The notes below the pieces were generated by a model. The model was given only the letters and a program-made list of their open reading frames with translations. It ran no database searches and had not been told where the DNA came from. This document shows positions 1 to 64,000 of a stretch of 64,000 nucleotides of DNA, piece after piece (position 1 is the first letter of the stretch; every line of letters starts with the position of its first letter). Origin of the DNA: an uncultured Bacteroidota bacterium (GTDB lineage Bacteria > Bacteroidota > Bacteroidia > 2-12-FULL-35-15). The stretch spans positions 186,001 through 250,000 of the forward strand of contig CAINDA010000045.1 in NCBI GenBank assembly GCA_903847205.1, read 5' to 3'. The position numbers and the translations under genes are program-made.

Positions 1-1315
1 ATAGTATGTTTATTATATCTTTTGTTTTAAATTTTTCTTTTACATCTGTTACTGCTTCAATAGCTAACGCAACATCATCCATACCTTCAAATTTTTGTTT
101 AGGGTTACGGCAGTTGTCGCACATACCGCCGCAATCAACTTCATCAAATTCTTCTCCGAAATAATGCAGCAAAAATTTTCTCCGGCAGCTGGATGTTTCA
201 GCATACGAAACTGTTTCATGAAGCAGCTGTTTGCCTATCTCTTGTTCAGAAACAGGTTTGCCTTTCATGAATTTTTCTAATTTTAAAATATCGTCATGAC
301 TGTAAAAGGTAACACAATTGCCTTCTCCGCCGTCACGGCCTCCGCGGCCTGTTTCCTGGTAATAGCCTTCTAATGATTTTGGAATATCATGGTGAATCAC
401 AAAACGTACATCCGGTTTGTCGATGCCCATGCCGAATGCAATGGTAGCAACAATTACATCAATGTCTTCCATCAGAAACATGTCCTGTGTTTTCGCACGT
501 TCTTTTGCTTCAAGACCAGCGTGATAAGGCAATGCTTTAATATCGTTTACACGAAGGGTTTCTGCGAGTTCATCAACTTTTTTACGGCTGAGGCAGTACA
601 CAATACCAGATTTACCGGGCTGTCCCTTGATGTATTTAATAATTTCTTTTATTGCATTTTGTTTTGGACGTATATCGTAGTAAAGGTTAGCGCGGTTAAA
701 AGATGATTTGTAAAGATTCGCGCTGGTCATGCCAAGATTTTTTTGAATATCCTGCTGCACTTTAGGCGTTGCTGTTGCAGTTAATGCAATGATAGGCACT
801 TTGCCGATCTGCTCAATAATCTGGCGTAATCTGCGGTATTCAGGGCGGAAATCATGACCCCATTCGGAAATACAGTGTGCTTCGTCAATTGCAAAAAAAG
901 AAATTTTTATTTCTTTGAAAAATGTAATATTGGATTCTTTTGTTAGGCTCTCGGGAGCAACATATAATAATTTTGTTTTGCCGTCGGTAATATCTTTTTT
1001 CACTTTTGTAATTTCCACTTTCGATAAAGAGGAATTAAGAAAATGCGCAATGCCTTCTTCATTGCCGAAGTTGCGCAGCGCATCCACCTGGTTCTTCATC
1101 AAAGCAATAAGCGGAGATACTATAATTGCAGTGCCTTCACTTACTAAAGCCGGTAATTGATAGCATAACGATTTCCCGCCGCCAGTCGGCATAATTACAA
1201 ATGTATCTTTGCCTTCCAACAGGCTTGTAATAATTGCTTCCTGCTGCCCCTTAAAGCGGTTGAATCCGAAAAATTTTTCTAAGCATTGGTGAAGGGATGT
1301 TTCTACATCAAACAT
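1..1315 (-). CDS. recQ: ATP-dependent DNA helicase RecQ, C-terminus beyond window
   Basis: Superfamily 2 3'-5' DNA helicase used in recombination and fork repair. Reading the minus strand from the ATG at 1315 gives a Walker A segment PTGGGKSLCYQLP near the start, the DEAH box in IDEAHCISEWGHDFRPEYR (about 830-890), the arginine-finger region TGRGGRDGGEGNC (about 310-350), and the RecQ zinc-binding cysteines (one in SSCRRK, then DCGGMCDNC) at about 110-200. The frame stays open to base 1, so the end of the RQC domain and any HRDC domain lie outside. It is divergent from kdsD across 233 bp. The family call is very secure; only the missing end is unknown. Confidence 0.95.
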   Translation of the reverse strand, partial: MFDVETSLHQCLEKFFGFNRFKGQQEAIITSLLEGKDTFVIMPTGGGKSLCYQLPALVSEGTAIIVSPLIALMKNQVDALRNFGNEEGIAHFLNSSLSKVEITKVKKDITDGKTKLLYVAPESLTKESNITFFKEIKISFFAIDEAHCISEWGHDFRPEYRRLRQIIEQIGKVPIIALTATATPKVQQDIQKNLGMTSANLYKSSFNRANLYYDIRPKQNAIKEIIKYIKGQPGKSGIVYCLSRKKVDELAETLRVNDIKALPYHAGLEAKERAKTQDMFLMEDIDVIVATIAFGMGIDKPDVRFVIHHDIPKSLEGYYQETGRGGRDGGEGNCVTFYSHDDILKLEKFMKGKPVSEQEIGKQLLHETVSYAETSSCRRKFLLHYFGEEFDEVDCGGMCDNCRNPKQKFEGMDDVALAIEAVTDVKEKFKTKDIINIL

Positions 1316-1427
1316 TGTTGAGATATTTTATTTTATTAATTTAAATTCCAATAAAAGGCTTTATTATGATTATCAAAGAAAAAAACTAATTTTATACAGT
1401 TTAATGAATTTGTGAAAAATTGTTTTT

Positions 1428-1435
1428 TATTTTTG
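1428..1435 (+). promoter_or_regulatory. -7 element upstream of kdsD
   Basis: TATTTTTG matches the Bacteroidota -7 consensus TAnnTTTG and lies about 115 bp before the kdsD start. A TTTG at 1409-1412 is the only -33 candidate, and its 15-bp spacing is shorter than usual, so this is a moderate call. Confidence 0.4.
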
Positions 1436-1548
1436 CAACGTAAATATATGACTTAAAAGTTGATTGTTACTGCTATTTATGTAAATATATAACAAAAAGT
1501 TGCTGCACTTACAAACAGTTCTGTACTTGATTTAAAATATCCTATAAA

Positions 1549-2517
1549 GTGAATAAATCCTTCGACCAAATAATTGAACTTGCTAAATCTACTTTAAAGA
1601 TGGAAGCCGATTCTGTGAGTAATTTACAGAATTATATCAATACCGATTTTGCTGCCTGCGTAAAGCTTATTTATGAATCGAAGGGAAGGGTTATGGTTAC
1701 AGGGATTGGCAAGAGTGCAATAATTGCTCAGAAGATTGTTGCTACTTTTAATTCAACTGGTACTCCTGCGGTATTTATGCATGCCGCCGATGCCATACAT
1801 GGCGATTTGGGCGCTTTACAGCAGGATGATATTGTTATCTGCATTTCTAAAAGCGGCAATACGCCTGAAATAAAAGTGCTTGTGCCCTTATTAAAAACTG
1901 GCGGAAACAGCCTGATTGCGCTTGTCGGCAATACTGAATCATATTTAGCCCGCCAGTCTGATTATATTTTAAACTCTACTGTAGAAAAAGAAGCATGCCC
2001 TAATAATCTTGCTCCGACTTCAAGTACAACAGCTCAGCTGGCAATGGGAGATGCTTTAGCAGTTTGTCTGCTTGATTACAGAGGATTTTCGAGTAAAGAT
2101 TTTGCGAAATTTCATCCCGGAGGATCACTTGGTAAAAAACTGTATTTAAGAGTTGCGGCTATTTCTGACCAAAATCAGAAACCGCAGGTGAAGCCCGGAG
2201 ATTCAATAAAATCAGTTATCCTGGAGATTTCATCAAAACGATTAGGTGCGGCTGCAGTAATTGATAATGGTGAACTGGTTGGAGTAATTACCGACGGAGA
2301 CCTACGAAGGATGCTTGAGAAGACTGATTCTATTGCTGATTTAAAGGCTTCTGATATTATGAATAAAAATCCAAAAAGGATAGAAGGGCAGGAGCTGGCT
2401 GTAAATGCAATGTTATTATTGGAACAAAATAATATCACACAGCTTATTGTTGTTGATAATGGGAAGTATCAAGGTTTTATTCATCTGCATGATCTGCTAA
2501 AAGAAGGGATTGTTTAA
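1549..2517 (+). CDS. kdsD: D-arabinose-5-phosphate isomerase (KdsD/KpsF type)
   Basis: Interconverts ribulose 5-phosphate and arabinose 5-phosphate, the first step to Kdo for lipopolysaccharide. The 322 residues have the normal family layout: an N-terminal SIS domain (about 35-180) with TGIGKSAIIAQK and the phosphate-binding ISKSGNTPE segment (about 99-107), HAADAIHGDLG, and the FHPGGSLGK motif before a pair of CBS domains (about 200-320). The start is GTG; no in-frame ATG is better placed and the N-terminus matches the family. Kdo synthesis fits the lptB gene near 54 kb, and recQ-kdsD is a familiar pair in this phylum. High confidence in function. Confidence 0.93.
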   Translation: MNKSFDQIIELAKSTLKMEADSVSNLQNYINTDFAACVKLIYESKGRVMVTGIGKSAIIAQKIVATFNSTGTPAVFMHAADAIHGDLGALQQDDIVICISKSGNTPEIKVLVPLLKTGGNSLIALVGNTESYLARQSDYILNSTVEKEACPNNLAPTSSTTAQLAMGDALAVCLLDYRGFSSKDFAKFHPGGSLGKKLYLRVAAISDQNQKPQVKPGDSIKSVILEISSKRLGAAAVIDNGELVGVITDGDLRRMLEKTDSIADLKASDIMNKNPKRIEGQELAVNAMLLLEQNNITQLIVVDNGKYQGFIHLHDLLKEGIV

Positions 2518-2551
2518 TTTGTCAATTTGAAAATGTGCCAATTTGAAAATT

Positions 2552-3268
2552 ATGAAAAGAATAGCAGCGATAGTTCCGGCATATAATGAAGAAACAGCTA
2601 TTTCGGCTGTGGTGAATGATATTAATTCTCTTGCAATTTCAAATCAATTATTGATAGATGTGATTGTTGTAAACGACTGCTCTAAAGATTCTACTGCGGA
2701 AATAATTTCTAAACTGAACTGCATTGCTTTAAATCTTCCAATCAATTTAGGAATAGGCGGTGCTGTGCAAACAGGCTTCAGGTATGCTTTTGAGAATGGC
2801 TACGATTATGCAGTTCAAATTGACGGCGACGGGCAGCATCCTGCTTCTGAGATTCCAAAAATTGTGAACCTTGCCGTGACTGGCGGATTTGATGTTGTGA
2901 TTGGTTCAAGGTTTATTTCAAATCAAGGTTTTCAGTCTTCAGCTATGCGCAGGATAGGAATTAATTATTTTAAATGGCTGAACCGAATGTTAGTGGGCAC
3001 TGTTATAAACGACAGCACTTCTGGTTTTCGTTTAATTAACCGCAAAGTACTTGAATCAGTTGTTGAATATTATCCTGATGAGTATCCCGAGCCGGAAGCA
3101 ATTATAATTTATTCATTGAATAATTTTAAAATAGGCGAAGTATCAGTTACAATGAAAGAGCGCCAGGGCGGTGTTTCTTCTATTGGTACATTTGCATCTA
3201 TATATTATATGTTTAAAGTTACGCTGGCAATTATTTTTACTTTTACAAAAATAAAATTCAAGAAATAA
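2552..3268 (+). CDS. GT2 family glycosyltransferase (dolichol-phosphate mannosyltransferase-like)
   Basis: Predicted cytosolic GT-A enzyme moving a sugar from a nucleotide donor, probably to polyprenyl phosphate. The 238-residue protein shows the GT2 start VPAYNEE (8-14), VVNDCSKDST with its acidic pair (39-48), and QIDGDGQHP, the DxD-like metal and nucleotide site near residue 90. No strong C-terminal membrane pair is present, unlike the ArnC-like GT2 proteins at 25.6 and 39.4 kb. The ATG at 2552 is preferred over an upstream TTG at 2543. It is followed by a DUF2304 gene, a common pairing with DPM-like GT2 genes. The sugar cannot be read from the sequence. Confidence 0.85.
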   Translation: MKRIAAIVPAYNEETAISAVVNDINSLAISNQLLIDVIVVNDCSKDSTAEIISKLNCIALNLPINLGIGGAVQTGFRYAFENGYDYAVQIDGDGQHPASEIPKIVNLAVTGGFDVVIGSRFISNQGFQSSAMRRIGINYFKWLNRMLVGTVINDSTSGFRLINRKVLESVVEYYPDEYPEPEAIIIYSLNNFKIGEVSVTMKERQGGVSSIGTFASIYYMFKVTLAIIFTFTKIKFKK

Positions 3269-3304
3269 AAATCAATTTTCAGATTTCCAAATCATACTAG
3301 CATT

Positions 3305-3670
3305 ATGGCAAAAATTCAGGTTATAGCAATTGCAGTGAGTCTGCTGTTTTTGCTTTATATAGTCCGCTTAATTATCAAAGGGAAACTGCGTGAGGAATAT
3401 TCAATTGTTTGGATAGTATGCACTATTGTATTTATTGTATTTTCATTTTGGAGAAACGGATTGGAAATTCTTGCACGCACGGTCGGTGTGTATCAAGCTC
3501 CCAACCTTGTGTTTACGGGTGCCCTGTTTGCTGTTTTTATTTACCTCCTTCATTTGAGCATTGTAGTTTCAAAATTGCATCAGCAGAATAAGCAGCTGGC
3601 GCAGGAAATTGCTGTACTTAAAAATGAGTTTACAAAAAAATCAATTAATCAGCAGGCAATTAATCAGTAG
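3305..3670 (+). CDS. DUF2304 small membrane protein
   Basis: A 121-residue protein with three hydrophobic stretches (about 5-24, 35-52, 65-88), the EYSIVWI segment typical of DUF2304 after the first helix, and a polar C-terminal tail with coiled-coil character (LHQQNKQLAQEIAVLKNE). The family has no established biochemical role but is repeatedly found beside DPM-like GT2 genes, as here (36 bp downstream), so it may anchor or assist that enzyme. The last codons (NQQAINQ) are encoded by copies of the CAGCAGGCAAT repeat that continues into the intergenic region, so the C-terminus may have been rewritten by repeat expansion. Confidence 0.75.
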   Translation: MAKIQVIAIAVSLLFLLYIVRLIIKGKLREEYSIVWIVCTIVFIVFSFWRNGLEILARTVGVYQAPNLVFTGALFAVFIYLLHLSIVVSKLHQQNKQLAQEIAVLKNEFTKKSINQQAINQ

Positions 3671-3798
3671 GCAATTTTAAAATTAATTTCCAAATTGGTC
3701 AATAATCAGCAGGCAAATTTGACTCGTTGAAATTGTGAAAGAGCCTGCTGCAAAATTGTAAAATTGAAGTATTGCCTGCTGTTAAATTGTAAAATTGC
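3645..3798. repeat. Short interspersed direct and inverted repeats, CAGCAGGC / GCCTGCTG
   Basis: Three forward copies of an AATCAGCAGGCAA-like unit (near 3648, 3663 with one C-to-T change, and 3704) are followed by two copies of the inverted core in a GCCTGCTG-AAATTGTAAAATTG context (near 3743 and 3774). The second forward copy supplies the TAG stop codon of the DUF2304 gene. Forward and inverted copies could pair. Spacing is irregular and units are too short for a CRISPR. Function unknown. Confidence 0.7.
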
Positions 3799-3810
3799 TA
3801 AATTATTGAA

Positions 3811-4953
3811 ATGAGAAGGCTTGCAGTAATAAATGGATTGAGAGGGTATGCTATTCTGGGAGTAGTTTATTTTCATTTGATAGGTGTGTTTTTTAACCGG
3901 CCGGGCTGGTATTCTTTTTCAGTCGGTAATGTTCCGATATTTCCATTGACTTATTTAGGGCATGGATGGCTTGGTGTTGATTTATTTTTTATTCTCTCCG
4001 GATTTGTGCTGTACCTGCCCTATGCCAATGGCAGCCGTGTATTAAAAACAGGAGCCGATTTACGGGGCTTCTACCAAAACCGCGCTTCCCGCCTCCTGCC
4101 TTTGTATTACATTACTTTAGTAATTTCTATTTTCTTTATTGTGCATGAAAGCAACATTCATGATTGGAGTTTTTGGAAAAATATGATACTGATGTTTACT
4201 GTTACTTTTAATTTTACTAAAGCAACGTTTATACCATCCTATAATTATGTTTTATGGTCATTAGGCATAGAAGTATTGTTTTCAGTAATTTTCCCTCTTT
4301 TGATTTGGCTGATTGTAAAAAAAGGAATAGTTAAATTTTGTATTGCGGTATTTTATCTGAGTTTTATAATAAGAGTAATCTCCTGTTTTTATCCTGAATA
4401 TATTGTGGCGCCCCACCTGAATATTATTAAGGACAGCCTGTTTGGCAGGTTAGATGATTTTGTAACCGGTATGCTGATCTGCCATTGGTTTGTTACTGAC
4501 TGGAAACAAAAATGGTTTGAACAGTACAGTATACTATTGTTTCTATCAGCGCTTATAATAATTACACTTGGATGTTATTTTTCAGATTATGTTTTTTTAG
4601 GATACATTAATTCTTACTTCGAACCCCTTATAAACACGTCCTTTCAAGTTGGTTTTGGACTTTTAACTTTGTCGCTTTTACACATGAAAAAAAATGCAGT
4701 AAGTTTTTTATTTACCAATAAGTTCATACAGCTTTGCGGAATGATGTGTTACAGCTTATATATCTGGCATGGTAATATGCGCATGGTTTTCATCGCAGAT
4801 TACACAGCACTGCGGATTATCACTTACCTGATGTTTTTGTTTTTACTTGCTTTTTTAACATACAGGTATATTGAATTCGGCAATAAAAAATTAGAAGACA
4901 TACTTCCTAAAAACGATGAGCAGCCCAAACCAAGCTTAAAACCAGGTGCTTGA
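3811..4953 (+). CDS. Acyltransferase-3 family membrane protein (OafA-like)
   Basis: Likely O-acylates a sugar on the periplasmic side using acyl groups passed through the membrane. The 380 residues start with the family signature NGLRGYAILGVVYFHL, with the conserved Arg11-x10-His22 pair, then a second conserved block SRLLPLYY, and about ten hydrophobic helices. There is no added SGNH domain, so it is the short form. It follows the repeat region and is convergent with the TPR gene at 5113. It is only distantly like the three tandem acyltransferases at 29-33 kb, which use a GMRGFLALGVFIHHS version of the motif. The acceptor glycan is unknown. Confidence 0.88.
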   Translation: MRRLAVINGLRGYAILGVVYFHLIGVFFNRPGWYSFSVGNVPIFPLTYLGHGWLGVDLFFILSGFVLYLPYANGSRVLKTGADLRGFYQNRASRLLPLYYITLVISIFFIVHESNIHDWSFWKNMILMFTVTFNFTKATFIPSYNYVLWSLGIEVLFSVIFPLLIWLIVKKGIVKFCIAVFYLSFIIRVISCFYPEYIVAPHLNIIKDSLFGRLDDFVTGMLICHWFVTDWKQKWFEQYSILLFLSALIIITLGCYFSDYVFLGYINSYFEPLINTSFQVGFGLLTLSLLHMKKNAVSFLFTNKFIQLCGMMCYSLYIWHGNMRMVFIADYTALRIITYLMFLFLLAFLTYRYIEFGNKKLEDILPKNDEQPKPSLKPGA

Positions 4954-5112
4954 GGTCGTTTAACTCCTTATTGTAAAGGATATCCTTACCGGATATATAT
5001 AATTGGGATTTACTAATTCCGGATTTGGATTATTCTGTTTTTTTGACTTTTACCTGGTTAGAAAAAAATGGAATTATTTTTCCGAAAATAGAAAATAAAA
5101 AAACAGCAGAGG

Positions 5113-7482
5113 CTATTTTTTTGATTTAGCTTTTTCGTCTTTTGCCCAATTTAAATTTCCTTTTGCAAGCTTGTGTGATGGATCAATTGCTAATGCTTTA
5201 TTGCAGGCATCAATAGCTTTATCCCATTGCTTTAGTTCATTATAGGCGGCTCCCATATTGCTGTAAGCGGCGGCAAAATCAGGTTTAAGTTTTATTGCTT
5301 TTTTGCAGGCTTCAATACTTTTTTCATACTCAGCATGCTGGTAATACGACAAACTTAAATCCAATAAATTTCCTGCTGTTGGCTCCGAATCTGTTGAAGC
5401 TTCTACTACTGAAGTTTTATCCCTTTTACCTAAAGCGTCAGCTAAATTGTTTTTAGCCAATTGAAAATCAGGTTTTATTTCTATTGCTTTTTGCAATGCA
5501 GCAATGGCTTTGTCGTATTGCTTTATTAAACTGTATGCTGAACCCATATTGTTATATGCATCAGCATAATCAGGTTTTAATTTTACGGCTTCTAATGCGG
5601 CATCAATCGATTGCTGATATTTACCAGCATGATAATACATCAAGCTTAAATTAAAATATTTTTCAGCAGTCGGGGCTTTTTTTACTTCCACTTCTGTCAA
5701 TTCAATTTTTCCCTTTTTATTTTTGCTTGCTTCTAAATATTCAAGCGCTTCGTTATTATTCGGCATTATCTGCAGGGTGCTCTGAGCCAGTTCATTCAGC
5801 TTAGCCCAATCGCCGGTATCATTGTATGCTTTCATCAGCATACTGCGCGCGCCTATTGCAGCCGGCGCAAGATCAATACATTTTGCCAGCATTGGTATTG
5901 CTTCATCATAACGCTGCTGACCAACCAAAAAGTTTCCGTAAAAAGCATAACCGTCAGGAGTGCTGCCGTTATATTGGATTGCATTTTTGAAATACATTTC
6001 TGCACCCGCTTTATCGCCGATTGCATTTTTTAATACTCCCATATTAATGTGTAAAGAAGCATAATACGGCCACATGGTCAAAGCTTTTGTAAAGCATCTT
6101 TCGGCCTCGGTATAATCTCCTTTGTTCATTTTGGTTAGCCCGTAATTCATCAATCCTCTTGCGTTTTTCGGGCTCTTGAGCGTTACATCATACCATAAAC
6201 TTTCTTCAGTATGCCATACTTTATTGCGCTCGCGTGTTCCGTAAGCATATCCCGAAATTACTATCAATACTGAAATAGCTGTTAATACCTCAAATTTTAC
6301 AGGCAGGTGTTCAAAATATTTTTTGTATTTCAGCAATAGCAGGCCGATAGTCCAGCAGGCACTGATTACCAGGCCGACAAACGGAAAAAAAATGCGGTGA
6401 TCATTCAGCACTTCTGCAAAGGGAATTACGCTTGAAGAAGGAATCAGCGCAAGAAAAAACCAAAGAATGCCGTAACTCACCGGACGTAGTCTTTTATCCT
6501 TCGAAAAAAGGAAGGCAGTAAATATCATTACAACAATAAACAAACACCCGATAAAAAAACGGATATTCCAAATACTCTGAAGTCCCTCCCAGTCTGTATC
6601 AGCACTTAAACCAAACGGGGCAAAGAATGTTGTAAAATAATGAACAATAACAAAAGGCTGGGTAATTAAGAAATGAAATCTTGAAGATCCTCCTGATTCC
6701 CATGATTTTGGGGTCATCCGGTCGATAAATACATATAAAACGACACAAAATATAAATGCAGGAACTGTCTTTTTTATAACATCAATCAGCTGTTTGGAAT
6801 ATTTTTTTTTGAAAATATCATAAAGGCTCAGGTTGCTTTCAAACAGCAGGATATAAAAAAACAAAAGAGGTGCAAACATTACGGTTGTTGGTTTTGCCAG
6901 TCCGCCTATGCCTATTGGAATTAAATAAAGATGATGTTTTTTGCAGTATGGAGAGAACATATAAAGTACGAAACCAAGTACTACAAAAAAAGTAGATTGC
7001 AGATCGGAGCGGGCAATAACATAATTAACGGTTTCTGCATTGGCAGGATGAAGGAGATACCATGCGGCGGCAGCTGCTGCAATATAAAAATTCCATGTGT
7101 TTTTATAAGAAACCTGGAAAATTTTGAAAATGAAAAAGAACATTAAGATGCCCTGAAGCAAGAATATTATAAATGAGGAAAGGTGAAAATAAAACATGTT
7201 AAAGCCCTTTCCCATCCAGTAATCAAATGCCAGCGATGTGCTTACAACAGGGCGGTATGACTGATTGCTCGGCAGTGAACTGAAGGTAGTTGCATCTTTA
7301 AAAAAAAGAGGGATGTTTTTTATATCCTGGATAAATAAATTGTTTTCTACTGCATGCGAATCATCAAAATGAAAGGTGTTGTTAAAATGATTGGAGTAGG
7401 TAAGGGTAACAACTGAAATAAGCAAAAGGAAATAAACAAGAGTTTTCTCTTTGGATAATCCTTCAAATAATTGTTTAATCAT
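5113..7482 (-). CDS. TMTC-like membrane GT-C protein with C-terminal TPR repeats
   Basis: A 789-residue protein in two halves. The first ~410 residues hold about ten hydrophobic helices, an acidic pair Asp40-Asp41 in the first external loop (FHFDDSHAV) as in GT-C O-mannosyltransferases, and the family-like phrases RPVVSTSLAFDY and NYVIARSDLQS. The second half is made of TPR units, for example YADAYNNMGSAYSLIKQYDK and FAAAYSNMGAAYNELKQWDK, ending in a lysine-rich tail. TMTC proteins use polyprenyl-phosphate mannose to modify proteins; a similar extracytoplasmic role is inferred. The TPR half shares wording (NLNWAK) with the divergent gene at 7836. A TACCTTTA element (7504-7511, minus strand) is a weak -7 candidate. 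Confidence 0.82.
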   Translation of the reverse strand: MIKQLFEGLSKEKTLVYFLLLISVVTLTYSNHFNNTFHFDDSHAVENNLFIQDIKNIPLFFKDATTFSSLPSNQSYRPVVSTSLAFDYWMGKGFNMFYFHLSSFIIFLLQGILMFFFIFKIFQVSYKNTWNFYIAAAAAAWYLLHPANAETVNYVIARSDLQSTFFVVLGFVLYMFSPYCKKHHLYLIPIGIGGLAKPTTVMFAPLLFFYILLFESNLSLYDIFKKKYSKQLIDVIKKTVPAFIFCVVLYVFIDRMTPKSWESGGSSRFHFLITQPFVIVHYFTTFFAPFGLSADTDWEGLQSIWNIRFFIGCLFIVVMIFTAFLFSKDKRLRPVSYGILWFFLALIPSSSVIPFAEVLNDHRIFFPFVGLVISACWTIGLLLLKYKKYFEHLPVKFEVLTAISVLIVISGYAYGTRERNKVWHTEESLWYDVTLKSPKNARGLMNYGLTKMNKGDYTEAERCFTKALTMWPYYASLHINMGVLKNAIGDKAGAEMYFKNAIQYNGSTPDGYAFYGNFLVGQQRYDEAIPMLAKCIDLAPAAIGARSMLMKAYNDTGDWAKLNELAQSTLQIMPNNNEALEYLEASKNKKGKIELTEVEVKKAPTAEKYFNLSLMYYHAGKYQQSIDAALEAVKLKPDYADAYNNMGSAYSLIKQYDKAIAALQKAIEIKPDFQLAKNNLADALGKRDKTSVVEASTDSEPTAGNLLDLSLSYYQHAEYEKSIEACKKAIKLKPDFAAAYSNMGAAYNELKQWDKAIDACNKALAIDPSHKLAKGNLNWAKDEKAKSKK

Positions 7483-7835
7483 AATTCAATTTAAAATTGG
7501 AAGTAAAGGTAAAAAAAATACTCCAAGAGTATGCGATTTTCATCACTAAGCCGATGAAAAAGAGAATCTGTTTAGTAAAAGTAATAATTAGGCTTTAGTA
7601 TGCAGACATTAGTATAAATTATCAAAAGCATTTTCTTCAGCCTGATTTCGCAGCTATTTGACCACTGAACTTGATCTGATGGCAGTGTGGATAATCCAAA
7701 AAATGTTTTGAAGCGGATAAAATATTTTAACCGTTTTGATTTATTTTTGTTAATTTCGAAACCCAAAACTGAAATTTATTTTTAGTTTGAAATAGCTTAT
7801 AAATTATTATCAAAAACAATTTTTAACAAAAAAGC
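7483..7835. other. Divergent intergenic region, no gene seen
   Basis: These 353 bp separate two divergent TPR genes and should hold promoters for both. The only candidate seen is an imperfect -7 element for the minus gene at 7504-7511. A 64-codon minus-strand frame (7572-7766) looks like chance: no signal, no family resemblance and A+T-driven composition. Confidence 0.5.
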
Positions 7836-8813
7836 ATGAATACTAATCAAGAGGAAAAAAACGAAAACAGTTTAGTTGATCAAAATAAAGACGGTGCTGT
7901 TAACCAGGATGAAAGCAAAGAGAGCAGCCCATTTGATTCCAATGAAGTTTTAGATGGCAGCCAGGAAGAAGAAAAAACTGATGATGCAGCCTCCGGCAAA
8001 CAGACAAAGACAATGCGGACTGTGGTAATTGCGGCTTTACTGCTGCTTCCAATAGTTTATATTTTTTATAAAACATCGGGTAATTCGGGTACTGCCAATC
8101 AGCCAGCAGCTGATCAAGCAACGATTGATGTGGGTGCTTATGAAAATGCGGCGCGCTCAAATCCTAATTACAGCAATCTGCTTAACCTTTCCAACGCATA
8201 TCTTCACAGCGGACTGGCGGCAAAAAGTATAGAGCCGTTGAAAAAAGCTATTGAACTTAATCCGCAGGGCGCATCGGCTTATAACAATTTAGGGGTTGCT
8301 TACACAAGTATCGGTCAATTCTCAAAAGGAATAGAATATTGCGAGAAAGCAATAGCTATTGACAGCTCGTTTCAATTAGCAAAAAACAATTTAAATTGGG
8401 CAAAAGGGGAGCAGAATAAAATTCTTGATGCTAATAAGCAGCTAGAAAAAACTCCTGAAGATAAAAGGGATGCCGCATTCTATACAATTTACGGGTTAAA
8501 TTTTTTAAAGCTTCAGGATTACGATAAGAGCATTGAAGTTTTCAATAAAATGCTGGAAATGGATCCTAAAAGTTCGGTAGCATTGATCAATATTGGTATT
8601 GCATACATGTCAATACCAAAATATGATGAGGCAATTAAATCGTTTAACAAAGCTATAGAATTTAATTCGGAGGATCAGCTGGCAAAAAATAACTTAGCCT
8701 GGGCCTTAGATGAAAAAAAGAAAGCGGAAGCGGTAAATGAAAGAAATAAAGTTGAGCAGCCAGAAACAGCTGTAAAAACGGAGAAATCAAAAAAAAATAA
8801 GGCATCGCATTAA
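7836..8813 (+). CDS. Membrane-anchored TPR protein
   Basis: A 325-residue protein with a very acidic, polar N-terminal ~60 residues, one transmembrane helix (about 64-83, VVIAALLLLPIVYIFY), and TPR units in the rest, such as ASAYNNLGVAYTSIGQFSKG and VALINIGIAYMSIPKYDE, each followed by a QLAKNNL-type repeat end. The C-terminus is lysine- and glutamate-rich. TPRs normally serve protein-protein contacts; the partner is unknown. The repeats resemble those of the divergent TMTC-like protein at 5113 (shared NLNWAK), suggesting domain duplication and perhaps a joint role. It ends 62 bp before a strong terminator. Confidence 0.8.
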   Translation: MNTNQEEKNENSLVDQNKDGAVNQDESKESSPFDSNEVLDGSQEEEKTDDAASGKQTKTMRTVVIAALLLLPIVYIFYKTSGNSGTANQPAADQATIDVGAYENAARSNPNYSNLLNLSNAYLHSGLAAKSIEPLKKAIELNPQGASAYNNLGVAYTSIGQFSKGIEYCEKAIAIDSSFQLAKNNLNWAKGEQNKILDANKQLEKTPEDKRDAAFYTIYGLNFLKLQDYDKSIEVFNKMLEMDPKSSVALINIGIAYMSIPKYDEAIKSFNKAIEFNSEDQLAKNNLAWALDEKKKAEAVNERNKVEQPETAVKTEKSKKNKASH

Positions 8814-8875
8814 TTCAATTTATCAGACTTGATTAATTTTAATTAATAGTGTATTCCGAAATTGAAAATAAAATT

Positions 8876-8907
8876 AAAACCTCGAAAAACTTTTTCGGGG
8901 TTTTTTG
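8876..8907 (+). terminator. Rho-independent terminator after TPR gene
   Basis: AAACCTCGAAAA pairs with TTTTCGGGGTTT (one G-T pair) around a tiny loop and runs into TTTTTTG. This is a classic hairpin plus U-run ending the 7836 transcript. Confidence 0.85.
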
Positions 8908-9020
8908 TTTCTTCTAATTAAAAAGAGGCAGATTGTTTTAAATTGCTTTCTTGATTATCCATATACTGGTTGTAATTTTTCCTACTTTAGATGCCGTAAA
9001 AACCCATAGCAGATGCTAAA

Positions 9021-10517
9021 ATGAGCGAAATGTTTTTTAAAAGAGCTGCAATTGTTTTTTTTGTATGCCTATTTGCAGCAGGCTGTTTTGCGTTTTCCGA
9101 TTATGGAATATCCTGGGATGAGGGTATGCAGCGCTCGCTGGTTGGCGAAGTAAATTATAATTTTATTAAAACCGGAAATTCAGATATGCTGCTCACGAAT
9201 TCGTGCAAGTACTATGGTCCGGCATTTGAAACCCTTTTGTATGCAGCAGAGAAATTTTTTAACTTATCAGATCCGCATTCTATTTTTATTCTGAGACACG
9301 GCATATCTTTTTTAACTTTTTTTATTGCTTCTATATGTTTTTACCTGTTGTGCTTTAAAATTTTTAAAAGCAGGGGCATCGCGCTGTTAGGCAGTATTAT
9401 GCTTGCCGCCTCCCCGCGGATATTTGCTGACAGCTTTTATAATTCGAAAGATTTGCCCATGCTCTGCTTTTGTATAATTGCATGCTATACTATGTTTTTA
9501 TTTATAGAAAAGCCGACTATTTTAAGAGCCACCTTTCATGCCCTTTTTTGCGGGATTGTTTTGGATATACGAATATTAGGCTTGCTGCTGCCCATTGCAA
9601 CCCTATATTTATTTATATTTCAAAAGGAAAAAAAAGTAATTCCTCTTTTAGTATTTATAGTTTACACCTTGTTTTTTATAATTGCATTCTGGCCGCTGCT
9701 TTGGCTGAATCCAATGCAGCATTTTATTGAGGCGTTCAAGCAGATGAGCAACTATCCGGTAATGGGCGCTACAGATTTATATATGGGAAATAATGTTCCG
9801 GCTTCCAACCTGCCATGGCATTATCTTCCGGTTTGGATAGGCATAACGACTCCAATCTGTTACTCATTTTTTTTCTTGACAGGTCTGTTTTTTTTAATTA
9901 AAAATACGCTTGTCGATTTTAAAAGTACCCTTGAAATGCAGCCTGTTTTATTTATTTTTTTCGCGCCGGTATTGGCTGTTGTCATCCTGAATTCAACACT
10001 TTACGATGGCTGGAGACATTTGTTTTTTGTGTATCCGTTTTTTTTAATCATTGCTGTATTTGGTTTTACACAATTAATTCAAGATGTAAAAAATGCTGCG
10101 GCTGTTAAATTTATTACCTATTCAACCGTTGTATTAATTGCCTCTGTAATCATTACCATGGTTGAGATTCATCCTTTTCAAAATGTCTATTTTAACATGT
10201 TGGCCGGGAATAATATCAGGCAGAAATATGAATTGGATTACTGGGGATTGTCATATAAGCAGGGGCTTGAATATATCTTAGCACATGATAAATCAAATCA
10301 AATAAATATTGCTGCAGAAAATTCTCCCGGCTTTTTAAATTTCAATATAATACCTGCAGAAGAGCGGAAGCGTCTTGTCAGGAATAACAATATTAATACC
10401 GCCGATTACTTTCTGAGTAATTTCAGAAATCATCCTCAGGATTATAATTTTGGTACTTCGGTTTTCCAAATTAATGCGGGCGGTGAAAAGATTATGGAGG
10501 TTTTAAAGTTAAAGTAA
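9021..10517 (+). CDS. GT-C membrane glycosyltransferase, PMT/ArnT-like (paralogue 1 of 3)
   Basis: A 498-residue multi-pass protein that probably transfers a sugar from a polyprenyl-phosphate donor outside the cytoplasmic membrane. After the first helix, the external loop carries Asp33-Glu34 in DYGISWDEGMQRSL, the acidic pair expected of GT39/GT83-type enzymes. About ten to twelve helices follow, then a short soluble tail with FELDYWGLSYKQGLEY-like wording (here YELDYWGLSYKQGLEYIL). Close paralogues at 40419 and 43899 share the start, the YYGPAFE block and the DYWGLSYK block. Donor and acceptor are not evident. No other gene overlaps; it lies 113 bp after the terminator. Confidence 0.83.
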   Translation: MSEMFFKRAAIVFFVCLFAAGCFAFSDYGISWDEGMQRSLVGEVNYNFIKTGNSDMLLTNSCKYYGPAFETLLYAAEKFFNLSDPHSIFILRHGISFLTFFIASICFYLLCFKIFKSRGIALLGSIMLAASPRIFADSFYNSKDLPMLCFCIIACYTMFLFIEKPTILRATFHALFCGIVLDIRILGLLLPIATLYLFIFQKEKKVIPLLVFIVYTLFFIIAFWPLLWLNPMQHFIEAFKQMSNYPVMGATDLYMGNNVPASNLPWHYLPVWIGITTPICYSFFFLTGLFFLIKNTLVDFKSTLEMQPVLFIFFAPVLAVVILNSTLYDGWRHLFFVYPFFLIIAVFGFTQLIQDVKNAAAVKFITYSTVVLIASVIITMVEIHPFQNVYFNMLAGNNIRQKYELDYWGLSYKQGLEYILAHDKSNQINIAAENSPGFLNFNIIPAEERKRLVRNNNINTADYFLSNFRNHPQDYNFGTSVFQINAGGEKIMEVLKLK

Positions 10518-10620
10518 ACCTTAAAAAGATTATAGTAATTGCATATTTTTGAATGAAGGAGGAAGCTGCTGAATTTATAATGAATTAGAGGTTTTTGGCA
10601 GTATTCCTAACTATAAAATA

Positions 10621-11856
10621 ATGGATCATCTGAAAAAATATAAAGACTTATACCTGCTCAATTATTTATTGATCACGATATATTTTATTTTTTTTTCCAC
10701 TCTGGGGATTAATGTCAGCGGGGGGATTATGTTTACCACCTTTGATTCAACTACCTATTGGAATACCAGTAATGAATTTTATAAATTTTCAGAAACAGGT
10801 TTTTCATATATCAGGCCGTTTTTATATCCTTTAATTATTCTTATTGTCTGCAAAGCATTTGGCATCATCGGCCTTTGGGTAGTTCAGCTTTTATTTTGGA
10901 TTATTTCAATCAACCTCGTTTTTTTTTCAATAAAACAAATAACAAAAAATCCAATACTTGCTTATGCCGGCGGTTTAATTATCGCTTTTAATTTTTCATA
11001 CATTGGCTTAACAATGCAGTGCCTTACTGAAGTTACTGCACTTTTTCTAATATCAATGTTAATTTATTTTGTATCCTTCAATGCTGAAAAAGCTGCTTCA
11101 TTGAAATTTTTTCACGGTTCCTTGTTTATACTTACCCTGCTGGCTGTTCTGAAGCCTGTTTTCTTTGTGCCGGTGCTTATAATGCTTTTTGTTATTCTAC
11201 CTATTTTTTATTTTAAAAAATATCTGCAGTCTCCAAAACACACTCTGATACTTGTATTAGTGATGATTCCCCTGCTTTTTCAAATGACGTTAATGAAGGT
11301 TAAGTACGATACATTTTCAATATCACAGATAAGTTCAGAAACATTCAGAAGTTATATACTTGCACAGGGTGTAAAACAAAACGATAATACCAGCTGGGAA
11401 GAGGCGAGGCTTAAAACAAAAAACTTTTCTACTTCTGAAATGCTTTCATATATAACTTCAAATAAAGGATTATATGCGACTATTTATATTCAAAATTTGA
11501 AATCTAACATGAATGCTTTTTCAAGTTTTTTATTGGGACCGAGGGGATTTATTTATCCTGGTTTTGTACGTTACATGGCTGTTATTAATACTTTATATTT
11601 TTATTTGCATACCATTTTTATTATTCCTCTTTTTATCACTGTTTATGCTGTTTATAGAAGAAAAGAAATGAATTATTATTTTGTTCTATTGCTTCTCCCG
11701 CTGTTTTTGATCTATTACATTTTTCTTACCAGCCCTATTTCCTTTGGAGAAGGCGATAGGCTTATCATTACCAGTCTGCCGCTTTGGGTATTCCTGTATG
11801 CCTTTACTTTAAACTACATTTTTAAATCAGTGCGAGCAGGTCAAAAAGTGCATTAA
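10621..11856 (+). CDS. Multi-pass membrane protein, probable GT-C glycosyltransferase
   Basis: A 411-residue protein with about ten hydrophobic helices. The first external loop has Asp42 in TTFDSTTYWN, resembling the D-S-x-x-Y motif at the catalytic loop of several bacterial GT-C families; the second loop region reads IRPFLYPLIILIV. It is 103 bp downstream of the GT-C gene at 9021 on the same strand and may be cotranscribed. I do not recognise a named family, so a polymerase- or flippase-like role cannot be excluded, although the single early acidic loop favours a transferase. The protein ends in a basic tail (SVRAGQKVH). Confidence 0.6.
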   Translation: MDHLKKYKDLYLLNYLLITIYFIFFSTLGINVSGGIMFTTFDSTTYWNTSNEFYKFSETGFSYIRPFLYPLIILIVCKAFGIIGLWVVQLLFWIISINLVFFSIKQITKNPILAYAGGLIIAFNFSYIGLTMQCLTEVTALFLISMLIYFVSFNAEKAASLKFFHGSLFILTLLAVLKPVFFVPVLIMLFVILPIFYFKKYLQSPKHTLILVLVMIPLLFQMTLMKVKYDTFSISQISSETFRSYILAQGVKQNDNTSWEEARLKTKNFSTSEMLSYITSNKGLYATIYIQNLKSNMNAFSSFLLGPRGFIYPGFVRYMAVINTLYFYLHTIFIIPLFITVYAVYRRKEMNYYFVLLLLPLFLIYYIFLTSPISFGEGDRLIITSLPLWVFLYAFTLNYIFKSVRAGQKVH

Positions 11857-12106
11857 GTTTTTTCTCGAAGTTTATATCAAACAGCAAAAGTTTTTTTTAC
11901 CTAAAATTGAGAGTTGAAACTATTTTTTAAAATCCTGATATTTTTTTATTTTGATGGTAATGACTTCTTCATAAAACAGTCCTATTATTGAATAAAAAAA
12001 TCTCTTTTTCTGCCATGTAAATTTCATTTTACCTTCCTGCTTCAAAGTTTCATTTAAGGGAAATAAAATGCTGACTCTATCAGAAAAACTGCCCGCAAAA
12101 ACAATG

Positions 12107-12137
12107 TTTGATTAGGGCAATTATTTCAGTATTTTTG
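12107..12137 (+). promoter_or_regulatory. Bacteroidota sigma-ABfr-type promoter of the sugar operon
   Basis: TTTG (12107-12110) and TATTTTTG (12130-12137) are separated by exactly 19 bp, matching -33 TTTG and -7 TAnnTTTG. Transcription would begin near 12142, about 30 nt before the oxidoreductase start. It is the best promoter in the window. The rest of 11857-12171 shows no gene or repeat. Confidence 0.75.
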
Positions 12138-12171
12138 TAATCTTTTGATAATTATATTTTACTTTATTTAA

Positions 12172-13173
12172 ATGAAAATTGGAATAATAGGTTTTGGTTA
12201 TTGGGGGCCCAACCTTCTTAGAAATTTTTCGGGGCTGGATAACTGTAAAGTAGAAATTGTTTCGGACTATAGGATGGAGCGCCTGGATATTGTAAAAAAA
12301 AATTATCCCTCCGTTAAAACGTCACTTACTGCAGATGACATTTTCAATGATTTATCAATTGATGCAGTAGTTATTGCAACACCGGTTTTCTCACATTTTG
12401 AATTGGCTGAAAAAGCGCTTGTAAGTAATAAGCATGTGTTGCTTGAAAAACCAATGACAGCCTCTAGTGCAGATGCCCAAAAATTAATTGATCTTTCATT
12501 ACAAAAAAATAAAGTATTGATGGTTGATCATACTTTTTTATATACCGGGGCTGTTCAAAAAATGAAGCATTTAGTTGACAGCGGCGATCTTGGTAAGGTA
12601 AATTACTTCGACTCTACCCGTATTAATCTTGGACTGTTTCAGCAGGATGTGAATGTTTTATGGGACCTCGCCCCTCATGATATTTCCATACTAACACATT
12701 TAATAGCAGAAAAACCATACAGTGTTAACGCTACTGGAATTTCGCACACAAATAACGAAATTGAAAATATAGCATATATGACGGTTAATTTTCAATCCGG
12801 TTTTATTGCGCATTTTAACTGCTCATGGTCTTCACCAGTAAAAATCAGAATGACTTTAGTGGGAGGGGATAAAAAAATGATCGTTTTTAATGATATGGAA
12901 CCGACCGAAAAAATAAAAATGTATGATACCGGTTACTCATTTAAAACAGACGAAGAAAAGCAGCGGATTCTTGTTGATTACAGGGCCGGTGATATTTTCA
13001 TACCCAAGGTACAAACCAATGAGGCGCTGACATTAATGGCGAAAGATTTTGTAAATGCAGTAAGCAATGGAGGCAGTCCAATATCCGATTGTTACTTGGG
13101 TTTGGAGGTAGTCAAAATTTTGGAAGCAGCACAAAAGTCGATTAAACAAAAAGGGAAAGAAATTTTATTGTAA
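12172..13173 (+). CDS. Gfo/Idh/MocA family oxidoreductase, sugar 3-dehydrogenase-like
   Basis: NAD(P)-dependent oxidation of a hexose or hexuronate ring, giving a keto sugar for transamination. The 333 residues show the Rossmann start GIIGFGYWGPNLL (4-16), the family Glu-Lys-Pro (92-94, EKPMT) that places the catalytic lysine, and a C-terminal alpha/beta substrate domain with DLAPHDISIL. The next two genes are a beta-helix acyltransferase and a DegT aminotransferase, the same trio as WlbA/WbpB, WlbB/WbpD and WlbC/WbpE for 3-amino sugars. That parallel supports a nucleotide-sugar 3-dehydrogenase, but a specific substrate is not proven. First gene after the 12107-12137 promoter. Confidence 0.85.
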   Translation: MKIGIIGFGYWGPNLLRNFSGLDNCKVEIVSDYRMERLDIVKKNYPSVKTSLTADDIFNDLSIDAVVIATPVFSHFELAEKALVSNKHVLLEKPMTASSADAQKLIDLSLQKNKVLMVDHTFLYTGAVQKMKHLVDSGDLGKVNYFDSTRINLGLFQQDVNVLWDLAPHDISILTHLIAEKPYSVNATGISHTNNEIENIAYMTVNFQSGFIAHFNCSWSSPVKIRMTLVGGDKKMIVFNDMEPTEKIKMYDTGYSFKTDEEKQRILVDYRAGDIFIPKVQTNEALTLMAKDFVNAVSNGGSPISDCYLGLEVVKILEAAQKSIKQKGKEILL

Positions 13174-13182
13174 TTTAATTTT

Positions 13183-13671
13183 ATGGAAACAGTTACAATC
13201 AGCAATGAAAAGCAGTCTTTGAACAATGTAAAATTGGGAAAAGATGTTAAAGTTTTCAACTTTGTAAATGCATACGGATGTTCAATTGATGATAATTCTA
13301 AAGTAGGTGCTTTTGTGGAAATACAGAAAGGCGCATCCATTGGAAAAAACTGCAAAATATCAAGTCATACTTTTATTTGTGAAGGGGTTCATATTGAAGA
13401 CAACTGCTTCATTGGCCATGGCGTGATGTTTACGAATGATTTATTCCCAAAAGCTGTTAATCCGGATGGATCACAGCAAACAGATGCTGATTGGAAATTG
13501 GTAGAAACATTTGTAAAAAAAGGCGCATCTATAGGCAGTAATGCCACCATATTATGCGGCATTACAATCGGTGAAAATGCTTTAATAGGCGCAGGCGCAG
13601 TTGTAACAAAAAATGTTCCGGCTAATACAATTGCAGCTGGAAATCCTGCAAAAATACTTAAGAAAATATGA
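13183..13671 (+). CDS. Left-handed beta-helix N-acyltransferase (WbpD/FdtC-like)
   Basis: Probably acylates the amino group of a 3-amino sugar nucleotide using acetyl-CoA or another acyl thioester. The 162 residues are built of hexapeptide turns ([37 protein letters not shown]) with the loop [14 protein letters not shown], the wording found in sugar N-acetyltransferases of the WbpD/FdtC group, and an AGNPAKI ending. It is 9 bp after the oxidoreductase and overlaps the aminotransferase by 4 bp (ATGA), so the three are translationally linked. Acyl specificity cannot be read; the ACP cassette downstream makes a non-acetyl donor possible. Confidence 0.85.
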
Positions 13672-14780
13672 AAACAGGCATCATAAAAAAAATCAACTGT
13701 CTTGATTTAAAGGGACAGCATCAGCAGATAAAAAAAGAAATTTTTGAAGCATTCGAAAAAGTGTACGATAACACTGCTTTTTCAGGCGGTTCCTTTGTTG
13801 AAGAATTTGAAAAAAAGTATGCGGCTTTTTGCGGAACAAAATATGCTGTTGGATTAAATAACGGAACAAGCGCGCTCCATTTGGCAATGATTGCCCTTGG
13901 AATTGGTGAAGGAGACGAAGTTATCCTGCCTGCCAACACCTTTGTTGCAACGGCATGGGGAGTGTCTTATACAGGTGCGGTACCTGTATTTGTTGATTGT
14001 ACGGCTGATACGTGGCAGATTGACGTTTCTAAAATAGAACAAAAAATAACAAATAAAACCAAAGCGATTATTGGTGTTCACTTATATGGACAGCCTTTTG
14101 ATATTGGCGGGCTTGCTGCAATTGCTAAAAAACATAATTTATTTTTTGTGGAAGATGCTGCGCAGGCGCAGGGAGCAAAATACAAAGGTGTTAATGTAGG
14201 CAGCTTTGGTGAAATGGCCTGCTTTAGTTTTTATCCCGGAAAAAATTTAGGAGCCTGCGGAGAAGCAGGAGGAATAACAACCAGCAATGATGCGTATTTT
14301 AAGCATTTGCAGAGTCTCCGAAATCATGGTTCTTTAGTCAGGTACTATCATGACGAAATTGGATACAATTACCGGATGGGCGGTTTAGAAGCGGCTTCGT
14401 TGAATATTAAATTAAAGTATTTAAATGGATGGAATGATAGAAGAAAAATCATTGCAAAACGATACCAGGCTGAAATTAAAAATACAAAAATAAAAATCCA
14501 GACCCAGCCGGAATGGGCTGATTCTATTTACCATTTATTTGTGGCGACTACCGAAAAGCGAGATGAGTTTATTAAATATCTCAACGAAAATAATATTAAT
14601 CCCGGCTTGCATTATCCTATACCCTGCCATTTGCAGAAGGCTTATGCGCATTTAGAATATAAAAAAGGAGATTGCCCCAATGCAGAATATTTAGCTGAAC
14701 ATTGCCTGTCACTGCCTATGTATGCAGAGTTAACGGATGAGGAAGTAAATAATGTTATTGATGTAATAAACAATTATTAA
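13668..14780 (+). CDS. DegT/DnrJ/EryC1 PLP-dependent sugar aminotransferase
   Basis: Transfers an amino group, normally from glutamate, to a keto sugar nucleotide. The 370 residues show [11 protein letters not shown] (64-74), the EDAAQAQGA aspartate loop that contacts the PLP ring (about 162-170), and Lys192 in [17 protein letters not shown] as the PLP Schiff-base lysine. The YPGKNLG form is typical of 3-aminotransferases such as FdtB, QdtB or WlbC rather than 4-aminotransferases. It overlaps the acyltransferase upstream by 4 bp and the formyltransferase downstream by 1 bp. The substrate is inferred to be the product of the oxidoreductase at 12172. Confidence 0.9.
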
Positions 14781-15709
14781 TGAAGTTTTCTTTTATCGGC
14801 GGAACATACAGAGGATATGAACTCCTGAAGGCATTATTAAATGCCGGACATATTCCTGATTCAATAGTGATTTTGAAAGAAGATGAACACGAAGTCCTAA
14901 AGTGCTCGTCTCAAATAACTGAACTTGCCCAGCTGCATAATATTCCGTTTGGCTGTAAAAAAAAATTAACAGACACCGATTATAAAAATTACGAAACGGC
15001 ATCACTCGATTTTATTATTGTCTGCGGTTGGAGAACTTTGATAAATCCTGAATTAAATAAATCCCTGAAATTTGGAATGGTTGCTGCCCACGATTCGCTT
15101 TTGCCAAAATACAGAGGGTTTGCACCGATTAACTGGGCGATTATTAACGGCGAGAAAGAATGCGGCGTAACGCTGATATTAATAAATAATGGGGAAACAG
15201 ATTCCGGAAAAATAATTTCTCAGAAGGCGGTTGTAATAAATGATAACGAATATGGATGGGATGTATATCAAAATGTTATCAAGGCAACGATTGAAATTTA
15301 TTTAGAGTTCTTTTCAAACTTTGAGAATAACAAAATTGTTACTTCAGAACAAAATGAACTCGAGGCAACCTATACTTGCAAAAGAACACCTGATGACGGC
15401 CGGATAGACTGGAACAAAAGCTCCAAGATAATTTATGATTTGATCAGGGCAATTGCGCATCCTTATCCTGGTGCATTTTGCGAGTTTGATTCAAAAAGAT
15501 TTTCTATCAGGAAGGCAGAATTGGGAAAGAATAATGAAAAAAAATTTTCCGGCAGAATTCCCGGCAGGGTAATATCAATTAATACTGATTCAATCGAAGT
15601 TCTCTGCGGTCAGGGTACAATTTCTATACTTGAATGGGAATGTAAAAACACCGGTGAGGTCAGCAGTCCAAACAAGGTTGTTAAAAGCATAACTGCAAAA
15701 TTAATTTGA
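14780..15709 (+). CDS. Methionyl-tRNA formyltransferase-like sugar N-formyltransferase
   Basis: Likely transfers a formyl group from N10-formyltetrahydrofolate to an amino sugar. The 309 residues show the formyltransferase core with AHDSLLPKYRGFAPINWAI (103-121) and an acidic site NNGETDSGKI (136-145), then a C-terminal domain of the Fmt type. His104 and Asp141 of the usual Asn-His-Asp set are present, but the Asn position (102) reads Ala. Context next to an aminotransferase argues for a sugar amine acceptor rather than Met-tRNA; a housekeeping fmt would not sit in this operon. If inactive as a formyltransferase it could be a related one-carbon enzyme. Confidence 0.8.
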   Translation: MKFSFIGGTYRGYELLKALLNAGHIPDSIVILKEDEHEVLKCSSQITELAQLHNIPFGCKKKLTDTDYKNYETASLDFIIVCGWRTLINPELNKSLKFGMVAAHDSLLPKYRGFAPINWAIINGEKECGVTLILINNGETDSGKIISQKAVVINDNEYGWDVYQNVIKATIEIYLEFFSNFENNKIVTSEQNELEATYTCKRTPDDGRIDWNKSSKIIYDLIRAIAHPYPGAFCEFDSKRFSIRKAELGKNNEKKFSGRIPGRVISINTDSIEVLCGQGTISILEWECKNTGEVSSPNKVVKSITAKLI

Positions 15710-15712
15710 ACT

Positions 15713-16474
15713 ATGGATGAATTTGCAATCTCTATCGATATAGACTGGGCGCCTGATTTTGCAATTGAAGAGGCCGCCAAGATACTAACAGATCACCAGG
15801 TTAAATGTACCTGGTTCATAACCCATAATTCGCCTGCTGTAAAAAAACTTTCACAGAATAGTTTGTTTGAATTGGGCATTCACCCCAATTTTTTTCTGTT
15901 TAGTTCACAAGGAAATAATGAAGATGAAATAATCAAGTTTTGTTTTGACATTGTTCCGGGAGCCAAATGTGTGCGTACTCATGCGCTTTTCCAATCTTCA
16001 AGATTATTGAAGAAATTAAGGGAAGACTATGGGCTTTTAACTGATTCATCGGTTTATTTACCATATGCCTCCAATATTCAGCCGCATATCGTGAATTATT
16101 CACATAATTCAAAACCTTTAACTAGAATTCCCTATTTTTGGGAAGACGACTTGGAGTGTTATACGGCAGGCAAAACCTGGGAGTTTGACAATAAAAAATT
16201 TTTTGCCGAAGGCCTTAAAATATTTAATTTCCATCCAACTTATATATATTTGAATATCGATGAAATGCATGGCTATGAAAAATTGAAAGTGGAAAAATGT
16301 TCTAAAAAGCCTTTATATCAGGTAGAGAAAGAAGAAATGGCTGAATATAAAAATACAGGAAAAGGAGCAGGAACCTTATTTCAGAAGGTTGTTGAATATA
16401 TTCATAATTACCAGAATGGATCTCAAACCTTATCTGAGATTAGAGAAAAATATATTTCCAGCTTAGAAAAATAA
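15713..16474 (+). CDS. Polysaccharide deacetylase-like protein
   Basis: A 253-residue cytosolic-looking protein (no signal peptide) with the NodB-type features SIDIDWAPDF (7-16, metal and catalytic aspartates), GIHPNF near residue 56 and RTHALF near residue 95, as in WalW-like members seen in O-antigen loci. Predicted to remove an N-acyl or related group from a sugar, or to act on a similar C-N bond. It lies 3 bp after the formyltransferase. A deacylase beside acylating enzymes could free one nitrogen for a different acyl group; this is inference. Confidence 0.72.
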   Translation: MDEFAISIDIDWAPDFAIEEAAKILTDHQVKCTWFITHNSPAVKKLSQNSLFELGIHPNFFLFSSQGNNEDEIIKFCFDIVPGAKCVRTHALFQSSRLLKKLREDYGLLTDSSVYLPYASNIQPHIVNYSHNSKPLTRIPYFWEDDLECYTAGKTWEFDNKKFFAEGLKIFNFHPTYIYLNIDEMHGYEKLKVEKCSKKPLYQVEKEEMAEYKNTGKGAGTLFQKVVEYIHNYQNGSQTLSEIREKYISSLEK

Positions 16475-16543
16475 AATATACTGCGTATTGTCAAAAGCGC
16501 AAATTGGTAAGAGTGATGACGCAACTGGACTGGCAGAAGGAAA

Positions 16544-17110
16544 ATGACTGAAGAGGAATTATTTAGATTAAAAACCGAAGTTGTACTCGGAAAAAATATA
16601 AACTTAAGACTTGCTTCAGAAAACGATGCGGCGTTTATCTTAGAGTTACGGCTTAACCCGCTCTTGAATAAATACATTGGGCAGACAGATCCCAGCCTTG
16701 AAAAACAAAAAGAGTGGATAGAAAATTCATTAAAAAAAATAACTGATTTTCATTTTATTATTGAAAATAAGGAAGGGAAACAATACGGTACAGTTGCAAT
16801 TTATAACATTGATTATGAAAATGGAACAGCTGAATGGGGACGATGGGTTATTAAGCCTGGCAGTTTTGTTTTTTTTCCTGTAGAGTCTGCTGTCTTAGTT
16901 TTAAATTTCGCATTTACAAAGCTGGGGCTTAAAAAACTTACAGGCGGAGCTAATAATAAAAACATACAAGTTGTGAATTTTCATAAGATGTATGGAGCAG
17001 TTTCCTCAGTGGATGAAACCCATACATGGTTTTTATTTGAAGAACAAAACTTTATAAAAATTTTAAAACTGTTTAAAAAATTTCACAGCATACAAATAAA
17101 CAATAAGTAA
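16544..17110 (+). CDS. GNAT family N-acetyltransferase
   Basis: A 188-residue GNAT protein of the RimJ/PseH-like type: INLRLASENDAAFILELR near the start is the usual beta1-alpha1 region, followed by a TAEWGRWVI segment and a core helix FTKLGLKKLTGGANNKN for the CoA pyrophosphate. In a sugar operon, acylation of a 4-amino sugar (as PseH does) is more plausible than of ribosomal protein. A 69-bp gap precedes it. The acyl donor could be acetyl-CoA or an acyl thioester from the cassette downstream. The acceptor cannot be assigned. Confidence 0.75.
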   Translation: MTEEELFRLKTEVVLGKNINLRLASENDAAFILELRLNPLLNKYIGQTDPSLEKQKEWIENSLKKITDFHFIIENKEGKQYGTVAIYNIDYENGTAEWGRWVIKPGSFVFFPVESAVLVLNFAFTKLGLKKLTGGANNKNIQVVNFHKMYGAVSSVDETHTWFLFEEQNFIKILKLFKKFHSIQINNK

Positions 17111-17267
17111 ATGATTCTCAATTTCTGAAAGATCTACATACATCCGTGCATGTAAAACCGGCTTAAAAGAATTTTACAAAAGCGGCAGAAATTATTTCTT
17201 GGATTACTAATTCGGTTAAAATAGTAATAAGTAAAATTGCGATATCTGCTGACATATAATTTATAAA

Positions 17268-17564
17268 ATGGAAAAAAAAAAAATTACAGAAATTGTAACT
17301 TCAACGGTATGTTCATTGGTAGAAACTTTGCCGGCAGAGCAAAAATTTATAGTGGATCAAAATACCATCTTATTCGGCACCGGTTCTAAAATTGATTCTT
17401 TGAGCCTCGTTTCAATAATTGTTGACTTAGAGGGAGTTTTTTCTTCTGACTATGGTATTGATATATCTTTGACAGATGACCGCGCCATGATGCGGAAAAA
17501 AAGCCCATTTGACAGCATCACAGCTCTGGTTGATTATATTGAGGAGTTGACACTTGAAAATTAA
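17268..17564 (+). CDS. Acyl carrier protein-like protein (ACP 1)
   Basis: A 98-residue acidic helical protein with a D-S-L site in GSKIDSLSLVSIIVDLE (about 40-56); the serine is the expected 4'-phosphopantetheine attachment. A second conserved region ends in FDSITALVDYIEEL, like the last ACP helix. It is longer than housekeeping AcpP (~78) and opens a group of acyl-processing genes with an SDR 26 bp downstream. It would carry an acyl chain while the neighbouring KAS III, reductases and dehydratase act. Its ribosome-site region is A-rich, typical for the phylum. Confidence 0.82.
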   Translation: MEKKKITEIVTSTVCSLVETLPAEQKFIVDQNTILFGTGSKIDSLSLVSIIVDLEGVFSSDYGIDISLTDDRAMMRKKSPFDSITALVDYIEELTLEN

Positions 17565-17590
17565 TCTGCTGATGCATAATAACAAATTCA

Positions 17591-18304
17591 ATGTATAAAG
17601 ATAAGATAGTATTAATTACAGGATCAAGCAGAGGAATTGGCAGCGAGACTGCCAATTATTTTTTGAAAAATAATGCAGTTGTAATTGGTTTGAGTAAGGG
17701 TGTTCCTGCAATTGGCAATGTAAATTATCATCATTTCAGTGTTGACTTGGCAAAGCCGGAAGAAATTATTAAAACATTTAAAAACATTGCAAAGCATTTC
17801 AAAAAAATTGATATTGTAATAAATAATGCGGCAGTATTAACATCGCAGTACTCTATGATTATGCCTTTAAAAAATGCTGTCGACATGGTTAATGTGGATC
17901 TGCTTGCAGTTTTTCTGGTTTCAAGAGAATCTGTGAAATTGATGCGCAAAAATCAGTACGGACGAATCATTAATATCAGCTCAATGGCTGTGAGTCTTGA
18001 GCCTGCCGGCGATTCATTATACGCGGCCTGTAAAGCAGGAATAAACACATTAGCAAATGTGATGGCAAAAGAGTTCGCTTCTTTTAATATCACCTGCAAT
18101 ACCTTGGCAATAACGGCTTATGAAACAGACATGTTAAAGCAGCATTCGCCTGAAGCGCAGATTAAAATAAAAGAGATAATCAAAAAACTGCCGATAGCCA
18201 GAATGGCCGAAAAAGATGACATTCTTAATGTAATTGATTTCTTTGCATCGAAACGAAGCGGGTACATTACGGCCCAAACCGTTTATTTAGGAGGAGTAAA
18301 TTAG
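17591..18304 (+). CDS. SDR family oxidoreductase, 3-oxoacyl-ACP reductase-like
   Basis: A 237-residue classical SDR. Visible are the nucleotide motif TGSSRGIG (10-17), INNAA (77-81), the catalytic Ser (INISS, 130/131), and Tyr144-x3-Lys148 in DSLYAACKAG. Length and layout match FabG. Between an ACP gene and a KAS III gene, a role as ketoreductase for a carrier-bound acyl chain is most likely. It ends 2 bp before the ATG of the hydrolase gene, indicating tight coupling. An amino- or deoxysugar reductase cannot be excluded. Confidence 0.85.
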   Translation: MYKDKIVLITGSSRGIGSETANYFLKNNAVVIGLSKGVPAIGNVNYHHFSVDLAKPEEIIKTFKNIAKHFKKIDIVINNAAVLTSQYSMIMPLKNAVDMVNVDLLAVFLVSRESVKLMRKNQYGRIINISSMAVSLEPAGDSLYAACKAGINTLANVMAKEFASFNITCNTLAITAYETDMLKQHSPEAQIKIKEIIKKLPIARMAEKDDILNVIDFFASKRSGYITAQTVYLGGVN

Positions 18305-18306
18305 TG

Positions 18307-18945
18307 ATGATAATACGAATTGTAAACGAACCTTTTTCATCAAATGCTTATTTGCTTTGCCGCGAATCCGACAGCAAGTGCATTATTATTGACCCAGGTT
18401 TGGATGAGGTTTTGGTCGATCAAAAAATTATTGAATTGAAATTAAAACCCATTGCAATTATTTCAACACATGGACATTTCGATCATGTAGGGGGTGTGTC
18501 TTTTTTCCATGATAAATATTCAATACCATTTTATCTTCATATAGAAGATTTAAAACTTTATAAATCATCAAATTTTTATCTGAAGCTCAGTAAAATCAAC
18601 AGGTTTATTAAAATTATTGAACCTGAATTTTTAATGATTGGTAAAAGCCAGAAACTGAATATTGATAAGTTTTCTTTGGAAATTTATAATTATCCCGGAC
18701 ATACAAAAGGAAGTTGCATTATAAAACATGAAAACAATATTTTTACTGGTGATATTGTTTTCAAAAAAGGATTGTATCTTAATAAGCTGCCTCAGGAGAA
18801 TGCGGCAGTATTGAAAAAATCAATCATCGAAATCATGAATGCCTTTGATTTAGCCAGCAATTGTTATCCCGGTCACGGTAATGAAGCTGTTTTGAATGAA
18901 ATAAAATTAACAAATCAGGATCTTATAAATTTCATCAGCAATTGA
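18307..18945 (+). CDS. Metallo-beta-lactamase fold hydrolase (glyoxalase II-like)
   Basis: A 212-residue zinc hydrolase with the metal motif HGHFDH (55-60) in ISTHGHFDHVGG, then YPGHTKGS, FTGDIVF and CYPGHGNEA, the remaining metal ligands of glyoxalase II-type enzymes. Such proteins cleave thioesters; here it could release an acyl group from an ACP or remove misprimed chains. The ATG at 18307 is preferred to a GTG one codon upstream. It ends 2 bp before the KAS III start. Substrate unproven. Confidence 0.83.
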   Translation: MIIRIVNEPFSSNAYLLCRESDSKCIIIDPGLDEVLVDQKIIELKLKPIAIISTHGHFDHVGGVSFFHDKYSIPFYLHIEDLKLYKSSNFYLKLSKINRFIKIIEPEFLMIGKSQKLNIDKFSLEIYNYPGHTKGSCIIKHENNIFTGDIVFKKGLYLNKLPQENAAVLKKSIIEIMNAFDLASNCYPGHGNEAVLNEIKLTNQDLINFISN

Positions 18946-18947
18946 AT

Positions 18948-19952
18948 ATGAGTGCCTCAAAATACGGTGTTGGAATTATTTCTGTCGGGCATTATCTGCC
19001 GAATAATATTCTTACAAATGAGCAGCTGTGCGAAAACATTGAGGGATTAACACCTGAATGGATTATTGAAAAAATAGGAATTAAAAGACGGCACTATATT
19101 TCAAAAGCGGAATCAGCATCGTCAATGGCTATAGATGTTGCGAAAAAGCTGATTGAAGAAAATAAATTAAATCCTGCCGAAATTGGTTTGATAATCATCG
19201 CATCTTTCAGTCAGGATTATTTATTTCCGCCAATGTCTGCTAGAATTCATGCTGCCATCGGCGCTTCAAAGGACTGCCAGATTATTGATATTAATACCAA
19301 TTGCGTAGGTCTGGTAACAGCTTCTACTATTGCAGCTGAAAGAATGATGCTTAACGATAAAATTAAATATTCAATCGTTATCGGTGTTGAAGTTTTGTCG
19401 AGGTTTACTAATATTAATGATAAAGACACTGCTGTTTTTTTTAGCGATGGAGCCTCTGGAATGCTCATGGGTAAAGTAAAAGAGGGTTATGGATTTATCA
19501 ATTCCAGATTTGCAACGGATTCATCCACCTACGAATCAGTAAGAATGCGCGGCGGAGGATCCATGTATCCGGCAAATAAACTGCTTAATGATAATGCTGT
19601 AAATTATATTGAGCAGAATGGTTTGGCAACCTGGAAACAGGCTGTTACCAACCTTCCGTACGTTATAAAAGAATTAATTAAAGATTCTGATATTGAAATT
19701 GAAGATGTTGATTTTTTTATTTTCCATCAGGCAAACAGCTTTCTGATTAATTATATTCTTGGTAAAATGAAAATACCAAAAGATAAAACTTATACCAATG
19801 TTGAAGAAATTGGCAATACCGGCGCAGCAAGTATCGGCATTGCATTAAGCGAGGCTTTCGCAAAGGGCCTGATTAAAAGCGGCAGTACAGTTTTAATTGC
19901 AGGGGTGGGAGCGGGGTTTAATTTTGGTGCTAATTTGTGGAAAATTTCATAA
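18948..19952 (+). CDS. 3-oxoacyl-ACP synthase III-like condensing enzyme
   Basis: Condenses a starter acyl thioester with malonyl-ACP or a similar extender. The 334 residues retain the complete KAS III triad: Cys119 in NTNCVGLVTAS, His259 in FHQANSF and Asn289 in GNTGAASIG. The length matches FabH. It sits among ACPs, a ketoreductase and a MaoC-SDR fusion rather than in a fab operon, so it is a specialised copy; the starter may be short or the glycerate-derived unit that FkbH could load. ATG 18948 is used rather than TTG 18942, which overlaps the previous stop. Confidence 0.88.
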   Translation: MSASKYGVGIISVGHYLPNNILTNEQLCENIEGLTPEWIIEKIGIKRRHYISKAESASSMAIDVAKKLIEENKLNPAEIGLIIIASFSQDYLFPPMSARIHAAIGASKDCQIIDINTNCVGLVTASTIAAERMMLNDKIKYSIVIGVEVLSRFTNINDKDTAVFFSDGASGMLMGKVKEGYGFINSRFATDSSTYESVRMRGGGSMYPANKLLNDNAVNYIEQNGLATWKQAVTNLPYVIKELIKDSDIEIEDVDFFIFHQANSFLINYILGKMKIPKDKTYTNVEEIGNTGAASIGIALSEAFAKGLIKSGSTVLIAGVGAGFNFGANLWKIS

Positions 19953-19970
19953 TTCAATACGTTAAAAATA

Positions 19971-20900
19971 ATGGAAAATAACGCGCAGCAATTCTTAAAT
20001 GATTTAATCCAGGAAATTGGAAAGAAAGATGCTTTGCATTCAAAAAAAATAAAAAAGAACTTTAATCAAATAGCTCAAAATCATAAAGCACAGTTTGATG
20101 AACTCCTTAACATGATTTTTAATTATTTTTCTGCACAGAAAATAACGCCTGAACTGCTTGCTGTGGATTATCTGAAAATGATTAACGACATGAGAAAAGA
20201 AGGCATGTACTTTCTTAAACATGGCCTCTACTCCTGCAAGAATCAGTCAATGGCGTATGAACATGTTTATTCGAGAAAAGATATAATGTCGTATTACATG
20301 AACGCATTGCTGATTTCACAGATTTTGTGGAAACATCACTTTGATATGTTCATGTATTTCAGAGAAAGCCTCAAAAAGTATTATAAACAAAATGATAAAA
20401 TAACTATTTTAGATGTAGGTCCGGGGCATGGTTTTTTTTCATACATAATTAAAACTGACATCCCTGATTATTTAAGGCTCGACATTGTTGATATAAGCGA
20501 ATCATCGCTTGATGCAACAAAGCAGATAATCGGCAATGAAAAAGAAAAAATGTTTTTCTTTAACGATGATATTTTTAATTTTAATTCGCCGCATAAATAT
20601 GATTTAATTATACTCGGTGAAGTGCTTGAACATTTGGATAAACCTGTTGAGATTCTTAAAAAACTTTCGGACCTGTTAGCTGATAACGGCGTTTTGTGGC
20701 TCACTACGCCCACGAATTCGCCGGCATTGGATCATGTTTATTTGTTCAGGTCAAAAGAAGATGTTACTGATTTAATTAAATTATCAGGTTTTAATGTAAA
20801 TGATTTACATGGGCAGTATGCCGAAGATGTGAATGAAGAAACTGCGAAAAAAAATAAAGTAACGCAGTTGATTGGTGCTTTTTGTAAAAAGACTGTTTAA
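19971..20900 (+). CDS. Class I SAM-dependent methyltransferase
   Basis: A 309-residue protein with an N-terminal helical region (~130 residues) of unknown role and a Rossmann methyltransferase domain: motif I ILDVGPGHGFFSYI, motif II DIVDIS, and LIILGEVLEHL as the post-II/IV block, then LWLTTPTNS. It probably O- or C-methylates the acyl chain or sugar built by this cluster. It starts 18 bp after the KAS III gene and is followed by a perfect palindrome that may end transcription. Whether the substrate is ACP-bound or a sugar cannot be told. Confidence 0.82.
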   Translation: MENNAQQFLNDLIQEIGKKDALHSKKIKKNFNQIAQNHKAQFDELLNMIFNYFSAQKITPELLAVDYLKMINDMRKEGMYFLKHGLYSCKNQSMAYEHVYSRKDIMSYYMNALLISQILWKHHFDMFMYFRESLKKYYKQNDKITILDVGPGHGFFSYIIKTDIPDYLRLDIVDISESSLDATKQIIGNEKEKMFFFNDDIFNFNSPHKYDLIILGEVLEHLDKPVEILKKLSDLLADNGVLWLTTPTNSPALDHVYLFRSKEDVTDLIKLSGFNVNDLHGQYAEDVNEETAKKNKVTQLIGAFCKKTV

Positions 20901-20948
20901 AAAAAATTACAATAGTCAGCGCTTCTTGTTTTTATTATTGCAAGATCA

Positions 20949-20981
20949 AGACCTGTCAGGTTTTTAAAACCTGACAGGTCT
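20949..20981. terminator. Perfect 16-bp inverted repeat, terminator-like palindrome
   Basis: AGACCTGTCAGGTTTT (20949-20964) and its exact complement (20966-20981) flank a single T. A folded RNA would have a strong stem with an A/U-rich tip. No long U-run follows on the plus strand, so it may be a dispersed palindromic repeat acting as a terminator rather than a simple one. Confidence 0.6.
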
Positions 20982-21062
20982 AAATAAAAAAAATAATGAC
21001 GTATCATTCGATTTTAAAGGGAAAGCAAATATTATATTTACAAGCTTAAAATATATTTAAGA

Positions 21063-22250
21063 ATGAAATACAACGATATTAAAATTGGTGACAAAGAAAA
21101 ATTGACTCATATCATTACAATCAATGATATAGAAAAATTTGTTGAACTCACCGGTGACGACAATAAGCTTCATGTAGATGAAAAATTTGCAAGTAAAACA
21201 AATTTTAAAAAACCCGTTGTTCACGGCATGCTCGGCGCTTCTTTTATTTCTACAATCATTGGCACAAAACTGCCGGGCGACGGCGCTCTCTGGTTTTCTC
21301 AATCACTTGACTTTTTATTACCCGTAAGGATCGGCGATAAACTTACTGTTGTTGCTGAGGTGATTAAGAAAAATGACAAAGAACAAATCATCGAATTAAA
21401 AACTGATATTTTTAATCAAAATAAACAGATAGTTACAAGAGGTTTTGCAAAAGTCAAAGTAGTTGAATTTGATACCCCCGTTGCAGCAACCGCTGAAAAA
21501 ATAAAAGCGAAAGAGAGAACAGCCTTGGTTATCGGCGGTACCGGAGGTATTGGACGTGCCGCTTGTATGCAGCTTGCGGCTGATGGTTTTAATATTATTA
21601 TCCACTATCATAAAAATAAAAAACTTGCAGACGAAATTAAAGCGGATGTTGAAAAACTAAAAAGGAAAGCAGTTATCGTAAAAGCTGATATTTTAAATGA
21701 TTTGGAGATTAAAGAGATGATTTCAAAAAGTTTGAGAGCCTCTGAATACATCAATGTTGTTGTTAATTGCGCTGCAGCCGTTATTCCAAATATTAAATTT
21801 ATGGATTTAGAATGGTCTGATTTTCAGAAACAGCTGGACCTAAATATTAAAGCCGCATTCACAATTGTTAAAGAAATACTTCCTGTAATGATTAAAAATG
21901 GTTACGGAAAAATTATTAATCTCGGAAGTTTTTCTGTTGATAAGCCGAATACAGAATGGGCTTCTTATATCACTGCAAAGTCTGCATTGGCGGGTTTTAC
22001 AAAAGCAATGGCAATAGAATTAGCACCTAAAGGCATCCGTGTTAATCTGGTAACTCCAAGTCTTATCAGCACAGAATTAACGGCTGACATTCCTGAAAAA
22101 ATAAAACTGCTCACCGCTGCTCAAACGCCTCTCAGAAGGCTTGCGTCGGCTTCTGATGCGGCAGGTGCAATAAGTTTTCTGGCTTCAGAAAAATCTGATT
22201 TTATTACCGGTGAAAACATCCGTGTTAACGGCGGACTGATAATGATTTAA
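21063..22250 (+). CDS. Fusion protein: MaoC-like hydratase + SDR reductase
   Basis: A 395-residue two-domain enzyme. Residues 1-135 are a hot-dog MaoC/R-hydratase domain with ELTGDDNKLHVDEKFA, where Asp32 and His37 fit the catalytic pair, and KKPVVHGML. Residues 152-395 are a FabG-like SDR with IGGTGGIG (158-165), Ser289, Tyr302 and Lys306 (SYITAK). The two would dehydrate or hydrate and reduce the beta-carbon of an acyl thioester, the steps expected after KAS III condensation. Fusion fixes the two activities in one polypeptide. It is 6 bp before the FkbH gene. Confidence 0.88.
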   Translation: MKYNDIKIGDKEKLTHIITINDIEKFVELTGDDNKLHVDEKFASKTNFKKPVVHGMLGASFISTIIGTKLPGDGALWFSQSLDFLLPVRIGDKLTVVAEVIKKNDKEQIIELKTDIFNQNKQIVTRGFAKVKVVEFDTPVAATAEKIKAKERTALVIGGTGGIGRAACMQLAADGFNIIIHYHKNKKLADEIKADVEKLKRKAVIVKADILNDLEIKEMISKSLRASEYINVVVNCAAAVIPNIKFMDLEWSDFQKQLDLNIKAAFTIVKEILPVMIKNGYGKIINLGSFSVDKPNTEWASYITAKSALAGFTKAMAIELAPKGIRVNLVTPSLISTELTADIPEKIKLLTAAQTPLRRLASASDAAGAISFLASEKSDFITGENIRVNGGLIMI

Positions 22251-22255
22251 ACACT

Positions 22256-24010
22256 ATGGAAACTTTAAAATATTCGGAAATTTTACAGCAAAATCAGCTG
22301 TTAAAAGGGATACAGAAAGGCGCTCCATACAAAATTTCTGTTTTATCTAATGTTACAATTAATTCAATTAAAGAGATAGTTGAATATTCTCTCCGCACTA
22401 ATCACATTAATCCATCAATAACGCTTGGTAATTACGATAATATTATTCAGGACAGCGCAAAGCAAACAGATGCTGATTTAGTGATTGTTTTTTTCGATAT
22501 GCTTAATATCGTTGACAGCGTGGCTGCTTTTTTTGAAAATTTAAATGATGAGCAGTACTCTAATTTAAAGGATAAAGTCTGTTCGGAGATAGATATGATT
22601 CTTGAAAATTTAAAACATTGTCCCTCCGTTGTTTTTAATACCTTTTCATCCGCTTATTTTATTTCAAATTATTCTCACAAATCAAAAATTGAAACGTTTG
22701 TCTCAGAATTAAACAGGCATTTGGATGAAAGAAAAAGTATAAACGTTTCATTGTTAAACATTGATAAAATTTTTTCAAAGATCGGCATCAAACAAGCGAT
22801 TGACTATAGGATGTACAATTCATCAAAGGCGCCTTATACATTATCGTTTTTAAAAAACTATACGGCTGCTGTTGAACCAATCATTTTTAGAAATACCGGC
22901 AGGTTGAAAAAAGCCGTCATATTTGACTGTGATAATACATTATGGAAAGGTATCATCGGCGAAGACGGCATGGATAAAATTGATATGTCGGGCAGTTCAC
23001 ACGCAGGACATTTTTATAACAAGGTACAGCAAATAGCTGTGTATCTCAGCAGGCAAGGCGTAATTGTCGGGATCTGCAGCAAAAATAATGAGCAGGATGT
23101 AAACGATGTGCTGCTGGGCCATCCCGATATTATATTAAAGGATGAGTACATTTCTATAAAAAAAATCAATTGGAATGATAAAGCTGCAAATTTAACAGCA
23201 ATAGCCTCCGAATTAAATATCGGATTGGATAGTATTGTTTTTATTGACGATTCCGCATTTGAAATTAATTTGATTAAAGAGCAGCTGCCTGAAATTGTTT
23301 CGCTGCAGGTGCCTTCAGCCATTTATGAATATCCTGATTTTTTATTAGAGAATATTTATAGACATTTTAATTTCACTTTGAACAGTGAAGATGCTAAGAA
23401 AACCGAAATATACAAACAGCAGTCCGAGCGGGAAAGCGATAAAAAAAATCACAAGTCAATTGATGAGTATTTGTCATCTTTGAGCATCTCTTTAACTGTC
23501 TCTAAAGATGATTTAGCGCAGGTATCACGTATCGCTCAATTAACGCAGAAAACAAATCAATTTAATCTTACAACAAAAAGATATACCGAAAACCAAATCT
23601 TGAATATGATGAACAGCAGCACAGAACATGTATTTGCTGTTTCTGTTAAAGACAAGTTTGGCGACAATGGTTTAACCGCGGTTTGTATTATCAAAACTGA
23701 TTTGCAGAATAAAAATGTCTATTGCATTGATACATTTTTAATGAGCTGCAGAATAATAGGCAGAAACATTGAATTTGTGTTTATGGATTATATTATGTCT
23801 TGGTTAAACGTGAAAAGTCCTGCAGCAATAGTAACAGCGGAGTATATGCCGACAAATAAAAACGAGCAGGTGCAGAATTTTTATATCTCTAATGGATTTA
23901 CTTTAATGAATGAAAAGGAAGGTACAAAAGCTTATAGTCTTGAATTATCAAAGTATCAGCCTAAAAATATTACATATATAAGAACCAGTTTTCAAGGCGG
24001 TAAAAATTAA
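22256..24010 (+). CDS. FkbH-like HAD-family protein (glyceryl-ACP loading)
   Basis: FkbH proteins dephosphorylate and transfer a glyceryl unit from 1,3-bisphosphoglycerate to an ACP in polyketide pathways. This 584-residue protein has the expected layout: an N-terminal SGNH-like region (~1-200), a HAD domain with VIFDCDNTLWKGIIGEDG (Asp224-x-Asp226-x-Thr228) and a later FIDDSAFE block, and a C-terminal GNAT-like domain. A small ACP gene follows after 4 bp, the pairing usual for FkbH. It therefore suggests a glycerate-derived starter or extender in this cluster; this is inference from family knowledge. Confidence 0.88.
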   Translation: METLKYSEILQQNQLLKGIQKGAPYKISVLSNVTINSIKEIVEYSLRTNHINPSITLGNYDNIIQDSAKQTDADLVIVFFDMLNIVDSVAAFFENLNDEQYSNLKDKVCSEIDMILENLKHCPSVVFNTFSSAYFISNYSHKSKIETFVSELNRHLDERKSINVSLLNIDKIFSKIGIKQAIDYRMYNSSKAPYTLSFLKNYTAAVEPIIFRNTGRLKKAVIFDCDNTLWKGIIGEDGMDKIDMSGSSHAGHFYNKVQQIAVYLSRQGVIVGICSKNNEQDVNDVLLGHPDIILKDEYISIKKINWNDKAANLTAIASELNIGLDSIVFIDDSAFEINLIKEQLPEIVSLQVPSAIYEYPDFLLENIYRHFNFTLNSEDAKKTEIYKQQSERESDKKNHKSIDEYLSSLSISLTVSKDDLAQVSRIAQLTQKTNQFNLTTKRYTENQILNMMNSSTEHVFAVSVKDKFGDNGLTAVCIIKTDLQNKNVYCIDTFLMSCRIIGRNIEFVFMDYIMSWLNVKSPAAIVTAEYMPTNKNEQVQNFYISNGFTLMNEKEGTKAYSLELSKYQPKNITYIRTSFQGGKN

Positions 24011-24014
24011 TAAT

Positions 24015-24251
24015 ATGGAAAACAGTAAATCTCAAATAATAAAAGTAATGAGCGCTGTATTTGAAGTGCCCATAGAAAGTATCACTGAAACGTCTTCTGT
24101 AGACAGCATTGAATCCTGGGATTCTGTGAAGCACTTAAATTTAATTCTTGCTTTAGAAGAAGAATTCAACATAAGTATACCTGATGAAGAAGTTGGAAAT
24201 TTGATGAATTATAAACTTATTGAAATGATTGTAAATGAGTGCAGAAAATAG
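24015..24251 (+). CDS. Acyl carrier protein (ACP 2)
   Basis: A 78-residue ACP with the attachment serine in ESWDSVKHLNLILALEEEF (D-S-V in place of D-S-L), the normal length of a type II ACP and the final helix KLIEMIVNE. It is 4 bp downstream of the FkbH-like gene and overlaps the ligase gene by 17 bp, so it is the likely carrier for the FkbH-loaded unit. It is different enough from ACP 1 at 17268 to have a separate partner. Confidence 0.88.
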   Translation: MENSKSQIIKVMSAVFEVPIESITETSSVDSIESWDSVKHLNLILALEEEFNISIPDEEVGNLMNYKLIEMIVNECRK

Positions 24252-25587
24252 CATAAGTGATTTTTTGTCTGTTTTTAAACTTTACCAGGACAGCACCGCT
24301 GTTATCTGGCATGATACTGCTTTTTCTTATTCCTACCTTCTAACCAGAATTAATTATTGGCGTGATAATTTGAATGATGTCCGGCAAGGAACCATTGTTG
24401 GATTAGAGGGAGATTTTTCCCCAGAGTCCATTGCAATTCTTTTTGTTTTAATTGAAAAGAATGCAATTACAGTTCCCCTCGATATTAATCATAAAGCAAA
24501 GAATGAAAGTAAATACGAAATAGCTCAATTAGAAATACTGATTAGAATAAATGACGAAAATAATATTGAATTTATAAAATGGCATAATTCATCTGCGCAG
24601 AATGAATTTTATAAATTATTGATCGAAAGAAAATCACCGGGTTTAGTTCTTTTCACTTCTGGTTCAGCCGGTGAACCAAAAGCGGCACTTCACGATTTTT
24701 CTAAACTGCTTGCTAAGTTTTCCATAAAAAGAAAAGCTTTACGGACGATTAATTTTTTATTATTCGACCATTGGGGAGGCTTAAATACCTTGTTTCATGT
24801 TTTATCAAACGGAGGTGCAGTGGTGATTTTGGATAACAGAACACCTGACCATGTATGCGAATTAATTGAAAAATATAAAGTAGAACTGCTGCCGGCTTCT
24901 CCCACTTTTTTGAATATGCTTATTTTCAGCAGGGCCTACGAAAAATATAATCTTGAAAGCCTGCAGATAATAAGTTATGGTGCTGAACCAATGCCTGAGA
25001 CACTGCTTAGCCATTTAAACAGGCTGTTTCCTGGTGTTAAACTCCAGCAGACTTATGGACTCATTGAACTTGGGGTGATGCGTTCAAAGTCGGAAAACAA
25101 TGGTTCGCTTTGGGTTAAGCTTGGCGGTGAAGGCTTTCAGGCAAGAGTTGTTGAAGGGATATTACAGATTAAATCTGATGCAGCGATGATCGGTTACCTT
25201 AATGCCCAAAGCCCTTTTACGGATGACGGTTGGTTTATAACAGGTGATTCAGTTGAAGTAAAAGGTGAATATCTTAAAATCTTGGGCAGAAAATCAGAGC
25301 TGATTAATGTTGGCGGCGAAAAAGTATTTCCGCAGGAAATAGAAAATGTAATATTAGAAATTCCTGAAGTGACGGACGTATTGGTTTATGGCGAAAACAA
25401 TCGTTTAACCGGAAAAATAGTCTGCGCTAGAGTATCTTATAATGGTGTTGAAGAAAAAAAAGAAATAATTCAGAAAATTAAAACCTATTGCAGGTTAAAG
25501 TTGCAGGCGTTTAAAGTGCCGGTAAAAATCGAATTAACAGAAGCAGGTTTTGAGAGTGACAGATTTAAAAAAAGCAGAAATAATTAA
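24235..25587 (+). CDS. AMP-dependent acyl-CoA/acyl-ACP ligase
   Basis: An adenylate-forming enzyme of 450 residues, slightly shorter than usual. Motifs: VLFTSGSAGEPKAALHDF (P-loop, 138-155), QTYGLIELG (adenine/Thr-Glu motif), GWFITGDSVEV and GRKSELINVGGEKVFPQEIE (hinge). The A10 lysine should lie in the final DRFKKSRNN. It would activate a carboxylic acid and pass it to CoA or ACP 2; alternatively it could amidate a sugar. Its start lies inside the ACP 2 gene. Substrate not predictable. Confidence 0.85.
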   Translation: MSAENSISDFLSVFKLYQDSTAVIWHDTAFSYSYLLTRINYWRDNLNDVRQGTIVGLEGDFSPESIAILFVLIEKNAITVPLDINHKAKNESKYEIAQLEILIRINDENNIEFIKWHNSSAQNEFYKLLIERKSPGLVLFTSGSAGEPKAALHDFSKLLAKFSIKRKALRTINFLLFDHWGGLNTLFHVLSNGGAVVILDNRTPDHVCELIEKYKVELLPASPTFLNMLIFSRAYEKYNLESLQIISYGAEPMPETLLSHLNRLFPGVKLQQTYGLIELGVMRSKSENNGSLWVKLGGEGFQARVVEGILQIKSDAAMIGYLNAQSPFTDDGWFITGDSVEVKGEYLKILGRKSELINVGGEKVFPQEIENVILEIPEVTDVLVYGENNRLTGKIVCARVSYNGVEEKKEIIQKIKTYCRLKLQAFKVPVKIELTEAGFESDRFKKSRNN

Positions 25588-25588
25588 T

Positions 25589-26530
25589 ATGGAAAATCAG
25601 ACAACAGTTAGTATTGTTATTCCTTTCTTAAATGAAAAGGAAGGAATTGCGGTCCTTTTGAAAACCATAGAAGAATATTACTCAAGGAAAAAATTTGATT
25701 TTGATATAATTTTTGTTGATGATGGGTCTAAAGACGGGACTAGTGATATAATCAGAAATTTTAAGCCAATTAGTTTCCCCTGCAGGCTTATTTCGCTTTC
25801 AACTAATTTTGGTTCGCACGCCGCAGTCAGAGCAGGGTTTCTTCATGCCTCAGGCAGATACGTTACCTGTCTGCCGGCAGATTTGCAAATATCTTTCGAT
25901 ACAGTAGAAAAATTATATAACGCAGCTTCGGAGGGTAATGATATAGTATATGGTGTAAGGGAAATCAATGATGTCGGAGTAGTTGAGAAAATATTTTCCC
26001 GGTTTTATTCATCGATGATGCAGCGGTTTGTTATTAAAGATTTTCCATACAAAGGTTTGGAAACTTTTATGATCAGTGAAAAAGTAAGGAAGGTTCTCAA
26101 TCAAAATATAGAATCTAATTCCTCGCTTATTTTGCAAATCCTATCAATGGGTTTTAAGAACAAGTTTGTAAACATTGAAAAAGCGCAGCGTATTGCGGGA
26201 AAATCCAAATGGACCTTATCAAAGAAAGTCAAATTATTAATTGATTCCTTTGTCGCATTTTCATTTGCGCCTATCAGATTGGTTTCAATTATCGGAATTT
26301 TTTTCTTTTTCATAGGGCTTGGATGGACTTCATATATTGTTTTTAGAAAAATTGTTTATGATGACCTTGTAAGCGGATGGCCTGCATTGTTGTGTATCCT
26401 ATTAATAGGTTTTGGCATCACAAATATTTCTCTTGGAATAATTGCAGAATATCTGTGGCGCACCCTTGATGCAAGCCGTAAACGTCCGGTATTCATTATC
26501 GATGAAATAATAGAACTGCATACATCATGA
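25589..26530 (+). CDS. ArnC/GtrB-like GT2 glycosyltransferase with two C-terminal membrane helices
   Basis: Predicted polyprenyl-phosphate glycosyltransferase making a lipid-linked sugar in the cytosolic leaflet. The 313 residues have VSIVIPFLNEKEG (7-19), VDDGSKDGT, LPADLQIS as the DxD-like site, then an amphipathic segment GKSKWTLSKKVKLL and two hydrophobic helices near the end, the normal ArnC/GtrB topology. ATG 25589 is chosen; a TTG at 25550 would add 13 residues and overlap the ligase. It overlaps the SMR-like gene by 4 bp. Closely similar in layout to the GT2 at 39441. Confidence 0.88.
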   Translation: MENQTTVSIVIPFLNEKEGIAVLLKTIEEYYSRKKFDFDIIFVDDGSKDGTSDIIRNFKPISFPCRLISLSTNFGSHAAVRAGFLHASGRYVTCLPADLQISFDTVEKLYNAASEGNDIVYGVREINDVGVVEKIFSRFYSSMMQRFVIKDFPYKGLETFMISEKVRKVLNQNIESNSSLILQILSMGFKNKFVNIEKAQRIAGKSKWTLSKKVKLLIDSFVAFSFAPIRLVSIIGIFFFFIGLGWTSYIVFRKIVYDDLVSGWPALLCILLIGFGITNISLGIIAEYLWRTLDASRKRPVFIIDEIIELHTS

Positions 26531-26895
26531 TCAAAACAATTTTATACTGTATTATATATGCTTTCCTGAACGTATCAGGTGCTGCATTGATAAAATTAAA
26601 ACTGAAAGACTGCGTTTTGTCGACCTTTAAAGAATGGGTGTATTTTCTTTTTAATGTCCAGGTTATCATTGCCTTTGTTTTTATATTTATCTCTGCATTG
26701 GTTATGTTTAAAGTTCTTTCGTCAGGCAGTTTTTCTTTTGCTATCCCGGTTGCAACCGGAATCAATTTTATTTTTACCTTGGGAGTAGGATATTTTATTT
26801 TTAAAGATAACCTGAACCTGATTTCGTTGATAGGTTTTGTATTAATATTAGCAGGTATTCTTCTTCTAAGTTTAAATAATCAGCAGCATGTTTAA
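26527..26895 (+). CDS. SMR/EmrE-like small membrane protein, possible ArnE/F-type flippase subunit
   Basis: A 122-residue protein with four hydrophobic helices, typical of the small multidrug resistance superfamily. Wording such as SFAIPVATGINFIFTLGVGYFIFKD fits the ArnE/ArnF and GtrA-adjacent group better than drug exporters. The gene overlaps both neighbours (4 bp with the ArnC-like GT2 and 8 bp with the epimerase), so it likely moves the lipid-linked sugar made by the GT2 to the outer leaflet. A drug-efflux role is less likely given the coupling. Confidence 0.8.
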   Translation: MIKTILYCIIYAFLNVSGAALIKLKLKDCVLSTFKEWVYFLFNVQVIIAFVFIFISALVMFKVLSSGSFSFAIPVATGINFIFTLGVGYFIFKDNLNLISLIGFVLILAGILLLSLNNQQHV

Positions 26896-27862
26896 TAAAG
26901 TAAAAAACAGTACAATTTTTGTGACCGGCGGGGCCGGTTTTATTGGTTCATACCTCATAGAAGAATTATTGCCGCTTCAGCCTAAAAAAATTATCATACT
27001 CGATAATTTAATTCGCGGCAGTTTTGAAAACATGAAAAGTTTCAGCAGCAATCCAGTTGTTGAATTTATTGAAGGCGACATCCGAAATTTTGAATTAGTG
27101 GATAAACTCATGTCCCGGACTGATTATCTTTTCCACATGGCCGCATTGCGGATCAATGCCTGTGCTGCGAATCCAGAAGAAGGTTTTGATGTAATGATAA
27201 ATGCCTCTTTTAATATTGCGCAAAGTGCAGTTAAGCATAAAATAAAAAAAGTGATTTATTCTTCAAGTGCTTCTGTTTACGGCCTTGCACAGCATTTCCC
27301 GACACCTGAAACAGATAATCCTTACGATAATCAAACATTTTACGGCGCGGCTAAATTATTCGGGGAACAGTTATTCAGAAGTTATAAATTTATGTATGGG
27401 CTGGATTACGTCGCATTACGCTACTTTAATGTGTTCGGCGCACGTATGGATACTGATGGGAAATATACTGAAGTGATGATAAAATGGCTCGACTGCATAA
27501 GAGACGGGAAAAATCCTTTGATATATGGCGATGGAAGCACCTCAATGGATTTTGTTTACGTTAAAGACGTTGCAAGGGCTAATGTTGCAGCACTTTTATC
27601 GGATGTTACTGATGACGTATTTAATATTGGAAACAAAAGGGAAACTTCATTGAAGGAATTATTAATCTTGTTATTACAGGCCAATAACTCAAATTTAAGC
27701 CCAGAGTTCAGAGAAGATAATACTATAAATCCTGTAAGCAAAAGAATTGCTGAAATTGAAAAAGCTCAGTCCTTATTGAATTTTAAGCCTTTAATCAGTT
27801 TAGAAGAAGGCTTGAAACTTTTGTCGGATTGGTATTTTGAAAAACAAATAAAAATAAAATAA
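26888..27862 (+). CDS. NAD-dependent sugar epimerase/dehydratase (extended SDR)
   Basis: A 324-residue nucleotide-sugar enzyme with FVTGGAGFIGSYL (11-23), YSSSASVYG (124-132) and catalytic Tyr152-x3-Lys156 in FYGAAKLFGEQ, the GalE/WbpP layout. It should epimerise or dehydrate a UDP- or GDP-sugar. The lysine-rich ending has no known domain. Its start overlaps the SMR gene by 8 bp, and a DegT gene follows after 83 bp. The C-terminal half resembles UDP-glucose 4-epimerases, but substrate specificity is not fixed by the motifs I can see. Confidence 0.88.
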   Translation: MFNKVKNSTIFVTGGAGFIGSYLIEELLPLQPKKIIILDNLIRGSFENMKSFSSNPVVEFIEGDIRNFELVDKLMSRTDYLFHMAALRINACAANPEEGFDVMINASFNIAQSAVKHKIKKVIYSSSASVYGLAQHFPTPETDNPYDNQTFYGAAKLFGEQLFRSYKFMYGLDYVALRYFNVFGARMDTDGKYTEVMIKWLDCIRDGKNPLIYGDGSTSMDFVYVKDVARANVAALLSDVTDDVFNIGNKRETSLKELLILLLQANNSNLSPEFREDNTINPVSKRIAEIEKAQSLLNFKPLISLEEGLKLLSDWYFEKQIKIK

Positions 27863-27945
27863 TAAATTAATTTTTAAACTAAACCAGTATTCAATTCTGT
27901 TCCTCCAGAAAATAATTCGTATTTAATTTTATAAAAAAATATACT

Positions 27946-29076
27946 TTGATACCGATAGCGAAACCATACTTAACAGAAGACGAAGCCAAAGCGGCTCATG
28001 ATACTATTTTAACAGGCTGGGTAACGCAGGGACCGAGAGTGCAGGAGTTTGAAGAAAAGTTTGCGCAATTTACAGGTTCGAAATACGCGGTTGCGGTATG
28101 CAATTGCACTACGGCACTGCATTTGGCAATGATTGTTTCCGGTATAAAAGATGGCGATGAAGTAATCTGCCCTTCCATGAGTTATATAGCTACAGCCAAT
28201 TGTATCATGTATGTTGGCGCAAAACCAGTTTTTGCCGAAGTGAATCCGGAGACTTATAATATAGATATTAATCATGTTGAAAAGCTGATTACATCAAAAA
28301 CAAAAGCGGTTTTAATTGTCCATCAAATAGGTATGCCTGCCGATATTGACGCATTTACTGAGCTGTGCAAAAAATATAATCTTAAACTTATTGAAGATGC
28401 TGCCTGTGCCGCAGGATCATCTTATAAGGAAAATAAAATAGGGTCGCATTCCGAATTAGTCTGCTTTTCGTTTCATCCCAGAAAGGTGATTACAACCGGC
28501 GACGGGGGCATGATTACAACTAACAATGAAAAATATTATAACCGTTTGAAACTTTTGCGGCAGCATGCAATGAGTATCAGCGACAGGGTAAGACATTCTT
28601 CTTCAAAAATTATTTTCGAGGATCATATAGAAATCGGTTATAATTATAGAATGACGGATATTCAGGCTGCTGTTGGTATTAAACAGCTCGAAAAAATAGA
28701 CTGGATAATTTCCGAACGAAGAAAAATAGCAATGCAGTACCATGCTGCATTTAAGACCATCAAATGCATCCGTCTTCCCATTGAGCAGGACGGGTATTGC
28801 AGCAATTATCAATCATACAGTATTTATTTAAAAGATACCTGCCCGATTTCCCGCAATGATTTAATGCAGCTACTCTTAGATAATGGCATTTCATCGCGAA
28901 GAGGTATTATGACATCTCACAGGGAAACAGCTTATGCTGCTTATTGCAAAGATTTAAAATTGCCTGTTTCTGAAGATGCAAGCGATAGAAGTATTTTAAT
29001 TCCATTATTTGTACCGATGCTTCAGGAAGAAATTGATAAGGTAATTACTGTTATCAAAAAATTATTACTATTCTGA
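27946..29076 (+). CDS. DegT/DnrJ/EryC1 PLP-dependent aminotransferase, 4-amino-sugar type
   Basis: A 376-residue sugar aminotransferase distinct from the one at 13668. Motifs: CNCTTALHLAM, EDAACAAGS and Lys180 in FSFHPRKVITTGDGGMIT. The ITTGDGGM form is common in PglE, perosamine synthase and related 4-aminotransferases. It starts with TTG: conserved IPIAKPYL begins at codon 2, so no later start is credible. The stop is followed within a few bases by the decayed tail of an acyltransferase copy. The substrate would be a 4-keto-6-deoxy sugar, but no 4,6-dehydratase is in this window. Confidence 0.9.
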   Translation: MIPIAKPYLTEDEAKAAHDTILTGWVTQGPRVQEFEEKFAQFTGSKYAVAVCNCTTALHLAMIVSGIKDGDEVICPSMSYIATANCIMYVGAKPVFAEVNPETYNIDINHVEKLITSKTKAVLIVHQIGMPADIDAFTELCKKYNLKLIEDAACAAGSSYKENKIGSHSELVCFSFHPRKVITTGDGGMITTNNEKYYNRLKLLRQHAMSISDRVRHSSSKIIFEDHIEIGYNYRMTDIQAAVGIKQLEKIDWIISERRKIAMQYHAAFKTIKCIRLPIEQDGYCSNYQSYSIYLKDTCPISRNDLMQLLLDNGISSRRGIMTSHRETAYAAYCKDLKLPVSEDASDRSILIPLFVPMLQEEIDKVITVIKKLLLF

Positions 29077-29077
29077 T

Positions 29078-29165
29078 TAAATAAAGCAAAACAATAATTC
29101 GAAAATCGGAGCTAGATTCGAATCATTGATGCAGACCAACTATTTAAAAAATTTTTATTTAAGCA
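29078..29165 (+). pseudogene. Remnant of an acyltransferase-3 gene tail
   Basis: ATAAAGCAAAACAATAATTC and the following bases to about 29165 align by eye with the last codons and 3' flank of the acyltransferases at 30325-30405 and 32840-32920, including a TTGATGCAG element and the TATTTAAAAA flank. The reading frame is not kept and there is no start. It is the fossil 3' end of a further copy that stood before the three intact genes. Confidence 0.7.
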
Positions 29166-29207
29166 TGAGTTCCTTTTTTAAGTCTATTAATTAAACGGCA
29201 ATGATTC

Positions 29208-30383
29208 ATGAATCCTTTAAATCCTTTTTTTGCTGTAATTGTTTATTTAATAGCCTTTTTAACAGGCTTTATAATTAAATCACACCATAAAATAAACCCT
29301 CCGAAAGGCAGACACGAAACTATTGATGGTATGAGAGGTTTTTTAGCTTTAGGTGTTTTTATCCACCATTCATCTATATGGGGTCAGTTTTTTCAAACAG
29401 GAAGTTGGTTAAATTGTCTTTCAAAGTCAAATCTTTATGCCCAATTTGGACAAACCACTGTTTCTTTATTTTTTATGATTACTAGTTTCCTGTTCATTTC
29501 GAAGCTTCTTAATGCTGATGAAAAAGGTTTTAATTGGCGTAATTTTTTTATTTCCAGAATTTTCAGATTAGTACCTATGTACTTTTTTTCAGTATGGTTA
29601 ATTATTATTTCAGTTATGTTTATGAGTGAATGGCAAGTGACAGTTGGGTTAACAGATTTTTTAAAATCTATAATTAATTGGTTCCTTTTTACAATATATG
29701 AAGTTCCCGATATTAATAATATAGCATTTACTTCTATAGTCAATTTTGGAGTACAATGGTCACTTTACTATGAATGGCTTTTTTATTTTAGTTTACCATT
29801 AATTTCAATAGTCATATTAAAAATTAAACCAAAAATTGGCTATATTATTTTAAGCGTAATTTTCATAATAGTCTTTTATAAAATTCATGGCATAGTGGTG
29901 TATTATATTTATTCTTTTATAGGAGGCGCAATTGCCGCAGTTTTATTAAAATTCACTTTTTTATATAAAAAAATAAAAGACATTTATTCTAGTATAATTA
30001 TTTTGGGATGTCTCTTTTTGATAATACAATTTAACACCGCGTATAATATTTATTGTCAAGTGTTAATTACCATTATTTTCATCTTGATAGCTTTGGGAGC
30101 CACATTGTTTGGACTGTTAAAAAATTCCACTTTAAAATTCTTAGGTGAAATAAGTTATAGTACCTATATATTACATGCTATACTGCTTTTTGCAGTTTTT
30201 CGTTTTGGATTTGGTCTAGACAGGATGAAACATTTTACGCTTCTTGAATATTGCCTTGTTATATTTTCAATAACACCCGTAGTTATACTGATAAGCTTTT
30301 TAGGTTTCAAATATATCGAGAAACCTTCAATGGATAAAGCAAAAACAATAATCCGAAAATGGGATGCGGGTTCAGTCAGCTGA
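29208..30383 (+). CDS. Acyltransferase-3 family membrane protein (tandem copy 1)
   Basis: A 391-residue short-form acyltransferase-3 with about ten helices. The signature DGMRGFLALGVFIHHS has Arg43 and His54 (R-x10-H), followed by ISRIFRLVPMYFFSVW as the second motif and a conserved GEISYSTYILHAILL near the end. It acylates a sugar or lipid outside the membrane by family analogy. Copies 1 and 3 share long identical phrases (FIIFSITP, FLGFKYIEKPS, DKAKTI), so the group is a recent expansion. The 5' region with ATGATTCATGAATCC is repeated before each copy. Acceptor unknown. Confidence 0.9.
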   Translation: MNPLNPFFAVIVYLIAFLTGFIIKSHHKINPPKGRHETIDGMRGFLALGVFIHHSSIWGQFFQTGSWLNCLSKSNLYAQFGQTTVSLFFMITSFLFISKLLNADEKGFNWRNFFISRIFRLVPMYFFSVWLIIISVMFMSEWQVTVGLTDFLKSIINWFLFTIYEVPDINNIAFTSIVNFGVQWSLYYEWLFYFSLPLISIVILKIKPKIGYIILSVIFIIVFYKIHGIVVYYIYSFIGGAIAAVLLKFTFLYKKIKDIYSSIIILGCLFLIIQFNTAYNIYCQVLITIIFILIALGATLFGLLKNSTLKFLGEISYSTYILHAILLFAVFRFGFGLDRMKHFTLLEYCLVIFSITPVVILISFLGFKYIEKPSMDKAKTIIRKWDAGSVS

Positions 30384-30467
30384 TACCGCCCTCATTATTT
30401 AAAAACATTTCATTTAAAGTATTTTGTCCTGTTTTTTATTGTACTATTAATTATAAGGCATTGATTC

Positions 30468-31637
30468 ATGAATCCTTTAAATCCTTTTTTTGCGGTAATT
30501 ATATATTTAATATCCTTTTTAACTGGGCATATTATAAAATCAAAGTATAAAATAAATCCTCTGAAAGGCAGATACGAATGTATTGATGGTATGAGAGGTT
30601 TTTTAGCTTTAGGTGTTTTTATCCACCATTCAAATATTTGGCATCAATATCTTCATACTGGATATTGGGACAATCCCAAATCAAATCTATATGTCCATCT
30701 TGGGCAGACCAGTGTTCTTCTGTTTTTTATGATTACTAGTTTTCTATTCATTTCAAAACTTCTAAATTCGAATGAAAAAGTTTTTAACTGGCGTAATTTT
30801 TTTCTTTCAAGAGTATTCAGATTAGTACCAATGTATTTTTTTTTAATTTGGTTAATTATTATTTCAGTAATGTTTATCAGCCAATGGCAAGTAAATGTTG
30901 CGTTCCAGGATTTTTTTGCGTCCATATTTAAATGGTGCCTTTTTACAATAAATGGGAGGCCGGATATCAATAATTCAAGATTTACTGCTATAATAGATGC
31001 AGCAGTAGAAGGCACACTTCCCTATGAATGGCTGTTTTATTTCAGTTTGCCTTTAATTGCAATATTCATATTAAAAATTAAACCCAAAATTTGGTATATT
31101 ATTTTAAGTGTTATTTTTATAGCTGCCTTTTATGAGGTTCATGGCATGTTTGGATATTTTATTTATTCTTTTATTGGAGGAGCTGTTGCTCCATTCATTT
31201 TAAAATTTACTTCCTTCGGTAAAAAAATGAGCGATACTTATGCAAGTATAATAATTTTGGTTTGCCTTTTTTTAATTCTGCAGTTCAGCACAGTATATAA
31301 TCCATTCTGTATAGTATTAGTAACAATTGTTTTTACCTTAATTGCTCTCGGAGCTTCCTTATTCGGGCTGTTGAAAAATACGACATTAAAATTTTTAGGA
31401 GAAATAAGCTACAGCACTTATTTACTGCACGGTATAACACTTTTTACAGTTTTTTATTTTGTATTTGGTTTAGAAAAGGTTAAACAGCTTACAACTATAG
31501 AATATAGCCTTCTTGTGTTTTCGATAGCTCCATTGGTTGTGCTGATTAGCTTCTGGGGCTTTAAATATATTGAGAAACCCTATATGGATAAAGCAAAAAC
31601 AATAATAGGCAAATTGGATGCAGATTCGGTAAGCTGA
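30468..31637 (+). CDS. Acyltransferase-3 family membrane protein (tandem copy 2)
   Basis: A 389-residue paralogue of the genes on either side, with DGMRGFLALGVFIHHSNIW, LSRVFRLVPMYFFLIW and GEISYSTYLLHGITL. It is the most diverged of the three: its C-terminal third differs at many positions (VFYFVFGLEKVKQLTT against VFRFGFGLDRM in the others), which suggests different acyl or acceptor specificity, or earlier duplication. It begins 84 bp after copy 1, with the same leader just before the ATG. Confidence 0.9.
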   Translation: MNPLNPFFAVIIYLISFLTGHIIKSKYKINPLKGRYECIDGMRGFLALGVFIHHSNIWHQYLHTGYWDNPKSNLYVHLGQTSVLLFFMITSFLFISKLLNSNEKVFNWRNFFLSRVFRLVPMYFFLIWLIIISVMFISQWQVNVAFQDFFASIFKWCLFTINGRPDINNSRFTAIIDAAVEGTLPYEWLFYFSLPLIAIFILKIKPKIWYIILSVIFIAAFYEVHGMFGYFIYSFIGGAVAPFILKFTSFGKKMSDTYASIIILVCLFLILQFSTVYNPFCIVLVTIVFTLIALGASLFGLLKNTTLKFLGEISYSTYLLHGITLFTVFYFVFGLEKVKQLTTIEYSLLVFSIAPLVVLISFWGFKYIEKPYMDKAKTIIGKLDADSVS

Positions 31638-31719
31638 CACGGCCTAATATTTTAAAATTATTTTATTTAAATTATAATATCCTATTTTTTTTAGACCATT
31701 AATTAAACAGCATTGATTC

Positions 31720-32892
31720 ATGAATCCTTTAAATCCTTTTTTTGCAGTAATTATATTCTTAATTGCTTTTTTAACGGGATATATTATTAAATTAAAGTAT
31801 AAAATAAATCCTCAGAATGGCAGATACGAGACTATTGACGGTGTAAGAGGTTTTTTAGCTTTAGGTGTTTTTATCCACCATTCAAGTGCATGGTACCAAA
31901 GTTTTCAATTGGGTTTTTGGGAGCCGTTAAAATCAAATTTATATGAACAATTCGGAAAAACTACTGTTTCTTTGTTTTTTATGATTACCAGTTTTCTATT
32001 TATTTCAAAACTTCTTAACACAGGCAACAAGGAATTTAATTGGCGAAATTTTTTCATTTCTAGAATATTCAGATTGGCACCAATGTACTATTTTTCAGTA
32101 TGGTTAATTATTATTATACTTATATGCATTGGTTTATGGCCTGAAAAGATTGGGATGTCAGAATTTTTAGGATCTGTAATTAATTGGTGCTTTTTTAGAA
32201 TACATTTAATACATAATAGTTCGAGTACTGAAGCCGCTTCTTTTTTTATTAATTTGGGAGTAGATTGGTCACTTTCTTATGAATGGTTGTTTTATTTTAG
32301 TTTACCATTGATTTCAATTTTGATATTAAAAATTAAACCTAAAATTGGATTTATTATTTTAAGTGTAATTTTTATAGTGATTTTTTATGAAATTCATGAT
32401 GTTGTGGTATACCATATTTATTCTTTTATAGGTGGTGCTGTTGCTGCCTTTTTATTAAAATTTACTTCTTTGTATAAAAAAATAAAAGATATTTATTCTA
32501 GTATAATTATTTTAATATGTCTTTTTTTGATAGTACAATTTAATACAGCATATAATATTTATTGTCAATTATTAATTTCAATTGTTTTTACCTTTTTAGC
32601 ACTGGGAGCCTCATTTTTGGGGCTTCTGAAAAATTCTACTTTAAAATTTTTAGGTGAAATAAGTTATAGTACCTATTTATTGCATGCTATACTGCTTTTT
32701 ACAGTTTTTCGTTTTGGATTTGGTCTTGATAGGATGTATTATATGACGCCTCTCCAATATTGTTTTATTATCTTTTCAATAACTCCAATACTTGTATTGG
32801 TTAGCTTTTTAGGTTTCAAATTCATCGAGAAACCTTCAATTGATAAAGCAAAAACAATAGTGCGAAAATTGGATGCAAAATCAGTTCGTTGA
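31720..32892 (+). CDS. Acyltransferase-3 family membrane protein (tandem copy 3)
   Basis: A 390-residue paralogue with DGVRGFLALGVFIHHSSAW, ISRIFRLAPMYYFSVW and GEISYSTYLLHAILL. Its second half is nearly the same as copy 1, while its middle (residues ~140-190) differs, with an inserted LIHNSSSTEAAS stretch in an external loop. Loop differences may set acceptor specificity. It is the last gene of the rightward run; the next genes are on the minus strand and converge on it. Confidence 0.9.
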   Translation: MNPLNPFFAVIIFLIAFLTGYIIKLKYKINPQNGRYETIDGVRGFLALGVFIHHSSAWYQSFQLGFWEPLKSNLYEQFGKTTVSLFFMITSFLFISKLLNTGNKEFNWRNFFISRIFRLAPMYYFSVWLIIIILICIGLWPEKIGMSEFLGSVINWCFFRIHLIHNSSSTEAASFFINLGVDWSLSYEWLFYFSLPLISILILKIKPKIGFIILSVIFIVIFYEIHDVVVYHIYSFIGGAVAAFLLKFTSLYKKIKDIYSSIIILICLFLIVQFNTAYNIYCQLLISIVFTFLALGASFLGLLKNSTLKFLGEISYSTYLLHAILLFTVFRFGFGLDRMYYMTPLQYCFIIFSITPILVLVSFLGFKFIEKPSIDKAKTIVRKLDAKSVR

Positions 32893-33008
32893 TGCAGCCT
32901 CATTATTTAAAAATATTGCCTAATGAAAAGAATAGAATAAAATGATTTTGGAGGGGTGATAATATTGAGGTCAATAATTTTGAAAATAATTTATTAACGA
33001 ATCATCCT

Positions 33009-34499
33009 TTAGTACCTTCTAACAACCCTTACTTTAGTTATTCTTTTCACTTCAATTTTGTAAAACATAAAAAATAATATTGCCAGTAAAAGCAGCACTC
33101 CTCCGCCTTGCAGATAATACATTTGCTGGCTCATCCAGGGCCCGATATTCATCCAGAATTTTTGATGAGGAAATCCCATGCTGAAATTTTTATCTAACTG
33201 CATCCCGGAAAAATCATCATTATTGTTTAACAGCAGCCATATTTTTGATGTAGCAAAACAGAGCAGAGCTGTAATGATGTAAAAGCTTTTCGAAAAAGAA
33301 TATTTGTTTAAAACGTTTGCTAAAAAAACTATCAGCCAGGGAAGCAGATTTGTTAAACACCTTGTTTCTGATATGAGCCCGAATAAAAATAAATTTAAAG
33401 CGAATGCCCCGACTAATCCCCAGCCCATCTGGGAAATAAATCTGCAGAAATCTCCCCAGAAAAAAATGAGTAAAATAACGAGCATTCCCCAAAAAGCAGT
33501 ATGAGAAACAAGTGTATGCAGCGGCCACACCAGGGCAGATAAAAAAGGATTAAAAAGAGTGTTCTGCAAAGGATAAAATTTATTAGGAAAAGGATTTAAA
33601 TAGTAAATTACTGCGAATGATGCGCCCCAAATACATAGAGTGTAAATAAAATTCAGCAGCTTCAGCTTAGATAAAAATAATCGGATGTTCAGGAGATTTG
33701 AGTTCAGAAAAATATTTGAAAAAAAGAAATATAAAACAGATGCCCCTAAAATACTCAATGGCAAAAGAGTCCTGTTAATTCTGGCAACATGCTCGCTTGC
33801 CGTATCCATTTTTTTTATGAAAATTATAAACAGGCAGATTAAAATTAACGACAAAGCCGCAGATAAACGCAGTATTAGTTTAGTACGCCTGGCAATGGGG
33901 GAAAAAGGTAGATAACAATAAGGAAAAGCGGTCAGTATTAATCCTTGATAGAAGGAAGGCTGCCATGTAAAGCAGGCTGCTATTGTGCAGCAGATTACTC
34001 CAAATGTATTGTTTTTTAAATAAAAAAAGAGCATCATCGTGCTGACTGCCAAGGCCAAAGTATCTGACATAACAGGCAGATAAAATGGAAACTTTAACAT
34101 AGCAAAGTTTACTAAAAACAGCGTAAAACCAAGCAATTGATTTTTGAGAGAGATATTAAAAAAAACAAAAATTCGTTTTAAAAAATAGCAGGAAGTAATT
34201 ATGCCTGCTAAATTTAAAATTTGAAACGAAGTAAAAATATGCGGATTAGTAGGACTTATTAAAAACAACTTGAAAATGCCCCCTACTATAAGCGATGGCA
34301 GAATCCGATGAACATAAAAGGTGTCGAAAAAGTGACTTTTTTTGAAATCGGAAACAAAAGTGGAAAAAACAACCCCATCCATAGTAACTCCCCCGTTTAA
34401 TGGAAAAGTCTCTCCAAATGAAATGTAAAATATTCCATAGTAAAGCATTACTATCGGGAAAAACCATTGATTATTCAGCAGTGCTTTTAATTTAAGCAT
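33009..34499 (-). CDS. GT-C-like multi-pass membrane protein (family X, copy A)
   Basis: A 496-residue protein with ten or more hydrophobic helices. The first external loop holds Asp41 in NGGVTMDGVVFSTF, then FYVHRILPSL, a layout seen in GT-C transferases that use lipid-linked donors. The C-terminus is basic, ending VRVVRRY. Its paralogue at 42157 shares LLxNxWFFPIxMLYYGxFYI, the YVHRI block, the YLPVMSDT/T block and the same tail. It is the last gene of the minus operon starting at 38245 and lies 49 bp downstream of the WDAW-type gene. I do not recognise a characterised family. Confidence 0.65.
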   Translation of the reverse strand: MLKLKALLNNQWFFPIVMLYYGIFYISFGETFPLNGGVTMDGVVFSTFVSDFKKSHFFDTFYVHRILPSLIVGGIFKLFLISPTNPHIFTSFQILNLAGIITSCYFLKRIFVFFNISLKNQLLGFTLFLVNFAMLKFPFYLPVMSDTLALAVSTMMLFFYLKNNTFGVICCTIAACFTWQPSFYQGLILTAFPYCYLPFSPIARRTKLILRLSAALSLILICLFIIFIKKMDTASEHVARINRTLLPLSILGASVLYFFFSNIFLNSNLLNIRLFLSKLKLLNFIYTLCIWGASFAVIYYLNPFPNKFYPLQNTLFNPFLSALVWPLHTLVSHTAFWGMLVILLIFFWGDFCRFISQMGWGLVGAFALNLFLFGLISETRCLTNLLPWLIVFLANVLNKYSFSKSFYIITALLCFATSKIWLLLNNNDDFSGMQLDKNFSMGFPHQKFWMNIGPWMSQQMYYLQGGGVLLLLAILFFMFYKIEVKRITKVRVVRRY

Positions 34500-34548
34500 A
34501 AATTATTTTTTTAAAACAGAAATTGAAAAGAACTTATGTTAAAAGACA

Positions 34549-35997
34549 TTATTTTTTTCTAACTGAAGCATCAATTTTTAAAATAGGTTTTTTGCCGTTA
34601 ATTGCAAGAAAATAAACAAAAATAAAAGATGGAAATAGTTGAAAAAATAATCTATGTACGGAAGTCTGAAGATAATATCGCAATCCGTAAGGTGTCATTA
34701 TTTCAACGAAGAAAAAACCTATTAACATCAATAAAAGCAGCGTGAAATTAGAAATAAAGCTATAGCTGTTGTCTTTGATGTATATGCCCTTAAATAAAAT
34801 TCCTGCAAGAAATAACCACCATGGATTGAATTCCCATTTCCCGAAAGTGCCGAATTGTAATGTAAACCAATTCCATGCCTGCAGGTAGCGCGCGGGATTT
34901 GTTAGTTTGGACAATGTGCTTTCCCCAAATGATGATACAATTTCGTTGTGAGGTGCAATTGCGAATTTAAAATAAGCCAGCAGGAGCAGAATTGGCAGCA
35001 TACCCAAAAATAAATATTTTAGTTCAGTAAGCAGCTCGCGATAGTTTTTAAAAAATAATAACGTCAATTGTGAAGAAAATAAACATACAATAAAAAGCAG
35101 GCCCTCATTTTTACTCCAGGCTGAAAACCCTGCTGTAACACCAGCTGCAATAAGTAAGTGAGGCTTTATAGAGGGGCCTTTACGTGCAAAAGTCAATAAA
35201 ACAATTGTTGCAAGATAGAAATATCCTACTGTATTATCAGCATACTGTGAATCTCCCATAATCATAAAAAAGGGAGTACAAAGCATTACTAAACCTGCAA
35301 TAAGTCCATCTGTTTTGCTGCTGAAAAAACTAACAGAAGAAGATAAAAGACCAATTGTGCAAAAGGTGAAAATAAAAGACGAAACAATAGGAATCCATAC
35401 ACTTTCGCTGCCCATTAATAACCAGCTTCTCGCAATAAAACCTCTTTGTAACAGTGGATAATCCGGATGGAAATCTGCCGAATTCATCTGATGAAACAGG
35501 TGTGGCCAGTCATGCGGAGCGCGGCAAATAATTTTAGAAACTAAATTCCAGCACGACCATGCATCCCACAAACCATGGGGGCTTTGAATACTGTCAAAAA
35601 TAAAAATTCCGGCAGCCATAAACCACGAATAAAAATAAAGCAGCGCTGCCAAAAGCAAAATTGGATTCGAAATTAATTTGTTAGTGCCTGGCCATCCGAA
35701 TTGATAAACAATTTTATTTGTTCCATTTCCTTTATTCAATGCGGGTGATGGCTGTATTATTTTTTTGATCTTTAATATTAAAATTATTACTAATGCTATT
35801 TCAATCAAAAAAATAAGGAAAGAAGAAAATCCTAATAAATTAAAAAAGATAAAAATAACAGATGATAACCCTAGTCCAGCTGGGAAAGAAAGATTAACAA
35901 GAAATGGGATATTGATTGTCTTCGCCTGCTTAAAAATAAAATGGCAGGTTAAAAATCCGAGCAGGAGTGCTGCTAATATTGAAAACAGAAACATCAT
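34549..35997 (-). CDS. GT-C membrane glycosyltransferase-like protein (WDAW type, copy A)
   Basis: A 482-residue multi-pass protein. Four helices precede a loop PHGLWDAWSCWNL (about 140-152), where Trp144-Asp145-Ala-Trp147 resembles the acidic loop of bacterial GT-C families; another conserved phrase is AWSKNEGLLFIVCLF. The copy at 45589 is nearly identical over AAGxTAGxSAWSKNEGLLF and KNYRELLTExKYLFLG. It overlaps the small gene upstream by 4 bp, so the two are translationally coupled in both copies. Donor and acceptor unknown; the call rests on topology and motif. Confidence 0.7.
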   Translation of the reverse strand: MMFLFSILAALLLGFLTCHFIFKQAKTINIPFLVNLSFPAGLGLSSVIFIFFNLLGFSSFLIFLIEIALVIILILKIKKIIQPSPALNKGNGTNKIVYQFGWPGTNKLISNPILLLAALLYFYSWFMAAGIFIFDSIQSPHGLWDAWSCWNLVSKIICRAPHDWPHLFHQMNSADFHPDYPLLQRGFIARSWLLMGSESVWIPIVSSFIFTFCTIGLLSSSVSFFSSKTDGLIAGLVMLCTPFFMIMGDSQYADNTVGYFYLATIVLLTFARKGPSIKPHLLIAAGVTAGFSAWSKNEGLLFIVCLFSSQLTLLFFKNYRELLTELKYLFLGMLPILLLLAYFKFAIAPHNEIVSSFGESTLSKLTNPARYLQAWNWFTLQFGTFGKWEFNPWWLFLAGILFKGIYIKDNSYSFISNFTLLLLMLIGFFFVEIMTPYGLRYYLQTSVHRLFFQLFPSFIFVYFLAINGKKPILKIDASVRKK

Positions 35998-36506
35998 TTT
36001 ATAAGTAAAACTAAACCGTTATCAAAATCTTTTAATATATGCCAGCCATTATTTGTAAAATAATTTGTTGCTGGATTGATATGCAGTGAACTGTATAAAT
36101 TAAATAAAACAGTATCAAAAATTATCGGCGATGGGGTAATTCCAGCAGCGCCATTGTCATAGGTAACGCTGTCATGCATAATATTAGTCCTGAAAAGTAA
36201 ATTGGGAGCTAAATAATACTGGGTTAAATCAAAATGGTATTCCCTTGTGCCGTTATTTGGTACATAGGGTTCGCCGATATAAGTTATCCGCGTTGGCTTT
36301 GTGAACATTTTTTTAATTTCTTCAAAACGATTTCCATATAAAGTAACACCATCGTTTCCGTAATTTTCTTTTATAAACTGAACAGGGGCCGAAAATTTTT
36401 GCTGATGTTTTAAAAATGTACTCCATTGCTGCCAGGCCATAATGCATAAAAGGCCAGCACAAAGCCATTTTCGGATTGGAGTGAAAAATTGAGAAACTTT
36501 ATACAT
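35994..36506 (-). CDS. Small single-pass protein coupled to the GT-C gene (copy A)
   Basis: A 170-residue protein with one N-terminal helix (about 12-25) and a soluble, presumably periplasmic domain. Phrases YGNRFEEIKKMFTKP, TYIGEP, LTQYYLAPNLLFRTN and NGWHILKDFDNGLVLL are shared with the 150-residue protein at 46986. In both places the gene immediately precedes and overlaps (ATGA) the WDAW-type GT-C gene, so a stable partnership is likely. I recognise no named domain. It may be a detached C-terminal domain of the membrane-enzyme family. Confidence 0.65.
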   Translation of the reverse strand: MYKVSQFFTPIRKWLCAGLLCIMAWQQWSTFLKHQQKFSAPVQFIKENYGNDGVTLYGNRFEEIKKMFTKPTRITYIGEPYVPNNGTREYHFDLTQYYLAPNLLFRTNIMHDSVTYDNGAAGITPSPIIFDTVLFNLYSSLHINPATNYFTNNGWHILKDFDNGLVLLIK

Positions 36507-36610
36507 TGTAAAATATTAGCTGCCCTGCTTTTTTTTAATGAAGAGTAAATATACAATTCGGTTTGTTTTAAAAATGCCTGATTCAATAAAATCGTTTAGA
36601 GTTTTTTGTA

Positions 36611-38245
36611 TCATTGATGAGGGGCCTGTTTTGAAAATGTTTTTATCTGCAGGTTCATCTTGTCAAGATTCTGTCGTTCGATAATACTATAAGCCTCATA
36701 CTGATAAGCCTTAAAATTGAGCCAATGGGTCTTAGTGTCAAGTAATTTATAACTCGCGTCCGGGGTAAATTTATTGTATAATGCGATGTCGTAAATCGGA
36801 TAAAAATAACCTCCGTTTATCACTATAATATTTTCAGATTCAAAATTTCCTTTTGGAGGAATGTCTTCATAATGCATGTGGTCAGTATATTCGGGTTTTA
36901 CAGTCCAGCCATTTCCGTATTCCAAAATAGTTTCAATGTCCTTCCACCGGTGTGTTTTACTTAATTTCCAATAAATATCCCGCGGATATGTAATCGGATA
37001 ATACTGAATAAAATTTATTCCGAAACTTATTACAAAAACTAATGAGATTAAAAACAAAACAAATTCAGTTTTTTTGGTTATTTTAATTAGCAATAGATTT
37101 AATGAAAACACAGAAAAGATGCAGATGAAAGGGTAATACTGGTGTAATGTCCGCCCCATTAAATAAAAATTGTGAAAAAAATAGCCGACACTTGCGTAGG
37201 CTAAAAACAATCCTATAAGTACAATTCCCAATAATATGATAAGTGAATTTTGTTTGAAATTTTTGTTTCTGATTTCATTGATTAACATGGAACCAAAAAG
37301 GGGCAGACAAACTATCAAAATAATGCCGGTTATTCTCTCTACCTCAAAAAAATATTTTATTATAAATGAAAATGATTCTTCGGAGGAACCTTGGGTTACT
37401 ATGCTGGATGCATGCCGCGCATCTGATATATACGATACACCGCCGAGCCTTGCCATCGCTTCAAAAATAAGCAGGCAGTATATACTTCCTAAGCCATAAT
37501 AGCATGCATGATAAACTTTCTTAAAAAAAGTTTTCTTGGTTAAATTATGAAAGAACAGTACAGATAAGCAAAGAAAATATAATGGAAAATATCCTGGATA
37601 AACTAAAAATCCAAAAAATGAGAAAAGGCCTAGAATCGAGGATTTCTTAAATGATAACTTGTCAGATTCAGTATATTTAACGGTTTTATATATAAGCAGA
37701 TAAAAAATCAAAAGACTCGTATCTAAAGCAAGAACGTGTCTGAGATACAAATAGGAGTTTGTTAATGAGCTGTATAATAAAACGCTGACCAAAGCCAAAA
37801 ACGTATCTTTTAAAACCAATTTTGAAAATTTGAAATGGACTACAAGAATAGAGCAGTAAATTATAAAATTGAAAATAAATAAGGGATAGTGGTTTTTGCT
37901 TTCATAGCGAACTAGGTTAAAAATACTGCATGTAACCTGTTCAATTGCGTTCGGGATAGTTTGTATTAATACATCGCCGGGTTTAGATTTTGTTGAAAAT
38001 AAATCATTCATCGCAGCTCCCATATTAAATTCCGATACGTGCCGCAATGCATCTCCGGCTGCAAAATATCGAAATTCATCAGGAAATGTTAAGAACCCGG
38101 TTCCCATTAAACTTAGTTTAATAACAGTAACCAAAATAATACCGGCGATAATTAAATATTTGAGCGGTTCCTTCCCATAGTTAAACGCTATTGTCTGGAG
38201 TTTAGATTTTTCTTTTATAAAAAAAGTTTTACTGCTTAAATTCAT
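36611..38245 (-). CDS. GT-C-like multi-pass membrane glycosyltransferase
   Basis: A 544-residue membrane protein starting the minus operon 38245-33009. After the first helix, TFPDEFRYFAAGDAL has Asp56-Glu57 in the external loop as in GT39/GT83-like enzymes; about ten helices follow, then a soluble tail of ~110 residues with HRWKDIETILEYGNGW. It occupies the same operon position as the gene at 47461 but is not recognisably its homologue beyond the acidic loop. The 104 bp before the next gene show no clear promoter. Substrates unknown. Confidence 0.72.
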   Translation of the reverse strand: MNLSSKTFFIKEKSKLQTIAFNYGKEPLKYLIIAGIILVTVIKLSLMGTGFLTFPDEFRYFAAGDALRHVSEFNMGAAMNDLFSTKSKPGDVLIQTIPNAIEQVTCSIFNLVRYESKNHYPLFIFNFIIYCSILVVHFKFSKLVLKDTFLALVSVLLYSSLTNSYLYLRHVLALDTSLLIFYLLIYKTVKYTESDKLSFKKSSILGLFSFFGFLVYPGYFPLYFLCLSVLFFHNLTKKTFFKKVYHACYYGLGSIYCLLIFEAMARLGGVSYISDARHASSIVTQGSSEESFSFIIKYFFEVERITGIILIVCLPLFGSMLINEIRNKNFKQNSLIILLGIVLIGLFLAYASVGYFFHNFYLMGRTLHQYYPFICIFSVFSLNLLLIKITKKTEFVLFLISLVFVISFGINFIQYYPITYPRDIYWKLSKTHRWKDIETILEYGNGWTVKPEYTDHMHYEDIPPKGNFESENIIVINGGYFYPIYDIALYNKFTPDASYKLLDTKTHWLNFKAYQYEAYSIIERQNLDKMNLQIKTFSKQAPHQ

Positions 38246-38622
38246 TTTTCAGATTTTTAGTAAACCTTGTTTTAAAAATACATTATTTTCATGAACACGC
38301 TCTCTAAATAAACGGGAGCTGGTTATTAAGCTTTTAATGATGCTTTAAACGTGAATAATGGCTTCTTGGCCATTCAGTATAAAATCAATACTCAAGGGCT
38401 TTTTCACGCATGTATAAAAATTTGTGATGTATTAAACATTGCAAAATATTTGTATATTTGTTTGTAAAATAAGGCGTAAATATACAATTCTGTTTTGTTC
38501 AAACAGATTCGTATTCAAAATTTACTTTTTCGGAAAGGGCGGCTCCCTTTTTCGTTGGCTTTTTATAATGAAAAAGGCTGCCAAAGGATCTAAAGGGTGA
38601 AAAAAAATTGAAATCAAATTAA
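38246..38622. other. Divergent intergenic region with a -7 element
   Basis: No gene is visible in these 377 bp. TATATTTG at 38453-38460 (plus strand) fits TAnnTTTG and could serve the acyltransferase gene at 38623, but it has no well-spaced TTTG and would leave a leader of about 160 nt. A GAAAGGG...CCCTTTTTC pairing near 38532-38556 is weakly hairpin-like. No other structure seen. Confidence 0.4.
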
Positions 38623-39183
38623 ATGAGCAAACCTTTTATTCATCCCAATGCAATCGTTGAAACTGAGGATATCGGAGAAGATACCCGTATTTGGGCTTTC
38701 GTGCATATTCTTAAGGGGGCAAAAATAGGCTCAGGCTGCAATGTATGCGATCATTGTTATATCGAATACGATGTAATTATAGGAAACAACGTAACAATTA
38801 AATGCGGTATTTATCTATGGGAAGGTGTGCGTATAGAAGATGACGCATTCATAGGGCCAAATGTAGTTTTTACCAATAATCCCCGCCCGCGCAGCAAACA
38901 GCGGATAGTTCATTTAAAAACATTTGTAAAACAAGGAGCTTCTATTGGTGCAAATTCAACCATAATGGGAGGGCTGACTATTGGAAAATATGCCATGACT
39001 GGAATAGGATCTGTGGTTACCCGCGACGTTCCCGACTATGCTTTAGTCTATGGCAACCCTGCTAAATTCAGGGCATGGATAGATGAAAAAGGAGAGAACC
39101 TTGTGATGCATGCAGATGGTTTTTGGACCTCGCCTGATGGAATTAAATTTGAAGAAACCCAAAATGGCCTGAAAAGAAAATAA
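38623..39183 (+). CDS. Left-handed beta-helix sugar N-acyltransferase (WbpD-like)
   Basis: A 186-residue hexapeptide-repeat acyltransferase: IHPNAIVETEDIGEDTRIW, GCNVCDHCYIE, IGNNVTIKCG, GVRIEDDAFIGPNVVFTNNP and YALVYGNPAKFR. It is the same family as the protein at 13183 but longer, with a C-terminal ~35 residues (ADGFWTSPDGIKFEE) seen in WbpD/FdtC-like enzymes. Probably acylates a sugar-nucleotide amine. It stands alone on the plus strand ahead of an ArnC-like GT2, with no aminotransferase beside it; it may serve the 13.7- or 27.9-kb aminotransferases. Confidence 0.85.
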   Translation: MSKPFIHPNAIVETEDIGEDTRIWAFVHILKGAKIGSGCNVCDHCYIEYDVIIGNNVTIKCGIYLWEGVRIEDDAFIGPNVVFTNNPRPRSKQRIVHLKTFVKQGASIGANSTIMGGLTIGKYAMTGIGSVVTRDVPDYALVYGNPAKFRAWIDEKGENLVMHADGFWTSPDGIKFEETQNGLKRK

Positions 39184-39440
39184 GCTGAAAATTTCATTTT
39201 GATTTTCGTTAAAAATAAATTTGAATAAAAGACAGAAAGCGATAATTCCTTTAGAATCCCTGTTGGTGTTGGAACTGAGGTCCGCCATTTGAAATTATTT
39301 GAAAAAAAAGTACCAAAACAAATTTTTAAAAAAATATTTTTTCAGAAAAAAATTCAAATGCTTGTGGTTTTCCTCATGTATATTTCTGAATTTTAATTTT
39401 GAAATACAGTATGTTTGCAGTAAAATAATTAAAATATTTC

Positions 39441-40367
39441 ATGCCGAAATTATCCATTATTATTCCGTGTTATTACAATGAATTAAACATTCCTGTTACA
39501 TCACAGGAATTGATATTAAATGAGCAGTTTTTTCCAGTTGATGTTTCGTTTGAATACATAATGGTTGATGATGGCAGTAAGGACAAAACATTTGAGGCAC
39601 TCATCACATTTAAAAATCAATATCCTGAAAAAGTTACAATAGTAAAGCTTTCCGGTAATTTTGGTTCTTATAACGCAATTCAGGCGGGCATGAAATATGC
39701 AACCGGCGATTGCAATGTGGTAATAACAGCCGATCTACAGGATCCTCCTGAACTGATGCCTAAAATGTATGAATATTGGACTAAAGGATTCAAATTAGTA
39801 TTGGCAAACAGGGAAAGCAGAGATGATCCTTTTTTCAGCAAATTGCTTGCATCTCTTTATCAAAAACTAATTAAGAAACATGCTCTTCCCAACATACCTG
39901 ACGGCGGTTTCGACTTTTGTTTATTTGACAAACAGTTAAAAGATGATGTTTTGGCTATACGCGAAAAAAACACCAATTCGCTTTATTTATTGATATGGCT
40001 GAAGTATGAATATGCATGTATCCCTTATAAAAGGCGGGAGCGGGAAATCGGCAAGTCAAGGTGGACGTTGCAAAAAAAAATGCAGTTGTTTATTGATTCC
40101 TTCATTTCATTTTCATACGCCCCTCTTCGGTTTATTACTATCAGCGGTATTTTACTTGGAGGGATTTCGTTTATATATGCACTGTATGTTCTTTTTGCAA
40201 AACTGACCGGTTATATCGAGGTAGCCGGATGGACTACCCTGATGATGGTTTTTCTTCTGGTATCCTCTTTTCAAATGCTTGCTATTGGAATTATTGGAGA
40301 ATACTTATGGAGAAACTTTGAGGCTTCTCGAAACCGCCCTGCATATGTCGTTGATAAAGTCCTGTAA
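39441..40367 (+). CDS. ArnC/GtrB-like GT2 glycosyltransferase
   Basis: A 308-residue polyprenyl-phosphate glycosyltransferase-like protein with LSIIIPCYYNELN, MVDDGSKDKT, ITADLQDPPEL (metal site), GKSRWTLQKKMQLFIDSF and two C-terminal helices, the ArnC layout. It parallels the GT2 at 25589 but lacks an adjacent flippase-like gene. It is 51 bp before a GT-C gene, and such pairs often supply and use the same lipid-linked sugar. An 8-bp inverted repeat near its start (39490-39511) is probably chance. Confidence 0.88.
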   Translation: MPKLSIIIPCYYNELNIPVTSQELILNEQFFPVDVSFEYIMVDDGSKDKTFEALITFKNQYPEKVTIVKLSGNFGSYNAIQAGMKYATGDCNVVITADLQDPPELMPKMYEYWTKGFKLVLANRESRDDPFFSKLLASLYQKLIKKHALPNIPDGGFDFCLFDKQLKDDVLAIREKNTNSLYLLIWLKYEYACIPYKRREREIGKSRWTLQKKMQLFIDSFISFSYAPLRFITISGILLGGISFIYALYVLFAKLTGYIEVAGWTTLMMVFLLVSSFQMLAIGIIGEYLWRNFEASRNRPAYVVDKVL

Positions 40368-40418
40368 TTTTAAACTCAAATAGAAAACACAATTAAATCA
40401 AGTCAGACTCGACTTCCT

Positions 40419-41927
40419 ATGCTCCCAGTTATTAAGGATATATTTTTCAAACGTGCTGCCATTGTTTTTTTTATCGGTCTGTTTGCTGTGGGGTGTTTTG
40501 TCTTTTCCGACTATGGTGTATCATGCGATGAACTGGGCTTTTCACGCCTGAATGGCGAAGTAAATTACAACTTTATTAAAACCGGTGATTCAAAAGAGCT
40601 TCTTTCCTGCGATGAAAAATACCACGGTCCGGCTTTTGAAATTATTTTATTTGGTGCTGAAAAATTTTTGAATATCACAGATACCCGCATCTTTCTTTTG
40701 ATGCGGCACGGATTAAATTTCCTGGTTTTTTTTATAGCAGTTCTGTTTTTTTATTTACTGGGGCTGAAATTTTTTAAAAAACACAGCGCAGCCCTGTTAT
40801 GTGCTGTGATGCTTACCGCATCGCCCCGCATATTTGCTGAAAGCTTTTATAATTCAAAGGATTTAGTAATGCTGAGCTTTTGTATTATCGCCAGCTATAC
40901 GGCTTTTGTGTTTATAGAACGACAAACAATCGGGTGGGCCTTTATTCACGCAGCCTGTTGCGGATTTATAGTCGACATCAGGATTATGGGGCTGCTATTA
41001 CCCATTGCTACCCTGTATTTGTTTGCAATGCAGAAACAAAGAAAAATCGTCCCGCTTTTAATGTACTTATCCTATACAATATTTTTTATTATTGCCTTTT
41101 GGCCGGTATTATGGCTCAATCCTATACACTATTTTTCAGAAGCACTGAAGCAGATGAGTCATTTTCCCGTATATATGATGACTTCATTGTATTTAGGCAA
41201 AATGGAATACTGCCAAAATCTGCCCTGGCATTATCTGCCGGTATGGATTTCTATCACTACACCTTTTTGTTATCTAGTTCTTTTTCTGGCAGGCTTGTTT
41301 TTTGCCGTAAAAAATTCGTTTGTTAATTTTGCCGGCACCCTCCCGATGCAATTCTGCTTATTTATGTTTGCTTCTCCCGTCCTGGCTGTTATAATTTTAA
41401 ACGCTACAGTTTACGACTCTTATCGGCATATGTTTTTTATATATCCTTATCTTTTGCTGATTGCTGTATATGGTTTTACCCAATTAATTCTGGCTGTTAA
41501 AAAAAACTGGGCAGTAAAAATTATTTCTTATTCAACAATTGTTTCCATTCTATTTGTTTTCATTTTTATGATTGCCAATCACCCTTTTCAGAATGTATAT
41601 TTTAATTTTTTGGCCGGTAAAAATACCCGGCAGAATTTCGAATTAGACTATTGGGGCTTATCGTACAAACAAGGTTTAGAATATATTTTAGCTGCTGATA
41701 AATCCGAACACATAAAAATTGCCGCTGATAATGGGGAATGTTTTTTGAATTTTAATATTATTCCGGATAAAGATTTAAAACGCCTGGTATGGACTACTGA
41801 TCCGAAGTCAGCAGATTATTATTTAATGAATTTCAGATGGCACGCTGCGGATTATAATTTGGGAACCCCTTTCTTTCAAATTAAGGTTGGAAACGCAAAA
41901 ATCATGGAAGTGCAAAAACTAAAATAA
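40419..41927 (+). CDS. GT-C membrane glycosyltransferase, PMT/ArnT-like (paralogue 2 of 3)
   Basis: A 502-residue paralogue of the gene at 9021: FFKRAAIVFFIGLFAVGCF, then Asp37-Glu38 in DYGVSCDELGFSRL, HGPAFEIILFGAEKF, SPRIFAESFYNSKDL, LPWHYLPVWI and LDYWGLSYKQGLEYIL. It probably uses the lipid-linked sugar made by the GT2 51 bp upstream. The tryptophan before the Asp-Glu pair in copy 1 is Cys here. Convergent with the minus gene at 42157. Confidence 0.85.
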   Translation: MLPVIKDIFFKRAAIVFFIGLFAVGCFVFSDYGVSCDELGFSRLNGEVNYNFIKTGDSKELLSCDEKYHGPAFEIILFGAEKFLNITDTRIFLLMRHGLNFLVFFIAVLFFYLLGLKFFKKHSAALLCAVMLTASPRIFAESFYNSKDLVMLSFCIIASYTAFVFIERQTIGWAFIHAACCGFIVDIRIMGLLLPIATLYLFAMQKQRKIVPLLMYLSYTIFFIIAFWPVLWLNPIHYFSEALKQMSHFPVYMMTSLYLGKMEYCQNLPWHYLPVWISITTPFCYLVLFLAGLFFAVKNSFVNFAGTLPMQFCLFMFASPVLAVIILNATVYDSYRHMFFIYPYLLLIAVYGFTQLILAVKKNWAVKIISYSTIVSILFVFIFMIANHPFQNVYFNFLAGKNTRQNFELDYWGLSYKQGLEYILAADKSEHIKIAADNGECFLNFNIIPDKDLKRLVWTTDPKSADYYLMNFRWHAADYNLGTPFFQIKVGNAKIMEVQKLK

Positions 41928-42050
41928 ATTTTCATCATTAATTCGCAGGATTATTAAAATGAAAATAATAATGAATACCCTTTCTTAGAAGCCGGTCTGA
42001 ATTTTATAAAATATACTTTAATATGACCTTTCAAAAAGCTATTCACATAT

Positions 42051-42098
42051 TTCGACTGGCTCAATATGCCATCGCGTAGTCAGTCTGAGCGTGTCGAA
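42051..42098. repeat. Imperfect inverted repeat TTCGACnnGCTCA between convergent genes
   Basis: TTCGACTGGCTCA and TGAGCGTGTCGAA are complementary at 11 of 13 positions and enclose 22 bp. Similar TTCGAC...GCTCA palindromes occur widely in intergenic DNA of this phylum. Its position between two gene ends fits a terminator or dispersed repeat. Confidence 0.6.
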
Positions 42099-42156
42099 GA
42101 CTGTGCGATTGATATAGCAATGTTTATAAAAAATTTAAACTTGCTCCTAGTCACCG

Positions 42157-43704
42157 CTATTCTAAAATTTGATATCTGCGGACAAGCCGTACCTTTTTAA
42201 ATTCGTTCATTTGAAATTTGTAAAGCATAAAAAATAGTATTGCAATAAAAAGCAGCATTACAGCGCCTTGAACAAAATACATTCGTTCGCTCATCCAGGG
42301 TCCTATATTCATCCATAACAGCTGGCTTGGAAAACCAAGGCTGCCGTTTTTATCAATGTTTAATGATGAATTGTCCGTTGTAACATTCAGCGAATGCCAG
42401 ATTTTAGAATTGCTGCTATAAATATTTAACAGCAGCCATATTTTAGATGCAGCAAAACTCAAGAGACCGGTTACAACATAAAAACTAGTTTTGAACGAAT
42501 ATTTATTAATCGCTTTAATTAAAAGAACTATCAGCCATGGAAGTATATTTATTAAGTGCCTGCTTTCGGGTGTAATGCCGAAAAAAAATATGTTCATCCC
42601 CAGTGCGGCAACCAGCCCCCAGCCCATTTGAGTCAGTGTTTTGCAAAAGCTGCTCCAAAATAAAATTAAAAAGCAGACAGCAATACCAAAATAGCTGAAA
42701 TCTGAAACAATAGAAATGAGAGGTTTGATTAATGAAATTAGTGTAACATCACTAAATATTTGGGAAGTAGAATAGGATGCAGTTGACATTGGATGAATAA
42801 CTTGAATAATTAAAAGAACTAAAACAAAAACACCAATGGAAATTAATAGTCGTTTGTAATTTAATTTTGCAAAAAATAAAGATTTATCAAGAAGTGTTTT
42901 GTTGAAAAATAGTTTTGAGAAAAAAAAGTAAAGCACCACTATTCCTAATATACTAATTGGTAATAGGGTTCTGTCAATCTTCATTATAAAAAAATCAATA
43001 GTATTGTTGTCTAATTTTGAAATAAAAACAAAAAATACACAAAGTACAGAGACATATAAAATGGAAATCCCTTGTATAAGTATTTTCTGCCATTTAAGGG
43101 GTGGAACGAGCGGCAAAATGCAGATTGGAAAAGCAATTAACAACAATCCCTGGTAATAGGCCATCGGCCATGTAAATGCCAATAAAATGGTGCAGGTAAC
43201 AATTCCTATAATATTGTTTTTAAGATAAAAATATAATAACGCAGTACTCAGCATCATCGCAAAAGTATCTGTCATTACGGGAAGGTAAAAAGCGAACTTA
43301 ATTACCCCGAAATTAAGTAAAAGGAGTGCAAATGCGAACAATTGATTTTTTAAAGATATTTTAAATAAAACAAGTATTTGTTTAAAAAAATAGCAGGCTG
43401 TTACTATGCTTGTTAAATTTAAAATTTGAAATGCGATGTAAATATTCTTCCCTGCCAGGCTTATAGATAAAAACTTAAAAAAAACACTTAGCAGAAACGA
43501 TGGAAAAATCCTGTGCACGTAATATGTGTCGAAAAACACACTGTTTCTAAAGTCAGGGAAAAAACTTCTATAAACATACCCATCTGTACAAAGCCCTTCA
43601 TTAAAGGGATAGCTTTCCCCAAATAAAATGTAAAACATTCCATAGTAAAGCATTAAAATCGGGAAAAACCATTTATTACTAAGAAGTGCTTTTAGTTTTA
43701 TCAT
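42157..43704 (-). CDS. GT-C-like multi-pass membrane protein (family X, copy B)
   Basis: A 515-residue paralogue of the protein at 33009, sharing the N-terminus (ALLSNKWFFPILMLYYG), Asp41 in EGLCTDGYVYRSF, DTYYVHRIFPSF, FYLPVMTDTFAM, MNIGPWMSERMYFVQG and the VRLVRRY tail. A ~20-residue longer region lies before the last helix (SKIWHSLNVTTDNSS). It ends the minus operon 49011-42157. Family not characterised to my knowledge. Confidence 0.65.
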   Translation of the reverse strand: MIKLKALLSNKWFFPILMLYYGMFYILFGESYPFNEGLCTDGYVYRSFFPDFRNSVFFDTYYVHRIFPSFLLSVFFKFLSISLAGKNIYIAFQILNLTSIVTACYFFKQILVLFKISLKNQLFAFALLLLNFGVIKFAFYLPVMTDTFAMMLSTALLYFYLKNNIIGIVTCTILLAFTWPMAYYQGLLLIAFPICILPLVPPLKWQKILIQGISILYVSVLCVFFVFISKLDNNTIDFFIMKIDRTLLPISILGIVVLYFFFSKLFFNKTLLDKSLFFAKLNYKRLLISIGVFVLVLLIIQVIHPMSTASYSTSQIFSDVTLISLIKPLISIVSDFSYFGIAVCFLILFWSSFCKTLTQMGWGLVAALGMNIFFFGITPESRHLINILPWLIVLLIKAINKYSFKTSFYVVTGLLSFAASKIWLLLNIYSSNSKIWHSLNVTTDNSSLNIDKNGSLGFPSQLLWMNIGPWMSERMYFVQGAVMLLFIAILFFMLYKFQMNEFKKVRLVRRYQILE

Positions 43705-43721
43705 AATCTGTATTTATAAAA

Positions 43722-43729
43722 CAAAAATA
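43722..43729 (-). promoter_or_regulatory. -7 element before the 42157-43704 gene
   Basis: On the minus strand TATTTTTG fits TAnnTTTG and ends about 18 nt before the ATG at 43704, allowing this gene its own transcript. No well-spaced TTTG was seen. Confidence 0.4.
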
Positions 43730-43898
43730 TAAAAAGATTTAATAAATCTGTATTCAAAACTGAATTAAATACGCTGCCTCAATGGTTTGTGCCGACAATT
43801 TTTAATGGACACTTATCCCCCAAAAAAACCGACAATCTTAGTATTTACCCATTAAAAAATCAGAGTGGAATAAAATAAAAATAGAACTAAATATTAAA

Positions 43899-45395
43899 TC
43901 ACTTTAGTTTTCTTATTTCTAAAATTTGCTCGTTATCCACTTCTATTTTATAAAACAAACGGCCAATTGTATATTCCTGGAGATGCCAGCGGGCATTGTT
44001 TAAAAAATAATCTGCTTCCTTTATGTCGTCAGTATAAAATATTCTTTTTCTGTCAATTTGGGTAAGGATATTTCGATTTAAGGATGAAAGACCATTGCTG
44101 TCGTATACTTTAATTGTACTTGATGTATCTTTTTCTAAAATATATTCTAATCCTTTTTTATAGGACAAGCCCCAATAATCCATCTCAAAATTTTGTTTTA
44201 CGTTTTTACCTGCCAATAAATTAAAATAAACATTGTTAAATGGATGATTATAAATCATAAAAAATAAAATCCAGCCAAGCGAAGAAGCAATTAAAATTTT
44301 CAATATGTTTTTTTGAGTTTTTATTACCAATCGGTTTTGTATTTCTAATAACCCATATACTGCAATCAGCAAAATAAAAGGATAAATAAAGAACACGTGC
44401 CTCCAGCTGTCATAAACAACGGAGCCTAAAACTAAAATTGCAGCTAATGGTAAAATGGCAAGCATTAAAACAGGATGCAAATTTACTGTGCTGAAAAAAT
44501 TTGAGAGTGTTTTTTTGAAAACAAAAAATAAGCCGGCGATAAATAAAAGGAGATACAATATTGGTGTTGAAATACCAATCCAAACAAATAAATAATGCCA
44601 GGGAAGCTTGCTGGCTAATGTATATTTACCCAAATATAAAACCATTCCGTCCCATGGAAATCTGCTCATTTGGCTGAAAGCTTCGATAAAATTATGCAAT
44701 GGGTTTTTCCATAAGAAAGGCCAAAACAGGACAGTAAAAAAAGCAAGGTAAATTATAAAACATAAAATAGGAATAAATTTTTTTGTCTTTTGAAAAAATA
44801 AAAAATAGATAGTAATAAATGGTAATAATATCCCTGTAATCCTAATATCAATTGTGAAACCGCATATTGCTGCGTGAACAAATGCCGTTAAAATGGTTTG
44901 GCGTTCAACAAATACATACATTGTATAACATGCAATAATTGTAAAACATAACATTGATAAATCTTTAGAATTATAAAATGCTTCAGCAAAAATACGAGGT
45001 GATAAAACAAGGAACAAGCAGCTTAAAAGGGCAATATGATTTTTCTTAAATATTTTCAAACTTAAGAAGTAAAAGAAAATTACTGCTGTGAAAAATGTCA
45101 AAAAGGAAATGAAGTGGCGCATTAAAAAAACATTTCGAATATCAGTTACATGAAATATTTCTTCAGCGGCAAATAAAATAATTTCATAGGCAGGACCATA
45201 ATACTTCTCAAACTCTTGGAGTAAAACTGACGAGTCTCCTGTTTTAATTACGCTGCAATTTACTTCTCCTACCAATATTCTTTGAAGACTTTCATCAAAG
45301 GAGATTCCATAGTCACGGAATGTAAATACGCCTGTTACAAAAAATAAAATAAAAAACAAAAGTGCTGCTTTATTAATTTTACTTACACGTATCAT
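43899..45395 (-). CDS. GT-C membrane glycosyltransferase, PMT/ArnT-like (paralogue 3 of 3)
   Basis: A 498-residue paralogue of 9021 and 40419, with Asp34-Glu35 in DYGISFDESLQRILVGEV, YGPAYEIILFAAEE, SPRIFAEAFYNSKDL, LPWHYLFVWIG and MDYWGLSYKKGLEYIL. It stands between two genes that are 49 bp apart in the sister operon, with ~193 bp of noncoding DNA on each side; the upstream stretch carries an acyltransferase fossil. This looks like an insertion into the duplicated operon. Confidence 0.85.
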   Translation of the reverse strand: MIRVSKINKAALLFFILFFVTGVFTFRDYGISFDESLQRILVGEVNCSVIKTGDSSVLLQEFEKYYGPAYEIILFAAEEIFHVTDIRNVFLMRHFISFLTFFTAVIFFYFLSLKIFKKNHIALLSCLFLVLSPRIFAEAFYNSKDLSMLCFTIIACYTMYVFVERQTILTAFVHAAICGFTIDIRITGILLPFITIYFLFFQKTKKFIPILCFIIYLAFFTVLFWPFLWKNPLHNFIEAFSQMSRFPWDGMVLYLGKYTLASKLPWHYLFVWIGISTPILYLLLFIAGLFFVFKKTLSNFFSTVNLHPVLMLAILPLAAILVLGSVVYDSWRHVFFIYPFILLIAVYGLLEIQNRLVIKTQKNILKILIASSLGWILFFMIYNHPFNNVYFNLLAGKNVKQNFEMDYWGLSYKKGLEYILEKDTSSTIKVYDSNGLSSLNRNILTQIDRKRIFYTDDIKEADYFLNNARWHLQEYTIGRLFYKIEVDNEQILEIRKLK

Positions 45396-45498
45396 TTTTT
45401 ATTCATTTATCTATCCAAACTAAAAATTAACCCGCAGATAAGGTTGATGATTTTCGGTATAACGTATTAAATTATTCAATGCATAGCTATTATTGCTG

Positions 45499-45579
45499 TC
45501 CTACATAGGAGGGGCTATGCACTCAATTTTATTGAAATTCACTTCTTTTATGAAAAAAAATAATCCGAAAATTAACTAA
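45499..45579 (+). pseudogene. Internally deleted fossil of an acyltransferase-3 gene
   Basis: Plus-strand codons read SYIGGAMHSILLKFTSFMKK, close to SFIGGAIAAVLLKFTFLYKK of the tandem acyltransferases, then run directly into AATAATCCGAAAAT, which matches the last codons of copy 1 (30347-30360). About 130 codons between these points are missing and there is no start. It lies upstream of the inserted GT-C gene on the opposite strand. Confidence 0.6.
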
Positions 45580-45588
45580 ATCATATAA

Positions 45589-46989
45589 CTAAGTTAAGGA
45601 AGCAGGCTTTCGAATGGGACTATTACCTTTAATCGCAAGGAAATATATAAAAATAAAAACAGGAAACAGCTGGAAAAATAACCTGTGAATAGAGGTTGAG
45701 AGATGAAATACTAAATCTAAAGGCGTTATAATGTAAATAAAGAAAAAGCCTATTAACATTAACAGGAACAAAGTGAAATTAGAAATTAAACTATACTTGT
45801 TTCCCTTAATGCTGATACCTTTATATAAAATCCCAAAAAGAAATAACCACCAGGGATTTAATACCCATTTTCCAAAAGTGCTGAATTGTTCCATATACCA
45901 TTTGCTTACGGTTGCATATCTCGAAAAATCGGCGAGTTTAATAAATGTCTGTGCACCCTGTGCATTCACTAAATCGTTTGGGGGAGCAATTTTTATTTTA
46001 TAATACGCAATCAACAGCAAAATCGGGAGCATCCCCAAAAACAAATATTTAAATTCAGTCAGCAGCTCACGGTAATTTTTGAAAAACAACAGTGTCAACT
46101 GGGAAGAAAATAAGCACACAATAAAAAGAAGTCCCTCATTTTTACTCCATGCAGACAGCCCTGCAGTGATGCCTGCGGCAATTAATAATTGCGGTTTTAT
46201 TGAAGCCTCCCTGCGTGCAAAAGTCAACAGTATAATTGTTGCCAGGTAGAAAAATCCTACTGTATTATCAGCATACTGCGAGTCACCCATTGTCATATAA
46301 AATGGGGTACAGAGCAGTATTAAGCCCGCAATAAATCCTTTAGTTTTATTTGTAAAAATGCTTACCGAAGATGCCAGAAGTCCAATGGTGCAAAAAGTAA
46401 ATATGTAACATACAACTATTGGAATCCATACACTTTCGTTTTTAATATATAACCAGCAGCGTGCAACATAGCCCGTTTGAAGCAAAGGGTAATCAGGATG
46501 GAAATCATCAGAACCCATTTGATGAAGAACATGAGGCCAGTAATTTGGAGCACGGCTTATAATCTTTGCCTTTAGATTCCAATAATTCCAAGCATCCCAT
46601 AAACCATGCGGTTCCTTGATGCTGTCGAAATAAAAAATGCCGGAATCCATCAGCCAGGCATAAAAATAAATTACAGTTAATAAAAGTAAGATGGGGCTTA
46701 GAAGTAATTTGTCAAGGTTAAACCATTCAAATTGGTCAATTAATTTTTTTGTGTCTTTTACTTTGAAAACCAGGAAAATAATCAAAGCAATTTCAATCAA
46801 ACTTATTAAGAAAAAAGAAAGCCCAAATAAAGTTAAAGAAATAAAAATGACGGATGAAATTCCCATTCCTATTGGTAAAGAAAGGTTAAGAAGGAAACGG
46901 AAATTGAGATTCTTTTTTTCTTTAAAAAAGATAAGGCAGGATAAAAGACCGAGCAGGAGGGACGTAAATATTGAGAAGAAAAACATCAT
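45589..46989 (-). CDS. GT-C membrane glycosyltransferase-like protein (WDAW type, copy B)
   Basis: A 466-residue paralogue of the protein at 34549: PHGLWDAWNYWNL (about 128-140, with Asp132), GDSQYADNTVGFFYLATIILLTFAR-type helix region, AWSKNEGLLFIVCLF, and KNYRELLTEFKYLFLG. It is shorter by 16 residues near residue 85, where copy A has a polar loop. It overlaps the small gene upstream by 4 bp exactly as in copy A. Role inferred as a lipid-donor-dependent transferase. Confidence 0.7.
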   Translation of the reverse strand: MMFFFSIFTSLLLGLLSCLIFFKEKKNLNFRFLLNLSLPIGMGISSVIFISLTLFGLSFFLISLIEIALIIFLVFKVKDTKKLIDQFEWFNLDKLLLSPILLLLTVIYFYAWLMDSGIFYFDSIKEPHGLWDAWNYWNLKAKIISRAPNYWPHVLHQMGSDDFHPDYPLLQTGYVARCWLYIKNESVWIPIVVCYIFTFCTIGLLASSVSIFTNKTKGFIAGLILLCTPFYMTMGDSQYADNTVGFFYLATIILLTFARREASIKPQLLIAAGITAGLSAWSKNEGLLFIVCLFSSQLTLLFFKNYRELLTEFKYLFLGMLPILLLIAYYKIKIAPPNDLVNAQGAQTFIKLADFSRYATVSKWYMEQFSTFGKWVLNPWWLFLFGILYKGISIKGNKYSLISNFTLFLLMLIGFFFIYIITPLDLVFHLSTSIHRLFFQLFPVFIFIYFLAIKGNSPIRKPASLT

Positions 46990-47438
46990 TTTGCAAGTAC
47001 AATTAAGCCGTTATTAAAATCTTTTACAATGTGCCAGCCGTTATTCAAATGATAATTGGAGGCTGGATCAAATTTTTTAGAGTTGTAAAGATTATAAATA
47101 ATAGTATCTCTTACAGCATTATTTCTTAAAATTAAATTAGGCGATAAAAAATACTGTGTGAGAAAGTAATGTGTGCATCCTGTCGCGAAATCTTCGTTCG
47201 GCTCGCCAATATAAGTCATGGTGACTGGTTTTGTAAACAAGTTTTTTATTTCTTCATAGCGGTTTCCGTATTGACTGATAAAATCATTCCCGTAGTCTTG
47301 TTCTGTAACCTTTAAAGGGCTTTCAAATTTATCTTCGTATTTAATAAATGTAATATAAAGCTGCCAGACGAAAAAGCACAGCAAAGCAGACAAAAGCAAT
47401 ATGTTGATTATCTTTATGAGTTCGGCTTTTTGTTTCAT
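46986..47438 (-). CDS. Small single-pass protein coupled to the GT-C gene (copy B)
   Basis: A 150-residue paralogue of the protein at 35994, with one N-terminal helix (about 8-27) and YGNRYEEIKNLFTKP, TYIGEP, LTQYFLSPNLILRNN and NGWHIVKDFNNGLIVL. It is 20 residues shorter, lacking a segment around NGAAGITPSP of copy A. Overlap with the WDAW-type gene is conserved. No recognised domain. Confidence 0.65.
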   Translation of the reverse strand: MKQKAELIKIINILLLSALLCFFVWQLYITFIKYEDKFESPLKVTEQDYGNDFISQYGNRYEEIKNLFTKPVTMTYIGEPNEDFATGCTHYFLTQYFLSPNLILRNNAVRDTIIYNLYNSKKFDPASNYHLNNGWHIVKDFNNGLIVLAK

Positions 47439-47460
47439 CTGATGGATAAATATTAATTCA

Positions 47461-49011
47461 TTAAAAATTTCGATATAAAAACCACCATTGATCGAAATAA
47501 ACTAAGTTGTCGTCCCCTGTATCGCTCTTTTGAGTTGTAAATTGGTAGCGGGCATTATGGGTTCCCCTTATGTCACGTCCTGCTCGGTAAATTTTGTAAT
47601 GAATGGGGTATCCTTTGCTAGTTACCAGCGGGAAATTAACAAAGTAATTTGGATTTGCATGTTTAATGAATAAAATAGGCATTGAAACTACAACATTCTG
47701 GTTATCCGTGATAAGGTCTTTAATTTTTGGGTAACTAGCTTCTCTTGAAGCTCTTTCTGATGAGGGAGCATTAAGAGCTATGAAACGTTCATTACGCGCC
47801 TTCGTTGCTTCAACCACACCTGGAAAAAGCAATAATTGAACCGCGATCACTGGATAAAAAATAAAGGAATTAAAATTGCCAATTAGTGAAAAAGCCAATA
47901 AAGGATTGAGTACCGCCAGAGCTCGTTCATCATATTCTCCAATGACGAAATAAAATGTTAAGCAGGCAATAAGGTAAGTCCATCCAATCAAAGTACATGC
48001 TATTGTAAATTTATTGCGTTTGGCAAATGCATACCATGCTGAGATTATCAATAACGCCAGCAGCAAATAACGCATACAGGTGGTTGCAATGTTTTCTGAT
48101 GGAGTTAAAAACAGCTGCAGATTTTGAACAAATCTTTGATAAATAAGGCTGATGGAATTTAAAATTGAAAATTTTTCAGCTCTTATAAGATGATCAGCTA
48201 ACAGATCATTATAAGGGTATGGAGCCATAATATACCGGCTGATAAATATTCCGAAAAGCAATAGGACCAATGCGATTGCCGACCATTTTGCAAAACTTTT
48301 AAGATCATAAGCCAGCGGCAGCAATCCAAGCCCCCAAATAAACCATCCGTACCTGAAGGTAATTGCAAGTATAATAATTACTAAATAAGAAGTCCTTGCC
48401 TGCTCTCTTGAAGGGGCAGGGAACCAGCTTGAAAGTAATGCCGCATAAGGTCTTTGGGGCCGCGCCGCATCTTTTTTCTTAGGAGGCGGGGGATTTTGGA
48501 ACATCAGGTATAGATATCTTAATGCGAGTATAGCAAACAAAAATTGAATTGTTTCCTGCATGTACGAAAATGTAAAAGAAAATAAAACGTAATGAGTAGC
48601 AGTAATCAGTGCAATTTTTAAGCGGGTATTAATGCTGAATGGTTTGAATAAAAGGATGAGTGCAAGTACAGCCAGGAAGGTAAGAAAATTGATAAATATT
48701 AAAGGAGGATCCTGTGCATGAAAAAAGAGTTTAGATAACCAGCCGTCCTTCAAAGCATAGCTTATTCCATGAAAACCAAAATCGCCGATGTAAGATGTGT
48801 TGCCGTCTAAACTAACCGGTGTTTGATAAATATTGTGGGCCGCGATAGCCTTTGCTTCAACATAATAAAAAAATTCATCCGTTGTCCAGGGCTGATACTT
48901 TCCTGCTATTTGAGAGTATTGATATGCATAAACCAGCACAATAATGTAGAGCAGAACACTAAGGAATGTAGTTTCAAATTTTTTAAATTTTTGCAAATTT
49001 TCAATAATCAT
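47461..49011 (-). CDS. GT-C-like multi-pass membrane protein with two unusual hydrophilic insertions
   Basis: A 516-residue membrane protein heading the operon 49011-42157. The external loop after helix 1 has Asp45-Glu46 in PWTTDEFFYYVEA. About ten helices follow. Two stretches break the hydrophobic pattern: residues ~173-207 (48391-48495), beginning NPPPPKKKDAARPQ, and residues ~405-427 (47731-47799), with NAPSSERASREAS. Both are polar, richer in G+C than their surroundings, and contain short DNA inverted repeats. It is 22 bp upstream of the small gene. Function beyond probable sugar transfer unknown. Confidence 0.65.
   Translation of the reverse strand: MIIENLQKFKKFETTFLSVLLYIIVLVYAYQYSQIAGKYQPWTTDEFFYYVEAKAIAAHNIYQTPVSLDGNTSYIGDFGFHGISYALKDGWLSKLFFHAQDPPLIFINFLTFLAVLALILLFKPFSINTRLKIALITATHYVLFSFTFSYMQETIQFLFAILALRYLYLMFQNPPPPKKKDAARPQRPYAALLSSWFPAPSREQARTSYLVIIILAITFRYGWFIWGLGLLPLAYDLKSFAKWSAIALVLLLFGIFISRYIMAPYPYNDLLADHLIRAEKFSILNSISLIYQRFVQNLQLFLTPSENIATTCMRYLLLALLIISAWYAFAKRNKFTIACTLIGWTYLIACLTFYFVIGEYDERALAVLNPLLAFSLIGNFNSFIFYPVIAVQLLLFPGVVEATKARNERFIALNAPSSERASREASYPKIKDLITDNQNVVVSMPILFIKHANPNYFVNFPLVTSKGYPIHYKIYRAGRDIRGTHNARYQFTTQKSDTGDDNLVYFDQWWFLYRNF
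47731..47799 (-). other. In-frame hydrophilic insertion 2, possible repeat-derived
   Basis: Encodes NERFIALNAPSSERASREAS in the soluble tail of the 47461 protein. The DNA holds a perfect AGCTTC-TCTT-GAAGCT hairpin and the same TCTCTTGAAG 10-mer as insertion 1. Confidence 0.4.
48391..48495 (-). other. In-frame hydrophilic insertion 1, possible repeat-derived
   Basis: This stretch encodes a proline- and arginine-rich segment between membrane helices. TTGCCTGC and GCAGGGAA (7 of 8 positions paired) flank TCTCTTGAAGGG, and the 10-mer TCTCTTGAAG recurs in insertion 2. It keeps the frame open. Confidence 0.45.
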
Positions 49012-49161
49012 TATCAGGCAACGGGTTTAATATTTTTTTGTATCGTTAAAAAATAAACAAATGCAATTTTAATTTTTTGGAAAAGAGTTTTTAAATAAAA
49101 ACACAATGGAATTTAAAATTGTTTCCAGTTTTAATTCTTCATTGCCTTTCGATTTGTATCC

Positions 49162-50574
49162 CTATTCAAAAAATAATTTTTCAGGAAAATTTTCCGGGAT
49201 GCGGATTTTATTGAAACGTTTAAAATCAACATGTTTCTTCACAATCAGGATGATCTGAATAATCATAATAATAAACAAAATAATCACCGGAATTATTCTG
49301 TCTAAACGGATTATTGACAATGAATTGCTGCTGAAACCTCCGTCGCGGACCAGAAAGTAAAAACTCGGCAGACAGAAAAATAATCCTGTATAAAACATTA
49401 TAGGAATATATTTTTTATAAAAAACATTTTTTTCTTTCAGCACCGGCAGAAATGCTATTACCGGTAAGGCCGATGCAAACTGGTATTCCCAAACGGTATT
49501 GTAGCTTAGAAAGAACGAAAGAGAAATTGCCATCACTAAAAGCAATGTGCTTTCTAATCGTATCCTTTTATCTTTAATGAAAGCTATGCCGCAAGATAAC
49601 AGAAGGCTGATATAGATTGGTATTTTATAAATACCTGACGCGGTTGCCCTGCCGACAAGGGTATCCACAAAAACTGGAAGGGAAAAAACATCGATGTGCA
49701 TCAGTTTATAATCCGATTGTGCAATAAGATTGAGCCAGTGGATGCTGTTATCTTTCATATATGCATTCAGGGCAAACTGGTTTTTATAAATATTCATGTT
49801 TTCCTTGATAAAATCAAAATCGAAAGCTATGCCCATCAGCTTGCTAAGTCCGATTCCTTCGGGGTTCAACTGGGGTACAACAATAAAGAGGACGGAAACA
49901 AAACCATAAATTAAAATACTTTTAATAGTTGTTCTGCGTGTTTCCTTAGTAAACAAAAGCAGTGGCAGCATCAGCAGCACTATGGGTTTGCTGAAGAAAG
50001 ATATCAGCAGCCCGATAAATAATTTATTTTTTGCTGCTTTTTCGCCGGCCTCATTTTCTGAATATGTTAATTCAAAAAGGGATATTAAAATCAATGTAAG
50101 GGCCAATACCAAGGGTGCATGCATATTGCCTACATAAAGCATCCAATAAGTGGGGAATGCACATAGAAGTATAAAATATGAAATCTGCTTTTTTAAAGTG
50201 TCGCTGGTTAGTTTTGAAATTAAATAACCGCAGTATCCCATTATTGCAAATGAAAAAAGTGCGAATAACCAATAGCTTGTCCACGGATCGAAAAACGAAA
50301 ACCAGGAAGCAACTGCCAGGCTGAATGCCGGGTGGGCAAGATACCACGTTGAGTGAGGTCCGTATGGCGTGCCGCCCCAGGTGTCAAATATACTGCGCCC
50401 TTCCAGAAGGTTTAAAAAAGATTTTGGCACAGCAAAATAATCAATGCCCTGCACATTGGCGTGTTCGGCATCATAGAAAAACATATTCAGCCATCCGAAA
50501 TGTAAGGAAAGCAGCATTATTGCAGCTATTGCAATGGTTGCGAAAGGTAAATAACGGACTAAACTTTGTTTCAT
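49162..50574 (-). CDS. GT-C-like multi-pass membrane glycosyltransferase, possibly GT87-like
   Basis: A 470-residue membrane protein with about ten helices. The first external loop has acidic and aromatic positions (MFFYDAEHANVQGIDYFA) and FDTWGGTPYGPHSTWYLAHP, similar in style to GT87 mannosyl/arabinosyl-type proteins that have a PYGP-like loop. It ends with a soluble tail (ENFPEKLFFE). It is divergent from tatC with only 84 bp between starts. Family placement is tentative. Confidence 0.6.
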   Translation of the reverse strand: MKQSLVRYLPFATIAIAAIMLLSLHFGWLNMFFYDAEHANVQGIDYFAVPKSFLNLLEGRSIFDTWGGTPYGPHSTWYLAHPAFSLAVASWFSFFDPWTSYWLFALFSFAIMGYCGYLISKLTSDTLKKQISYFILLCAFPTYWMLYVGNMHAPLVLALTLILISLFELTYSENEAGEKAAKNKLFIGLLISFFSKPIVLLMLPLLLFTKETRRTTIKSILIYGFVSVLFIVVPQLNPEGIGLSKLMGIAFDFDFIKENMNIYKNQFALNAYMKDNSIHWLNLIAQSDYKLMHIDVFSLPVFVDTLVGRATASGIYKIPIYISLLLSCGIAFIKDKRIRLESTLLLVMAISLSFFLSYNTVWEYQFASALPVIAFLPVLKEKNVFYKKYIPIMFYTGLFFCLPSFYFLVRDGGFSSNSLSIIRLDRIIPVIILFIIMIIQIILIVKKHVDFKRFNKIRIPENFPEKLFFE

Positions 50575-50581
50575 AAAGTTT

Positions 50582-50589
50582 CAAAAATA
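50582..50589 (-). promoter_or_regulatory. -7 element for the 49162-50574 gene
   Basis: Minus-strand TATTTTTG ends only 7 nt before the ATG, predicting an almost leaderless mRNA. No good TTTG at the -33 position. Confidence 0.45.
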
Positions 50590-50639
50590 AGAAATTTTTC
50601 TTTGCATCGAAGTGTTAATCGATGTGACTTAAATTCTGT

Positions 50640-50647
50640 TAACTTTG
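50640..50647 (+). promoter_or_regulatory. -7 element for tatC
   Basis: TAACTTTG fits TAnnTTTG and ends 11 nt before the tatC ATG, again predicting a very short leader. The -33 TTTG is absent at the usual spacing. Confidence 0.5.
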
Positions 50648-50658
50648 CACCCTGATCT

Positions 50659-51495
50659 ATGGCATTATTCGGACTTTTAAATAAATCAAAAAACAGTGCA
50701 GGTGAAATGTCCTTTTGGGGTCATATCGAAGCTTTGAGAGGACATCTCTTTCGCTCAAGCATTGTTGTGTTAGTGCTGGCTGTTGTATTATTCTGTTACC
50801 CCGAATTTTTATTCGATACCATTATTTTTGGTCCGCTGAAAAGCGATTTCATTACCTATCAGGGATTTTGTAAACTTTCTCACATGCTTAATATGGGTGA
50901 TCAGCTCTGCTTTGGGCATTATACATTTAAGCTTCAAAGTCTTGGATTAGCCGATCAGTTTACATCACAGATGTGGATTGCATTTTTGGGCGGATTAATT
51001 TTGGGAGCGCCCTACATCTTATGGGAGATATGGCGTTTTATAAAACCGGCGCTTAAGGAGAGAGAAAAATCAGCCTCTGTCGGATTTATTATTTCAGCAA
51101 CAGTTCTGTTTTTGTCAGGCGTTTTCTTCGCCTACTTTATTATTGTACCGCTGTCAATTAATTTCTTAGGAAATTACCAGGTAAGTAAACTTGTTGAAAA
51201 CAATTTTACAATGGATTCATACATATCCACGCTCACTACCCTTACAATAGCTGCGGGCGCAGTATTTGAGCTTCCTGTATTAGTTTATTTTTTAACAAAA
51301 TTCGGGATTGTTACTCCTGAGTTTATGCGCAAATACCGCAAACATGCCATAGTTATAATTTTAATTGCTGCCGGTATTATTACGCCGTCTCCCGATGTAA
51401 CTTCACAGATGCTGGTGGCTTTTCCCTTGTATTTCTTGTACGAAGCAAGTATATTTGTTTCTAAGTATGTTGTGAAGAAAAAGGCTAATAGTTAA
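50659..51495 (+). CDS. tatC: Sec-independent protein translocase subunit TatC
   Basis: Core receptor of the twin-arginine pathway that binds the RR signal. The 278 residues have the conserved start MSFWGHIEALRGHLFRS (about 15-31), six helices, LPVLVYFLTKFGIVTPEFMRKYRKH, and IITPSPDVTSQMLVAFPLYFLYE. Length is normal for the phylum. TatA is not in the window. In many Bacteroidota tatC follows kdsD directly; here it is 48 kb away. Confidence 0.95.
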   Translation: MALFGLLNKSKNSAGEMSFWGHIEALRGHLFRSSIVVLVLAVVLFCYPEFLFDTIIFGPLKSDFITYQGFCKLSHMLNMGDQLCFGHYTFKLQSLGLADQFTSQMWIAFLGGLILGAPYILWEIWRFIKPALKEREKSASVGFIISATVLFLSGVFFAYFIIVPLSINFLGNYQVSKLVENNFTMDSYISTLTTLTIAAGAVFELPVLVYFLTKFGIVTPEFMRKYRKHAIVIILIAAGIITPSPDVTSQMLVAFPLYFLYEASIFVSKYVVKKKANS

Positions 51496-51636
51496 TGAGG
51501 CATAATGTTTTATAATCAGCTTCAGCTTTCAAAATTGTTTAATTTTCAAATTTCCAGGTCTGCAGATAAAAAGGTCCGCTGATTTTGAAAACGCATCAAA
51601 TTGAAAATTATAATTTAAAATAATCAACGAAATATT

Positions 51637-54135
51637 TTGCAGAAAAAATTAAAATATAACATACTTCATATAATCATTTACGCCGTTGTATTTGCGTTTG
51701 CATCTTCTAATTCAGGATTTGCCCAGACAACTAAAGTGAGCGGTAAAATAGTTGATGCCTTAACACGCGAACCTTTACCCTTTGTTAATGTCCTTTTAAA
51801 AGGAACGCGGTCAGGCGGTACCAGTGATGTGGAAGGGCAGTATAGTGTTGTATCTACTGAAAAATGTGATTCGATAATTGTTTCTTATATCGGTTACAAT
51901 CGTTTGGCAAGGGCCGTTAAATATGGGGCTGCGCAGGAATTAAATTTAGCTCTTTCGCAGGGTGTAAACTTGCAGGAAGTAGAAGTGCATCCCGGGGAAA
52001 ATCCCGCTCACCGCATACTGCGCAAGATTATTGCTCACAAAGATAAAAATGACAGGAAGAACCTAAATGCCTATGAATACCAGGTTTACAACAAGGTAGA
52101 GTTTGATCTCAATAACCTGAGCAAAGACTTTGAAAACAGCAAATTGCTGCAGCCGTTTTCTTTTATTTTTGACAATATCGACAGCTCCAATGCCAAGGAA
52201 AAACCCTATCTGCCGGTTTTTATGACCGAGGCCCTGTCGGATTATTATTACATTAAAAATCCGAAAACAAGCAATGAAATTGTAAAAGCAAGCAAGGTTG
52301 CAGGAGTGCAGAACGCAAGTGTATCGCAGTTTATGGGTGATATGTACCAAAATGTAAATATTTACGATAATACTATTCTGGTGTTTGGTAAAATTTTTAT
52401 CAGTCCTATATCTGATAATGCCTTACTCTTTTACAAATATTATTTAATTGACAGTATGGTGGTTGACGGACATAAATGCTATCAGCTGCAATTTAAACCC
52501 CGCCGCCGGCAGGAGCTTACATTCTCCGGTAATCTCTGGGCTGCTGATACTACGTTTGGCATCAAACGCCTTGAGATGAGTATTGCCGATGATGCCAACA
52601 TAAATTTTATCAATACAACCAATGTAGTGCAGGAATATACATTTGTTGACAGCGCATGGATGATGAAGAAGGAGCGCTTAGTGATAGATTTTAATCCCTT
52701 CCCGATAAAGGAAAAGAAAAAAACATTGATGGGTATTTACGGGCGCAAAACCGCATCATACGGCAATTTTAAGATTAATAAACCTCACGATGATCAGTTT
52801 TATTCGCGTACAGAAAATTTAAAAGTAGCACCCGATGCATTTAAAAAACCGGAATCATTCTGGGAAAAAAACCGTCTGGATACATTGTCGAAAAACGAAA
52901 AGCAGATTTATCACATGGTTGATACACTGCAGTCGCTGCCGATTTATAAGTCCTGGTCTGATGTAATTCAATTATTGGTACGAGGTTATATTACAAGAGG
53001 TAATTTTGAGTACGGCCCCTATTTCAGTATATACAGTTTTAATGAAATTGAAGGCAATAGGTTTCGTTTTGGAGGCCGTACAAGCGATAAATTCAGCAAG
53101 TGGTATGAGTTAAGCGGTTACGCTGCTTACGGCACGCGTGATGAAAAATTTAAATACAGTTTCGGCATCCGTTCTTTCATAAATAGAAATCCCCGGACAA
53201 TAGTAGGGATGTATTATAAAAACGATAATGAAATTTTAGGCCAGAGCCAGAATGGCTTTAACGTTGATAATTTTATCGGGGCATTATTTCGGATAACACC
53301 GCTGCGTAATTTAACCAATGTAAAAGAAGTAAATGCATATATTGATAGAGAATGGTTCACGGGTTTCAGTTCTAAATTAAGTTTTTATAACAGGCAGATG
53401 CTGCCTCTCGGGGATTTTCGTTACGAGTATAAAAAAAGTGCAACAAGCAATGCATTTCTCGATCAGATAACCACATCTGAAGTCCGCTTGCTGACAAGGA
53501 TCGCCTATAATGAAAAATATATCGACGGCACATTTTCACGTGTAAGTTTAGGCACGCATTACCCCATAGTGCAGGCTTTATATACTTTAGGAATTAAGAA
53601 TTTTTTTAACAGTAATTACGATTACCAAAAAATGACTTTAAATCTGGATGACCGCATCCGCATAAATCCGATAGGGTATTTTGACTATATTTTGGAATAT
53701 GGGAAAACCTGGGGAAATCTGCCATACCCTTTAATGACAATACACGGAGGCAACGAAACCTATATTTATGATTATTATGCTTTTAACGGCATGAATTATT
53801 ATGAATTTGTAAGTGATGAATATGCTTCAGTATCTTTGACCCATCATTTCGATGGTTTCTTTTTTAATAAGATACCTTTGATGAGAAAATTAAAATGGCG
53901 CGAAGTAGTCGGCGGTAAGGCTTTAATAGGCAGTGTGAATAAAAAAAACAGCGAACTGCTTACGTTTCCTGATCATTTGAGTGCCCTGAATAGAAAGCCG
54001 TATTTTGAAACTTCGGCCGGCATTGAAAATATTTTTAAAGTTTTAAGACTCGATGCCGTTTGGCGTTTATCTTATTTAAATAACCCAGGGGCAGTCCCGT
54101 TTAGTATAAAAGCTTCTTTACAATTTACTTTTTAA
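51637..54135 (+). CDS. DUF5686 outer-membrane protein with CarboxypepD_reg-like domain
   Basis: An 832-residue predicted outer-membrane protein. A signal peptide (residues 1-29, ending SGFAQ) is followed by a carboxypeptidase-regulatory-like domain [21 protein letters not shown] (about 34-115, the usual plug-side domain) and the long DUF5686 region ending in SLQFTF, a beta-barrel-type C-terminus with a final Phe. The start is TTG: it is the only start that keeps the signal peptide. Function unknown; it is often found near lptB in this phylum, and lptB follows after 10 bp. Confidence 0.88.
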
Positions 54136-54145
54136 TTTTAACAAC

Positions 54146-54898
54146 ATGATTTTACGTACAGATAATTTAATTAAAAGATATAAAAACCGCACGGTTGCAA
54201 AAGATGTAACTGTTAATGTAAAACAAGGCGAAATTGTAGGTCTGCTGGGGCCGAACGGAGCCGGTAAAACAACTTCGTTTTATATGATAGTGGGCATGAT
54301 AAAACCCAACTCAGGCAAAATTTATTTGGATGATAATGATATAACCAAAGAGCCTATGTATAAACGTGCTCAGCTCGGAATCGGTTATCTGGCACAGGAA
54401 GCATCGGTTTTCAGGAAATTGAGCGTGGAAGATAATATACTTGCAATACTTGAAATGACCAAGCTCAGTAAGCAGGAGCAGGGCGATAAATTAGAGGAGC
54501 TGTTAAATGAATTTCACCTGCAGTACATCCGTAAAAATATGGGCGACCGGTTATCAGGCGGAGAGCGGAGACGTACTGAAATTGCACGCTGCCTGGCAGC
54601 AGATCCTAAATTTGTTTTATTGGACGAACCTTTTGCAGGGGTTGACCCTATTGCAGTTGAGGATATCCAAAGTATTGTGGCAAAGCTGAAACAGCGGAAT
54701 ATTGGCATATTAATTACCGACCACAACGTGCAGGAAACACTGCAGATTACCGACCGCGCCTACCTGCTTTTTGAAGGAAGCATTTTAAAAGCCGGTACAG
54801 CCGAGGAGCTTGCCAATGATGAGCAGGTGAGGAAAGTATATTTAGGTAAAAATTTCGAGCTGCGCGCAAGCAAAAAAGTTGAATCGGAAACGAATTAA
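54146..54898 (+). CDS. lptB: LPS export ABC transporter ATPase LptB
   Basis: Cytoplasmic ATPase that powers LPS extraction by LptFG. The 250 residues show Walker [10 protein letters not shown] (35-43), the Q-loop region [11 protein letters not shown], the signature [16 protein letters not shown], Walker [13 protein letters not shown] and the switch histidine in TDHNV. The LptB-specific start of the family is evident ([16 protein letters not shown]). LPS transport agrees with kdsD and with a role for the region in surface glycans. Confidence 0.94.
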
Positions 54899-54962
54899 AC
54901 ATTTAGAATAACATTGCTTGAAGTTTACCAAAACCCATTCGATAGTAGTGCAGTGCAGCTTT

Positions 54963-55814
54963 TTAAAAATGCCATAGGTCATGTTCAAAATTAAAAATTT
55001 CCTCCTTTACTCTTTCTGATTCAAGCAATGCATTTATCCCCGATGTATAATCACCTATGTACCTATCGTAAACATTACTTTCTTTAATTATATAGCTGGA
55101 AAACATCCGTTTCCAAAAAAGATCATCAAAGCTGAATCTCTGCGCGTCATTATGCCGCATATACACATCATGAACAGCCAATACAGGGCGGGTTTCAGGA
55201 AAATAAATCCAGAATAATGCTTTGTCGCCTCCGGCATCCTCATCGTTTTCGGTTTTTTTTGCAGTTAAACCTAAGAGCCCGATAATACGTACATCAAGAA
55301 CAGAACGCTGCTTATCAAAAAACCAATCTTCCTTAACCCAGTATTTAGTAATGTCCGCTGAAGTAATTTCCTTTTTTACAGGCCGAGGGATTTTATTTTC
55401 CGGGTCATTCGGATCTTCTGAAACAGCTGAAGAATCCCAGCCAACAAGTATTGCCTGCAGTTCGCTTTTTGTCAGGGGCAATTTAAATTCATCATCAATC
55501 GGGCTGAAACAGGTTATAGTGCTGTCATTTAGAGCGGCGTCTTTAATTACATCAAATAGGCTTTTTCTATCTTCAATCGGAGACGTCGGATAGTACAAAG
55601 GAAAATTGAATTTTTCTTTCAGGTCGATTACCCGCCATACCCGTTTGCTCCACATTACATCTGCTTCCCTTAGATATGGATATGGAATGGGTTTTCTGTG
55701 ATCACTGTGCTGCCCGGGTTTTAGTATTTTAGCTCCTCCAGATCCCTGTGCATAAGCCATGAATGTTAAATCCTCAGCTATTATCAGCACTATAATAAAT
55801 TTCAATGTTTTCAT
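54963..55814 (-). CDS. Gliding motility / T9SS protein GldN homologue
   Basis: GldN (PorN) is a periplasmic ring component of the type IX secretion and gliding machinery. The 283 residues have a signal peptide ending in AYAQ (about residue 23), and family wording ADVMWSKRVWRVIDLKEKFN, YYPTSPIEDRKSLFDVI, YWVKEDWFFDKQRSVLDVRI and SNVYDRYIGDY. The ATG at 55814 is preferred to a TTG at 55823. gldK, gldL and gldM are absent on both sides, so this is an isolated copy, convergent with lptB. No symbol assigned because it may be a second, divergent paralogue. Confidence 0.85.
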   Translation of the reverse strand: MKTLKFIIVLIIAEDLTFMAYAQGSGGAKILKPGQHSDHRKPIPYPYLREADVMWSKRVWRVIDLKEKFNFPLYYPTSPIEDRKSLFDVIKDAALNDSTITCFSPIDDEFKLPLTKSELQAILVGWDSSAVSEDPNDPENKIPRPVKKEITSADITKYWVKEDWFFDKQRSVLDVRIIGLLGLTAKKTENDEDAGGDKALFWIYFPETRPVLAVHDVYMRHNDAQRFSFDDLFWKRMFSSYIIKESNVYDRYIGDYTSGINALLESERVKEEIFNFEHDLWHF

Positions 55815-56314
55815 ATTTTTCAATATTAAATTGTAATTTAAAATAGAATATAAAATATAAAATAGAATATAAAATGCCTAATGGATACCATTGGGCATAT
55901 TAACCAATAGTATGCTAAGGGTACTTATCTTATTTTGCAGGTTGTTAAGACCTTGTTTTAAAAATTTATTAATGCCGTTTACTCATGGCATTAAGTGAGT
56001 TGGTTTAAAGAACTCACACTAATTTAAAATGGCAGAAGAGAAAAGAGTTTTTTGAGATATGGGAACATTTAGATTTTCCGAATATTTAATTTCATACAAT
56101 AACGCATCAGTTATCGATTTATTATAAGCGTATAACTTTTCTAATAATGCGGAGCTTTAATTTATTTTAAGGGGAATCGCCTGTTATAACAGGATTAGAA
56201 AATGAAATGCTTTCAAAAAAAATCCCGCAAACCGCGGGATGTTTTTTTGAAAATTAAATATTTCTTACCTGCCCGACTGAAAGACATCAGTCGTTCGGGC
56301 GGGTTGTCCATTCC
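55815..56314. other. Intergenic region with hairpins, no gene
   Basis: These 500 bp hold repeated AATATAAAATA units (55840-55873), a hairpin TGCCTAATGG-ATA-CCATTGGGCA (55875-55897, one G-T pair), a GTGAGTT/AACTCAC inverted repeat near 55995-56017, a terminator (separate entry) and a second CGACTGA/TCAGTCG palindrome at 56269-56303. The 72-codon plus-strand frame over the terminator is not a gene. Confidence 0.5.
56214..56250. terminator. Bidirectional terminator downstream of the MORN gene
   Basis: ATCCCGC-AAACC-GCGGGAT (56222-56240) is flanked by an A-run on the left and a T-run on the right, so it can stop transcription from either side. It lies just after the end of the minus-strand gene at 56315. 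Confidence 0.8.
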
Positions 56315-57907
56315 CTATTGCTTTATCCCGGAATCAGGAGGCAGTGTTTCAGGAACTACTTTTATTCCGTCAAATTTTATTTCAATATCATTTTTAAAAA
56401 CAATGGTTAAAAATAAATAACCGCCTTCGTCATAAAATTTCCAATCGCCTTCTTTAACTCCGCCAGCATATTTTCCTTTTTGTTTTTCGTTGCCGTTCAG
56501 GTAGTAGAAAATCTGCATTCCGTCAGGCACGCCGTCAACAAACTTGCCAACGTAGCGCAATTTTCCGTTTTCGGTATAATAGTGTTTCCATTCGCCGTCG
56601 CGCATCCCTCCTTTGTATGAACCTTCTTCGCGGTAGCCCTGCAGCTCAAGCATCCAGGGGCCTTCTTTCTGCCCGTCAATAAAATCACCTTTGCTTATTA
56701 CTTTACCGCTGTCGCTGTATTCCGTCATTGGGCCGTCAACAAGGTTATCTCTGTAATTTTCTTCGCGCAGCACATTTCCTGTTTCATAAAACCATTTCCA
56801 AACACCCTGCGCTTTTCCTTTTTTGTCGTATTTCCCTTTCTGTTCAACTTTTTCATTCGGGTGAAAAAACACCCATTCGCCAACGCGTTTGTTATTTAAA
56901 TATTCTCCCTGCGACTGCGTTTTTCCGTCGGGATAAAACTCTTTCCAGATCCCCTGTTTTCTCCCTAAAGTATCTAAAATCCCTTCGGCAGTTAAAACCC
57001 CTTCTTCATAAACTTTAGCATCAATAATTTTTCCTTCTATTGAAAATTCTTTGTGAATTCCTTCTGCCTCGCCGTCTTTATAGGAACGTAAAAATTTAAC
57101 CTGTCCGTTATCGAAATATTCGGTTCTCACATCTAATTTAGCAAGTTCCGGTGCCTTTGTTGAAACAACACCGTTAATGTATTTAGAAGTATTTAAAAGG
57201 CTTCCTGTGGGCGAATACTCTTTTAAATAACCATTCATTTTATCATCAAAATAAGTCACCTCGTTTTTAAGAACGCCGGAAGGATAAAACACTTTCCAAA
57301 CGCCCTGCTTAAGGTTTCTGCCATCTCTGCGGTTTATTCTTTCTTCTTTTTGAATAAATCCCATTTTGTAATCTGTGATAGTAATGATGGTGCTGTCAGG
57401 CAGATATTCAAAACCCTGTCCTTCTTCTTTTCCTTTTATAAAAGGGGTAGTCTGCTTTACCGGCCCTATGCCGATGGCCTTGTCAGCGGGCTGATCAGGC
57501 TTGTTAGCAGGTTTGTAATATAAAATCGTATTTCCCTGCTTAACATCATTATCGAAGTTTTCCGACAGAACTAAAAATTTATCTTTTGTATCGAAAGTTT
57601 TCTTTAATCCGTTTTTCTTGCCCTCCTTGTAACTGAATTCAAAAGCAAGCGTTCCCTGTTCATTATAAAATTTCCAAAGACTGTCTAATAAAAAGTTTTT
57701 TCTGTTTCCTTCAGATTTAAGGGTTCCTGACAGGGAGTAGGTTTTCCAGTATCCGTCGGGTTTACCGTCACGCATAGTGCCTTCACTTGAAATTTTCCCA
57801 TTGTCATAATAAAACTTATTATAACCATTGTCAATAATCTTTTGATCAGTCTGTGCAGCTAATGCCGGCGGGAGAAATAATAAAATAATTCTAAGAAAGC
57901 GACGCAT
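56315..57907 (-). CDS. Secreted MORN-repeat (YwqK-like antitoxin family) protein
   Basis: A 530-residue protein with a signal peptide (MRRFLRIILLFLPPALAAQ, cleaved near residue 19) and at least a dozen ~23-residue MORN-type repeats of the YYDNGKISSEGTMRDGKPDG form, for example EYFDNGQVKFLRSYKDGEAE and WKHYYTENGKLRYVGKFVDG. Such YwqK-type repeats are frequent in Bacteroidota exported proteins; binding partner and role are unknown, and the antitoxin label of the Pfam family is not evidence of a toxin here. Convergent terminator downstream. Confidence 0.85.
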   Translation of the reverse strand: MRRFLRIILLFLPPALAAQTDQKIIDNGYNKFYYDNGKISSEGTMRDGKPDGYWKTYSLSGTLKSEGNRKNFLLDSLWKFYNEQGTLAFEFSYKEGKKNGLKKTFDTKDKFLVLSENFDNDVKQGNTILYYKPANKPDQPADKAIGIGPVKQTTPFIKGKEEGQGFEYLPDSTIITITDYKMGFIQKEERINRRDGRNLKQGVWKVFYPSGVLKNEVTYFDDKMNGYLKEYSPTGSLLNTSKYINGVVSTKAPELAKLDVRTEYFDNGQVKFLRSYKDGEAEGIHKEFSIEGKIIDAKVYEEGVLTAEGILDTLGRKQGIWKEFYPDGKTQSQGEYLNNKRVGEWVFFHPNEKVEQKGKYDKKGKAQGVWKWFYETGNVLREENYRDNLVDGPMTEYSDSGKVISKGDFIDGQKEGPWMLELQGYREEGSYKGGMRDGEWKHYYTENGKLRYVGKFVDGVPDGMQIFYYLNGNEKQKGKYAGGVKEGDWKFYDEGGYLFLTIVFKNDIEIKFDGIKVVPETLPPDSGIKQ

Positions 57908-57926
57908 GAATTTTTTTTTGCTATTG

Positions 57927-57934
57927 CAAAGCTA
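57927..57934 (-). promoter_or_regulatory. -7 element for the MORN-repeat gene
   Basis: Minus-strand TAGCTTTG fits TAnnTTTG, placing the start of transcription about 15 nt before the ATG at 57907. Confidence 0.5.
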
Positions 57935-58057
57935 AGCAATTTGCGATAAGAAAGGAAATGCTTTAACAGCTTTTAAGAGCTTTATTGGAAGAGTAAAAAA
58001 CTGATTAGAAAAATCAAATTCCTTTATAGTGATAAAAAATTCAAAGGAAGCCAGATG

Positions 58058-58906
58058 TTATCTTTTACCGTTGATAAAATCATTCAGCGATTTTCTGCTG
58101 GAATCAAAATTAAAAACATTTCCTACATTAAAATAATTGTTTTGATCAACTGTTTTTTTGTAAGCAAATTTTGCAATTTCGAGTTTGTTGTTTTCAAAAG
58201 AAAACAAATTACATAAGTCTATTACTTGGTTTGTTGTCACATAATTATTGTTAAGAACCGTTTTTGCAGTTGAAAGTTTGGTGTCTTCAAATGAAGCATC
58301 GTTAATACTGCGTTTTAAATCATTAAAGGTTCTTTCATCCATTGCAAATGGACCAACCGGAGCGGGAGGCGGGGGAGGAGGTGTATTTACAACAACAACT
58401 TCACGCCTGATAATATCACGGCCGTAATGCATCACATATTCATCTTGTTCTGGATGGTAATCACGCATTAATTCCGTGCTCTTAACAAAATGTAATCTGG
58501 CATGTCCTCTTTCTTCTCTCACTATTTTCAAAACAAGACTTACAGGTTTACCTTCGAGAGGATCTGAAATGGTAATTCGTTTTTCAATTTCATGTGTGAA
58601 ATTATCTGCAAAAAGAATTTGTATGTCGTTTACATCCTGAGGTAAATCTTCCACTCTTACTTTAGTCTGAAGATAATTATTCTGTTTAATTCCGTTTATT
58701 ATCAGGAAGAATTGGTCGCCGTTTTCTGAAAAAATAGTCAGTGTGCTTCCTTCGCCTTCTCTATGGTCGCCATCCCTGCGGTCACCGTCTCTGCGGTCTT
58801 CATCTCTTCGGGTATCGGATAAATTTCCGTGTTCGTTTCTTCTTTCCTGCGCTAAAGACAGCAGCGGGGTTATAAAAAACAGCAGTAAAAGTGATTTGAG
58901 TTTCAT
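58058..58906 (-). CDS. DUF4476 domain exported protein
   Basis: A 282-residue protein with a signal peptide (MKLKSLLLLFFITPLLSLAQ), a low-complexity charged segment of repeated RRDGDRRDGD units, a beta-rich middle, a proline-rich linker (NTPPPPPPAP) and a C-terminal DUF4476 domain (about 187-280; FAMDERTFNDLKRSINDASF and later NLFSFENNKLEIAK). ATG 58906 is chosen because the signal peptide begins there; 23 upstream codons add nothing. DUF4476 has no established role. Divergent from metF. Confidence 0.85.
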   Translation of the reverse strand: MKLKSLLLLFFITPLLSLAQERRNEHGNLSDTRRDEDRRDGDRRDGDHREGEGSTLTIFSENGDQFFLIINGIKQNNYLQTKVRVEDLPQDVNDIQILFADNFTHEIEKRITISDPLEGKPVSLVLKIVREERGHARLHFVKSTELMRDYHPEQDEYVMHYGRDIIRREVVVVNTPPPPPPAPVGPFAMDERTFNDLKRSINDASFEDTKLSTAKTVLNNNYVTTNQVIDLCNLFSFENNKLEIAKFAYKKTVDQNNYFNVGNVFNFDSSRKSLNDFINGKR

Positions 58907-59047
58907 AGCATTTGATTTTAATTGCAAGAGTAATAAAAAAGCGCGGGATATCAAATTATTTTCAATGAGTTTCAAAATTTGGTTTTTAACTAATCGTAAC
59001 GTTACTTTGCAAAGTTTTAAAAATCTTTACATCCGCAATTTAAAATT

Positions 59048-60001
59048 ATGAAAGTCATTGACCACATCAAACAGGCAAAATCAACACTGTTTTCCATTGA
59101 AATTCTTCCTCCTTTAAAAGGGAGAAGCATACAATCTATTTTTGACGGCATTGACCCATTGATGGAATTTAAACCTTCCTTTGTGGATGTTACTTACCAC
59201 AGAGAGGAATATCTTTATAAAAAACGCGAAGGCGGTTATTTAGAAAAAGTAAGTATCCGCAAACGCCCGGGAACGGTTGGTATCTGTGCTGCAATCATTA
59301 ATAAATATCACGTAGATGCTGTGCCTCACATCATTTGCGGCGGTTTCAGCAAAGAAGAAACAGAGAACGCATTAATTGATCTTCAGTTTTTGGATATTGA
59401 CAATGTGCTTGCACTTCGTGGGGATTCAATTAAAAGCGAACCTGAATTTATTCCGGAACCTAATGGGCATGGTTATGCAATTGACCTTGTGAAACAAGTG
59501 TCTCAGATGAATAAAGGAAGATACATCGAAGAAGACTTGGCACATGTTGCACCGACAAATTTTTGTATCGGTGTTGCAGGTTACCCTGAAAAGCATTGCG
59601 AAGCTCCCAATATGATTTCAGACATAAAGTATTTGAAGGCTAAAATTGATGCAGGTGCAGAATACATTGTTACACAGATGTTTTTTGATAATTCAAAATA
59701 TTTTGAATTCGTAAATAAATGCCGGGAGATGAGTATTAATGTTCCTATTATTCCAGGGTTGAAAATTATTACAACTAAAAAGCAGGCGACTATTTTACCG
59801 AAAATATTTAAGATTGATATCCCTCAGCCTTTGCTGGAGCAGATTGATAAATGTAAAACGGATGCTGAAGTAAAAGAAGTCGGAATTGAATGGTGCATCA
59901 ATCAATCGAAAGAATTGATAAAATCGAAAACTCCATGTTTGCATTTTTATACGATGGGTGCTGCTGAAACTACCAGAAGGGTTGCCAGTGCGGTGTTTTA
60001 G
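59048..60001 (+). CDS. metF: Methylenetetrahydrofolate reductase
   Basis: Reduces 5,10-methylene-THF to 5-methyl-THF for methionine synthesis, with FAD. The 317 residues form one TIM-barrel domain with FSIEILPPLKGRS (15-27, catalytic Glu), VDVTYHREEY, ALRGDSIKSEPEF, EYIVTQMFFDN and IPIIPGLKIIT, and normal length for the family. An imperfect -33/-7 pair (TTTG 58978-58981, TTACTTTG 59002-59009) may start transcription about 30 nt upstream. A strong terminator follows. Confidence 0.94.
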   Translation: MKVIDHIKQAKSTLFSIEILPPLKGRSIQSIFDGIDPLMEFKPSFVDVTYHREEYLYKKREGGYLEKVSIRKRPGTVGICAAIINKYHVDAVPHIICGGFSKEETENALIDLQFLDIDNVLALRGDSIKSEPEFIPEPNGHGYAIDLVKQVSQMNKGRYIEEDLAHVAPTNFCIGVAGYPEKHCEAPNMISDIKYLKAKIDAGAEYIVTQMFFDNSKYFEFVNKCREMSINVPIIPGLKIITTKKQATILPKIFKIDIPQPLLEQIDKCKTDAEVKEVGIEWCINQSKELIKSKTPCLHFYTMGAAETTRRVASAVF

Positions 60002-60087
60002 AAATTAAAACTTTGTCAGATTTTTTTTATTAAAGACTTAGATCAGTATCCTTGGCAGGAAATAGCTGTTGCACTTAATATTCGTAA

Positions 60088-60128
60088 AAAAAACCATTAA
60101 AATGATCTCAGCATTTTAATGGTTTTTT
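60088..60128. terminator. Bidirectional terminator between metF and lipoprotein gene
   Basis: A perfect 17-bp stem (AAAAAACCATTAAAATG with its complement) encloses ATCTCAG and carries A- and T-runs, so it can serve both convergent genes. Confidence 0.9.
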
Positions 60129-60132
60129 AATT

Positions 60133-60783
60133 TTATTGTTTAACAAAAACTTCGCTCTTTGTTACACTGCCGGTACTGGTTGAGTCTGTATAGGTCAATT
60201 GAAATCCGCCTGGGTTTGTGTTGCCAAACCCGGCAAAAGTCCTGTCAGCAGGTGGAATTCCGATTTGACTTGCCTGTTGGCGGGGTATTGTAATTGCAGC
60301 ACCAGCTGCCATAGCATAAATGGAAGTATTCCCATCATAATTACTGAATCTGCTGAAATTTATTTTATTATTTAAGGTTGACGAAGCCGTTACTGTTTGT
60401 AAATAGGGCGGGGCGGGAGAGCCGCCAGCAGTAATCGTACATTGATAACTGCCTGCCATTGCAGCAGCAGCATTCTGAACAGTAACAGTTCTAACGGCCG
60501 AACCTGTATTGCCTGCTGCATCGGTGGCAGAATACGTTAAAAGATACACTCCAGCCAGATTTGTATTAACCGTGCCCGACAAAACCGGGCTAAGTGAGCC
60601 ATTTACATCGTCAGTTGCCACAGCCCATAATTCGGTATAAGTTCCCTGCAAAAAAATTGTTATGCTGGCTGAACCTTCCAGTATAATAACAGGAGGAGTT
60701 GTATCCGGTTTTTTACAGCTTGTAAATACTGCTATCATTGCAATGAATGCGATTTTAGAAAAATTAAAAATATTGTTTTTCAT
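60133..60783 (-). CDS. Lipoprotein with DUF5011-like immunoglobulin domain
   Basis: A 216-residue lipoprotein: signal ending FTSCKK with Cys23 as the lipid site, then an HYR/DUF5011-type Ig-like domain (about 30-103; ELWAVATDDVNGSLSP, YSATDAAGNTGSAVRTVTV), and a C-terminal ~110-residue beta-rich domain starting MAGSYQCTI and ending VTKSEVFVKQ. Similar two-part lipoproteins are common surface proteins in the phylum. Function unknown. Confidence 0.82.
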   Translation of the reverse strand: MKNNIFNFSKIAFIAMIAVFTSCKKPDTTPPVIILEGSASITIFLQGTYTELWAVATDDVNGSLSPVLSGTVNTNLAGVYLLTYSATDAAGNTGSAVRTVTVQNAAAAMAGSYQCTITAGGSPAPPYLQTVTASSTLNNKINFSRFSNYDGNTSIYAMAAGAAITIPRQQASQIGIPPADRTFAGFGNTNPGGFQLTYTDSTSTGSVTKSEVFVKQ

Positions 60784-61415
60784 TTAAGTTTTATTTTGAT
60801 CTGCTATTTCATTTATATAGATAAGAACAGTGCCTGGAAATATTTTGTATGAAGATTAACAACTATTTTACCTTATCATGTGAGGTGCAAAAGTAATAAA
60901 ATTGCCGAAAGAAAGAGTGACGGCTGAAAGTGTTCTTCGGATTTTGTTTACCCTTCCCCCAAAGTTCAATTGTTAATTATCCATGAAAAGCCGTCCTGAT
61001 CTGGTATCCTATCATTTAACAATAAAGTTTTTTTCTGAAATATATATTCCGGTTAAAGAATTATTGAATTATATACATATATGCATGTCTTGTCTATACA
61101 TCCATAGGTAATGTATATTTCATTTTTTTATTCTTGTTTTTCCATTTTACTTTGTTATTATTTCTGGTTAAAAATCAAAAATTGAAAATCATTTTAATTT
61201 ATAAAATTTAGCAGGTTGGGTCCTAAAAAAGGCGGAGAGGTCTTGTTTTTTTCATCCTCTCTGCCTCCTGCTTCATTTGTCCTCAATTGCTTTTAAAGCA
61301 AATCAATTTAATTTTCATAAATACTTTTCAATTAGTATTGAAGATAAACCGATATATTTGCTTTACAATACAAGTAAAAAAACAAAGAAATGTATTATCA
61401 GATCAGCAGAAAAAA
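60784..61415. other. Intergenic region with a -7 element
   Basis: No gene is supported in these 632 bp. TATATTTG at 61353-61360 fits TAnnTTTG and would start the small lipoprotein gene with a ~50-nt leader; a clear TTTG at -33 is lacking. An AT-rich palindromic patch (ATATACATATATGCATG) lies near 61070-61087. An upstream extension of the lipoprotein frame to 61287 is not credible. Confidence 0.45.
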
Positions 61416-61619
61416 ATGAAAAAACTGATACTCCTTTTAATAATACCGGCATTTGCCGCATGTAAAAAAAATTACAACTGTGTTTGTTCCGACCCGTCAG
61501 GAACGTTAGTTGTTACAGCCCTTAAAGACACAAAAGCAAAGGCAGAGCAGCAATGCAGCGATTATTATAATCAGCATTATGGAACTACATTTAACCAGGT
61601 TACCTGCGCATTAAAATAG
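61416..61619 (+). CDS. Small lipoprotein
   Basis: A 67-residue lipoprotein with MKKLILLLIIPAFAACKKNY (lipid Cys16) and a compact domain with three further cysteines (NCVCSDPSG, QQCSDYYNQHYG, VTCALK), four in the mature part apart from the lipid one if Cys21 and Cys23 are counted. The KDTKAKAEQQCSDY segment is a pattern I have seen in other short Bacteroidota lipoproteins without assigned function. ATG 61416 is chosen for the signal peptide. Confidence 0.7.
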   Translation: MKKLILLLIIPAFAACKKNYNCVCSDPSGTLVVTALKDTKAKAEQQCSDYYNQHYGTTFNQVTCALK

Positions 61620-61768
61620 TTATGTTATCTTTGACGCTTCGCTCACAATTTTCATAGGCCAAGGGCATTTATAAGTTAAAGCGTTTATTTTACTTTGATC
61701 GGATAACAAAAAAAATTGAATCCTGTAAACCATGGATTCATAATTCAATTAAACAATCATAATAAAAA

Positions 61769-63232
61769 ATGAAAAAAATTACTGGAATCTGCATTGCTTT
61801 TTTAGTGCTGTTTTTTAATATAAAAAATAATAATGCCCAAATTCTCCACCCAGCGGTTCATTTGAACAGTAATCAACAGCAATCAGATCTTCTGTCTGAA
61901 ACAAAAACACAGCATCAGGAATTTTTAAAAACAAAATATCCCGCAAACCCAAATACAGCGTCTGTTACCTGTGTATATGACAGTATCAGGGATTCAACCT
62001 GGAACACTTTATCTTTAGTCTGGTCTTATTCCAAACATTTTTATACCTACAATGCCGGAAGTTTTCAGTTAACAGATCTCAATAAAACCTGGAACAGTAC
62101 TCTCTTGCTCTGGATGAATTATTCTAAAGACAGCAACACGTATGATCTCAGTAATAAAAAGATAAGGATGCTGCATCAAATCTGGGACAGTGCTATGAGA
62201 CCTCAGGCTTTTGAAAACATTGAACAGCATCTCTATTCATATGACGTAAATAATAACCTTACTTCAGATACAACTCAAACCTGGAACGGGAGTGCCTGGG
62301 ATAATTCTATGATGCATCATTACATGTATGATGCAAACAATAATCTTACAAGCGACACCGTAAAAAATTGGAGCGGAGCAGTCTGGGTAAATTCATTTCA
62401 AAAAAACTTCATGTATGATGTGCATAACAACGATACAAGCGAATTATCTCAAAACTGGAATGGCGGAGCCTGGGTAAATTACCAGCAAAAACAAAGTATT
62501 TACGATGTGAACAATAATCTGACGAGTTCTAAAAGCAAAAATTGGAACAGCTATTTCTGGGAAAATTCTGAATGGGATTCCATTACTTACAACGGGATCA
62601 ATAAACCTTTGAATTACCTTGTTAAAACATGGAACGGTGCAGCATGGGCAATTTCGTTTCAACACTTATATTCTTATGACCAATTCAACAATCTAAGCCG
62701 TGATTTGATGCAGCATTGGACAGGAATCTGGGTGAATTCATCGCAGTCCATTATCGATTACAATTCAAACAATATCCTTTCTTATGAAATAGATCAAAAT
62801 TACGATGAAATAAGTTCGATTTTTGTGAATTCAAAGCAGATAACTGCAGTGTTTTGCAGTAACGATATTTGTTTGAAAAGTTATGTAAGCCAATACTGGT
62901 CAGGGGGGGCAGTGGGTTCATGGAGCAGTAACGACAGCACGGAATATTTTGGATGCGCGGTTGCTGCGGGTATTGCTGTTGTGAGCGATAAAATAACCAG
63001 CATTTCTATTTATCCCAATCCTTTTACATTGCAAACCACGCTTTCAATAAGTAAGGAATTAAAAAGCGCATCAGTAAAGATTATAGACGTGTTAGGTAAG
63101 GAAGTGAAAAATATTGCCTTTACGGGAAATCAACTGATAATTAGAAAAGATGAGCTCCCCGCAGGTATTTACTTTATGCAGATTATTTCAGAAGGAGAAG
63201 TAATTGCTAAAAAGAAAATGATAATACAATAA
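61769..63232 (+). CDS. T9SS-secreted repeat protein with type A sorting domain
   Basis: A 487-residue protein with a signal peptide (ending NAQ, about residue 24), a middle made of ~30-residue repeats with YDVNNNLTSDT...WNGSAWDNS wording (about 150-340), and a C-terminal ~75-residue T9SS type A sorting domain: ISIYPNPFTLQTTLSI, VLGKEVKN, LPAGIYFMQII. It is exported by type IX secretion and anchored or released at the surface. The repeat function is unknown. Confidence 0.88.
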   Translation: MKKITGICIAFLVLFFNIKNNNAQILHPAVHLNSNQQQSDLLSETKTQHQEFLKTKYPANPNTASVTCVYDSIRDSTWNTLSLVWSYSKHFYTYNAGSFQLTDLNKTWNSTLLLWMNYSKDSNTYDLSNKKIRMLHQIWDSAMRPQAFENIEQHLYSYDVNNNLTSDTTQTWNGSAWDNSMMHHYMYDANNNLTSDTVKNWSGAVWVNSFQKNFMYDVHNNDTSELSQNWNGGAWVNYQQKQSIYDVNNNLTSSKSKNWNSYFWENSEWDSITYNGINKPLNYLVKTWNGAAWAISFQHLYSYDQFNNLSRDLMQHWTGIWVNSSQSIIDYNSNNILSYEIDQNYDEISSIFVNSKQITAVFCSNDICLKSYVSQYWSGGAVGSWSSNDSTEYFGCAVAAGIAVVSDKITSISIYPNPFTLQTTLSISKELKSASVKIIDVLGKEVKNIAFTGNQLIIRKDELPAGIYFMQIISEGEVIAKKKMIIQ

Positions 63233-63560
63233 TCTGAAGCTAGCATTTAGTTTCAATTAAGCAGCAAATATGCCTGTTTGACTGCTGTTTACCCTGAAGC
63301 TTATTCTCACCGCTATTTAATTATAAAAAATTTCAAATATCATCTCTACAAATATTCCCTGATGGTATATTAAATCAATGCTGTTGCCGATTTTAGGAAG
63401 AGCTGTGTTTATATTGTATGTACATTTACCTTTTAGGTTTTTATGATAAAAAAAGGACAAGAAGTCCATCTGTAGAGAAGTTGCGGGAAATCTGAATTAG
63501 TGCAGCCTTCATCTTTCTAGAGTATTATTTAATTTGCCAGTCATTAACAAAAAAAATTAA
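63233..63560. other. Intergenic region, nothing recognised
   Basis: No gene, strong hairpin or promoter with both elements was seen in these 328 bp. A TTAATTTG at 63529-63536 is a one-mismatch -7 candidate for the next gene. Confidence 0.4.
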
Positions 63561-64000
63561 ATGCTGAAAAAAATAATGCTGTTAACAGCACTTCAATTGT
63601 TTGTTTATGCCTCAAAAGCACAGCAATTGAAAGATGTGAAGGTTACGGAATATTTTAATTACGTTTCTCTTGATGCCGTTTTTAAAACACTCCACGATAA
63701 ATATAAACTGAAAATAAATTATGATTCCGTTTACTGTTCTTCTATAACCGGCTACACTCATACGTTTAATGGTACGGATGCGAATTTGGTTTTTCTGAAT
63801 GTTTGTTCTGATAACAACATGCAATATATTGTTGGAGCTGATGGTACAATTACTGTTACGGTAAAATTAAGTACAATTCCTAATGCGAACTCAAACCCTG
63901 TAGTTGGAAATGAAAATGGAGATAATGCATCAAATGCTGCGAATTGGAAAAATGTAGCAAACACTAATTTTAAATATTCAGGTTCTCCAACCAGTGCAAA
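63561..64000 (+). CDS. Exported protein with STN-like domain, truncated by window end
   Basis: 146 codons are visible. A signal peptide (MLKKIMLLTALQLFVYASKA) precedes a region VSLDAVFKTLHDKYKLKINYDS ... NLVFLNVCSDNNMQYIVGADG resembling the secretin/TonB N-terminal (STN) domain found in TonB-dependent receptors and anti-sigma factors. The remainder, low-complexity Asn/Ala-rich (NENGDNASNAANW), is not resolved. Whether a receptor or carboxypeptidase-like protein follows cannot be seen. Confidence 0.65.
   Translation, partial: MLKKIMLLTALQLFVYASKAQQLKDVKVTEYFNYVSLDAVFKTLHDKYKLKINYDSVYCSSITGYTHTFNGTDANLVFLNVCSDNNMQYIVGADGTITVTVKLSTIPNANSNPVVGNENGDNASNAANWKNVANTNFKYSGSPTSA

Follow-up and report, generated by a model that had tools for sequence, protein, structure and literature searches.

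A composite ACP-dependent gene cassette in a Bacteroidota amino-sugar locus, predicted to supply a short hydroxyacyl group for a surface glycan

In a 64,000-nt stretch of contig CAINDA010000045.1 from an uncultured Bacteroidota bacterium (the whole stretch analysed, hereafter the window), nine genes at positions 17268-25587 probably encode a composite ACP-dependent pathway; judging from their sequences, it would build a short hydroxyacyl thioester, probably a methoxyacyl one, and deliver the acyl group to a 3-amino sugar nucleotide and thence to a lipid-linked surface glycan. There is good support for the proposal of an earlier note on this DNA that a short acyl group is built on the ACPs for an amino sugar: an FdhC-like GNAT and a QdtB-like aminotransferase in the locus, the setting of a related cassette in another genome (locus L043), and relatives of the cassette methyltransferase that adjoin FkbH genes in L029, L105 and L108-L111. 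The cassette is composite in that a unit of a MaoC-SDR fusion, an FkbH-like protein and a second ACP (ACP2) is nested in a unit of a first ACP (ACP1), a FabG-like SDR and an AMP-ligase, the KAS III, metallo-hydrolase and methyltransferase genes making up the rest.

Profile searches and a motif check found all nine genes, each of a family that the earlier note had named, and active-site motifs are intact in all the enzymes and kept across their homologues. Together with a near-overlapping ArnC/PgfS-like lipid-sugar transferase gene they form a ten-gene run on the forward strand, with intergenic gaps of -17 to 162 bases. ACP1 (17268..17564; DSL motif with serine 44) is weak by HMM (NF006617, E 0.003) and is backed by its motif, by orthologues at the equivalent position in L027 and L043 (52% and 68% identity) in which the DSL motif is conserved, and by an AlphaFold model of modest quality, for which Foldseek ranks carrier proteins first (prob 0.94-0.98, though at E above 0.05). 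It is followed by the FabG-like SDR (17591..18304; adh_short, E 3e-37; YxxxK intact; 77-82% identity to L043/L027), a metallo-beta-lactamase-fold hydrolase (18304..18945; E 1.5e-18), proposed to be a thioesterase, and a KAS III (18942..19952) with its Cys-His-Asn triad that scores above the PRK09352 cut-off (E 5e-83); this KAS III is the third of the genome, the other two being 30-31% identical. A UbiG/BioC-like SAM methyltransferase, proposed to act on oxygen (19971..20900), is separated by a dispersed perfect palindrome (20951..20979, without strand) from the MaoC dehydratase-SDR fusion (21063..22250). The FkbH-like HAD/acyltransferase protein (22256..24010; TIGR01686, 268 bits, cut-off 147) has intact DCDNT and SCR motifs, the HAD DxDxT motif and the conserved SCR cysteine being kept in the homologues as well, and has a structural relative in BF1531 (3slr). 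Only 4 bases downstream of it starts ACP2 (24015..24251; WDS serine; PP-binding above cut-off), and in most homologues a partner ACP likewise adjoins FkbH; the AMP-dependent acyl ligase (24235..25587) ends the cassette. A scan of the window for promoters and terminators gave promoter counts near the shuffled expectation, with sites mostly inside genes.

The genes on either side, also on the forward strand, are concerned with sugars. Upstream lie a Gfo/Idh/MocA sugar-nucleotide dehydrogenase resembling UDP-GlcNAc 3-dehydrogenase (12172..13173; Pfam E 2.5e-22; NF040723 133 bits, below cut-off), a hexapeptide-repeat acyltransferase (13183..13671; Hexapep E 3.9e-24), a DegT/DnrJ sugar aminotransferase (13668..14780) whose closest solved relative is the C3-aminotransferase QdtB, a sugar formyltransferase (14780..15709; by Pfam, and by NF005414 at 185 bits, below cut-off) and a WbmS-like member of the polysaccharide deacetylase family (15713..16474; PF22537, E 6e-59). 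Directly upstream of ACP1 is a GNAT sugar N-acyltransferase (16544..17110; Acetyltransf_3), for which FdhC is by far the best solved relative (5kta, E 2.6e-18). FdhC is a sugar N-hydroxyacyltransferase whose acyl donor is an acyl-CoA, and we propose this GNAT as the putative acceptor enzyme for the acyl group of the cassette. Downstream, near-overlapping genes continue from the cassette into a PgfS/ArnC-like GT2 polyprenyl-phosphate sugar transferase (25589..26530), which starts 1 base after the AMP-ligase stop, a small 4-span EamA/TMEM234-like protein (26527..26895; below cut-offs) that is a candidate ArnE/F-like flippase, and an NAD-dependent epimerase/dehydratase (26888..27862); a second DegT/DnrJ sugar aminotransferase is found at 27946..29076. 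The 12 GT-C enzymes counted earlier come down to at most 11, since five proteins match PMT_2 above cut-off, one matches GT87 below cut-off, and five more, with about 7-12 predicted membrane spans, are unassigned.

A co-occurrence search over samples of 395 and 299 genomes showed that the full order of the cassette is kept in two other Bacteroidota, L027 and L043, at 47-90% identity, and that in all three full cassettes the trio of ACP1, SDR and AMP-ligase encloses the FkbH unit. In L043 the whole cassette is flanked by FdtA (dTDP-3-amino-sugar) genes and by a GNAT, an aminotransferase and a GT; a GNAT and a sugar aminotransferase in one locus, the setting of FdhC-type N-acylation, are present there as in the window. 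In L027, on the other hand, no sugar-nucleotide genes stand beside the cassette, which adjoins only a Cj1295-type gene (DUF4910/DUF2172) and an N-acyltransferase of AAC(3) type; the window genes scanned include no Cj1295-type gene. Homologues consistently without sugar genes, a pattern against which the earlier note had set its proposal, are thus not what we found: one of the three full cassettes lacks sugar-nucleotide genes, and even this one adjoins the N-acyltransferase and the Cj1295-type gene. Within the genus, vertical inheritance of the cassette is unlikely, because, of 36 genomes, one has its AMP-ligase and five have FkbH, the other four FkbH copies being only 32-35% identical. Plasmid carriage was rejected as well: among 72,556 plasmids there were no MaoC-SDR matches at E 1e-60, and the FkbH matches were distant only.

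Both units also occur by themselves. Relatives of the trio stand alone and intact in L128-L130; in the window its order is kept and it is split by the inserted block. The MaoC-SDR, FkbH and ACP2 unit recurs in many genomes and as a rule lacks a ketosynthase: FkbH and an ACP accompany a MaoC-SDR, fused or separate, with no ketosynthase nearby in 14 loci (L028, L029, L032, L034, L042, L044, L050-L052, L054 and L110-L113). The partners of these ketosynthase-free sets are an aminotransferase and a GNAT in Cyclobacteriaceae and relatives, and MBOAT acyltransferases elsewhere. In the FkbH tree, proteins with a fused MaoC-SDR partner group together (2 changes vs 8.1 when shuffled).

Related parts are known from flagellin islands, as had been noted, and also from O-antigen loci. 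In C. jejuni, an amide-linked 2,3-di-O-methylglyceroyl group on Pse, established by MS/NMR, depends on Cj1295 (PMC3068675), and the flagellin locus, which spans Cj1293 to about Cj1304, holds an fkbH gene, cj1302 (PMC7099621). The window resembles this locus in having FkbH, ACPs, KAS III and a methyltransferase beside amino-sugar genes, and L027 shares with it the Cj1295-type gene and the AAC(3)-type N-acyltransferase. A locus of C. jejuni-type layout, L105, contains an ACP, a methyltransferase related to that of the window, FkbH and KAS III, but neither MaoC-SDR nor metallo-hydrolase was seen in it; moreover, the window FkbH falls in a separate clade distant from the pse-linked FkbH, and the window has no flagellin context. 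The P. syringae viosamine island (vioA, M, T, S, B, R and acp; PMC3927599) likewise combines KAS III, a FabG-like reductase, an ACP, a methyltransferase, a sugar aminotransferase and an acyltransferase, and its product is a 3-hydroxybutyryl amide on an amino sugar; the seven genes of the island include no FkbH, MaoC-SDR or AMP-ligase, and the methyl group of mVio sits on sugar O-2. In F. psychrophilum, also a member of the Bacteroidota, the R-group genes wfpC-wfpG, with an O-antigen-specific ACP, ketosynthases and a reductase, are predicted to make a 3,5-dihydroxyhexanoyl group for a PglD-type N-acyltransferase, giving Qui2NAc4NR (PMC6519341); that set differs in its two ketosynthases and its acyltransferase family, with no FkbH or MaoC-SDR mentioned. 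The trio can be likened by annotation to orf1-orf2-orf3 (ACP, 3-oxoacyl-ACP reductase and AMP-dependent synthetase) of Aeromonas and Enterobacteriaceae flagellin islands (PMC7874193, PMC4875605), although in the window it surrounds KAS III as well as the FkbH unit, and the Aeromonas islands add LuxE/LuxC. Glyceryl loading by FkbH, as PMC4552970 relates it from Sun et al. 2008, belongs to tetronate and trans-AT polyketides, where FkbH is likewise paired with an ACP, as in OocJ (DH-MT-FkbH-ACP, a module judged inactive by its authors); the window, by contrast, has discrete proteins in a sugar locus and no modular PKS.

From protein families and gene context, which are the entire basis of the scheme, the following steps can be proposed. 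FkbH would charge ACP2 with a glyceryl group from 1,3-bisphosphoglycerate; MaoC would dehydrate this 2,3-dihydroxypropionyl group to pyruvyl(enol)-ACP, which its fused SDR partner would reduce to lactyl (2-hydroxypropionyl)-ACP. This conversion to lactyl-ACP, reasoned from the families and from the bryostatin loading module, which is reportedly a lactyl precedent, is offered tentatively. A hydroxyl might then be O-methylated by the methyltransferase; a 2-methoxypropionyl group is said to be linked to WbmS in Bordetella, though the paper found on it does not state this link. KAS III may extend the chain by one malonate-derived unit, which the FabG-like SDR at 17591 would reduce on ACP1 to give a 3,4-dihydroxypentanoyl-type group, while the AMP-ligase would charge or recharge ACP1 with free acid and the metallo-hydrolase would edit misloaded carriers; a single extended product of this kind is possible, though we would not lean on it. 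The Gfo/Idh protein and the QdtB-like aminotransferase would make a sugar whose C3 amine would receive the acyl group through the FdhC-like GNAT at 16544; the predicted acceptor has more than one candidate, because the locus also has a second aminotransferase, the hexapeptide acyltransferase and the formyltransferase. Finally, the ArnC-like GT2 would load the sugar on polyprenyl phosphate, the EamA-like protein would flip it and a GT-C enzyme would transfer it outside.

According to the earlier note, chain extension falls to KAS III and processing of the beta-carbon to MaoC and SDR. Extension of glyceryl-ACP, or of an acid loaded by the AMP-ligase, with malonyl-ACP would then lead to a hydroxyacyl or enoyl group of C4-C5 length, in the manner of VioS/VioR, and this reading draws on a KAS III that is intact and cassette-specific and on P. 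syringae, where VioS, VioR and acp are assigned to the 3-hydroxybutyryl amide (PMC3927599). We consider this rather unlikely: MaoC-SDR goes with FkbH and ACP in loci that have no KAS III or FabF, and the free second FabG-like SDR is on hand for the beta-keto step. As the MaoC-SDR belongs with FkbH, that order is not the best reading, and a C3 product of FkbH, MaoC and SDR is the more economical one. It is also conceivable, and about as possible as one extended group, if still doubtful, that two independent acyl groups are made, a lactyl or methoxypropionyl group by FkbH, ACP2, MaoC-SDR and the methyltransferase, and a 3-hydroxybutyryl-like group by ACP1, SDR and AMP-ligase, perhaps with KAS III, each having its own acyltransferase (the GNAT and the hexapeptide protein). 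Each unit indeed occurs alone elsewhere and the locus has both acyltransferases; however, the units are interleaved, trio around FkbH unit, in every full cassette, and the L027 cassette adjoins a single N-acyltransferase.

A small-molecule cluster that merely adjoins sugar genes seems improbable. FkbH proteins are known chiefly from polyketide pathways, very large, synthase-size proteins occur in some FkbH loci (L063, L064), and L027 has the cassette without sugar-nucleotide genes; yet the window has no modular synthase genes, the cassette is coupled to a lipid-sugar transferase gene, amino-sugar genes and a GNAT occur in L043 and, FdhC-like, in the window, and L027 retains its N-acyltransferase. 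A pigment or lipid cluster was rejected, there being no matching gene set and only a generic flexirubin SDR match below its cut-off.

As for novelty, the exact combination is undescribed within the literature searched, as had been claimed; its principle is not, since ACP-based acyl decoration was proposed in F. psychrophilum from genes and structure (PMC6519341), and the analogues studied by experiment, namely di-O-methylglyceroyl-Pse of C. jejuni, modified viosamine of P. syringae and Qui2NAc4NR of F. psychrophilum, make it already known. Neither the nested arrangement nor the broad distribution of the central three-gene unit appears to have been described. It may be, though we hold this with less than even confidence, that FkbH-ACP-MaoC-SDR, with or without the methyltransferase, is an unrecognised ketosynthase-free module, occurring at least in Bacteroidota, Campylobacterota and Nitrospinota, that turns 1,3-bisphosphoglycerate into lactyl- or 2-methoxypropionyl-ACP for surface glycans, as amides through GNAT or esters through MBOAT enzymes, the version in the window being enclosed by an acyl-extension trio. 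Many bacterial surface sugars carry lactyl, methoxypropionyl, glyceroyl and longer hydroxyacyl groups, which help decide serotype and recognition; to our knowledge, the C3 groups mostly lack an assigned origin. If the proposal is true, the FkbH-ACP-MaoC-SDR unit would provide a gene signature for C3 groups and a tie to glycolysis, and one donor-making module would account for N-acylated amino sugars and MBOAT-esterified glycans alike.

All nine genes that the earlier note had placed at 17268-25587, encoding ACP1, a FabG-like SDR, a metallo-hydrolase, KAS III, a methyltransferase (MT), a MaoC-SDR fusion, FkbH, ACP2 and an AMP-ligase, are borne out in existence and placement by family profile matches, and a motif check also found the KAS III Cys-His-Asn triad intact. 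Motifs are likewise intact in both SDRs (YxxxK), MaoC (TGDDNKLH), the metallo-hydrolase (HxHxDH), FkbH (DCDNTLW and SCR), ACP2 (WDS), ACP1 (DSL) and the AMP-ligase. ACP1 gives a weak HMM match, yet its position is kept in two other genomes, GWA2_32_17 (locus L027) and G128 (L043), and its predicted model is nearest to carrier proteins (Foldseek, E-values >0.05). Since the gaps from ACP1 to the epimerase (26888) range from -17 to 26 bases, except for 162 bases 5' of MaoC-SDR, and the GT2 gene starts 1 base past the AMP-ligase stop, the acyl and lipid-sugar genes very likely form one transcription unit. Between the MT and MaoC-SDR genes lies a perfect palindrome, ACCTGTCAGGTTTTTAAAACCTGACAGGT (20951-20979); dispersed copies of this type, with variable loops, number 18 in its own genome and 1-3 in three relatives, while most relatives and a reversed control pattern gave none; the element is REP-like.

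The cassette is preceded by genes for a Gfo/Idh dehydrogenase, a hexapeptide acyltransferase, a DegT aminotransferase, a formyltransferase, a WbmS-like deacetylase and a GNAT, and is followed by a PgfS/ArnC-like GT2, a small EamA-like protein, an epimerase and a second aminotransferase, and further 3' by three paralogous AT3 membrane acyltransferases and GT-C type membrane enzymes. Among solved structures, the aminotransferase is closest to QdtB and the GNAT is by far nearest to FdhC, which reportedly moves 3-hydroxybutanoyl onto dTDP-3-amino-3,6-dideoxy-D-galactose; these likenesses make the GNAT the leading candidate for the acyl transfer and a 3-amino sugar the leading candidate for its acceptor. 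The formyltransferase gene adjoins that of the WbmS-like protein (14780-16474), whose family is named for a Bordetella O-antigen gene, and the pair suggests a second, N-formylated sugar modification. The three AT3 genes lie in tandem just 3' of the lipid-sugar genes (29208-32892; mutual identity 64-73%). Genes for GT-C type enzymes and their companions occur in duplicate (33009-36506 and 42157-47438), the pairs 33009/42157, 34549/45589 and 35994/46986 sharing 49%, 66% and 45% identity, and further paralogues (9021/40419/43899) share 52-63%.

The genomes searched were samples (395 of the phylum, 299 of Campylobacterales). The complete cassette also occurs in L027, where the MT is lacking, and in L043, where it is present; identities to the window are 74% and 57% for FkbH, 90% and 68% for ACP2, and 72% in both for the AMP-ligase. 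The L043 cassette is flanked by two FdtA (dTDP-hexose ketoisomerase) genes and by GNAT-aminotransferase-GT2. That of L027 is preceded by an AAC(3)-family N-acyltransferase and followed by a DUF4910/DUF2172 protein, which we take to be of the C. jejuni Cj1295-type family; a gene linked to PseB-PseC in a Campylobacter-type pse locus with FkbH (L105) shows 43% identity to it. Among the scanned genes lying up to 10 kb from the cassette of L027, none was a sugar-nucleotide gene; relatives of the window aminotransferase are present elsewhere in that genome. Within the window's genus the cassette is unique, the AMP-ligase being found in one of 36 genomes and FkbH in five, the four others distant.

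Locus genes were labelled by BLAST against a small reference set and selected Pfam scans, so that unlabelled genes are partly identified. The FkbH neighbourhoods sort into classes. One class, fused MaoC-SDR with FkbH and ACP, is represented in Cyclobacteriaceae, in Fulvivirga and in a different family of the window's class (L044), all three with aminotransferase-(WbqC-GNAT)-GT2 upstream and an uncharacterised gene and deacetylase downstream; it is also present in a Bacteroidales MAG and in Nitrospinota. Unfused FkbH, ACP, (MT), MaoC and SDR followed by MBOAT are found in two genomes of the window's genus (L050, L052), a further one of its class (L051) and Campylobacterales (L107, L110-L113), and FkbH, ACP and MBOAT alone in L056, L057 and L061. 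Within the fetched stretches, FabF and KAS III were not found in 14 FkbH loci with MaoC and SDR, with which genome-wide PF00109 positions agree where contigs could be matched; KAS III occurs in L107 (~4.5 kb off) and L062 (close by). In a phylogeny of 48 FkbH sequences, 2 changes suffice for the rows with fused MaoC-SDR, against 8.1 by shuffling, and the window, L027 and L043 group together with full support. A ~297-aa protein family without a Pfam match lies directly 3' of FkbH(-ACP) in L042 (11928-12821), L028, L032, L034, L044 and L059, and Asgard archaea (L036-L040) encode FkbH-domain proteins with 28-32% identity over the HAD/transferase part.

The trio of ACP1, SDR and AMP-ligase is solitary in L128-L130, neighboured by an AAC(3)-type acyltransferase in L128 and a hexapeptide protein in L129, and an AMP-ligase relative in L131 adjoins FdtA and aminotransferase genes. 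A trio of the same annotation is present in Aeromonas flagellin islands (PMC7874193, PMC4875605). In L130 (1672-9770), from a genome of the same phylum, the trio lies near two genes that read by eye as motA/motB, a possible link to flagellin glycans. In the window, the hydrolase, KAS III, MT and FkbH unit sit between the trio's SDR and its ligase. With the FkbH unit set inside a split trio, the cassette is nested rather than one linear pathway.

FkbH, ACP, MaoC and SDR in the ketosynthase-free loci would most simply act on a C3 unit. MaoC enzymes take off a 3-hydroxyl together with the alpha-hydrogen; with 2,3-dihydroxypropionyl-ACP this would give the enol of pyruvyl-ACP, which the SDR could then turn into lactyl-ACP. 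A like conversion, glyceryl to lactyl, has reportedly been proposed for the bryostatin loading module. OocJ combines DH-MT-FkbH-ACP within a single module, which the authors of that work considered inactive. Relatives of the window MT adjoin FkbH in C. jejuni-type and further loci, and the acyl product determined in C. jejuni is an amide-linked methoxyacyl group (PMC3068675). Where the cassette is complete, the C3 unit may be lengthened once by KAS III and the free SDR, or these two may make a separate acyl group, as proposed for VioS/VioR (PMC3927599).

The earlier note had called the combination undescribed. The principle is already established, since ACP-based acyl decoration of amino sugars has been described or proposed in P. 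syringae (PMC3927599), C. jejuni (PMC7099621, PMC3068675) and, within Bacteroidota, F. psychrophilum (PMC6519341), and parallels in gene content exist in Aeromonas and enterobacteria (PMC7874193, PMC4875605). The exact nested, three-part combination was not found described and is new as far as the literature on FkbH and polysaccharides shows. To the same extent, an FkbH-ACP-MaoC-SDR unit feeding a GNAT or MBOAT would be new, and this unit may constitute a lactyl module, with lactyl-ACP as its predicted product.
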